In this document: piece by piece, positions 1-28,683 of the stretch
How the letters are laid out: every line of letters starts with the position of its first letter
How positions within the stretch are numbered: the stretch's first letter is position 1
Origin: a virus
Length of the DNA stretch: 28,683 nucleotides
IMG/VR virus record: IMGVR_UViG_3300030109_004105
Location: 1-28,683 of that record
Strand: one strand, 5' to 3'
The notes under the pieces: model-generated
Database searches by the model: none
What the model was told of the DNA's origin: nothing
Seen by the model: the letters and a program-made list of their open reading frames with translations, nothing else
Program-made: the position numbers and the translations under genes

Positions 1-166
1 TTCTCCATTCTAATAATCCCTGTTTACCTCGTTGAGATAAAACTGTAGTTATAGATGGATAAAGAAGTTTCTTTGGTGTTACATAGTATCGTTTTCTATC
101 TATATTTTGTGTTGAAAGTTCGGGAACATATTTTATTTCCCTTTTGAATTCATATATTTTTTTCAT
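1..166 (-). CDS. Probable PD-(D/E)XK exonuclease, N-terminal part only
   Basis: The first 55 codons of a minus-strand gene read out of the left edge of the window, starting with ATG at 166. An AGGAT-type ribosome binding site lies a few bases upstream. The segment carries YVTPKKLLYPSITTVLS followed by GLLEW. This is the N-terminal signature I associate with the MGME1-like (RecB-family, PD-(D/E)XK) exonucleases of T4-like marine phages, which degrade or process DNA during replication and recombination. The catalytic residues would lie outside the window, so the assignment rests on the N-terminal motif alone. It follows phoH by 35 bases and is probably cotranscribed with it. Confidence 0.65.
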   Translation of the reverse strand, partial: MKKIYEFKREIKYVPELSTQNIDRKRYYVTPKKLLYPSITTVLSQRGKQGLLEWR

Positions 167-201
167 TATATTAACATCCTATATTAATAATATTTTTTTT
201 A

Positions 202-915
202 TTAACCAGTAGCAAGTCCTAATTTAATTTTATTAATTAAATAATTTCTAACAAATCCAGAACGAACTATATCACCTAAATTATATTCAACTAATGTGAA
301 TTCATCCATTTGTTCAAGCACTCTAGTAAAATCTAAAATACCATTTTTTTCTTGTGTCCTAACTAAATCACTTTGGTCTACATCACCACAAAAAATAATT
401 CTACTATTTTGTCCAACTCTTGTTATAATAGTATCTAACTCATGAAAATTTAAATTTTGACATTCATCTACAACAATAATAGAATTATCAAAAGTCAATC
501 CTCGAAGAAAGGAAGTAGAAAGAAAATATAAACTTTGTTGTGTTTTTAATCTATCATATAACGAACTGAACGCATCTTCATTTGGTTGTTCAAACATAAA
601 TTGTACCATATTCTGATAGACAGTTTGATATAAAAGTGTTGTATCATTTTCTTTATTAGGAATAAATGATTCATCTTTTGTTGTCAGTAATGAACGAACA
701 AGGCATACTCTATGGTATGGACTTTTTAAATCTAAAACTTCTTTAAGTGCTAGGTATAATGCAACAAAAGTTTTTCCAGTTCCAGCAGCACCATATTGAA
801 AAATATTTTGTCCTTTTTTAAATGCGTCAAATGCTACTTTTTGATTATCTGTAACTGGTTTTATTTTAATTAATTGTGAATCTGTAATTTCTTTTGCTTT
901 CTTTTTTTCTGGCAT
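202..915 (-). CDS. phoH: PhoH-like P-loop ATPase
   Basis: A 237-residue protein with the PhoH ATPase core. Walker A is GAAGTGKT (residues 42-49). Walker B is SIIVVDECQN with acidic pair D150-E151. A sensor-like GDVDQSDL follows at 177-184. The family is a cytoplasmic ATPase related to the helicase domain of RecD-type enzymes. It is very common in marine phages, sometimes as a phosphate-starvation gene, but its phage function is not settled. At 237 residues it is the short phage form, lacking the N-terminal PIN or KH-type additions of some cellular PhoH2 and PhoH proteins. The ATG at 915 has an AGAGGT site about 10 bases upstream. An intrinsic terminator at 933-961 lies directly in front, so it may need readthrough or an unrecognised promoter. 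Confidence 0.93.
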   Translation of the reverse strand: MPEKKKAKEITDSQLIKIKPVTDNQKVAFDAFKKGQNIFQYGAAGTGKTFVALYLALKEVLDLKSPYHRVCLVRSLLTTKDESFIPNKENDTTLLYQTVYQNMVQFMFEQPNEDAFSSLYDRLKTQQSLYFLSTSFLRGLTFDNSIIVVDECQNLNFHELDTIITRVGQNSRIIFCGDVDQSDLVRTQEKNGILDFTRVLEQMDEFTLVEYNLGDIVRSGFVRNYLINKIKLGLATG

Positions 916-932
916 TATTTAATAACCTCTAT

Positions 933-961
933 AAAAAAAGGGATTGTCATGTAACAACCCC
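933..961 (-). terminator. Intrinsic terminator upstream of phoH
   Basis: On the minus strand GGGGTTGT (961-954), a six-base loop and ACAATCCC (947-940) form an 8-bp stem with one G-U pair. It is followed at once by seven T (939-933). This is a textbook rho-independent terminator. It ends transcription coming from the fmdB-like gene or from the late promoter at 1065-1072. Confidence 0.8.
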
Positions 962-1059
962 CCATTGATGCATGAGCCGAGGGATTTCAAAAGCTTACAA
1001 ACCCCTTTTGATGATACTTTAATATCTAAGGTTGTGCTGAAATTTCTAGCTCGTATCAT
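933..1059 (-). ncRNA. Candidate phage small RNA with its own promoter and terminator
   Basis: The gap between the fmdB-like gene and phoH has the parts of a stand-alone transcript of roughly 125 nt. A T4-type late box TATAAATA lies at 1072-1065. A perfect 7-bp pairing ATGATAC (1059-1053) with GTATCAT (1017-1011) encloses a small hairpin. A second stem AGGGGTTT (1006-999) with AAATCCCT (987-980) has 8 bp with one G-U pair. The intrinsic terminator 961-933 closes the unit. The stretch 960-1005 is visibly richer in G and C than its surroundings. An alternative reading is a 48-codon ORF (ATG at 1062, stop at 919-921), but it runs through the terminator and has no clear ribosome site. No known RNA family was recognised. 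Confidence 0.45.
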
Positions 1060-1064
1060 TATCA

Positions 1065-1072
1065 TATTTATA
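1065..1072 (-). promoter_or_regulatory. T4-type late promoter box
   Basis: TATAAATA on the minus strand, a full match to the T4 late promoter consensus. It sits over the last codons and stop of the fmdB-like gene and points at the candidate small RNA and phoH. Chance matches are possible in DNA this AT-rich; the terminator-bounded structured segment right behind it raises its credibility. Confidence 0.5.
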
Positions 1073-1387
1073 TTATTTCTTTTCTTTCGCTTGTTTAATT
1101 GCGTGTTCTTTATACACTCTTTCACCTTGTTTTTGTTTAATTGTCTTGTTATTTCCATATCTATCTGCAAGAGCACTATTCGGGTGTGCTTCTGATATCT
1201 TTTGTAATGTTTCTTTCCATCCCGTATCCATTTTTTGTTCTGTGTTTACACCAGATACAATTGCTGGAGCCGCAGGTGCTATTTGAATATGTGGATTTTC
1301 TTTTATATATTCTTCCATTTCTGAAATAGACATAAAAAGTTCTTCCGTTTTATTTGTATTTGTATTTAAAAAATCATAAGTAGGCAA
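1073..1387 (-). CDS. FmdB-like small protein lacking the zinc ribbon
   Basis: A 104-residue protein beginning MPTYDFLN, the conserved start of the FmdB/putative-regulatory-protein family and its phage relatives. SISEMEEYIKENPHI, IVSGVN and AHPNSALADRY are segments I recall from T4-like marine-phage homologues. Cellular FmdB proteins carry CxxC zinc-binding pairs; this protein has no cysteine at all, so zinc binding is lost and the function is unknown. The start codon is TTG (1387-1385), supported by the conserved MPTY and by GGAG eight bases upstream. A perfect sigma70-type promoter at 1413-1441 gives a leader of about 19 bases, and a terminator at 933-961 closes the unit. Confidence 0.85.
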   Translation of the reverse strand: MPTYDFLNTNTNKTEELFMSISEMEEYIKENPHIQIAPAAPAIVSGVNTEQKMDTGWKETLQKISEAHPNSALADRYGNNKTIKQKQGERVYKEHAIKQAKEKK

Positions 1388-1412
1388 AATTATATCTCCA
1401 CATTTTTAATAT

Positions 1413-1441
1413 ATTATACTTTATTTAATTAAGTTTGTCAA
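1413..1441 (-). promoter_or_regulatory. Consensus sigma70-type promoter for fmdB-like gene
   Basis: On the minus strand TTGACA (1441-1436), a 17-base spacer and TATAAT (1418-1413) match the bacterial housekeeping consensus exactly. The expected start near 1406 leaves a short leader holding the GGAG site of the TTG-started gene at 1387. The promoter overlaps the end of the SprT-like gene. Confidence 0.78.
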
Positions 1442-1987
1442 ATTTTTTTCATGCTTTTGAAGCATCTCAGTTAATCCACATTTTCTATCACCATACATAG
1501 GCACATATTCTTTTGTCCAATCTTCCTTTGCCCATTTTAATGATTCACACATACGTATAAACATTCCAATTTCTCTGCCATGTGCTTCTACTTCCCACGG
1601 CAAATCATAATAATCTACTCCTTTAGTATCTATTACAGTATCTTTCCATTTATATCTATTTGCATCTCTTACATATTCATACATCTCACCTTTCATCCAT
1701 TGTTTAAGATGTACTAGTTCATGTGCTAATGTTATGAGTTTGCTTCTAAGTCTTACTTGATTGTCTATATTAATAGTAAATTTTTTTGGTCTACGAGTTT
1801 CAAATTCATCATTCCATTCACATTCTCCTTCTATTTTGTAATCTTTAAAAAGAGTATCGCTATAAAGAATGGAAATTGAAAGGTTAGATTGAAGTCTTTT
1901 GGAAAGAAGATGGTCAAGATACCATCTTGTAGCTTGTTTAGTTTTGGTTTTGGTTTCGGTATCACAACCTCTTATAGTTAACCTCAT
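1421..1987 (-). CDS. SprT-like zinc metallopeptidase
   Basis: A 188-residue protein with LAHELVHLKQW around residues 88-97, giving the zinc-metallopeptidase motif H89-E90-x-x-H93. Further acidic and histidine residues follow in PWEVEAHGREI (130-140) and could supply the third ligand. The SprT-like/gluzincin type is the closest match from motif layout; related small metallopeptidases occur in T4-like marine phages. No signal peptide is seen, so it should act in the host cytoplasm, on an unknown substrate. The ATG at 1987 is only 8 bases from a late-type TATAAATA box (2003-1996). If that box is used, the message would be almost leaderless. A terminator-like hairpin separates it from the upstream HTH gene. 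Confidence 0.82.
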   Translation of the reverse strand: MRLTIRGCDTETKTKTKQATRWYLDHLLSKRLQSNLSISILYSDTLFKDYKIEGECEWNDEFETRRPKKFTINIDNQVRLRSKLITLAHELVHLKQWMKGEMYEYVRDANRYKWKDTVIDTKGVDYYDLPWEVEAHGREIGMFIRMCESLKWAKEDWTKEYVPMYGDRKCGLTEMLQKHEKNLTNLIK

Positions 1988-1995
1988 GATGAATT

Positions 1996-2003
1996 TATTT
2001 ATA
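1996..2003 (-). promoter_or_regulatory. Possible T4-type late promoter box
   Basis: TATAAATA on the minus strand, placed between a terminator-like hairpin (2030-2055) and the ATG at 1987. The position after a terminator supports a new transcription unit. The very short distance to the start codon counts against efficient translation from this start, so this is tentative. Confidence 0.35.
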
Positions 2004-2029
2004 TGGTAAATTTTTCATGAAATTGAAAA

Positions 2030-2055
2030 TGGAGCTCTGTGGGTACAAAGCTCCA
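2030..2055 (-). terminator. Terminator-like hairpin after HTH gene
   Basis: On the minus strand TGGAGCT (2055-2049) pairs with AGCTCCA (2036-2030) across a 12-base loop, and TTTTCAATTTC follows. The stem is good but the T-run is short. It shares three bases with the neighbouring hairpin 2053-2070, so the two cannot both form fully. Confidence 0.5.
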
Positions 2056-2070
2056 CTAACCGATTAGTGG
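2053..2070 (-). other. Perfect 7-bp hairpin with TCGG loop
   Basis: CCACTAA, loop TCGG and TTAGTGG on the minus strand, starting 3 bases after the HTH gene stop. A smaller GGGT/ACCC hairpin overlaps the stop codon itself (2071-2084). Together with the terminator-like stem this gives three hairpins in 55 bases, probably a 3' end or attenuation structure. Confidence 0.45.
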
Positions 2071-2073
2071 GTA

Positions 2074-2319
2074 TTATAACCCATAAACTGCTTCTAATCC
2101 CGCTTTAATGATAGATTGACTTGGTGTGCCAATTCTATATGAAGTACCATCTGCAGCTTTGTTTGCATACACACAATATCCTCGTCTTCTAAAACCGTCA
2201 ACGACAGTTCTTGGGGACTTGAAACCATATCTTTTCTGAACAGTTGTCCAAGAAATAGATTCGCCTCTAAGAAGCGCATTTAAGAACTTTGCAGTTCTTG
2301 TCATAGTTTGTCTTGCCAT
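2074..2319 (-). CDS. Small helix-turn-helix DNA-binding protein
   Basis: An 81-residue protein starting MARQTMTRTAKFLNALLRG. The segments ISWTTVQKRYGFKSPRTVVDGFRRRG and RIGTPSQSIIKAGL match a small helix-turn-helix family I recall from T4-like cyanophages, with a predicted winged-helix-like end. The reading frame stays open to a TTG at 2337, but the ATG at 2319 has AAGGTGA eight bases upstream and the family begins here, so I chose it. It is probably an early transcriptional regulator or DNA-binding protein; targets are unknown. It is driven by a perfect sigma70-type promoter at 2422-2450, and its roughly 95-base leader contains a 12-bp hairpin (2358-2393). Confidence 0.85.
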   Translation of the reverse strand: MARQTMTRTAKFLNALLRGESISWTTVQKRYGFKSPRTVVDGFRRRGYCVYANKAADGTSYRIGTPSQSIIKAGLEAVYGL

Positions 2320-2357
2320 GATATAATCACCTTGCAACTCAAATTTGTTATTTTATA

Positions 2358-2393
2358 CTAGGATAAAAACCCGTTGCTATATTTTTACCCTAG
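2358..2393 (-). promoter_or_regulatory. 12-bp leader hairpin of the HTH gene
   Basis: On the minus strand CTAGGGTAAAAA (2393-2382) pairs with TTTTTATCCTAG (2369-2358) across a 12-base loop. That is twelve consecutive pairs with a single G-U. It lies between the predicted transcription start (about 2415) and the ribosome site of the HTH gene, and no T-run follows, so it is not a terminator. It could be an mRNA stabiliser or a binding site for translational or autogenous control. Confidence 0.5.
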
Positions 2394-2421
2394 TTGTTAT
2401 ATTTCGTTTATTATACTAATA

Positions 2422-2450
2422 ATTATAACATATAATAAACAATTTGTCAA
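2422..2450 (-). promoter_or_regulatory. Consensus sigma70-type promoter (copy A of a duplicated element)
   Basis: TTGACA (2450-2445), a 17-base spacer and TATAAT (2427-2422) on the minus strand. The 38 bases 2422-2459 match 4419-4456 at 37 positions, so this is one copy of a duplicated promoter cassette. It starts directly at the stop codon of the DUF6433-like gene and drives the HTH gene. Confidence 0.82.
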
Positions 2451-2457
2451 ATCTTTA

Positions 2458-2925
2458 CTAATCTTTTAACATGAAATTGTCATCCCAATTAAATGCTTCT
2501 TTGCAAACTGGAATTGATAGTCCTTTATAAGTTCTACCCAACTTTTTATCTTTTGCTTGTACAACTAAGTTTGCTTCACCAGCACTCAATCCTTCTAACA
2601 ATTGAATAAAAAGTGATTCTCTACGTGATTGAACAATATTTGGTTTAGCAATAACACCAAGAAGTGATATAAAATTATCAAGAGTTCTATATTCTTTATG
2701 TAATCTTGTGTGTTCTGTGCCATCTGGTGCATCATTCGGGGTATAAGGTACTTTACCCTCTGGTAATAACCATTCTACATCTGGGTCGAAATTAGCTCTT
2801 AAAAACCAACGTAAACCATCACTATTGTGTTTTTTTAAAATCTCAATCTTTTCGTCTTTAGTTTTTGCTTTATGTACTCGTTCAAGAATTTCATGAAAAA
2901 GTGGAACATATGTTTCTGTAACCAT
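2458..2925 (-). CDS. DUF6433-like conserved phage protein
   Basis: A 155-residue protein. The segments AKTKDEKIEILKKHNS, LLPEGKVPYTPNDAPDGTEH, LEGLSAGEANLVVQAKDKK and YKGLSIPVCKEAFNWDD are those I associate with the DUF6433 family of T4-like marine phages. Its role is unknown. No membrane segment or signal peptide is visible. It looks like a soluble, mostly helical protein. The ATG at 2925 has AGGAG upstream, overlapping the last codons of the RNase H gene, so the two are translationally close and cotranscribed. Its stop abuts the next promoter. Confidence 0.85.
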   Translation of the reverse strand: MVTETYVPLFHEILERVHKAKTKDEKIEILKKHNSDGLRWFLRANFDPDVEWLLPEGKVPYTPNDAPDGTEHTRLHKEYRTLDNFISLLGVIAKPNIVQSRRESLFIQLLEGLSAGEANLVVQAKDKKLGRTYKGLSIPVCKEAFNWDDNFMLKD

Positions 2926-2927
2926 AA

Positions 2928-3776
2928 TTAAAAATCTCCTAAATTATTTGTCAATTCTTTTAACTTATTATTTATAAAGTAATTTATAAGGTTTTTTCTG
3001 TCACCCAAAATAGGTGTTGTCTTATAAGTTTCTTTAATCTTATCTTTAAGGTCTTGTGGTATTTTAGATAAATCTACTAATGTAGTATTTCTATGATAAT
3101 TTCTTTTTGCTTGTTCATTAGGGGCAACATCCATAAAATCATGTTCTACCCATGATTGTATTTTCTTTTTGGTAAGTGGTTTTTGTCTAATCTTATCTAC
3201 GAAAGAATTATCATCAGAAAGAACATTTGGTATTCCATCACTTCTATCACCTTTGATAATATGTTCTTTTAAATATAATTCTGGATTTTTACCATTCAAC
3301 ATTTTCTTTTGAACAGGATTCCATTGTTTTACATTTTTATATTTTTGTAATTGGATAAAATCTTTATCACCAGAAACAATCATAATCTTTTCTTTTTGTG
3401 ATTCACAAATAGTTGCTATAATATCATCTGCTTCTGCACCATATACTTCTAACATTTTATATGGAAAATTTTCTCTAAGTTCTTCTTTTAATACATTAAG
3501 TGTATTGAAAATAGTATTCCAATCAAAATCACTTGATTCTCTCATTTTCTTACGATTGGATTTATATTGTGGAAAAACGTCTTTTCTCCAATAGTGTTTA
3601 CTATCATAACATAAAACCAATTCACCATAATCTTCTACAAATTTAATTCTATATGTACGAATAGAATTCAATACCATATGTCTAACTAAATCTGGATTGA
3701 CTTCTAAATCTTTTGACTGACCTATCTGCATCATTAATGAAGATAAAGTTACTTGATTCATATCAACTAATACCAT
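2928..3776 (-). CDS. rnh: T4-type RNase H / 5'-3' exonuclease
   Basis: A 282-residue protein of the FEN-1/T4 RNase H family, which removes RNA primers and flaps from lagging-strand fragments during phage replication. Visible metal-site motifs are D5 in MVLVDMNQ, YGAEADDII (acidic residues 115, 117, 118), VSGDKDFIQL (D137, D139) and KGDRSDGIPNV (D177, D180). The last motif opens the helix-hairpin-helix-like DNA-binding region. Length is close to T4 RNase H (about 305 residues). The ATG at 3776 has a GAGGA site. It lies 2 bases downstream of the 126-residue gene and just before the DUF6433-like gene in one operon. Confidence 0.92.
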   Translation of the reverse strand: MVLVDMNQVTLSSLMMQIGQSKDLEVNPDLVRHMVLNSIRTYRIKFVEDYGELVLCYDSKHYWRKDVFPQYKSNRKKMRESSDFDWNTIFNTLNVLKEELRENFPYKMLEVYGAEADDIIATICESQKEKIMIVSGDKDFIQLQKYKNVKQWNPVQKKMLNGKNPELYLKEHIIKGDRSDGIPNVLSDDNSFVDKIRQKPLTKKKIQSWVEHDFMDVAPNEQAKRNYHRNTTLVDLSKIPQDLKDKIKETYKTTPILGDRKNLINYFINNKLKELTNNLGDF

Positions 3777-3778
3777 AA

Positions 3779-4159
3779 TTATTCCTCTTTCAAGATTTTG
3801 TCAAAATCTTTATTATTCAATTGTGATAAATCAAACTGAGAATAAACCTTCTGCGTTTGTTCATTTACAATTGATGTCATTGCCATATCCGATACAATTT
3901 GAATAGGATGAAAAAAACCAAAATGTCGAAGTATACAAGATTTTAAAGTTTCATTTACTAAACCAAAATCTTTTATAAAAACATCTTTTTCTCTATCTGA
4001 AACTTTATTTTCATCAAGAACACGAAGTGTTTGTGCTATAATCGAATTTGTTATATCTTCAGCAAACATCAAGTTATATCTTAACTGACTAGTTTCTTCC
4101 ATTTCTGGAACTTTAACATGAGTTTTCCACGGCCCTTGTATCACATTATCATCAGTCAT
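3779..4159 (-). CDS. Conserved phage protein of unknown function
   Basis: A 126-residue soluble protein with VIQGPWKTHVKVP near the start and a predominantly helical body. It includes AEDITNSIIAQTLRVLDE and IKDFGLVNETLKSCILRHF. I recall similar proteins beside RNase H or S21 in T4-like marine phages, but no function is known to me. Its ATG overlaps the stop of the S21 gene (ATGA, 4156-4159), so translation is probably coupled. It is followed after 2 bases by RNase H, suggesting an early operon with a replication or translation role. Confidence 0.8.
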   Translation of the reverse strand: MTDDNVIQGPWKTHVKVPEMEETSQLRYNLMFAEDITNSIIAQTLRVLDENKVSDREKDVFIKDFGLVNETLKSCILRHFGFFHPIQIVSDMAMTSIVNEQTQKVYSQFDLSQLNNKDFDKILKEE

Positions 4160-4407
4160 TTTCTATAGTTTCCTTTACTCATACCTTTTTTTGCTTGTGT
4201 CTTTTTTTGTCGTATAATCGCAGCGGCTTTTTTCATTCTGCGTTTTTCACTAGGTTTCACATAATGTTCTCGTTTTTTCAATTCAAACATCAAACCATCT
4301 TTTTGTATTCTTTTCTTTAAAAGTCGCAATGCTCCTTCTACATTATCATTTCTTACATCAATAGTGTAAGAATCTAAATCTTCTTTTGTGTGCATTTTTC
4401 TTATCAT
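4156..4407 (-). CDS. rpsU: Ribosomal protein bS21
   Basis: An approximately 83-residue, strongly basic protein with the bS21 core. The N-terminal strand and helix read YTIDVRNDNVEGALRLLKKR. KREHYVKPSEKRRMKKAAA follows, then a lysine-rich tail. bS21 sits on the small ribosomal subunit near the anti-Shine-Dalgarno region and affects initiation. Phage copies are known, notably in pelagiphages, and are thought to enter host ribosomes. The frame is open to a TTG at 4416, but that lies upstream of the transcription start expected from the promoter at 4419-4447. ATG 4407 (5-base leader) or ATG 4395 (about 17-base leader) is therefore more likely; I use 4407. The end overlaps the next gene by ATGA. 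Confidence 0.9.
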   Translation of the reverse strand: MIRKMHTKEDLDSYTIDVRNDNVEGALRLLKKRIQKDGLMFELKKREHYVKPSEKRRMKKAAAIIRQKKTQAKKGMSKGNYRK

Positions 4408-4418
4408 ATTATACAAAT

Positions 4419-4447
4419 ATTATAACATAGAATAAACAATTTGTCAA
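4419..4447 (-). promoter_or_regulatory. Consensus sigma70-type promoter (copy B of the duplicated element)
   Basis: TTGACA (4447-4442), a 17-base spacer and TATAAT (4424-4419) on the minus strand. It differs from the copy at 2422-2459 by one base in 38. It overlaps the stop of the 148-residue gene and drives the S21 to DUF6433 operon. Confidence 0.82.
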
Positions 4448-4451
4448 ATCT

Positions 4452-4898
4452 TTACTGTAAAACCCTGTCTTTATTGGGTTTTTTGGGATTATCCTTTTTA
4501 TCCGTTTTATCATCATCTCGTTCTTTAATCGCTTTATGGTAATAATGTTCACCTAAATCTTGAAGTATCATCAAAATATGAGTTAAAAATGCTCTTAATT
4601 TCACATCATCTCGATAAGTTTCATAGATATATGGGTTTAATTTATGGAAACTATCACTAAGTTTGTGATAAGATTTTTCAATATTTAATTCTTCACTATC
4701 AATAGGAATATCTAATTCATCCAATCTTTCTAATTGCTTTATATTTTCTAATAATCCCTCTTCATATGGTCGTTCAAACTCTAGTAATAATCCTCTTAAT
4801 AATCCATCTTTATTGAAATGTTCCTTAATGTAAACTTTAATATCTACAAAACGCTTTCGAAGAGATATGAAACTTCTCTCCAATTCTTGGTGATTCAT
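4452..4898 (-). CDS. Hypothetical helical protein
   Basis: A 148-residue protein that I do not recognise. The N-terminal two thirds look alpha-helical and amphipathic (RSFISLRKRFVDIKVYIKEH, LENIKQLERLDELD, LTHILMILQDLGEHYYHKA). The last 25 residues are a charged low-complexity tail rich in D, K and P. There is no signal peptide or clear membrane span. An AAGAGA site precedes the ATG at 4898. It lies between the acidic 99-residue protein and S21, downstream of the dual promoter region at 5.3 kb. Early or both early and late expression is therefore likely. Confidence 0.75.
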   Translation of the reverse strand: MNHQELERSFISLRKRFVDIKVYIKEHFNKDGLLRGLLLEFERPYEEGLLENIKQLERLDELDIPIDSEELNIEKSYHKLSDSFHKLNPYIYETYRDDVKLRAFLTHILMILQDLGEHYYHKAIKERDDDKTDKKDNPKKPNKDRVLQ

Positions 4899-4928
4899 TC
4901 TCTTTTTTTGTTTTCTATTTGTATCATT

Positions 4929-5228
4929 TTAACTATCCAATCTTAACACCCCTATTTTATAATTTAAATTGTGTTTATTTTCTTTATCTACTTCTTCGTA
5001 GAAATAAGGTTTGCTGCCAGCAATCTGAAGATTTTCTAAACTTTTCACAATTTCTTCAGCATGCTCCTTTCCCTTATCATCTAACTCATCAATGGAAATT
5101 TTTACTTCTTCGCCTTCCCAATCATATTCTAATTCTGGCGATTGTCTACTACAATAATCTTCTAATATTTCTTCAAAATCTTGATAAAGTGTATCAAATG
5201 ACCTTTCATCTGTTTCTATAGCTGTCAT
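4929..5228 (-). CDS. Hypothetical acidic protein
   Basis: A 99-residue acidic protein without a recognised family. It has stretches such as DTLYQDFEEILEDYC and YDWEGEEVKISIDELDD, a strongly negative charge, and no membrane segment. The ATG at 5228 is preceded by AGGAGA. It is the first gene after a perfect sigma70-type promoter (5263-5291) and a late box (5302-5309), so it may be made both early and late. Small acidic phage proteins in this position are often host-takeover or DNA-mimic proteins; nothing in this sequence proves that. Confidence 0.75.
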   Translation of the reverse strand: MTAIETDERSFDTLYQDFEEILEDYCSRQSPELEYDWEGEEVKISIDELDDKGKEHAEEIVKSLENLQIAGSKPYFYEEVDKENKHNLNYKIGVLRLDS

Positions 5229-5262
5229 AGTAATTCTCTCCTTTAATTGAAATCATACTATA

Positions 5263-5291
5263 ATTATAACATTTTCTCATAAAAATGTCAA
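5263..5291 (-). promoter_or_regulatory. Consensus sigma70-type promoter
   Basis: TTGACA (5291-5286), a 17-base spacer and TATAAT (5268-5263) on the minus strand, with the same TGTTATAAT ending as the two duplicated promoters. The predicted start near 5256 gives a leader of about 28 bases to the ATG at 5228, including AGGAGA. Confidence 0.82.
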
Positions 5292-5301
5292 TAGTAACTT
5301 A

Positions 5302-5309
5302 TATTTATA
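5302..5309 (-). promoter_or_regulatory. T4-type late promoter box, tandem to the early promoter
   Basis: TATAAATA on the minus strand, 10 bases upstream of the -35 hexamer of the sigma70-type promoter and directly after a terminator-like hairpin. The arrangement terminator, late box, early promoter, gene suggests expression of the same genes in both phases. Confidence 0.55.
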
Positions 5310-5310
5310 G

Positions 5311-5330
5311 GAAAAACCGACAAAATCGGT
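5311..5330 (-). terminator. Short terminator after the exported late module
   Basis: ACCGA, loop TTTTG and TCGGT on the minus strand (5330-5316) form a 5-bp stem followed by TTTTCC. It is weak but well placed, 35 bases after the stop of the 90-residue membrane protein and before the next promoters. Confidence 0.5.
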
Positions 5331-5364
5331 ATAAAATTGGAAATTTTAAGGTCTTTTATATAAT

Positions 5365-5637
5365 TTAGTTGCCTAATGGGTTACTAACTTTTAATTTCAA
5401 CTCAGCCATTTTAGCATCTACTACTTCAATTGTTTTTCGAAGAACTTCATTGCTAGTTTCTAAGTCAGCAACTCTTGCTTCAAGTTTTTCTACAGCATCG
5501 CTACCTTGACTTTTTTCTATGCCATCCAATCTTGCGTTGAATTGGCCCCAGGCGACAAACCCACCGCCGAGCGTGATGACTACACCAAGTATTACGGCAT
5601 ACTTTGAAAAGTTGTCTGATATTTTTGATATATCCAT
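5365..5637 (-). CDS. Small membrane protein with coiled coil
   Basis: A 90-residue protein with one hydrophobic segment, YAVILGVVITLGGGFVAWG (about residues 13-31). A heptad-like helix follows (IEKSQGSDAVEKLEARVADL and onward to about residue 82). This is an N-terminal anchor with a coiled coil, as in small i-spanin-like or XhlA-like phage membrane proteins. A proper spanin pair exists elsewhere in the window, so its job here is open. It lies 11 bases after the acidic repeat lipoprotein gene, in the same late unit that begins at the promoter 9022-9029. AAGG precedes the ATG. It is the last gene before a terminator. Confidence 0.8.
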   Translation of the reverse strand: MDISKISDNFSKYAVILGVVITLGGGFVAWGQFNARLDGIEKSQGSDAVEKLEARVADLETSNEVLRKTIEVVDAKMAELKLKVSNPLGN

Positions 5638-5648
5638 TTTTAATTACC

Positions 5649-8114
5649 TTACCTCTTTAAACTTTTTGTTTTGAGAATATATAATTCTCGTTCTAATTGT
5701 TGTCTTTTGTTTACAGCATTATTTAGGTTAGTTTGATATTTCAACATACCATCTTCGCCACTCATTGCTACAAGTACAGTATTTTCTTTTTCATAAATGC
5801 TATAATTATATTCACCTAACATAACATTATTATCCTCATATATTTTTGATTGATTTTTATATAATTGCCGATTATCAAAAAAACGAGAATTCCTATTCTT
5901 ATACGCTTCAGTTATATTTGGTTGATTCTTTACCATCACTTCTGATACAATATAACTTACAGCCACTAATTGTTTATTTACATCTGCAACCTTTTCCTCA
6001 ATCTTTTCAGTAAGTTTATCAATATCTAATTTTAGTTCAACTTTTTGTTGTTTTTGTTCTTCTGCGTTTGAAATTGTTGTTTTTGTTTTTGTTTTATCTA
6101 TTACTTTTACTTTACTTGTTGTAGTATCAGATTTTTTATCTTTTGGTTTATCTTCTTCTTCATTAGATTCTTTTTTAGATATAAGAGTTGACTTTTCTTC
6201 TTTTTCCTCAGTTGGAGAATCTACTTCTTCTTCAACACTATCTGATTTTGCAATTGGTTCTGATTCAATTGATTCTTCTGTAGTTTCAGTAGGCATTTCT
6301 TCAGTTACTTCATCTGCTTCTGCAATTAAATTATCTTCTGTTGTTGTAGGTTTTTCTTCAACTACTTCTTCTTCATTTGTCATACTTGTAAATGTTTGTG
6401 TAGTAGGTTTTTCTTCTACCATAGGTTCTTCACCCATTTCTTCTGATGCATCTGAAACTAAATCTTCTGTTTCAACTGATTCATTGCTATCAAATTCTTC
6501 TGATTCATTAGAAGCAACATTGCTTTCAAATGTCATCGTAGATGGTTGTTCGTCCATGTCCATATCCATTTCATCATCACCAACACTACTTTCAAATGTC
6601 ATAGTAGATGGTTGTTCATCCATCTCCATATCCATTTCTGTTTCGATATCCATTCCTGTTTCCATATCTGGTTTCTCACCGATAACTTGAAATGTTGTCG
6701 TTTGTGTTTCATCAATATCCATATCCACTTCTGTTTCTATCATTGTTGGTGGTGGTGGTAGTTCTTCATACATGTCCATTTCCATATCCATTTCTGTTTC
6801 CATCATTGGTGGTGGTGGTAACGCTTCAAACATGTCCATTGGCATATCTAATTCTTCATATAGTTCAGTTGACATTTCTTCAAATTCTTCCATCATTGGT
6901 GGTTCTTCAAATCCCATCTCAGTAAATGTTTCTTCTTCTATATTCAAATCATCTACACTTCCCATATCATTATCTGTTTCAAAAAAATCAAAGATATCAC
7001 CCATTTCCATTCCATCAAAAACACCAGCAAACATATCTTCAATATCTTCTTCTACTATACTTGTTTCAAATGTTTCTTCAAAAGCTTCATCTTCAATTAC
7101 ATAAACTTCTTCTTCAAAAAATTCTATTTCTGTATCAAAGTATGCATCTTCTTCTTCAAATCTTTCCTCAATTGTATCTTCAACTGTTTCAAGGTCGTCA
7201 AATATATCATCAGTAATATCAGTTATGCCTTCATCGGGACAAGTTGATGGTGTTTTTTCCCAGCAAAATACAACTGCTGTGCTAACTGATTCTGTTATAA
7301 CTGTATTTGATGTTGTAACAGGGGCAACCCATTGAGTAGTAATCTCATTGTATTCTATATCCAATTCTACATCATCAATATCTGGCCCCCAATGCCCACC
7401 ATGATAACCTGTACCAGCATTAAAAATAGTTACTTTAATAGTATAATCTGTTTCTGTATTTCCAGTATTAATATAAGTATCGCTATAATTAACAAAAATA
7501 TTATTAGTATTACTAGCATTTTTCCCAGATATTATTCTTTCTTGTGTCGTTACATTTCCACTAGCACCTGTTATAGTTTGTGTCATTGTAGTAGTATTAC
7601 TTCCATAATTATGCCAATACCATATGTCTGCTGATAATTCAGATTTAAATCCATTATTAATTTCTGCTTGAGTTAATCCACCATCATCTTTAACAGATAT
7701 ACTTTGTTCTGCTTTGGAATCAAGTCCAGTAGCCCAAGAGCCGCCTGGTGCATTACCACCACCATAATTTGCTGCTTCTCCACCATGATGGGAATCATAA
7801 CCAGTCATCGTCCAACCATCATCTGAATATGTTCCCCCTGTACCAAAAGTAGAGTTCGTTAAAACATCTCCTGTTTTTGTTGTTTGTTCTGAAACAACAT
7901 TTTGATTATAACCCGGTACAGTTGTTGTGGTTGTGGTGTTTGTGGTAGTAGTTGTGACAGTTGAGGTATCACCTTGTTGTGGTGTATTTTGTTGAATGAC
8001 ATCTACTGATGTTGAAGTAACTGTAACATTTGCTCGAGTCATTCCAGTCCAAGAACACGATGCTATAAAAACTATGAAAAGATACTTTAATATAGTTTTA
8101 ACGTATTTGAACAA
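5649..8114 (-). CDS. Large acidic repeat lipoprotein, exported
   Basis: About 821 residues. The N-terminus has a basic-hydrophobic signal, YLFIVFIASC, ending in a lipobox-like I-A-S-C; cleavage after MTRA is a second possibility. Next come a threonine-rich linker and a domain of roughly 180 residues rich in G, W and H (HHGGEAANYGGG, GYHGGHWGPDIDD), possibly a beta-sandwich. A long E/D/M-rich region with tandem repeats follows, then a lysine-rich coiled-coil-like end. The frame opens at TTG 8126, but TTG 8114 has GGAG seven bases upstream, so I chose 8114. No ATG lies before residue 24. It follows the secreted 284-residue gene by 15 bases, suggesting that both act in the host envelope. Function unknown. 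Confidence 0.82.
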   Translation of the reverse strand: MFKYVKTILKYLFIVFIASCSWTGMTRANVTVTSTSVDVIQQNTPQQGDTSTVTTTTTNTTTTTTVPGYNQNVVSEQTTKTGDVLTNSTFGTGGTYSDDGWTMTGYDSHHGGEAANYGGGNAPGGSWATGLDSKAEQSISVKDDGGLTQAEINNGFKSELSADIWYWHNYGSNTTTMTQTITGASGNVTTQERIISGKNASNTNNIFVNYSDTYINTGNTETDYTIKVTIFNAGTGYHGGHWGPDIDDVELDIEYNEITTQWVAPVTTSNTVITESVSTAVVFCWEKTPSTCPDEGITDITDDIFDDLETVEDTIEERFEEEDAYFDTEIEFFEEEVYVIEDEAFEETFETSIVEEDIEDMFAGVFDGMEMGDIFDFFETDNDMGSVDDLNIEEETFTEMGFEEPPMMEEFEEMSTELYEELDMPMDMFEALPPPPMMETEMDMEMDMYEELPPPPTMIETEVDMDIDETQTTTFQVIGEKPDMETGMDIETEMDMEMDEQPSTMTFESSVGDDEMDMDMDEQPSTMTFESNVASNESEEFDSNESVETEDLVSDASEEMGEEPMVEEKPTTQTFTSMTNEEEVVEEKPTTTEDNLIAEADEVTEEMPTETTEESIESEPIAKSDSVEEEVDSPTEEKEEKSTLISKKESNEEEDKPKDKKSDTTTSKVKVIDKTKTKTTISNAEEQKQQKVELKLDIDKLTEKIEEKVADVNKQLVAVSYIVSEVMVKNQPNITEAYKNRNSRFFDNRQLYKNQSKIYEDNNVMLGEYNYSIYEKENTVLVAMSGEDGMLKYQTNLNNAVNKRQQLERELYILKTKSLKR
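6523..6654 (-). repeat. Two tandem 66-bp coding repeats
   Basis: Two units with a 66-base period inside the acidic lipoprotein gene. Each encodes a 22-residue unit starting DEQPSTMTFES, followed by more variable acidic residues. The DNA is nearly identical over the first 45 bases of each unit, which points to recent duplication. Confidence 0.8.
6721..6840 (-). repeat. Two tandem 60-bp coding repeats
   Basis: Two 60-base units in register inside the acidic lipoprotein gene. They encode about 20 residues each around LPPPP and METEMDMEMD. Proline tetrads separate methionine/aspartate-rich stretches. The region is likely extended and prone to repeat-number change. Confidence 0.8.
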
Positions 8115-8129
8115 AATATTCTCCAATAA

Positions 8130-8984
8130 TTAGTTCGTATGTGGAAGTTTAACTCCACCAACACTTTGGTGTCCAGAAAAGTCAACAGGTTTAGTCTCTA
8201 AATGTTCAATTTTAAAATCAAAGTTAAACCAAGAACTCTTTTCTTTCTTTGGAATATTAGCTTTTTCTTCTTTTTTAAGTTCCTCTTGTAATTTTTCTAG
8301 TTCTTTCATTTTTCTTTTAGTTTCAATTTCTGCTTTCTTTTGTTCTGCTTTTTTAATCGCATCAATTTTCTTTTGTGCTTCTTTACTTAATTTTTCGTTG
8401 ATATATTCTCTCTTTTTAAGTTTGTCTGTGTATCTATCATAATCTGGTCTTTCTATATCATATTTTTTCCATTGTGCGTTAGCTGCACTACCAATATTTC
8501 CTTCGAATGGACAAGGTGTACCTGCATGTTCCATAGCAGAAAATACTCTATCATCTTGACAAAGAATTGCTATTGATGCAACTCTCATTTGATAATCATA
8601 AAGAAGTTTTGATAATTTCATTCGTTCACAATTCTGGTCGGTAAAATATGTTCCACCTGATACACCAAGACCAAGTGTTTGCATACCAAAACCTACACCA
8701 ACTGTACAAAGGTCTTGTGAGTAACTTGACATAGAGGGCGCACTTGCATTTCCAACAGGTATGGATTTTTGATTTGTTGTTGATGAATTGCTTGTGGTGT
8801 TAGTTGTATTATTAACTTGTCCATCATTATTGTTTGTAGTTGTACTAGTATACCCACCACTTATAGAAGTGTTACTGCCACTTGCATTAGTTTGATTAGA
8901 TGTGGATTGGTCGTTTGCAAAAACAAAACTTAATGGCGTAAATGTAATTGTCAATATCAGGAAGAAAAATAAAAATTTATGCAT
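8130..8984 (-). CDS. Secreted conserved phage protein with cysteine motifs
   Basis: A 284-residue protein with a clear Sec signal peptide (hydrophobic LFFFLILTITFTPLSFVFA, cleavage after about residue 23). An N/T/S-rich linker runs to about residue 80. The conserved domain carries SAPSMSSYSQDLCTVGVGFG, DQNCERMKLSKLL, VASIAILCQDDRVF and GTPCPFEGNIG. I recall this cysteine-containing domain from diverse phages with no function assigned. The four cysteines would fit disulphides in the periplasm. The end is a lysine/glutamate-rich helix (about 190-245). The ATG at 8984 has GAGGT upstream. It is the first gene behind the late promoter 9022-9029 and is closely linked to the lipoprotein gene. Confidence 0.85.
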   Translation of the reverse strand: MHKFLFFFLILTITFTPLSFVFANDQSTSNQTNASGSNTSISGGYTSTTTNNNDGQVNNTTNTTSNSSTTNQKSIPVGNASAPSMSSYSQDLCTVGVGFGMQTLGLGVSGGTYFTDQNCERMKLSKLLYDYQMRVASIAILCQDDRVFSAMEHAGTPCPFEGNIGSAANAQWKKYDIERPDYDRYTDKLKKREYINEKLSKEAQKKIDAIKKAEQKKAEIETKRKMKELEKLQEELKKEEKANIPKKEKSSWFNFDFKIEHLETKPVDFSGHQSVGGVKLPHTN

Positions 8985-9021
8985 ATGAAACCTCTAAAAT
9001 ACTCTGTTTTGTAGTCACATA

Positions 9022-9029
9022 TATTTATA
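9022..9029 (-). promoter_or_regulatory. T4-type late promoter for the exported module
   Basis: TATAAATA on the minus strand, 37 bases upstream of the ATG of the secreted 284-residue protein, in a short non-coding gap. The position and exact consensus match make this one of the better late promoter candidates. Confidence 0.65.
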
Positions 9030-9074
9030 AATTTATAGAATTTTATCTAACAAAATTGTTAAAATAATTGGGTA

Positions 9075-9314
9075 TTATTGTTGTTTGCCTAAAGTAAAAT
9101 CAATTAATTTTTGTTGATTTCTTCGTCCTCGTTCTTCTTGTGCTTGTCCTTTCCAATTAAAAATAATTTCACCTAAATCATTATCAAGTAATTCTTTAAG
9201 TTCTTCCTCAGAGAATTCTCCAAAAACTTGTTCCACTTGAGTTTCTAATTGTGATAAAAGTTTATTTATTTTTGTAGTAATAAAATCATTATTATTAATT
9301 TTGTTCTTGCTCAT
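9075..9314 (-). CDS. Small hypothetical protein downstream of ruvC-like gene
   Basis: A 79-residue charged helical protein, not recognised. FITTKINKLLSQLETQVEQV and FSEEELKELLDNDLGEII suggest amphipathic helices, followed by a basic end (AQEERGRRNQQKL). The frame is open to 9350. I place the start at ATG 9314 (MSKNKINNND), with GGGA six bases upstream; this overlaps the end of the RuvC-like gene by 20 bases in another frame. An ATG at 9326 is an alternative. It is likely the last gene of the primase-nrdJ-ruvC unit, before the late promoter at 9022-9029. Confidence 0.72.
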   Translation of the reverse strand: MSKNKINNNDFITTKINKLLSQLETQVEQVFGEFSEEELKELLDNDLGEIIFNWKGQAQEERGRRNQQKLIDFTLGKQQ

Positions 9315-9882
9315 ATTGTTTCCCATATTTACAAATAAAATAAGCATCAACTATATCAGTCAAAGGGTTTGATATAGAAGAATTTAAAATATTTTGTAAA
9401 TCAATTTTGGTTTCATTATAGAATGCTTCATACATTAATTCTTTATCAGCATTTCCTTTTCCAGTAGCATATTTTTTTATAATGCTCGGTGGTAATAAGA
9501 TAATAGGATTGCCTTGTAGATAAAGATTATATTTTAAGATGCCAGTATTTTCTGCTATAGAAAAAACTCTGCCTGTGCTTCCCATAGAATAATTTTCTAA
9601 GTAGACCTTTATAGAACTATCCAAATTCAGATGCACCATTATCCAATTCGAAAGTGCGTGAAATCTTTGTTGTTGAGATGTCCAATCTTTATAGAGAGAT
9701 TGTCCCATAATTTTATCTTCAGCAAAATGCCCTAAGTATTTTTTCTTGTCGGTTAGATAAAAAATCTTACAAGTTTGCCAAGATACTTCTTCAGCATACG
9801 ATAAACATATAGCAGGACTGCTCATAGAATAATCAATTCCAACACAATTAACTCGACTACCATATTCAATATTTTGTATCAT
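9295..9882 (-). CDS. RuvC-like Holliday-junction/branch nuclease
   Basis: A 195-residue protein with the RNase H-fold layout of RuvC-type resolvases. D17 lies in VGIDYSMSSPAI, E96 in KVYLENYSMGSTG, a basic loop in KKYATGKGNADK (136-147), and D176/D179 in LTDIVDAYFICKY. These four acids are the expected metal-binding set. The N-terminal AENTGILKY segment is typical of phage RuvC-like proteins. In T4-like marine phages lacking endonuclease VII such a protein is presumed to resolve branched DNA before packaging. It lies downstream of nrdJ, across a structured 97-base gap, and the ribosome site is weak, so the RNA structure may matter for its expression. Confidence 0.85.
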   Translation of the reverse strand: MIQNIEYGSRVNCVGIDYSMSSPAICLSYAEEVSWQTCKIFYLTDKKKYLGHFAEDKIMGQSLYKDWTSQQQRFHALSNWIMVHLNLDSSIKVYLENYSMGSTGRVFSIAENTGILKYNLYLQGNPIILLPPSIIKKYATGKGNADKELMYEAFYNETKIDLQNILNSSISNPLTDIVDAYFICKYGKQYEQEQN

Positions 9883-9905
9883 TTCAAATCAATCATTTTA
9901 AGACC

Positions 9906-9968
9906 TTTTAAGGGGTGGGATACAAACACCCTTGGCGCTATTAACAGCGTCCAAATGCCCCTTTAAAA
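9906..9968 (-). other. Three-helix RNA element between nrdJ and ruvC-like gene
   Basis: On the minus strand TTTTAAAGGGG (9968-9958) pairs with CCCCTTAAAA (9915-9906), with one bulged A. Inside, TTGG-A-CGCT (9954-9946) pairs with AGCG-CCAA (9939-9932) around a 6-base loop. GGG (9931-9929) can pair with CCC (9919-9917) as a third arm. An alternative GGGTG/CACCC arm would compete with the basal stem. There is no T-run, so it is not a standard terminator. It starts 12 bases after the nrdJ stop. It could be an mRNA 3'-end protector, a processing site or a regulatory leader for the ruvC-like gene. No known riboswitch was recognised. Confidence 0.5.
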
Positions 9969-9979
9969 TCGCTCTGGCA

Positions 9980-11929
9980 CTAAGATATACCACCGATTCC
10001 TGTTGGGGTACTAAAAGTAACATCACAACCCTCTGGCCCAGTACACGCTAATTCTTGACTAGCGATAGTCTGGTCAGATAGTTCATATTTACTTAGTAAT
10101 CCCCAGTCCACATCTTTCGGCATCTTCTTCACAAACTCATTATACTCCTTCTCGGTACAATCTTGATATGGAGCTTGTTTATAGATATGGTCACTATGAG
10201 GTAGAAAAGAAACACCAGACATATAATCAAAATTCTCATAAACCCAAGCACCAACTGCCATCCACTCATCTTCTTTTACAGAAATAGTTACAGATGGTTT
10301 ATGTTCACACCAATTTACTTGATATATTTTCCAAATTGCTAGTTGTTCTATTGCACTCATATCAGTTCTAAAAACAGAATCTTTATCTGCTTTTTGTGGA
10401 AAAGAAAAAACAATACTATGTTTATTCATATAATCTTCTTCATGAGGAAATCCAGCATCAATCATTAATTGTGTTAATGGGTCTTTCGCATCTCCACGCA
10501 CAGTCCTAATATAAAATGGATTATGTCTTGTATGAATACCAGACGCAGAATCTACTAATTGAGAAACTGTACCAGATGGTTTAACACAGGTAGTTGCAAC
10601 TGATTGATTAATACCAATATCTTTTGCATACTTTTTATTTGTATCAACTGCAATTTGTTTTAATTCTTGTAATCTTTTTTCTAAACCACTTTCTTTACCA
10701 TTTGTAAAACGACATTCCATAATACCTGTAAGTGAAACTCCAAGAAGTCTTTCTTCTTTACAATTCTTATTCCATTCTTTAGCAATATATTTAAAATTGA
10801 CTAATGTAGATTGAAAAGTTCCTAAAATGGTTGCAAGTTTTACTTTTTCTTTTAAGGTTTCCATAGTATCTTCTGCTCTTACCACGACTTCTGATAAATT
10901 ACAGAATTCTCTTGAACGTAAAATGATTTCAGAACAAGGATTAGTTCCAAATTCGATTCCATCAGTTTCTCTTCTACCATTTTCAGAAGCAACCTTAGTG
11001 GCAGCATCACGATTAAAAATTCCTCTTTCACCAGATTTAGAATCATATAATGACCTCCATTCTTTTAAGAATATTCCCATATCTGGAGTTTCAGTATATA
11101 TCGCAGAATTATTTGCAAGTGCTCTTTGTGGTTCTGTTTCCCACCATCTTCCTGTCTTTGCAGCTCTCATTCTATCATCAGATAAATTAGAAAGAGAAAT
11201 TAATGCAGAACGTCTTACACCACCAACAACAACAACCTCTGCAATCTTACAAATAATATCATGACATTCAAGAGAAGTAAGTTTTCTACCAGCGGCACTA
11301 CGCATTACCTTAACAGAAAATTTAAATAAATCATCTAATGGCTCTGGCCCAGATGCACGACCACCAAAAGTTTTTAATGGTGCTCCTGCTGGTCTTACCT
11401 TACTTAAATCCCATTTTGGAACTTGTCCATGATATAACATCGCAAGAAGTTCTTTGAATGCTTTTGCCCAACCAAGTTTTGAATCTGCGACAACTATTTT
11501 TGTATCACTAGGATGAAATTCTTCTGCGACATCTGGAAGATTATTAACCGATTGTCTATCAACAGAAAATCCTACTCCAGTTCCATTCATTAAAATGTAA
11601 AGAATTTCGTCAAATGCTTGTGGTCTATCTACTGCAACATACGAACAATTATATCCTGCTATGTTTTCTTTTTCAAGTGCTTCACCAGCGGTCATAAGAC
11701 ATCTCATAGATGGCATAATTTTTAAGTCTAAAATATAATCTTTCAATTGTTTTTTCAATTTATCTGGCATTTTATATTTGTGTAATTTTTGTAAATGGGA
11801 TTCAAAAAAAGTAAAATATCTTGATATTGTTTCTTCCCATGTTTCCCGTCTATTTTGCTCAGGTATCCATCTTGAATATCTTGATAGGTGAATAAATTGT
11901 TGATATTGAGTAGGTAAGTTTTTTTGCAT
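9980..11929 (-). CDS. nrdJ: Class II (B12-dependent) ribonucleotide reductase, monomeric type
   Basis: A 649-residue reductase that makes deoxynucleotides for phage DNA synthesis. C95 in GYNCSY and C343 in EFCNLSE fit the redox pair. C332 in TNPCSEII is the radical cysteine, with E334 beside it. The 11-residue spacing of C332 and C343 matches C408/C419 of the Lactobacillus leichmannii RTPR. NGTGVGFSVDR (115-125) and VVGGVRRSA (234-242) are further family motifs. C629 and C635 in the tail ACTGPEGC would serve re-reduction. No small-subunit or activase gene is nearby, which fits the adenosylcobalamin class. AGGAG precedes the ATG. It follows the primase gene by 14 bases. Confidence 0.93.
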   Translation of the reverse strand: MQKNLPTQYQQFIHLSRYSRWIPEQNRRETWEETISRYFTFFESHLQKLHKYKMPDKLKKQLKDYILDLKIMPSMRCLMTAGEALEKENIAGYNCSYVAVDRPQAFDEILYILMNGTGVGFSVDRQSVNNLPDVAEEFHPSDTKIVVADSKLGWAKAFKELLAMLYHGQVPKWDLSKVRPAGAPLKTFGGRASGPEPLDDLFKFSVKVMRSAAGRKLTSLECHDIICKIAEVVVVGGVRRSALISLSNLSDDRMRAAKTGRWWETEPQRALANNSAIYTETPDMGIFLKEWRSLYDSKSGERGIFNRDAATKVASENGRRETDGIEFGTNPCSEIILRSREFCNLSEVVVRAEDTMETLKEKVKLATILGTFQSTLVNFKYIAKEWNKNCKEERLLGVSLTGIMECRFTNGKESGLEKRLQELKQIAVDTNKKYAKDIGINQSVATTCVKPSGTVSQLVDSASGIHTRHNPFYIRTVRGDAKDPLTQLMIDAGFPHEEDYMNKHSIVFSFPQKADKDSVFRTDMSAIEQLAIWKIYQVNWCEHKPSVTISVKEDEWMAVGAWVYENFDYMSGVSFLPHSDHIYKQAPYQDCTEKEYNEFVKKMPKDVDWGLLSKYELSDQTIASQELACTGPEGCDVTFSTPTGIGGIS

Positions 11930-11943
11930 TTGTTTATGACTCC

Positions 11944-12960
11944 TTAAATTTTTTTCCAGTTTATTAATCTTGTTTTAGCATGTAAATTAGAAAAAGTATT
12001 CTTACTTATAATTCTATGAATTTCAACAGAAGTTCTCCCAGAAAGTATCATATCATTAATATCTTTTTCTTCAATATTATCAGGCCAAATTACAATTGAT
12101 TGATTTTGTTCAATTGATTTTTCCATTCTTTTTATTATTTCCACATTTCTTGGCTCATTATCATAGATAACCGTATAATCTTTTTCATCCATATCTAATT
12201 TAAAATCTGCACCAGCAACAGCAAGACAATTATCAAGAAACAGACTATCAATCGGCCCTTCAACAACAAAAACATGTTGGTTAGAATCAATTCTATCAAG
12301 ACCAAATATTTTATTTTTTTCTTTTAACATTATAGTAATATATTTTGGATTTTCTTTTCCAAATGCTCTGCCTTGATAACCAAAGAAAACATTTTCCTTA
12401 TCAAAAAAAGGAATAATTAATCTTGGGTGGTCTCCATTAAGTGATGGAAACTTATTAGGTAAAAGTGTATTCGTAAATTTAAAAAATTCGGGTGCAAAAT
12501 ATAATTGAGAATAATATTTTTCTGGAATTTTTCTTTGTTCTACAAATTTTACTGCTGGGTGTGATGAAGTTTTTAAATCATCAAAAGTTTTAAGTTGATA
12601 TAAAAAATCTTCAAACATAAGTTGGTCTTGTGTATTGAATTCTGGTGGTTTAAAATCAAATGTTGGTTTTTCAGAAGAATGAATACCAGATGTATATCTC
12701 GCCATTACATACTCTTTATGTAAATCTGCGTCAACATATTTTATTAAATTTGACAATGTTTTTCCCACTCCACAGTTATGACATTTGTAAAAGAAATCAT
12801 TCTTTTTTTGAAAAACATATCCTCTGGCTTTCACTTTACTTGTTTTGGAATCGCCACAACAAGGACATCTAAAATTAAAAAGATAATTTCCCTTTTCTTT
12901 AAATTGTTTTAATTGAGGAGCTAATCTCCTCATGAATTCTATATCAATATGGTTGTACAT
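11944..12960 (-). CDS. DNA primase, T4 gp61-like
   Basis: A 338-residue primase. The N-terminal zinc finger is RCPCCGDSK (C32, C35) with KCHNCGVG (C60, C63), for template recognition. The TOPRIM-type catalytic core has VFVVEGPIDSLF (E234, D238), then IYDNEPRN (D267) and a later DIND. This is the layout of phage primases that make RNA primers with the replicative helicase. It acts in the cytoplasm at the phage replisome. The start at ATG 12960 lies about 12 bases after the transcription start expected from the promoter at 12979-13007. This gene opens the replication/nucleotide operon with nrdJ and the ruvC-like gene. Confidence 0.9.
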   Translation of the reverse strand: MYNHIDIEFMRRLAPQLKQFKEKGNYLFNFRCPCCGDSKTSKVKARGYVFQKKNDFFYKCHNCGVGKTLSNLIKYVDADLHKEYVMARYTSGIHSSEKPTFDFKPPEFNTQDQLMFEDFLYQLKTFDDLKTSSHPAVKFVEQRKIPEKYYSQLYFAPEFFKFTNTLLPNKFPSLNGDHPRLIIPFFDKENVFFGYQGRAFGKENPKYITIMLKEKNKIFGLDRIDSNQHVFVVEGPIDSLFLDNCLAVAGADFKLDMDEKDYTVIYDNEPRNVEIIKRMEKSIEQNQSIVIWPDNIEEKDINDMILSGRTSVEIHRIISKNTFSNLHAKTRLINWKKI

Positions 12961-12978
12961 AATAAATCGTTTCTTATA

Positions 12979-13007
12979 ATACTACACGAAAAAAAAGAAA
13001 ATGTCAA
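12979..13007 (-). promoter_or_regulatory. Sigma70-type promoter for the primase operon
   Basis: TTGACA (13007-13002), a 17-base T-rich spacer and TAGTAT (12984-12979) on the minus strand. The -35 is perfect and the -10 is imperfect. It begins just after the stop of the coiled-coil gene and marks the switch from the lysis cassette to replication genes. Confidence 0.6.
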
Positions 13008-13009
13008 GA

Positions 13010-13516
13010 TTAAAATTTGATAAATTTATTTAATATAAATCCCACTACAACTGCACCACCAATGATTAACCATCTCCATTTTTCCAAAAGACTAACTCTA
13101 TCATTTAAGTTAACCTTTAAACTTTCAATATGTTGTTTTAGTTGTTGTTGAATTTTTTGGTTTTCATTTATAATGTGTTGTTCGGTATTAGTAATCCTTT
13201 CATATAAGTCTCTATTAATTGTACTAATTCTACTATGAAGTTCTTTAATATCGGTTGCTAATTCTTTTCTTTTGTTTTCTATTTGTGCTGAATTATCACT
13301 AAGAATTTCATCTTGTCTTTCAATCTTTTCTTCATGAACTGCTAACATGATATGAATAGAATTTGATACATCTATAATCTTCGTAATTGCTTTGTCTAAT
13401 CTGATATGAATATTTTGCATATCTGCAACATCTCGTTGCAGAAATTCAATTGCTGTTTCTAAATTCTTTTTATTCGATGATACATTATTACCATTTCCTT
13501 TAATCATTTCTGACAT
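13010..13516 (-). CDS. Tail-anchored coiled-coil protein
   Basis: A 168-residue protein made of a long helical coiled coil (about residues 18-140). It ends in a C-terminal membrane anchor WRWLIIGGAVVVGFILNKF (about 147-165). This is the topology of XhlA-like/hemolysin-like phage proteins, although XhlA itself is shorter. The LEKWRWLIIGG end is one I recall from T4-like marine phages. It is the last gene of the lysis-type cassette, 23 bases after the 53-residue membrane protein, with AGGAG before the ATG at 13516. It may act with the holin or stabilise a membrane complex; the function is inferred from topology and position only. Confidence 0.8.
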   Translation of the reverse strand: MSEMIKGNGNNVSSNKKNLETAIEFLQRDVADMQNIHIRLDKAITKIIDVSNSIHIMLAVHEEKIERQDEILSDNSAQIENKRKELATDIKELHSRISTINRDLYERITNTEQHIINENQKIQQQLKQHIESLKVNLNDRVSLLEKWRWLIIGGAVVVGFILNKFIKF

Positions 13517-13539
13517 GTTAGCAGTTCTCCTTAATTAAT

Positions 13540-13701
13540 TTAGTCTTCTTTAGTTATCAAAGTCCATAAACCATAAGCTATAGCGCCATATGCACATAAC
13601 TTAGCAATGGGACTAAAAAAAACAACAACAACACCAAATCCAATTAGTGTTGCGCCATCCCATGATGTTCTTTCTTTAAGTCTATTGTTTATCCAGTTCA
13701 T
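13540..13701 (-). CDS. 53-residue membrane protein, holin candidate
   Basis: A 53-residue gene starting ATG 13701 with a strong AGGAG seven bases upstream and ending TAA at 13540. It begins MNWINNRLKERTSWDGA. Two hydrophobic stretches follow (LIGFGVVVVFFSPIA, then LCAYGAIAYGLWTLI), and it ends in KED. A basic N-terminus, a two-helix hairpin and a short charged tail are the features of a small class II holin. I recall similar NRRLKERTSWDGA proteins in cyanophages. It sits inside the spanin cassette, between DUF1353 and the tail-anchored coiled coil. Holin function is an inference. Confidence 0.8.
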   Translation of the reverse strand: MNWINNRLKERTSWDGATLIGFGVVVVFFSPIAKLCAYGAIAYGLWTLITKED

Positions 13702-13719
13702 AAAGTTACTCCTTTTAGT

Positions 13720-14319
13720 TTACTTAATTTTAGCATTGACTTTACGATGTTTATTCCACGCCATAAAACCACCTAGTCTTAATGACCAGTATGCTAAGTA
13801 GTTCATAATAAAGAAACCGTTTACTTCTATACCAATATCTCTAAAGATTTCATCTGCTCTTTTTTGAGTTATGATACCCATAGTTTGTTTCTTTAAACCC
13901 GGCTTTGGTGGTCGTATTAATAAGGTTTGATACTTGTAAGCATAATCATGTACAAGTCCCCCCATTAATAATACGCCAATTGGGGATAAAAATGTATGAA
14001 GAAACTTCGGAATTGAAGCTCCATCAAATTCAAATCCTTTAGGTATGATATATTTTTTACCTTCAAGTTCGAAAGTAAAATCTTTTGCAATCTCCCAATG
14101 TCTTACACCAAGTAACCACATTAGGATACCTTTCCAGAAACCTTTACCTTTTGTCTTTATAGGTAATGGTTTCATATGAGGCATTTCTGTATATTTAAAA
14201 TTGACTCTATTTTCGTTATTTTTATCAAATAGGTTAACAACACAACCTAATATTACTAAAGCAATCACTATTGTCCATTGCCAAAATTTCATTGCTAATG
14301 CTATTATATCTAGTTCCAT
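13720..14319 (-). CDS. DUF1353 protein with N-terminal membrane anchor
   Basis: A 199-residue protein. An N-terminal hydrophobic segment (about residues 11-31, WQWTIVIALVILGCVVNL) precedes a DUF1353 domain. That domain has GFEFDGASIPKFLHTFLSP and VHDYAYKY, containing the D-G-A-S-I-P and H-D motifs conserved in the family. The biochemical activity of DUF1353 is not known; its location next to spanins suggests an envelope or lysis role. No lysozyme or amidase motif is present. It starts 1 base after the o-spanin stop, with GAGG upstream. Orientation of the anchor (N-in) would put the domain in the periplasm. Confidence 0.87.
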   Translation of the reverse strand: MELDIIALAMKFWQWTIVIALVILGCVVNLFDKNNENRVNFKYTEMPHMKPLPIKTKGKGFWKGILMWLLGVRHWEIAKDFTFELEGKKYIIPKGFEFDGASIPKFLHTFLSPIGVLLMGGLVHDYAYKYQTLLIRPPKPGLKKQTMGIITQKRADEIFRDIGIEVNGFFIMNYLAYWSLRLGGFMAWNKHRKVNAKIK

Positions 14320-14320
14320 T

Positions 14321-14707
14321 TTATTCTTCCTCTTTTTTTATTTTTTCTTTCTTTGTGCCTTCTGCTACTATTTCATAATATATAATAATTTCCTTTTGTT
14401 GTTTGATGTATCGTTTTACATCTTGAACATTAAATGCAAGATTTTCGTAATCTCTTACAGACATCGCAATGAATACTAACTCTGAATTTTTCTTTAAAAA
14501 TCTTTGTTTAAAATCTTCTAAATTCTCCTCAGTTACTACATAAAAATGTATTCCATTCATTGATATTGGTTTCGGCCAAGGTTGAATAGGAATATTTCTA
14601 TCAACTTGAATAGTTTTTACATTTAAATCTTTTGTTCCGCTTAACCAAGAACAACCATTTACTCCAAAAATTAATCCTAATATTAATAATGTTGTTTTTA
14701 TTTCCAT
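14321..14707 (-). CDS. O-spanin-like outer-membrane lipoprotein
   Basis: A 128-residue lipoprotein. The signal LLILGLIFGVNGC ends in a lipobox (V-N-G-C, C19), and the mature chain begins with a polar-rich stretch. Segments such as IPIQPWPKPI, FYVVTEENLEDF and DVKRYIKQQKEIIIYYE resemble a protein I recall next to Rz-like proteins in marine phages. It would be tethered in the outer membrane and pair with the inner-membrane spanin encoded 6 bases upstream to fuse the membranes at the end of lysis. The chain is longer than lambda Rz1 and ends in a K/E-rich tail. AGGT precedes the ATG. Confidence 0.75.
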   Translation of the reverse strand: MEIKTTLLILGLIFGVNGCSWLSGTKDLNVKTIQVDRNIPIQPWPKPISMNGIHFYVVTEENLEDFKQRFLKKNSELVFIAMSVRDYENLAFNVQDVKRYIKQQKEIIIYYEIVAEGTKKEKIKKEEE

Positions 14708-14713
14708 AATATA

Positions 14714-15097
14714 TTACCTCGTTGGTCTTTTCGTTAAATCTTCTATAGATTCATTTTCTTTTTTAGTCGCTTTGTTTATTACCTTCTCTATTAATCCTGG
14801 CTTTCTCAATGCTAATCTTGTTAAATCATGTCTTTGTAATTTTTTATATAGTGCGTCTTTCTCCTTTTCAGCATTATCTAAATTAATTTGCAATTTTTGA
14901 TTTAATTTATTAAACTTTTCTGCATCTTGTTGTAAAGTATCTATCGCTGTTTGTTGAGTTTGAACTGCTGTTTCTAATTTAGCATTATTCTTTGTTAATA
15001 TTTGAATACGATTTTGTGTATCCTTATAATAAAAATAAAATCCACCTGCCATAGTCGCCATTAAGACACCCATAATAATCATTCCTTTAAATCCCAT
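14714..15097 (-). CDS. I-spanin (Rz-like) inner-membrane protein
   Basis: A 127-residue protein with an N-terminal membrane anchor (residues about 5-24, MIIMGVLMATMAGGFYFYY). A periplasmic coiled coil follows (about 30-90), then the conserved end RHDLTRLALRKPGLIEKVIN. This N-in anchor with a coiled coil is the i-spanin topology, and the RHDL..KPGLIEK motif is one I associate with marine-phage Rz-like proteins. It works with the lipoprotein encoded immediately downstream. AGGAG lies upstream of the ATG. A late promoter box at 15193-15200 fits late lysis timing. Confidence 0.85.
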   Translation of the reverse strand: MGFKGMIIMGVLMATMAGGFYFYYKDTQNRIQILTKNNAKLETAVQTQQTAIDTLQQDAEKFNKLNQKLQINLDNAEKEKDALYKKLQRHDLTRLALRKPGLIEKVINKATKKENESIEDLTKRPTR

Positions 15098-15114
15098 TAT
15101 ATTTCAAACTCCTT

Positions 15115-15183
15115 TTACTTATGTACAGTATAAACATACCATAATGATATCATGATACACACTGCTATTGCATAACTATTCAT
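15115..15183 (-). CDS. Candidate 22-residue membrane peptide
   Basis: A short frame from ATG 15183 to TAA 15115 encodes 22 residues, starting MNSYAIAVCIMISLWYVY and ending TVHK. It is almost entirely one hydrophobic helix with a charged end. It fills the otherwise empty gap between the late box at 15193-15200 and the i-spanin, and its stop leads straight into the i-spanin AGGAG. There is no ribosome site, and the leader from the late box would be only about 3-5 bases, so translation is uncertain. If real it could be a tiny holin/antiholin-type or other lysis-timing peptide. Confidence 0.4.
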   Translation of the reverse strand: MNSYAIAVCIMISLWYVYTVHK

Positions 15184-15192
15184 ACTATTATC

Positions 15193-15200
15193 TATTTATA
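15193..15200 (-). promoter_or_regulatory. T4-type late promoter of the lysis cassette
   Basis: TATAAATA on the minus strand, in the 110-base gap between the 201-residue virion-region gene and the i-spanin. Position and exact match favour a real late promoter for the lysis genes. Confidence 0.65.
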
Positions 15201-15207
15201 TTATCTC

Positions 15208-15813
15208 TTATTTGGAATTATTTGGTTTCTTTGCTTTATCGAGTTTATCAACTGTATCTAACAATTCATTAAATTCTTTAAAGTTTTTAAAATTCTCTAC
15301 TCTTAGTACTGGATTACTTGTTCTGAAATCTTTTTTTCTCATTACCGTTTTAGCTATCAAATCTAATTCATTATTTTTTTTATCTATAGTCAATACAAAT
15401 GGTATATTAACATCACTATTCATATCAGCAATGACTGCTTGTGCTTTTGCACCCATATCTTTTATTTTAGTACCATGTTTTTGTCGTGATTTTTTAAATA
15501 AACTAAGTAGTTCGTTAGTAGTTATTTGTTCCTTGTTTCTTGCATCATTTAATCTTTCAAGAAAATGTTTAGAAAATTCTATATCAATCTTTAAAGACCT
15601 AAAAATTTTATCTGCATACTTCTCAACTTGGTCTAGTTGAGATTTAGATACTAATTTTCTTTTTTGACCTGTTACCATTGGTTTATATGTGTCGAAATAA
15701 CTAGCACCACTAGAACCATATGCATTGAGAGTAGATGCATTTAAATCGGATTCGGGTTTAAATGAATCAATAGGAAGATAAGGATAACCATATTCCTTAA
15801 AAGTTTTTTTCAT
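15208..15813 (-). CDS. Conserved structural-region protein with HFLER motif
   Basis: A 201-residue protein conserved, as I recall, in T4-like marine phages without assigned function. The N-terminal 50 residues are low in charge and look disordered. The core has IDIEFSKHFLERLNDARNKE, then VLTIDKKNNELDLIAKTVMR. The pattern H..ER, helix, then beta strands loosely resembles RelE/BECR-type toxin-nuclease folds, but this is weak. The start MKKTFKEYGY resembles the tag seen on other proteins of this late block, so it may be a head component. It follows the 96-residue gene by 2 bases and precedes the lysis promoter. Confidence 0.8.
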   Translation of the reverse strand: MKKTFKEYGYPYLPIDSFKPESDLNASTLNAYGSSGASYFDTYKPMVTGQKRKLVSKSQLDQVEKYADKIFRSLKIDIEFSKHFLERLNDARNKEQITTNELLSLFKKSRQKHGTKIKDMGAKAQAVIADMNSDVNIPFVLTIDKKNNELDLIAKTVMRKKDFRTSNPVLRVENFKNFKEFNELLDTVDKLDKAKKPNNSK

Positions 15814-15815
15814 TT

Positions 15816-16106
15816 TTAACTAACCTGTCTTTGTTTTTTTGCTTCTTCTCTTTTTGCTCTTAATTTCATGATACGTTCAACGAATTTTTTAGCTTCTCTC
15901 ATTCTACCGTCCATTTGAATAAACTTTTTTTTCTTTCTCGGTGGAACTGGAACAGTAGAACTATCATCACCTGTTCCTGATACTGCTGTACCAGTTGCGT
16001 TTGTTGGTACTTCTTCTGGCAATTCAGTTTTAGGTTTTTCGAGTCCTAATGTTTCATCAGTATAATATCGTTTCATTATTTCAGCAAATTTTGGTTTCTT
16101 ATTCAT
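15816..16106 (-). CDS. Small basic structural-region protein
   Basis: A 96-residue protein. The middle segment VPTNATGTAVSGTGDDSSTV is a linker type I recall from several T4-like marine-phage virion-region proteins. It is flanked by a short N-terminal part and a strongly basic C-terminal helix (RKKKKFIQMDGRMREAKKF to the end). It could bind nucleic acid or an acidic partner in the capsid, by inference. Its ATG overlaps the stop of the upstream gene (ATGA at 16103-16106), so translation is coupled. Two bases separate it from the next gene. Confidence 0.78.
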   Translation of the reverse strand: MNKKPKFAEIMKRYYTDETLGLEKPKTELPEEVPTNATGTAVSGTGDDSSTVPVPPRKKKKFIQMDGRMREAKKFVERIMKLRAKREEAKKQRQVS

Positions 16107-16714
16107 CTCTCTTTTATATCCTCTAAGCTTATATATATTGTTTCTTTTGATTTTTCATGAATAACAGAAAAGATTTCTACACCTAAAATAGTATCTGTAG
16201 GAGAAGTATCTTGTGTCGCAAAAACTTTATCACCTTTTTTAGCAACTATATCTTCTGACTGTCGACTTAAAATATCACTTTGAAGTACATACTCTCCTTT
16301 AGGTAATATCTCTCCAAATCCAATGACTTCTTCAGATATACTATCATCTATTTCATAATTTTCTTTTAAATATTCCAAAAATGTTTTTTCTATAAATCGT
16401 GGGTCTTCAAAATGTTCTTTAAATGTATCTTTAAGTAAAAATAATGCAGCTGCATATGTACCTACTTTTGTTTTTATGCCAGGCACTTTCAAAAATATTT
16501 TTTTAATATTAAAAACAAGTTTATGTAAAATAGTATATGCGTTTTTTAATTCCGAAGTTGTTAATTCAACAGCAGGTTTACTAGAATTTTCTTTTTTAAT
16601 TCTATTACCTTTATTGTCTATAATACCTAATTTAAATGCATCTGATTTTTCAAAAGGAGTTGTAAGAATCCTTATAAAACGATATGCGACAAATAAATCA
16701 ATTGCTGAGCCCAT
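16103..16714 (-). CDS. Conserved structural-region protein of unknown function
   Basis: A 203-residue protein. IDLFVAYRFIRILTTPFEKS and DAFKLGIIDNKGN near the start, VGTYAAALFLLKDTF in the middle and a C-terminal half rich in beta strands (IFSVIHEKSKETIYISLEDI) match a conserved family I recall from T4-like marine phages. Function is not known; the position within virion genes suggests a head, neck or internal protein. No signal peptide is seen. The AAGGA-type site lies next to the ATG at 16714, and the gene is 17 bases downstream of the 244-residue gene. Confidence 0.8.
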   Translation of the reverse strand: MGSAIDLFVAYRFIRILTTPFEKSDAFKLGIIDNKGNRIKKENSSKPAVELTTSELKNAYTILHKLVFNIKKIFLKVPGIKTKVGTYAAALFLLKDTFKEHFEDPRFIEKTFLEYLKENYEIDDSISEEVIGFGEILPKGEYVLQSDILSRQSEDIVAKKGDKVFATQDTSPTDTILGVEIFSVIHEKSKETIYISLEDIKER

Positions 16715-16731
16715 TTCTATTTTCCTTTATC

Positions 16732-17466
16732 TTATGTTCGTGTTTTACCTTTTAATTTTTTGATTACATCTTTTAATTGTTTGAGTGATTTATCTACTGC
16801 ACGTTCTTGTGCAGATATTGGTAGATATACATACGCTTTTATTTGTTTTATAAGGTCTAACTCAGCCTTTTTGACTTCTGGTTTATATTCTTCTTCAATT
16901 GATTCTTTAAAAGAATTGATAAGCATACTCGATTTATTTCCTTTCTTAACTGCATATTCAAGACTTTCTTTATCACTTTTATTTGATTGATTCATTTTGT
17001 TAGCAAATAAATCTAAAAGTTCTTTTGGTGCGCTTCCACCTCGTACAAGCATTTTTTCAGCAGATATTCTTGTCCATCCCGGTTTTCTTGGCGCTGTATC
17101 CTTATCTCTGGCATAAAGTGAATGGTCATATTTGAATGGATTTCTAGTTTCTGTTAATACATCTTCTTTAAATGATTCTGATATCTTTTGTTCTAATTTT
17201 TCTGTAAAGGAATTTAAAAGGTCTTTATCCTTACCACCATATTCTTTATACTTCTTTTTAAGAATAGCAATAAATTGTTTTAATTGTTTTGGGCTTTGTC
17301 TAATTGGAACTATTTTTTCGGCATCAGCCATAGCTTTTTTTAAATTTGCATCACTACCAAGCTTTTTATACCTTTCTACGCCACCACCTTTTTTAGCTAT
17401 TGGAAACTTAGTGCTATCAGGTCGTGAATAAGTAAATTCTTTAAATGTTGTAAATTTTTTTTCCAT
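16732..17466 (-). CDS. Hypothetical lysine-rich structural-region protein
   Basis: A 244-residue, very lysine-rich protein not assigned to a family. It starts MEKKFTTFKEFTYSRPDS, an N-terminus of the K-F-x-x-F-K-E-F type shared with other proteins here. It contains helical stretches (QLKQFIAILKKKYKEY, ISAQERAVDKSLKQL) and a central NPFKYDHSLYARDKDTAPR. The basic charge and late position suggest an internal or DNA-contacting virion protein, but nothing decides this. It is tightly packed between its neighbours (2 and 17 bases). Confidence 0.75.
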   Translation of the reverse strand: MEKKFTTFKEFTYSRPDSTKFPIAKKGGGVERYKKLGSDANLKKAMADAEKIVPIRQSPKQLKQFIAILKKKYKEYGGKDKDLLNSFTEKLEQKISESFKEDVLTETRNPFKYDHSLYARDKDTAPRKPGWTRISAEKMLVRGGSAPKELLDLFANKMNQSNKSDKESLEYAVKKGNKSSMLINSFKESIEEEYKPEVKKAELDLIKQIKAYVYLPISAQERAVDKSLKQLKDVIKKLKGKTRT

Positions 17467-17468
17467 CT

Positions 17469-17831
17469 TTATAACTCTTTTAATTCTTTTAAAAGCACCT
17501 CATCAGTTTCTATATCAAGTAATTCATCTGGTCTTAATATATTTAAAAATAACATAAATGCTTTTAATGCACCCCAATATTTCCTATCTATTTTAAACAA
17601 TAACAAAGTTGCAGCTACTTCTCCACCAAACACATTAATCAAAAGTGTTATATGATTCAATAACAAGGTTTTTTTTAAATTACCTGTTTCATAATATTTG
17701 CGAAGAAGTCGTTTAATGTATTTAAATTTCTTTAAATCATCTTTAAACTCTTGTTCGCCTTCACATTCTGGATTATTGTAATGCTTAATAGCAAACATCA
17801 TCCAGTTATCCTGTGTTATCTTTTCATACAT
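17469..17831 (-). CDS. DUF7207-like conserved phage protein
   Basis: A 120-residue helical protein with the pattern I associate with the DUF7207 family of T4-like phages: NWMMFAIKHYNNPECEGEQE, FKDDLKKFKYIKRLLRKYYE, then LLLNHITLLINVFGGEVAA and ALKAFMLFLNIL. It has no signal peptide; the hydrophobic stretches look like buried helices. Function unknown. The conserved position among structural genes suggests a role in head or tail assembly. Start ATG 17831; the stop lies 2 bases before the ATG of the lysine-rich 244-residue gene. Confidence 0.85.
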   Translation of the reverse strand: MYEKITQDNWMMFAIKHYNNPECEGEQEFKDDLKKFKYIKRLLRKYYETGNLKKTLLLNHITLLINVFGGEVAATLLLFKIDRKYWGALKAFMLFLNILRPDELLDIETDEVLLKELKEL

Positions 17832-17864
17832 AATAAAACCACAACTTGTTAAAGTCTAAATCTA

Positions 17865-18326
17865 CTATTCACCAAGTCTTGCAGTCAACAGAGTTGAGCC
17901 AGCAGGACTTAAATCGTGTGTAAAATGAATCTTAATTGGATTTTCTCTCATGTGTGCTTGTCCAGTTGGGTCATTTGTTATTTCGTCTGGTGCTTCTTCT
18001 CCAGTTTTTCCAAATTTACCACCATGAACAATCAACACTTCAGATATTTCACCATTGTCGCCTGAAAAAGTAGGTACATTAAAATCAATACCCACAGAAT
18101 TCAATGCTTCACGTAATTTTTTGATTGCATGGTATGGATTTAAATATTCTCCACTAATCGAACCAACATATGAGTTCAATTCTTTTACAACCATATCATT
18201 ACTAAGGTCTGCAAGATTCATATTATCACCAATCATTTCACCACCAAAGCCTGGATTAACTCCAACACTAGATGCTGGCAAATCTGAACGTGATTCTTCT
18301 GTTACAAAACTTTTAAATCTTTTCAT
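17865..18326 (-). CDS. Virion-region protein with capsid-targeting-like start
   Basis: A 153-residue protein that I do not assign to a family. It begins MKRFKSFVTEESRSDLPASS, close to the T4 internal-protein tag MKTYQEFIAEA (from memory). A head-protease type site (x-T-E before E) is possible. The rest has NPYHAIKKLREALNSVGIDF and VLIVHGGKFG, then a C-terminal IHFTHDLSPAGS. The frame opens at 18347, but ATG 18326 has AAGGGA upstream and gives the tag-like start. This start overlaps the end of the preceding gene by 14 bases. Probably a head component; the function is inferred from position and start. Confidence 0.78.
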   Translation of the reverse strand: MKRFKSFVTEESRSDLPASSVGVNPGFGGEMIGDNMNLADLSNDMVVKELNSYVGSISGEYLNPYHAIKKLREALNSVGIDFNVPTFSGDNGEISEVLIVHGGKFGKTGEEAPDEITNDPTGQAHMRENPIKIHFTHDLSPAGSTLLTARLGE

Positions 18327-18534
18327 TTTTATTTCCCTTATCATCATTAGAATCTTCCAATTTTATATTAGAAGATTCATCAGATATTACTTCAGTTAAA
18401 ACTTTCTTTTTCTTTCTACTTGTCTTTTTAGTAGATGTAATTTCAGGAGCTTCGGGAGAAACCTCAATCAATGTTTGTTTTTCATCAACCATAGGTTTTC
18501 CGCCAGCACCATATTTAATCAGTTTTTCTGTCAT
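18313..18534 (-). CDS. Small hypothetical charged protein
   Basis: A 73-residue protein, MTEKLIKYGAGGKPMVDEKQ onward. A short ordered-looking start is followed by a K/S/E/D-rich, probably disordered tail (TSTKKTSRKKKKVL). No family recognised. AGGG lies before the ATG at 18534. It overlaps the next gene by 14 bases. It lies between two virion-type genes, 13 bases after the beta-rich 148-residue protein. Confidence 0.7.
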   Translation of the reverse strand: MTEKLIKYGAGGKPMVDEKQTLIEVSPEAPEITSTKKTSRKKKKVLTEVISDESSNIKLEDSNDDKGNKNEKI

Positions 18535-18547
18535 AATTCAATCCCTC

Positions 18548-18994
18548 TTATGCAAGAGTACAACCTTGATTAGCAATTACACTCCAACCAGCTGTTGAAT
18601 CTGTATATAATAATATACAAGCATCACCATCTGTATTAAATGTAACAGTTGTGTATCCATTTAATGTAGTTGGTGTTAATGTTGCATCGCCACCATCTGT
18701 AATCATAGTGATGATTTTAACTTGTCCTGTGCTACCATTTGCAAGTGTTAATGCAATCGCACCAGAAGTTGCAACAGTTGTTACTGCAGTTGTTAGATTA
18801 ACTGCACCAGCAGAAGTTATTGCCTGTGGTGTAGAATCAAATGCCAACCATGTTGGAAAATTGTTAAATAAATTAGCAATACTAATTTTTTTATTAACAG
18901 GTGTACCTGATGGGTCGTCAATAACATGAAGTAAATCTTCAGCGGCAACTCCAGTACCTAAATCTGTTAATGCTGTAATTTTTTTATCAGCCAT
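18548..18994 (-). CDS. Beta-rich virion structural protein
   Basis: A 148-residue, T/A/G-rich protein with few charges. The start [20 protein letters not shown], then [23 protein letters not shown], is a signature I associate with capsid-decoration or fibre-like proteins of many tailed phages. The rest is predicted beta (alternating T, V, I and G). It should be exposed on the virion. AGGAG precedes the ATG at 18994. It is transcribed with the MGLWG protein and the 75-residue coiled coil, probably from the late boxes at 19943-19960. Confidence 0.85.
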
Positions 18995-19021
18995 TTTTTA
19001 TCTCCTATAAACCCGTAAGAA

Positions 19022-19249
19022 TTACTTTTTCTTATCGGGAATGCTACTGTCGGCATTATCACCGACATCACTTTCGTTATCTAATTCTTGAAGAAATTGG
19101 TCACATTGTTGAATTGCACCAGATAAAGCTGTTATTCTTGTAAGTGCATTGTTTCGCTCTTTATCAAGTTTTTCAATAAGGTTTGACATTGTTTCAACAT
19201 CCTTTTCCAATGTAACCTTTCTTTCTTCAATCTTTTTTTTATCAATCAT
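19022..19249 (-). CDS. Small coiled-coil protein
   Basis: A 75-residue protein that is one long helix with heptad-like spacing (KIEERKVTLEKDVETMSNLI and LDKERNNALTRITALSGAIQ). A short acidic tail follows, ending DKKK. No family recognised. GAGGTGA precedes the ATG at 19249. It lies between two virion structural genes and may be a small assembly or fibre-attachment factor, by inference. Confidence 0.78.
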   Translation of the reverse strand: MIDKKKIEERKVTLEKDVETMSNLIEKLDKERNNALTRITALSGAIQQCDQFLQELDNESDVGDNADSSIPDKKK

Positions 19250-19293
19250 ATTGTTATATCACCTCACTTAATATAATTTCGTATATCTTACGA

Positions 19294-19911
19294 CTAGTTT
19301 GTTACTGTTCGTACTTGTACCACATCAGAAATATCTAATGAAGCAGCAAGAGTTGTTCCACCAACTACTGTATCAGAAATTGTTCCACTATTAAGTGCAA
19401 TAGCAGAAGGTGTAGTTAACACATCTGTGTTACCTAAACTAGCACTTGTCTTCTCAAAGCGTTTTCTGTTAGCAGTCGAACCAGTTGCAGTATAAGTTAA
19501 GACGTGGTTGCCATAACCACCACCTGATTGGTTTCCGTTAACAACAGTAATTTGTGGACTACCAGCAACAGTAACTTCTTCATCCCAAGTAACTTCAACA
19601 AGTATTCTTTGTGTTCCGTCACCAGCGGTCATATCAGTTGTTGCAGTTGTTCCAACAACATATCTTAATGCTGTAACTGTTGGTGCTCTTAAACCAGTAC
19701 TTGAAGATGAACCAGCAAGGTCGCCAATCGCAACTAAAACTTCAGGTTGTGCAGAAGTATTGTCATTTCCACTAGCTGCAGTTCCAGCCTGTCTTACCCA
19801 ACCCGCTTGAGTTGCATAGATAGTCTGTTTTTTATAATCTGAGTTCTCATCTGTCGGCTTATCTTTTGGTTTGTTTGATGCCGAAGCGTGAGCTGTTCCC
19901 CATAATCCCAT
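19294..19911 (-). CDS. Virion structural protein, MGLWG family
   Basis: A 205-residue protein starting MGLWGTAHASASNKPKDKP, followed by IYATQAGWVRQAGTA and PEVLVAIGDLAG. This N-terminus is one I recall from virion proteins of T4-like cyanophages and pelagiphages. The second half is T/G/V-rich and probably beta-sandwich (RILVEVTWDEEVTVAGSPQI, VLTYTATGST). It likely decorates the head or belongs to the tail. A strong AAGGAG site precedes the ATG, and a late box TATAAATA lies 32 bases upstream, both typical of an abundant late protein. Confidence 0.86.
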   Translation of the reverse strand: MGLWGTAHASASNKPKDKPTDENSDYKKQTIYATQAGWVRQAGTAASGNDNTSAQPEVLVAIGDLAGSSSSTGLRAPTVTALRYVVGTTATTDMTAGDGTQRILVEVTWDEEVTVAGSPQITVVNGNQSGGGYGNHVLTYTATGSTANRKRFEKTSASLGNTDVLTTPSAIALNSGTISDTVVGGTTLAASLDISDVVQVRTVTN

Positions 19912-19942
19912 AATCGTTCTCCTTTTTTTTTATTCTATACTT

Positions 19943-19960
19943 TATTTATAGTTATTTATA
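19943..19960 (-). promoter_or_regulatory. Two T4-type late promoter boxes in tandem
   Basis: TATAAATA occurs twice on the minus strand, at 19950-19943 and 19960-19953, in and after the stop of the HAD gene. The nearer one is 32 bases from the MGLWG start codon. Twin boxes ten bases apart before a major structural gene support real use. Confidence 0.68.
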
Positions 19961-20503
19961 TCCTAATTTTTTTAATTGTCGTATAGTAGTACTAACATCT
20001 TTATGTAATATTCCTATGCCACCTGCTTTTTTCCACTCATCTACATTTTTAAGGTGGTCGTCAATAAGGACATTAGGATTTCCCTTATCAACTGCAAATT
20101 TTTGTTTATCTTGTCTTTTTACTATGTTTATTCTATTTCTGGGTAATTCTCTCATATTTTTATTTACCCAAACCAACTTATCCCTCTTAGAATTATCATC
20201 CCTCGATGAATATGCACTTAATACATGTGATGGATATTTACTTACCATTTTCCAAAGTCTTTTTGAATTTGGCATCCATTCTAAATTTTTCCAAAAATCT
20301 TTTGTTTTATTAATTACCTTCCATCTATCTTCTTGTGGAACTTCTAACCAACTTTTAATTTTAGGATACTTATCAAGAAGTGTTTCTAATGCACCCTTTT
20401 CTAAATCTACTAAAACACCATCTAAATCAATATAAATCTCTGGTAATTTAGAATTCTCTTGTTCTGAAAGATATGCATACCTAACATCATAAAATTGTTT
20501 CAT
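19952..20503 (-). CDS. HAD-superfamily phosphatase, 5'-nucleotidase-like
   Basis: A 183-residue protein with the HAD motif I IYIDLDGVLVDLEKG (nucleophile D26, second D28). Motif II lies around HVLSAYSSRDD, a lysine region in INIVKRQDKQKFAVDK, and motif IV in NVLIDDHLKNVDEW (paired acids). The overall pattern fits the phage deoxy-5'-nucleotidase-like or polynucleotide-phosphatase-like HAD enzymes. The substrate cannot be decided from sequence. It acts in the cytoplasm, or possibly in the virion given the late location. It follows the 444-residue gene by 5 bases and ends in late promoter sequence. Confidence 0.85.
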   Translation of the reverse strand: MKQFYDVRYAYLSEQENSKLPEIYIDLDGVLVDLEKGALETLLDKYPKIKSWLEVPQEDRWKVINKTKDFWKNLEWMPNSKRLWKMVSKYPSHVLSAYSSRDDNSKRDKLVWVNKNMRELPRNRINIVKRQDKQKFAVDKGNPNVLIDDHLKNVDEWKKAGGIGILHKDVSTTIRQLKKLGYK

Positions 20504-20508
20504 ATTTC

Positions 20509-21843
20509 CTAATATTTACCAGCTTTAATATCAGAAGTTTTTGGATTTACATCAATATTGTCTTTAGGTTTCCCCGTTAATGTTTTACCATTAGGTTTAC
20601 GTTTTTCACCAACTTCCTTTGGCTCATTTTTACCCTTCCAATTTTTATCTACATAGTCATAAAATTCTTTTTCTTTATCGCCATCTAATTCACTAGGACT
20701 TTTTACACCAAACTTTTTCATTGCAGATTTAAAAAACTTTTGATATTCTGTTTCTTCTTGAAATTTAGTTAAGATATCAATATATTTTGATGGTGAAGTT
20801 ACTTGTTCTCTACGATTTTTGAAACCTACTTTGTAAAAATCGACTGGAGTAACAACTTCTCCACTTCTATGGTTAATATTACCTTTTGGTACAAATCTAT
20901 ATTCAAAGTCACTATTTCTTTTATCAGCAGATAATTTTTTAACCATTTTTTCTGCTTCTCTTTGATTATAGATTTTTCCTAAAGTTCTATCTCTTTCTAA
21001 TCTGTAAATACCATCTCGCCTTTTCTTATTTGTATAAACAACTTGGAATTGTGTTCCTTCACCAGCACGACCAATATATTTCGTTCCTTCATCAATTTCA
21101 ACTTCTTCTTTCTTAGTTGCCATCAACTTGTCGTGGTTGGCAATTGCATACTTTTCTGCATCTTCTCTATTGTCAAATTCTTTTGCAATAGTACCATCTG
21201 CATTATATACACAAAACTTGTCACCCTTTTTCTTAACATGGTCAGTTGGATTCATTTCTTGTAGGTCATTCTTATCTGGATTAATTGCATGTTCATGCAT
21301 TGAACTTGCAAGTATCTTTAGTGTAGAAACTGAAACGTCTTTCTCTAGTCCATGTTCAAACATAATATCATAATGTGTAACAGTACCATCTTCATCGAGT
21401 GTATGTTGTTCTTTTAATGGATTTCCTTTACCCCATTCTGCATGTTCTACTTTAGTAGCACAATCGTGTTTTACTTTCATCCCCTTAGCTTTACCTATTG
21501 CTTTTTGCAACTGTTTAGAAGTAACTTCTTCTCTAGTATGTGGAAACTTTCCAGCAACTGTTATACGAAGTTTTTTAAGTTCTTTAACAATCTCATCAGT
21601 TTCAACTTTATGTGGAGAATCTGCATTAGACATTACATAACTTTGAATATCGTTTAAAGTAAGAAACTTTTTCTTTGTTAATTGTTGTTGGAATTCTTTT
21701 TTAATATCTTTCGCAAGTAGTTTATAGTTAGTAACAACTTCATCAAGTTGTTCTTCTTTACTATCTGGATTCCAAATTTGTTCAACAGCATCTTCCAATG
21801 TTCCCTTTTCTATTTTTTTAAAGTAATCATTTTGTTTTTTCAT
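20509..21843 (-). CDS. Large virion-region protein with the LEDAV-type N-terminal tag
   Basis: A 444-residue hydrophilic protein. The start DYFKKIEKGTLEDAVEQIWN, then a KEEQLDEV segment, is paralogous to the starts of the two genes upstream. The middle has WGKGNPLKEQHTLDEDGTV and FCVYNADGTIAKEFDNREDA, small beta-type units. The C-terminal third has EYQKFFKSAMKKFGVKSPSE, a motif I recall from T4-like marine-phage structural proteins. L-x-E sites that a gp21-like head protease could cut are frequent. I infer an internal-head or scaffold-type protein; no enzyme motif is seen. GAGG lies upstream of the ATG. Confidence 0.75.
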   Translation of the reverse strand: MKKQNDYFKKIEKGTLEDAVEQIWNPDSKEEQLDEVVTNYKLLAKDIKKEFQQQLTKKKFLTLNDIQSYVMSNADSPHKVETDEIVKELKKLRITVAGKFPHTREEVTSKQLQKAIGKAKGMKVKHDCATKVEHAEWGKGNPLKEQHTLDEDGTVTHYDIMFEHGLEKDVSVSTLKILASSMHEHAINPDKNDLQEMNPTDHVKKKGDKFCVYNADGTIAKEFDNREDAEKYAIANHDKLMATKKEEVEIDEGTKYIGRAGEGTQFQVVYTNKKRRDGIYRLERDRTLGKIYNQREAEKMVKKLSADKRNSDFEYRFVPKGNINHRSGEVVTPVDFYKVGFKNRREQVTSPSKYIDILTKFQEETEYQKFFKSAMKKFGVKSPSELDGDKEKEFYDYVDKNWKGKNEPKEVGEKRKPNGKTLTGKPKDNIDVNPKTSDIKAGKY

Positions 21844-21874
21844 TGTTTTCTTCCTCTATAATCCTATTCTTCTG

Positions 21875-22321
21875 TTATGTTGTTTTCCCTTTTGCACTAA
21901 TGTAGTCAGCCATACCATCTAATTTATTTACCGCTGTTGCAACTTTGTTTGTCCACCAAGTAGGAAGGTCATCTTCATCATTTAGTTTTGCTAATTCTGT
22001 ATTCATCTTTTGTAAAGCTTCCATAGCAATCTGTACTTGTGTTTTCATAGATGCCACATCAGTATGACCTGATTCTTGCATATCTACTTCTTCCATAATA
22101 TAAGCATCAACTCCTGCTGTGTTTTTAAGTCTTTTCATCTGTGCAAACTTTTTTGCAGCTTCATATGAACTTTTTGCTTTTATAATTTCTTTACCTTTTT
22201 TAATATGAACTACTGTGTATGTATTTTGTTTTTCATCAAGTTCTACTTCTTCAAATTTAACAACTTCCAAAACTGCATCTTCTAACGAATTCTTTTTGGT
22301 ATCTAAATATTTTTTTCCCAT
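21875..22321 (-). CDS. Virion-region paralogue, 148 residues
   Basis: Begins MGKKYLDTKKNSLEDAVLEV and continues to FEEVELDEKQN. The first 13 residues are identical to those of the 121-residue gene just upstream. Then come a YTVVHIKKGKEIIKAKSSYE beta-alpha unit and a helical end (VQIAMEALQKMNTELAKLND, KVATAVNKLDGMADYISAKG). VELDE could be a head-protease cleavage site. Start and stop overlap the upstream gene (TAATG at 22321). It is probably an internal-head protein whose tag is shared with its neighbours. Confidence 0.78.
   Translation of the reverse strand: MGKKYLDTKKNSLEDAVLEVVKFEEVELDEKQNTYTVVHIKKGKEIIKAKSSYEAAKKFAQMKRLKNTAGVDAYIMEEVDMQESGHTDVASMKTQVQIAMEALQKMNTELAKLNDEDDLPTWWTNKVATAVNKLDGMADYISAKGKTT
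22275..22321 (-). repeat. 47-bp repeat encoding the shared N-terminal tag (copy 1)
   Basis: The first 47 bases of the 148-residue gene match 22640-22686, the start of the 121-residue gene, at 44 positions. The repeat includes the start codon and encodes M-G-K-K-Y-L-D-T-K-K-N-S-L-E and the next residue. Confidence 0.85.
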
Positions 22322-22686
22322 TATTGTGGCCCTATATACCTTAATTTAAATTTAAATCTTCCTTTCTTCAAGAAATTTTCAACATCTCTTTTAGTCTTCA
22401 TCTTAATTCGTGGATGTATCTCATCAATATTTAAAATGCTTAACTCATCTCCATACATATCCCTATCAAAATCATACTCTGCTCCACCACCACCACCGTA
22501 ACCTGGTGGTCTAATGCCATTTTTATCAAGATAGTTTCTTGCTTTCTTAAACTCAGACATCTTATCAAAATCTAATACAACATATTCTAAATCATCTGGT
22601 GCTTCTGTAATTGTATCTCCATTCCAAATTTTTTGAACAGCCTCTTCTAAAGAATTCTTTTTTGTATCTAAATATTTTTTTCCCAT
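22321..22686 (-). CDS. Virion-region paralogue, 121 residues, one-domain form
   Basis: Begins MGKKYLDTKKNSLEEAVQKI, the tag shared with its neighbours. A single domain of about 88 residues (31-118) follows, with FDKMSEFKKARNYLDKNGI, a glycine run, SILNIDEIHPRIK and VENFLKKGRFKFKLRYI. The same domain occurs inside the 660-residue protein encoded upstream (its residues about 205-292). A free copy with its own tag thus sits beside an embedded one. No enzymatic motif is evident. The stop overlaps the next start, and the 660-residue gene ends 1 base before this ATG. Confidence 0.78.
   Translation of the reverse strand: MGKKYLDTKKNSLEEAVQKIWNGDTITEAPDDLEYVVLDFDKMSEFKKARNYLDKNGIRPPGYGGGGGAEYDFDRDMYGDELSILNIDEIHPRIKMKTKRDVENFLKKGRFKFKLRYIGPQ
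22640..22686 (-). repeat. 47-bp repeat encoding the shared N-terminal tag (copy 2)
   Basis: The start of the 121-residue gene; 44 of 47 bases match 22275-22321. High identity at DNA level, while the gene bodies differ, suggests recent duplication or gene conversion limited to the tag. Confidence 0.85.
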
Positions 22687-22687
22687 C

Positions 22688-24670
22688 TTATTTTTCTTCC
22701 TCTAAATTACTCATTCTTAAATAATTTTGACGATATGAATCAATATATGCTATTCCTTTTTTCGTACCTAATTTTTTAATTATGTTATCTAATTTATCAA
22801 CTGCTTTTTTATCTTTATTTTTTAGAAAATGAAAGAAACCTTGAACAGTTTTTTCTTTTTTTCTTTTATCTGTAATATCAGCAACAAATGGATAATGTTT
22901 TTTTACAATAGCAAGTCTTTCTGCATCAGTTTTTGCAACAACATCTGAAATTTTACTTCTTTCATCAATATGTTCTTCTTTTTGAAGAAGATTTTTTGCT
23001 TTGTTTTTATCATAATATTTAAATGTAAATATTTTACCTTTAAATTGTCTATCTAAACCCTGTACCTTATAACCTTTATTATCCATTTTTATAATCTTAC
23101 CTAAAAACTTATCACCTCTTTTGGGTTCGTAAAAATCTAATTCCTGTCCTACTTTAGCTCGTTGTTTTGTTTCTGTACCCATACCCTTAGTAGCAAGTGT
23201 TCTAAAGTTTTCACCAAGTTCATCTTCATCAAGTGCTTTTTGCAAGTCTTTAGATTGTCCAGCGTGTGCTTGACTTGCTTTCTTTAATTTACCTATAACT
23301 TTTTTAATAATAGTTTCATCATCTTTATCTAATTTTTCATCAAGTTTAACTTCTTCATTTATATCAGTTCTACCAAATCCAAGTTTAGGGTCGCCTTTAG
23401 TCATTGATGTTAAGTGGTTTATCATATACTTTTGAACTTCATCTTCAATACCGACATCTTTTGCTTTAGTTATAATCTTATCATATAGTATTTCTGCTTT
23501 CTTTTTCTGTTCTTCACTTGCACTACCAGAGTTCATTGCATCTTTTTCCATTTTAAAGAATACATCTTGCATTTTAGCAAGTTCCTCTGCGCCATCTTTA
23601 TCTGCGTATTTTTTCATTACTTCTTGTGCAGAGCCACACATGTGAAAAAACTTAGTTGTGTAATTACCTACAGTAATTTCATGTTTTGGTTGTTCATCAA
23701 GTTCAACTTCTTCTTTTTTCTTTTTGCCTTTTTCTTTGTAACCACTAGCAAATGCAGCTCTTCTTTGAGCATCTGAAGCAAAACCTTCATTACGAATATA
23801 ATTTAATTCATATTTAAATCTTCCTTTCTTCAAGAAACTATCTACACCTCTTTTAGAATTAATGCTAGGTGAAAGTTCATCAAGATTAAAAATGGTTATC
23901 TCATCTTTAAATTTATTAAAATCAAAAGCAGGCTCCATTTCATTACCACGATAACCTTGCGAAAGACCTTGACTTTCAAAATACTTTACTGCTTTCTTAA
24001 ACTCAGACGTACTATTAAAACTTAATTTTGGAAGTACATAGTCAAGATAAGCTTCTGTAACTTCTTTTTTAGTATCTTTGTTCAACATTATTTGTTGGAC
24101 ACTACGTATTAATGTTTCTTCTTTTTTATCTTTAGAATTTTTCATATCTTCTTTTTTATCTTTTGCTTTTAGATAAGCAGCTATCGCCATCTCCTTGCGT
24201 TTTTCTTTTGATAGTCCATCAAATTGTGGATTAGTAGATTTTTGAAAATCATCAATATATTTTTTTACATCATGTTTTTCTGGGTCGAGTGGTTCTTGAA
24301 TAACTACCGCTTCCATTGCAACTGGTTTTCCTTTTCTAATAAAAGAAAGTAAATCTTTATAAGACTTAGAAATCGTATTTTGATAATCACCTTTTTGTTG
24401 AGATGTTTTATGTTTATCATAGAGTGCAATTGCTGCCTTCGCAATTTTATCTGGAACTCTTGCTGTTTTCTTATCTCCAAATTCTACTTTGAATGAATTA
24501 CCCAAACCAATTTGTTTTTTAAGTTGTATCATTATGTTTTTATCTGCACTTGCAATATCTTTTGCAGTTGCAACATCATCAACGTCAGCAGGGTCGACAT
24601 CTTTAACATCTTTATATTTTGTCTTTAAATATTTCGACAGATTCATACGTTCTAATTTATTTTTTTCCAT
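22688..24670 (-). CDS. Large modular virion-region protein
   Basis: A 660-residue hydrophilic, charge-rich protein. Near the start are ERMNLSKYLKTKYKDVKDVD and a helical region. Residues about 130-175 hold YIDDFQKSTNPQFDGLSKEK and then MAIAAYLKAKDKK, a motif I recall from T4-like marine-phage structural proteins. Residues about 205-292 are a paralogue of the 121-residue protein. Later come a TTKFFHMCGSAQEVMKKY helical unit and an SH3-like YEPKRGDKFLGKIIKMDNKG (about 515-555). VELDE and VKLDE recur as likely head-protease sites. This looks like a polyprotein-like internal or scaffold protein; the function is inferred. Confidence 0.75.
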   Translation of the reverse strand: MEKNKLERMNLSKYLKTKYKDVKDVDPADVDDVATAKDIASADKNIMIQLKKQIGLGNSFKVEFGDKKTARVPDKIAKAAIALYDKHKTSQQKGDYQNTISKSYKDLLSFIRKGKPVAMEAVVIQEPLDPEKHDVKKYIDDFQKSTNPQFDGLSKEKRKEMAIAAYLKAKDKKEDMKNSKDKKEETLIRSVQQIMLNKDTKKEVTEAYLDYVLPKLSFNSTSEFKKAVKYFESQGLSQGYRGNEMEPAFDFNKFKDEITIFNLDELSPSINSKRGVDSFLKKGRFKYELNYIRNEGFASDAQRRAAFASGYKEKGKKKKEEVELDEQPKHEITVGNYTTKFFHMCGSAQEVMKKYADKDGAEELAKMQDVFFKMEKDAMNSGSASEEQKKKAEILYDKIITKAKDVGIEDEVQKYMINHLTSMTKGDPKLGFGRTDINEEVKLDEKLDKDDETIIKKVIGKLKKASQAHAGQSKDLQKALDEDELGENFRTLATKGMGTETKQRAKVGQELDFYEPKRGDKFLGKIIKMDNKGYKVQGLDRQFKGKIFTFKYYDKNKAKNLLQKEEHIDERSKISDVVAKTDAERLAIVKKHYPFVADITDKRKKEKTVQGFFHFLKNKDKKAVDKLDNIIKKLGTKKGIAYIDSYRQNYLRMSNLEEEK

Positions 24671-24680
24671 GTTTCCTGTC

Positions 24681-25187
24681 CTATGTTGATGTTAGTGGTC
24701 TTTTATCCCCTTGTGCTTTCTTAGCATCTTGAGCTAACTTCATTACTTCTCTTACTGTATATGATTTTGGATTTTGTATAGCATCTCTAAGTTGAGCTTG
24801 TGGCCACTTTTCTTCTTGAGCAACGATATCTAAAATAATTCGTGCTGACTTATCATCAAGAGTAAGTTTACCACCTTTAAATTCAATAACACCCTTACCA
24901 CCTTTAGTCCTAGCAATTTTGAATATTGCACTTGCTGTTTTATCCTTACTTACGATAGAATCATATCCTTGAAATTCATTAAGTTCTGTTTCTTCTTGTA
25001 CTGGTTTAATATTTCCTATAATCTCACGAACTCTACGTCTATCCATATCAGTAAGAATAACTATATCATCTTCGGTTAATCCATTTTCAGCATACTCAAC
25101 AATATCTCGTTCTTGTTGTTCTCGTATATCGTGGACAGTTCGGCCAAACTTTGTGTAAAAATCGTTATAAAATTTATTCATTTCCAT
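24681..25187 (-). CDS. Virion-region protein with helix-turn-helix-like start
   Basis: A 168-residue protein. Residues about 25-55 (VEYAENGLTEDDIVILTDMD, then RRRVREII) resemble a helix-turn-helix. ETELNEFQGYD follows, with L-N-E as a possible head-protease site. A second domain has IEFKGGKLTLDDKSARIILD and a helical end. The mix of a DNA-binding-like start and a cleavable linker next to internal-head-type genes suggests a DNA-associated virion protein, but no family is recognised. AAAGGA precedes the ATG at 25187. Confidence 0.72.
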   Translation of the reverse strand: MEMNKFYNDFYTKFGRTVHDIREQQERDIVEYAENGLTEDDIVILTDMDRRRVREIIGNIKPVQEETELNEFQGYDSIVSKDKTASAIFKIARTKGGKGVIEFKGGKLTLDDKSARIILDIVAQEEKWPQAQLRDAIQNPKSYTVREVMKLAQDAKKAQGDKRPLTST

Positions 25188-25209
25188 ATTTCCTTTCTTT
25201 ATATTTATC

Positions 25210-26031
25210 TTATTTGCTATTTAAAGTTTCAGTAATCATATGTTCTTGTAAGGTTTCCAACCAAACTTTTTTATATCCTTTCTTTTCAGTAAGAATAGTT
25301 ACATAATTTGTTCCACGTCTTAGTATTTCACCTAGTTTTGTCTTTTCTCCTACACGCAATATCTTTCCTGTAAGATATGCATCTCTAAATTGTTCATAAT
25401 CAGTCATTTCTCCTATCCATTGTTTTTCATCACGAATATTCATATGTTTTCTTACATCTTTAAATAATCTTTCTGCACCCTTAAATCCTTTTGGAAGTCC
25501 ACTTTTGAACGCACTTATATCTCCACTAGCGGCAGCACTTCTCATTTTTGAAGCAGACATTCCTGTTACACCCTCTGCATCGGGGTCTCTCTCGCCAGCA
25601 GATACAACACCTATACTTTCAAATTTATAATATCCATGTCGTTTTCCTTTAACACCATTATAAGTATCTAATAATTTTTGAAATTCTTTAATTCTATCAG
25701 AACCAGCAACCATTACTAGATTTTTATAACCTTCATCATACAACTTAGTTGCAATCGCCATTGCTGTAGTTGCATCTTGGTCTGCAATAATTTTTCTTGC
25801 ATGTTTCGGAAACATCTTTCTCATATATGCAATTTTAAGTGCATGTGGTAATGGGTCTTTTGTTGGGTTTTTTGTAAAAGATGGATAAATTCTATAATCA
25901 CTAGAACCAGCAACACTCGCAACTTTATTAATTAATTTTTCGTGACCAGTAGTAGGCGGATTGAATCTTCCAAACGCAAAAACAACTTTTTCTTTTGCTT
26001 CCGTTAAAACCTGTTTAAAACCTTTCATCAT
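25210..26031 (-). CDS. Cytidylyltransferase-fold nucleotidyltransferase with capsid-targeting-like start
   Basis: A 273-residue enzyme of the HIGH-motif nucleotidyltransferase family (NMNAT/RfaE/PPAT-type fold). FAFGRFNPPTTGHEKLI (18-34) carries the T-x-G-H form of the nucleotide-binding motif, and GMSASKMR (157-164) is the second signature (ISSTxxR type). VMVAGSDRIKEF lies between. The family transfers AMP or CMP to a phosphorylated acceptor; the substrate here is unknown. The C-terminal 80 residues are an extra domain. The start MKGFKQVLTEA (second ATG, 26028) closely resembles the T4 internal-protein targeting tag, so the enzyme may be packaged in the head. It follows the basic gene directly. 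Confidence 0.87.
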   Translation of the reverse strand: MMKGFKQVLTEAKEKVVFAFGRFNPPTTGHEKLINKVASVAGSSDYRIYPSFTKNPTKDPLPHALKIAYMRKMFPKHARKIIADQDATTAMAIATKLYDEGYKNLVMVAGSDRIKEFQKLLDTYNGVKGKRHGYYKFESIGVVSAGERDPDAEGVTGMSASKMRSAAASGDISAFKSGLPKGFKGAERLFKDVRKHMNIRDEKQWIGEMTDYEQFRDAYLTGKILRVGEKTKLGEILRRGTNYVTILTEKKGYKKVWLETLQEHMITETLNSK

Positions 26032-26442
26032 TTATTTGTTACCACCTGATTTTAATTTTCTAACTCTTTCTACTTCTTGTTTTCTCATTATTCTTACTAA
26101 CTTCTTTGCAATCTTTGGTATCATAGATGCTTTCTTTTGAAGTTGCATATCTATTTTCATCTTTGCTGAAATAGGCAGATTCTTATAATCTATGTTTCCA
26201 TAAAACTTTTTAATCATTACCATTTTAGCACGTTTCATTGCACGTTTCATAAGTTTATCACCTGTAGCAACTCTACGAAGTGATAGTTCTCTTTTCTTTT
26301 TAAACGCACCAGATTTTGAAAGTCGTTTCATTCTTATTGCAAGTTTTCTTCGTTGTGCAATATTTAATGGTTTTCTTTCTTCTAAATCATGCAAACCTTT
26401 TGATTTTTCTACATCTACTGTTATCTCTTTAAATGATTTCAT
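26032..26442 (-). CDS. Very basic internal-head-type protein
   Basis: A 136-residue protein dominated by R, K and M in helices (AQRRKLAIRMKRLSKSGAFK, KLMKRAMKRAKMVMIKKF), with a strong net positive charge. The start MKSFKEITVDVE resembles the capsid-targeting-like tags of neighbouring proteins. Charge and size recall DNA-binding internal proteins or a histone-like capsid component. No known fold motif is visible. It abuts both neighbours (stop followed at once by the next ATG), so coupled expression with the cytidylyltransferase and ligase-like genes is likely. Confidence 0.8.
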   Translation of the reverse strand: MKSFKEITVDVEKSKGLHDLEERKPLNIAQRRKLAIRMKRLSKSGAFKKKRELSLRRVATGDKLMKRAMKRAKMVMIKKFYGNIDYKNLPISAKMKIDMQLQKKASMIPKIAKKLVRIMRKQEVERVRKLKSGGNK

Positions 26443-27684
26443 TTACTTATCCCAATTTTTTATGGCAGTAAAGTTATTAAAACTAAACTCCATTCTATCT
26501 ACTAACTTGACTGCGTTTCCACTTATTCTATCTATAGCAACATAACCTTCAGGATTCGTTACTTTAAATCCATCAGATGTTTTAACAAATGTATCGGTCA
26601 ATTGTTTAATACTATTTAGTTTTTTAACTATCAAAATCTTTGCTTCAACCAAATATTTCTGCATAGTAAACACTTGTATTAAAGTAGGTATTTGTTTTTT
26701 AAACTCTCTAACATATTCTGTTTTTCTAGTTTCGTATTCCTGTTTCTTTGCTGGTGTTTTTATTTTTTTAGTTTCATCATCAAACTGGTCTTTCACATAC
26801 TGCAAATATCCTTGTGCATGTTTGCTTGGATTCGTTATAGGTACACCTTGTCTTACAAATTTGTTATTATATGTCTTAATAGTTACCTTTGCAAATTTTC
26901 CAGAAAGACTTTCCTGTAATTTTAAAAATCTATTTAATGTCGGCACATTAATTTTTTGAAATGCAACTCCTGTTTTTGATAATAATGATGTAACCGCTTC
27001 TGTTTCCTTTGCAGTAAATGTAGATTTACCAGATGTATCTTTATAACTTGCATCATCCATCCATACTTTTGAGGATTTAGTTAATGAATTTATATTGACA
27101 CCAAATGATGCTTTCATATCTTGAAGTTCTTTTCCAGTATAAGTGGTGTGCCACACAACACCTATGTTAGCACTCTTAATAGTTTTTCCTAAATCAGAAT
27201 CAACTGGAACTGCATAAACAATTGTGTTCGGTTGAAAAGTATAATACTTGACACCATCTATTGTATCATTTTCAACACTATCTTTTGTGAACATTAAATC
27301 GCCTTGCAATACTCCTTTGATTCCTAACTTAGAAAATTCTTTAAGAGCAACCTTTAACTTCGTACTTAAATCTCCAGATGTATCTGCATCAACATCTGCA
27401 TTTGTTTTATATAATTTTGGTGTTACATTGAACACAGATTTCTTTGCAACAAAAAATTTATTATCTGCTGGGTCGACACCAGCAAATACTGCTGGAGCAC
27501 CATCCCACTTAACTGTCATGTTAACAGAACTTCGAGAAGCACCAGATAACATATTACGAAGTGAACGAAGAAACTCTATAGAAGCTCTTCCACCCTTAAC
27601 ACCGAAATTAATTATTTCATCTTCGAGATGTTCGAGATGTAAATTCTTTCCTTGTTTATCCTCTGTTAAAAATTCTATTGTCAT
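26443..27684 (-). CDS. DUF6267-like protein with nucleotidyltransferase/ligase-type motifs
   Basis: A 413-residue protein of a family I recall as DUF6267 in T4-like marine phages. MTVKWDGAPAVFAG (56-69) contains K59-W-D-G62, which fits motif I (K-x-D-G) of covalent nucleotidyltransferases (DNA/RNA ligases, capping enzymes). FFVAKKSVFN (77-86) and VLQGDLMF (125-132) lie where motifs III and IV would be. YTFQPNTIVYAVPVD is a further strand region. It could therefore ligate or cap nucleic acid ends, by inference. The start MTIEFLTED is short and tag-like. It overlaps the upstream stop by one base (TAATG). Confidence 0.85.
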   Translation of the reverse strand: MTIEFLTEDKQGKNLHLEHLEDEIINFGVKGGRASIEFLRSLRNMLSGASRSSVNMTVKWDGAPAVFAGVDPADNKFFVAKKSVFNVTPKLYKTNADVDADTSGDLSTKLKVALKEFSKLGIKGVLQGDLMFTKDSVENDTIDGVKYYTFQPNTIVYAVPVDSDLGKTIKSANIGVVWHTTYTGKELQDMKASFGVNINSLTKSSKVWMDDASYKDTSGKSTFTAKETEAVTSLLSKTGVAFQKINVPTLNRFLKLQESLSGKFAKVTIKTYNNKFVRQGVPITNPSKHAQGYLQYVKDQFDDETKKIKTPAKKQEYETRKTEYVREFKKQIPTLIQVFTMQKYLVEAKILIVKKLNSIKQLTDTFVKTSDGFKVTNPEGYVAIDRISGNAVKLVDRMEFSFNNFTAIKNWDK

Positions 27685-28683
27685 TAAAATACCTTTAAAT
27701 GAACAGAAGAATTAGCAGATATAGATTTTGCATATCTATATGCTAAACTTAAAAATTTCTGTTCTCGACCTTTTAATTCATTAAACATTAAAGTTACTAG
27801 ATATTTGGATTCCAGATACCCACTATTCTTTCCTTTAAAATTGTTAATAAACTCTTTTATTGATATATTTTTTTGTCCAGCTCTTAAATATTCATTATAG
27901 AACATTTTGAAAAATTTATTTTTATCTTTTTTAATTAATGTTTCAATTTCTCTTCTTGGTGGAATCGGCTTTGCACCAGCTTTTGCCATAACGATACCTA
28001 TTGGGCCTTTTGGCCCAGCATCACCACTTATTTTTCCATGTTTAGCAACCTTACCTATAATCTCACCTTGAAACGCTGGAAAAGTTCTAAACTGTATTTC
28101 TCCACTATCAAAAAATATATAACCATCTTTAGACTTGAAAAAATCTCTTTTGCCTAAAGAAGTTTTTGTAAATTTTGGTTCTTTAAAAGGTTTTTTCCAA
28201 TTCATTTGAGCTATTTTTGGTTTCTCTGTTTTCTTTAAAGAAACACCAATGATATCTCTATTAGTATAAGCTTTTAAAAGTAATTCGTTATAATATGGAA
28301 GTTCTACTACATTCGCAAAATCATAACTACCTATTTTTGATTCATCTACTATCCATATATCAGCTGGATTCCATTTGTTAATATCTGTAAAATCTTTTTG
28401 TCCAGTTTTTTTAAATGTTTTTTCAATTATATTTTTTACAAAATCATCTGAGCCTCTATGAAAAGTATAATTCCTTTTAGGAAGAACTTTATAAAGTAAT
28501 TTGGCAATTAAAGTTGAAGAAACTACCCAATCCTGTGATAAATTTTTTATCATATCAAAAGTTGCATTAGTTTTTGTTTGACTAAACGCCTGTGTTAATT
28601 CTGCTTCATTAAAATCTGTTTTGGGATTATTCCAAATTGCTTGCAAATAAACACATTGTGCAGATTCACCAGCAGTTGTTCCA
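27684..28683 (-). CDS. Virion-region protein, N-terminus outside window
   Basis: The frame is open to the right edge of the window. A TTG at 28646 could serve as a start, but the codons before it encode GTTAGESAQCVY and read smoothly, and no ribosome site is seen there. I take the gene as truncated by the window. About 333 residues are visible. SLGKRDFFKSKDGYIFFDSG and KHGKISGDAGPKGPIGIVMAKAGAKP are distinctive. I recall relatives in T4-like marine phages without known function. A mixed alpha/beta cytosolic or virion protein is likely. It ends TAATG into the ligase-like gene. Confidence 0.82.
   Translation of the reverse strand, partial: GTTAGESAQCVYLQAIWNNPKTDFNEAELTQAFSQTKTNATFDMIKNLSQDWVVSSTLIAKLLYKVLPKRNYTFHRGSDDFVKNIIEKTFKKTGQKDFTDINKWNPADIWIVDESKIGSYDFANVVELPYYNELLLKAYTNRDIIGVSLKKTEKPKIAQMNWKKPFKEPKFTKTSLGKRDFFKSKDGYIFFDSGEIQFRTFPAFQGEIIGKVAKHGKISGDAGPKGPIGIVMAKAGAKPIPPRREIETLIKKDKNKFFKMFYNEYLRAGQKNISIKEFINNFKGKNSGYLESKYLVTLMFNELKGREQKFLSLAYRYAKSISANSSVHLKVF

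Follow-up and report, generated by a model that had tools for sequence, protein, structure and literature searches.

Structured small RNAs described from T4-like phages are few, and most lack an assigned role. The manA and wcaG motifs, both in Rfam, are structured RNAs of marine T4-like phages situated upstream of genes (PMC2864571), and the T4-like marine cyanophage S-PM2 encodes the small non-coding RNA CfrI (PMC2984593). A regulatory RNA, the glnA glutamine riboswitch, has been reported in the pelagiphage relative Melnitz (PMC9004378), whilst an earlier study of pelagimyophages sought known riboswitches only (PMC7029224). Phage T4 has two small stable non-tRNA RNAs, rnaC and rnaD, of unknown role. 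To these can be added a folded RNA of about 120 bases, not catalogued before, which many T4-related ocean viruses have ahead of phoH; from its sequence it looks late-expressed and cut off before phoH is reached.

The element, its neighbours and its distribution

The window, i.e. the whole stretch of 28,683 nt analysed, is part of a 29-kb T4-like marine phage record, and the element lies within the 157 nt that separate an FmdB-like gene from phoH (Table 1). A first-pass annotation, made from the letters alone, had proposed a candidate small RNA here, comprising a late box, 7-bp and 8-bp stems and a terminator in a segment of raised GC content. The GC content is indeed higher (37.8% in 933-1059 compared with 30.6% across the window), but the rise is mild, with around 10% of 127-nt stretches equally high. 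As a single sequence, the window element folded only marginally better than shuffles (z -1.77, 10/200). It is thus conservation that sets the element above chance, since the window fold and box alone would not convince.

Relatives were found in viral metagenome contigs by a PhoH search and then with a phoH-independent DNA pattern taken from the element, giving approximately 170 loci where the FmdB-like gene and phoH again flank the element; nearly 200 viral-metagenome relatives carry it between the FmdB-like gene and phoH. In three pattern scans phoH followed all 137 true elements with enough flanking sequence (86/86, 23/23 and 28/28), six further matches of the second pattern being left out as chance because they lacked the rest of the core. 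The FmdB-like gene lay upstream in 84 of 86, and one of the two exceptions (L100) was a chance match. Conservation of the element extends over PhoH proteins with only around 60% shared identity.

The gap between the FmdB-like gene and phoH is bimodal, at either about 0 nt or at least 95 nt, the few intermediates having mostly other gene arrangements. The empty state, in which the genes abut, is found in cyanophages, Melnitz and several metagenomic clades. Since the two genes abut when the element is lacking, the insert has the form of a promoter-RNA-terminator cassette. The labels form clusters on a PhoH tree, where 'absent' takes about eight changes, several rows having an unassigned or duplicate label, and this pattern is compatible with repeated loss of an old element; being missing from several lineages, the element is not essential. 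Scanned with the exact pattern, 84,980 genomes of bacteria and archaea gave no match, hence no hint of a host origin, and no homologue turned up among phage isolates and plasmids when the element was searched by blastn.

The same slot holds different structured RNAs in one clade (L253 561-688, L282 880-1007 and L254 2380-2500, with fold z-scores of -3.8, -5.3 and -2.7 respectively; L251 is similar by eye), these four sharing a layout of late box, closed stem, GC hairpin and phoH. Downstream of phoH, permuted (two-piece) tmRNA genes were seen in L023, L032, L031, L078, L022, L253, L264 and L282.

As the first-pass annotation had supposed, the element belongs to no family that we could find. Nothing in the window scored at or above the gathering threshold of Rfam 15 (4227 families), 15 relatives returned tmRNA and tRNA only, both outside the element, and low-threshold Rfam scans of the window, L022 and L209 gave chance matches only. 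No match to the covariance model was found in the T4 rnaC/rnaD region (L205), and an RNA before phoH was not reported in the open-access literature searched.

Table 1. Features of the phoH locus in the window, in window coordinates. Alignment columns refer to the 44-sequence alignment.
Feature	Positions	Strand	Details
phoH	202-915	minus	downstream of element; SD AGAGG 926-930
Predicted discrete RNA, 127 nt	933-1059	minus	from box/P1 and terminator geometry; first base 1059, 5 nt after the box; end at the U-run
Intrinsic terminator	933-961	minus	8-bp stem GGGGTTGT 961-954 / ACAATCCC 947-940; seven T 939-933
3' strands of P2 and P1, TC-GGCTC-AT-GCATC	967-980	minus	
Conserved 3' core, A-AGCT, bulge and P3 3' strand GAAAT	984-996	minus	
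Apical region	997-1035	minus	length varies between subtypes
P3 (ATTTC) and P3b (AGC), 5' strand	1036-1043	minus	pairs with 984-988 and 992-994; P3 1043-1039/988-984, P3b 1038-1036/994-992; columns 24-31/74-84
P2 5' strand, GAGCT, A bulge, GA	1045-1052	minus	pairs with 974-980; 1052-1048/978-974 plus 1046-1045/980-979; columns 8-15/88-94
P1 5' strand, GATAC	1053-1057	minus	pairs with GCATC 967-971; 1057-1053/971-967; columns 3-7/97-101
T4-type late promoter box, TATAAATA	1065-1072	minus	present in sequence; conserved in relatives
FmdB-like gene, PHROG 385 'transcriptional regulator'	1073-1387	minus	upstream of element; stop codon adjoins late box

Covariation supports one long interrupted hairpin

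A hairpin of helices P1-P2-P3-P4 was supported by an alignment of 44 divergent relatives, aligned by sequence. Over its 26 pairs 97.8% of cells were paired, and double-sided changes were present at 17 of the 26 (110 cells). None of 500 shuffles scored as high, although shuffle tests are inflated by relatedness; sliding the partner strand, a control which retains relatedness, gave 10-19 double-changed cells. RNAalifold, unaided, returned essentially the same fold from this alignment, a single long interrupted hairpin. The covariance model matched L080, which was outside the seed, with 64 bits (E 1e-15), whilst the window aligned over the whole model at 51 bits, by construction as it was in the seed. 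Given these comparisons, we regard it as established that the segment is a conserved structured RNA.

Variation on this fold is seen among the relatives. In the window, as in L001-L006, P1 contains a single A.C mismatch that is paired in L007, the window's clade (L001-L014) has a shorter loop before P3 and a longer apical part than the majority, and L147 has an additional hairpin within the bulge between P2 and P1.

Of the three stems for which compensatory changes had been proposed as a check, the terminator is conserved, but the other two are unsupported. The 7-bp stem (ATGATAC 1059-1053 / GTATCAT 1017-1011) is perfect in the window but confined to the window's own clade, and it uses the P1 5' strand together with an apical segment kept only there; an alternative fold of 1011-1059, in which the P1 5' strand pairs with the apical segment (7 bp) while P1 is mismatched, is possible. 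The 8-bp stem, which we read as AGGGGTTT (1006-999) with AAATCCCT (987-980), is already lost in L007 and L011.

Late box, terminator and predicted ends of the RNA

The late box that the first-pass annotation had pointed to is present, and its position relative to P1 is regular: among 87 unique boxed elements, 53 have (N)ATAAATA ending exactly 5 nt short of P1, and in L092 and L173, which have a longer P1, the start of P1 remains near the box. Of 106 unique elements, about 8 lack the box or have a degenerate one. Transcription from T4 late promoters starts approximately 6 nt downstream of the box. In S-PM2 the late box is NATAAATA (PMC2984593). Taking together the 5-nt spacing, the T4 start distance and the S-PM2 box, the RNA is expected to start with the first base of P1, which on sequence grounds puts a promoter at its 5' end, as an independent sRNA gene needs.

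Across the window the count of TATAAATA is at chance (8 observed, 6.3 expected), and all eight boxes, from 1065 to 19960, sit on the gene strand. One of them, at 1996-2003, is so near the ATG at 1987 that a late transcript would be nearly leaderless.

At the other end, the proposed terminator proved to be a conserved feature: 91 of the 92 elements that share the window's type have a stem of 8-16 bp directly after the core/P1. The tail after the stem contains nearly no G and is 46-69% T at positions 3-10, compared with 30% farther on, the U-tract being weak in some terminators. A terminator of its own, which an independent sRNA gene also needs, is thereby present in the window's kind and absent from the HTVC008M types considered below. 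In predicted foldings of the full RNA the terminator stem has a probability of 0.97. In the search for an antiterminator, pairing between the core and terminator arms came to 4.97 bp with an element's own arms and 4.96 bp with arms of other phages, and none was conserved. A terminator that nearly always forms, combined with no better pairing to its own arms, speaks against terminator switching and favours a discrete RNA. The RNA is predicted to be 99-165 nt long (median 118), and its 127 nt in the window, between its own box and terminator, are consistent with the unit of about 125 nt resembling an independent RNA gene that had been proposed.

A related core in the cultured phage HTVC008M

The cultured isolate Pelagibacter phage HTVC008M has a 108-nt gap before phoH, with a late box TCTAAATA. 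Together with its metagenomic kin (L206-L219, L222) it shares the core C-AGC-A...GUA-AGCU-GA-G, or AGU/AACU in some. P3 is fully re-paired in this lineage, as GTTAAC/GTTAAC, GACAAC/GTTGTC or GTTGC/GCAAC, and in a separate alignment of the lineage the nine pairs of P3-P3b were 100% paired with 25 double changes (0-8 in slid controls). RNAalifold also gives a flanking GA/UC pair. A pooled P3 set agrees with the re-pairing, though biased in being drawn by requiring at least five P3 pairs. The first model scores HTVC008M at only 5.6 bits, so it is the core held in common and the lineage's own alignment, not this score, that support the kinship. HTVC008M types have no terminator, and their RNA would begin directly at the core and continue into phoH.

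A probable discrete late RNA and its alternatives

From the structure, its conservation, the geometry of promoter and terminator and the locus we infer a transcript, made late and acting in trans: a discrete small RNA that would work through its conserved core late in infection, a reading we hold to be somewhat probable. The phage late RNA polymerase complex would recognise TATAAATA and start 5-6 nt downstream, the first transcribed base also being the first of P1, the closing helix. The RNA would then fold, in the order P1, P2, internal loop, P3, AGC/GCU with a two- or three-base bulge and apical hairpin, into one long interrupted hairpin, and transcription would stop at the adjoining hairpin ahead of the phoH ribosome site, leaving both RNA ends in helices. 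The invariant part, C-AGC-A...A-AGCU-GR-G plus the GA/UC pair, is most probably where a protein or ligand binds, and through this putative site the RNA would act late in infection. Action on host mRNA, which the first-pass annotation had put forward, is conjectural. In the HTVC008M lineage, where the terminator is missing, phoH transcripts would carry this core at their 5' end.

The element could instead be a cis-acting 5' leader of phoH, whose core would bind a phage protein (e.g. PhoH) or a small ligand and so control read-through at the hairpin or phoH translation. Its constant site before phoH and the terminator-less HTVC008M types do speak for a link with that gene: the element always adjoins phoH, the transcript would have the core at its 5' end, and one core precedes two downstream arrangements (a terminator or, in HTVC008M types, the RBS region directly), as in leader regulators. 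However, with the upstream and downstream neighbours both fixed the location is uninformative, and a gene for a small protein (approximately 106-117 aa, with a signal-peptide-like start) intervenes between element and phoH in L092 and L173, which we count in favour of the discrete RNA. A terminator that always forms, with no conserved pairing of its arms to the core, likewise speaks against a leader, and attenuation of phoH, suggested in the first-pass annotation, is weakened as no conserved antiterminator was found. We consider a phoH leader possible, if on balance doubtful.

A passive role, either as a 5' structure protecting the late phoH transcript or as a terminator insulating phoH from the FmdB-like gene, would require no specific partner and would suit an RNA predicted to begin inside a helix and end in a GC-rich hairpin, but core bases that stay near-invariant, both paired and unpaired, across re-paired lineages need a sequence-specific reason, making this improbable. 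A small protein gene is far less credible still: the 48-codon frame (1062-919) is uninterrupted in the window and partially so in L007, but no frame is open throughout, the reading frame breaks in L011 within the terminator arm, the spacing of conserved blocks is spread over three frames (34/15/27) and pairs change on both sides, so that in the relatives it is the pairing and not the frame that is conserved, and this candidate was rejected. Chance structure in AT-rich DNA, which the weak single-sequence fold might suggest, is contradicted by two covariation alignments and the out-of-seed match to L080, and its probability is negligible.

Returning to the discrete RNA, we tentatively extend it to a conjecture that falls a little short of probable, namely that the core defines an RNA class which would bind a specific phage or host protein (e.g. 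PhoH or RNA polymerase) and reprogramme the late phase of infection by T4-like phages whose marine hosts are not cyanobacteria, other RNAs filling the slot in one sister clade. Rfam has no entry for the element, which is frequent in ocean metagenomes and occurs in its core form in HTVC008M; as this phage is in culture, the transcript, its partner and its effect on phoH, a gene whose own role in phages is unknown, are open to direct test.

Comparison with described RNAs

Leader riboswitches with terminator or RBS platforms resemble the element in having one core before one gene with two downstream arrangements, but differ from it in that it has no conserved antiterminator. The Melnitz glutamine riboswitch lies at the tmRNA locus, and Melnitz has no element before phoH (PMC9004378). 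T4 rnaC and rnaD sit in the T4 tRNA cluster, where the new model matches nothing. CfrI is an antisense RNA of approximately 225 nt at psbA and is not described as a conserved phoH hairpin (PMC2984593). The manA and wcaG motifs were described in cyanophages, where their association is with carbohydrate and light genes (PMC2864571), unlike the element described here, which matches no Rfam family and accompanies phoH.

Follow-up and report, generated by a model that had tools for sequence, protein, structure and literature searches.

Capsid targeting of the T4 internal proteins by a short N-terminal tag is already known, and so are NMNAT-like proteins in cyanophage virions. Mutagenesis in T4 has shown that IPIII (MKTYQEFIAE/A, the slash marking the cut) is directed to the core by its residues 4 and 7, whereas tag removal depends on residues 8 and 10; the gp21 protease cleaves after L/I-x-E (PMC9026906). 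In the T4 record both IPII and IPIII start with MKTYQEFIAEA, and IPI with MKTFKEFTST...TITEA. NMNAT-like proteins were detected in virions of S-SM1 (T4-GC190; Sullivan et al. 2010, PMC3037559), S-CREM2 (gp154, 3 unique peptides; PMC10665884), S-SCSM1 (ORF91; PMC9602691) and S-SZBM1 (S-SZBM1_140; PMC9146016), and one is reported for S-CBWM1 too. They recur in cyanophage virion proteomes, with at least one group undecided between cargo and a leftover of the lysate.

The DNA analyzed here (the window, 28,683 nt) is nearly the whole of a 29,099-base IMG/VR fragment (IMGVR_UViG_3300030109_004105) from a marine phage of the T4 superfamily. The closest named relative in the phage collection is Methylophilales phage Melnitz (the DUF6267 proteins are 67% identical), the more distant ones being Pelagibacter phage HTVC008M and cyanophages. 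The window genes at 15-28.7 kb show broad synteny with Melnitz gp15-gp31 and HTVC008M gp126-gp143. We consider it very probable that the N-termini described below are T4-type capsid-targeting propeptides, by which the tagged proteins would be packed into the head, cut by a gp21-type protease and, by analogy with T4, injected.

The cassette and its N-termini

Four N-termini had been singled out in an initial annotation for their resemblance to the T4 tag, and all four are present on the minus strand: those of the NMNAT-fold protein (MMKGFKQVLTEA at 26031/26028), the 153-aa protein (MKRFKSFVTEE at 18326), the basic protein (MKSFKEITVDVE at 26442) and the DUF6267 protein (MTIEFLTED at 27684). The strict register was defined as an aromatic residue at position 4, a hydrophobic one at 7, L/I/V/M at 8 and E at 10, at the N-terminus itself (H at position 7 was admitted post hoc, after Melnitz gp27 was seen). 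The resemblance is close for the first two proteins, where MKGFKQVLTE/A and MKRFKSFVTE/E match T4 MKTYQEFIAE/A at positions 4, 7, 8 and 10, and is reduced to variant tags for the other two. The features of the cassette are:

15208..15813, minus strand: protein starting MKKTFKEYGYPYLPID..., N-terminus resembling MKTFKEF of T4 IPI
16732..17466, minus strand: protein starting MEKKFTTFKEFTYSRPD..., candidate only, with TFKEF as in T4 ipI (sequence comparison)
17865..18326, minus strand: 153-aa protein, function unassigned, exact-register tag MKRFKSFVTE/E (tag codons 18297-18326)
19952..20503, minus strand: 5'(3')-deoxyribonucleotidase (NT5C; PF06941, 25.8 bits), possible tag MKQFYDVRYAYLSE/Q
20509..24670, minus strand: core-type multidomain proteins, candidate internal protease sites (internal (K/E)EE..[LI][DN]E motifs)
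25210..26028, minus strand: NMNAT/NadD-fold adenylyltransferase, exact-register tag MKGFKQVLTE/A (tag codons 25999-26028)
26032..26442, minus strand: basic protein, 136 aa, putative tag MKSFKEI...HDLEE/RK (propeptide codons 26380-26442)
26443..27684, minus strand: DUF6267 protein with ligase-like motifs (PF19782, 346 bits), putative tag MTIEFLTE/D (tag codons 27661-27684)
27684..28683, minus strand: candidate PDDEXK-like protein (phrog_1462, E 2e-25; PDDEXK by motif only)

The gp21 site L/I-x-E is matched by LTE/A and LTE/D in the window, and VTE/E departs from it by its V. For the 153-aa protein the longest ORF opens at 18347, 7 codons upstream of the start at 18326, and a ribosome-site-like AGGGAAA lies just upstream of ATG 18326. 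The start codon of the phrog_1462 gene is at record base 29078, beyond the window (the record end has a run of N), and the protein has a long propeptide with the end ILALSE/A. The deoxyribonucleotidase at 20503, with the start MKQFYDVRYAYLSE/Q, is a further, weaker tag case, and the protein starting with MKKTFKEYGYPYLPID shows no clear L/I-x-E near its N-terminus. The HTVC008M cassette also encodes a zeta-toxin/PNK-like kinase with the start MIPFILKE/G. PADLOC found no defence family among six cassette proteins.

The basic protein is outside the strict register (T8 and D10) and may be taken as carrying a variant tag only, on the strength of its orthologs. Its aligned cut site is HDLEE/RK, the Melnitz counterpart having ELIE/RK, and an L/I-x-E/R or /K site is present in many orthologs of this family.

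The NMNAT-fold protein and homologs in cyanophage virions

The conserved GRFNPPTTGH ... SASKMR motifs place the NMNAT-fold protein in the NMNAT/NadD superfamily. The top Foldseek matches are NadM/NadD (E 2e-5, probability 1.0, TMt about 0.4-0.6), the Pfam CTP_transf_like score is 21.5 bits (cut-off 21), and searching PDB sequences with a family profile gave chance matches only. The score for the NadD equivalog TIGR00482 (19.4 bits) is far under the cut-off of 112, and no substrate was therefore assigned. In the initial description of the cargo as DNA/nucleotide-modifying enzymes, "DNA-modifying" is loose for a set whose best-identified member is this adenylyltransferase. In the family, position 4 is mostly F, the peptide usually ends in E/A or E/S, and in most relatives the tag falls one residue short of the T4 register. 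The NMNAT-fold domains of jumbo phage K64-1 and cyanophage S-CAM1 have no tag, and the tag is therefore no part of the domain.

All four virion-detected NMNAT-like homologs named above are tagged, with the starts MKKFSAFLNE/A (S-SM1, from the sequence record), MKNFSSFLTE/A (S-CREM2), MKSFLQFLKE/A (S-SCSM1) and MRFRQFIIE/A (S-SZBM1). The presence of tagged NMNAT-like homologs in virions is thus supported by observation, with the reservation of the S-SCSM1 authors that purified virions may contain contaminants (PMC9602691); RegA is likewise annotated as a virion protein in that phage, as is ORF90, the homolog of the window gene 27684-29078. An oxygenase of the same phage (S-SCSM1_88), unmarked as a virion protein, starts with MNFILETYL, indicating that a bare I-L-E is insufficient. 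The untagged DUF6267 protein of S-SZBM1 (MAKNTHLEHLED) and its neighbour 142 are absent from the printed virion table (PMC9146016), a non-detection that is weak evidence. For the phage of the window, packaging and cleavage are suggested by the peptides and injection by analogy with T4. Since related enzymes with the same label were found in purified particles of other phages, delivery of ready-made enzymes to the host is probable here as well. The initial reading of the N-termini as capsid-targeting tags stands in its main point, as they appear to behave as targeting and prohead-protease peptides with tagged homologs in the virions of four cyanophages, and changes in the details of the cut: the T4 head protease motif is L/I-x-E where x-x-E had been given, and the VDVE cut in the basic protein is probably wrong in view of the aligned site.

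The tags could instead serve prohead assembly or size control, the proteins being core scaffold with no role after injection. Lysine/glutamate multidomain proteins are indeed plentiful in the cassette and contain internal sites of protease type, which makes them comparable to those T4 core proteins that end up as peptides after cleavage: the (K/E)EE..[LI][DN]E pattern gives 12 overlapping matches (0.18 expected, nearly absent from shuffles), or 8 distinct sites in six cassette proteins (one of them in the gene at 25187), and those in the multidomain proteins (20.5-25.2 kb) could be internal cuts. A scaffold role alone is nevertheless unlikely, as the NMNAT-like protein is found in mature virions and DUF6267 keeps its catalytic-type motifs unchanged from phage to phage, for which a pure scaffold would have no need.

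DUF6267 proteins, fusions and the register scan

In DUF6267 the ligase motifs I (K-x-D-G), III, IV (E-G) and V (K) occur in this order, their names being assigned by eye, and K59, D61, G62, G128, D129, E379, G380 and K393 (K59-x-D-G, QGD, EG-x-V) are invariant in 29 sequences. Fold comparison returned many RNA/DNA ligases at Z 4.6-6.2, tied with unrelated helical proteins; the best Foldseek E is 0.33, no match being below 0.3, and a family-profile search against PDB sequences yielded nothing of note. BAR-domain matches to the model were set aside as helical noise. With conserved motifs and a fold match that is only weak, the protein is referred to as ligase-like.

The window DUF6267 start is outside the strict register, with E at position 4 (no aromatic residue) and a tag 8 residues long, and MTIEFLTE/D may be claimed only as a shorter variant, on the strength of the orthologs. 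In these the peptide preceding the conserved KNLHLEH varies freely, yet its last residue is almost invariably E, with D, S, N or Q next. Some orthologs have no more than a short tag, e.g., MQSLME/N, which counts against the targeting reading. The protein of Stenotrophomonas phage DLP6 starts with MMKFTQFLAE/S. Packaging of DUF6267 is predicted, from these starts, in the Melnitz-like lineage and DLP6, but not in the cyanophages examined. In two loci, L007 and L075, a protein of the 15208..15813 type is fused to DUF6267 with the tag as linker, the joints being LSFEQFIKE/DKAGKNL and LSFESFIVEDFLAE/DKGGKNL, respectively (the second contains FLAE/D).

These fusions bear on the possibility that the leaders act in translation initiation or in folding of the N-terminus and do not target the protein. 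Most leaders do lie at tightly packed or overlapping start sites, but within the L007 and L075 fusions the same leader is a linker, where no initiation role is possible. As for folding, in the AlphaFold models, built from window and IMG/VR sequences only, residues 1-10 of the DUF6267 tag appear poorly structured (pLDDT under 50), and the NMNAT tag is a low-confidence helix that precedes the first strand of the fold. Such a role is very unlikely.

The scan for the strict register covered ORFs from 80 IMG/VR loci and from reference phages. The register is found in 2 of the 42 window genes, those of the NMNAT-fold and 153-aa proteins, with a background of 3/903 unrelated ORFs (binomial P about 0.009). 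The window hits by themselves are modest evidence; the orthologs make a strong case. In the DUF6267 family 18 of the 54 unique N-termini are in the strict register (0.04 expected by shuffling), as are 5 of the 7 unique orthologs of the 153-aa protein (0.00 expected by shuffling), 2/16 in the Melnitz gp15 family and 4/47 in the basic family. The controls gave 0/22 for RecA and 0/42 for DnaB, and primase and several other late families had no match in the scan. Melnitz has 3 strict matches among 441 ORFs (gp15, an alternative gp16 start, and gp27), all of them in the syntenic cassette, and the HTVC008M genome has none, a point against the tag reading. A looser, variable-length pattern, written after looking at the sequences, is present in 16/25 NMNAT-fold N-termini (0.4 expected), 37/47 unique basic-family N-termini (1.3 expected) and 3/13 unique deoxyribonucleotidase orthologs (p 0.002). 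The P values of the scan overstate the evidence because orthologs share descent and are not independent samples, and the convergence of unrelated families on one peptide is the stronger argument. A chance effect of composition (K, F, L and E are frequent at the N-termini of a 30% G+C phage) would suit the small number of strict matches in the window, but is the least credible explanation, given the shuffles and control families near zero, the many matching orthologs and the tags on all four virion-detected homologs.

Protease, proposed route and known systems

Both Melnitz and HTVC008M encode a gp21-type protease, and the two proteases themselves begin with ...YITE/A and ...LIAE/A, respectively. 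At the place of FLTE/A in T4 gp23 there is FLSE/A in Melnitz, FLGE/I in HTVC008M and ILTE/T in S-SM1, and the major capsid proteins of three IMG/VR relatives have FLGE/A or FLSE/A at the same place; Melnitz gp15 and gp23 both carry FLSEA. In the 29-kb fragment itself no capsid gene, gp21 or gp23 was seen, which counts against the reading.

Melnitz gp15, the first cassette gene, has a T4 late-promoter box, TATAAATA, 47 bases upstream. Five phages have similar boxes before the S-layer-type gene or the gene in the equivalent position, and three before the sheath gene; such boxes are also found upstream of the HTVC008M portal gene and Melnitz gp23. The recA, dnaB, uvsX, gp41 and polymerase genes that were checked showed none upstream. 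Because the total of TATAAATA in the window is at chance level (8 vs 6.3), only boxes at orthologous places were used. Their placement fits late expression of the cassette.

In the proposed route, late expression would yield the tagged NMNAT-fold, DUF6267, basic and 153-aa proteins, and probably other cassette members. These would bind the prohead core through the aromatic and hydrophobic tag residues, the gp21-type protease would then cleave after L/I/V-x-E, and the mature proteins would remain in the head beside the DNA and enter the host with the genome, by analogy with the T4 internal proteins and Alt. A broader reading, which we put forward only as an unlikely extension, is that marine T4-superfamily phages inject a toolkit (NMNAT-fold enzyme, ligase-like DUF6267, candidate nuclease and nucleotidase) that is loaded with the help of interchangeable tags and acts on NAD or broken nucleic acid before phage genes are expressed; if true, it could, e.g., counter NAD-depleting or nucleic-acid-cutting defence.

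For the NMNAT-like virion proteins the tag offers a packaging mechanism. It also predicts the exact residue at which the mature protein starts, and separates homologs expected to be packaged (tagged) from those expected to be left out (untagged). It further extends T4 capsid targeting, a coliphage topic, to phages of abundant marine bacteria, and provides a route to injected proteins from sequence alone. Both the link between T4 capsid targeting and the cyanophage virion proteins and the spread of the tag, in one lineage, to a ligase-like enzyme appear to be new in the literature searched, which leaves most subscription journals outside. In that literature capsid targeting and cyanophages occur together only in a T4 review, with cyanophages in its reference list alone, and DUF6267 is not mentioned.

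T4 IPI, IPII and IPIII share with the present proteins the ~10-residue N-terminal tag with an aromatic residue at 4, hydrophobic residues at 7 and 8, and E10, cut before A, and in both cases the carriers include basic or small head proteins. Here, however, the carriers include enzymes with untagged homologs elsewhere, and the tags also serve as fusion linkers; no similarity to the T4 internal proteins was seen beyond the tag. T4 Alt, an injected ADP-ribosyltransferase, is likewise a head-packed enzyme with a short propeptide removed by gp21, but the enzyme families here are others, and injection would be by analogy. The cyanophage NMNAT-like virion proteins (S-SM1, S-CREM2, S-SCSM1, S-SZBM1) are homologous and have the same tag and, in most, a similar neighbourhood; they differ in the longer linker that often separates tag and domain, and in a DUF6267 neighbour that, in the cyanophages examined, has no tag. 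The ejection proteins of the giant phages SPN3US and phiKZ are also head proteins with propeptides, in part with N-termini in common, which the gp21-like gp245/gp175 removes by cutting after E, whereas their motif is A-x-E or S/A-x-E and their cargo is other. Polyvalent proteins (PMC5512222) combine many unrelated enzymatic domains in one polypeptide proposed to be injected with the DNA. Fusions are seen in relatives of the window phage too, while the cargo here consists mostly of short proteins that are encoded separately and individually tagged.

Late-promoter-type boxes

Two boxes of the T4 late-promoter type (TATAAATA, window 19943-19960) precede the S-layer-type gene at 19911, and a box is found at the corresponding place in the Methylophilales phage Melnitz (GATAAATA), the Pelagibacter phage HTVC008M, and the cyanophages S-SM1 and S-SCSM1.

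N-termini of neighboring genes and of core-type proteins

Two neighboring genes of the window (21875-22321 and 22321-22686) encode proteins with identical first 14 residues (MGKKYLDTKKNSLE) and different bodies. A start of this kind is also present in Melnitz gp21 (MSKYLETKKGSIESAVLEA) and in the relative L055 (MPKYFDTKKGSLESAVLEA). Such starts may represent a second N-terminal module. The 121-residue product of the window gene at 22321-22686 is similar to an internal stretch of the 660-residue protein (22688-24670), as if a domain of the larger protein had been duplicated into a separate gene.

The large core-type proteins of L084 (17131-18519) and HTVC008M (L085, 24430-25548) begin with MTRYNKTMSE/A and MTRYTKTMAE/A, respectively (slash, predicted gp21-type cut), in the T4 register (Y4, M8, E10, and A11, with T at position 7). 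The MTRY...E/A-type start is absent from the 660-residue protein of the window at 24670.

Repeat-containing protein and window end

The 825-residue protein at 5649-8126 begins with a signal-like sequence, contains acidic repeats (MDMDMDEQPSTMTFES), and has no Pfam match. Beyond the window end (28683), the record contains a stretch of N that interrupts the gene starting at record base 29078, and the first part of this gene therefore lies outside the window.

Enzyme-like proteins in relatives

In HTVC008M, a gene flanked by the DUF6267 and NMNAT genes encodes a zeta-toxin/PNK-like kinase (L085, 21563-22225; PF06414, 50 bits) with the N-terminus MIPFILKE/G. The S-CREM2 gp156 protein (L103, 6405-7118; N-terminus MKKLISEL), listed in the virion table of this cyanophage, carries the GG...S...DIDLH motif typical of Pol-beta nucleotidyltransferases.
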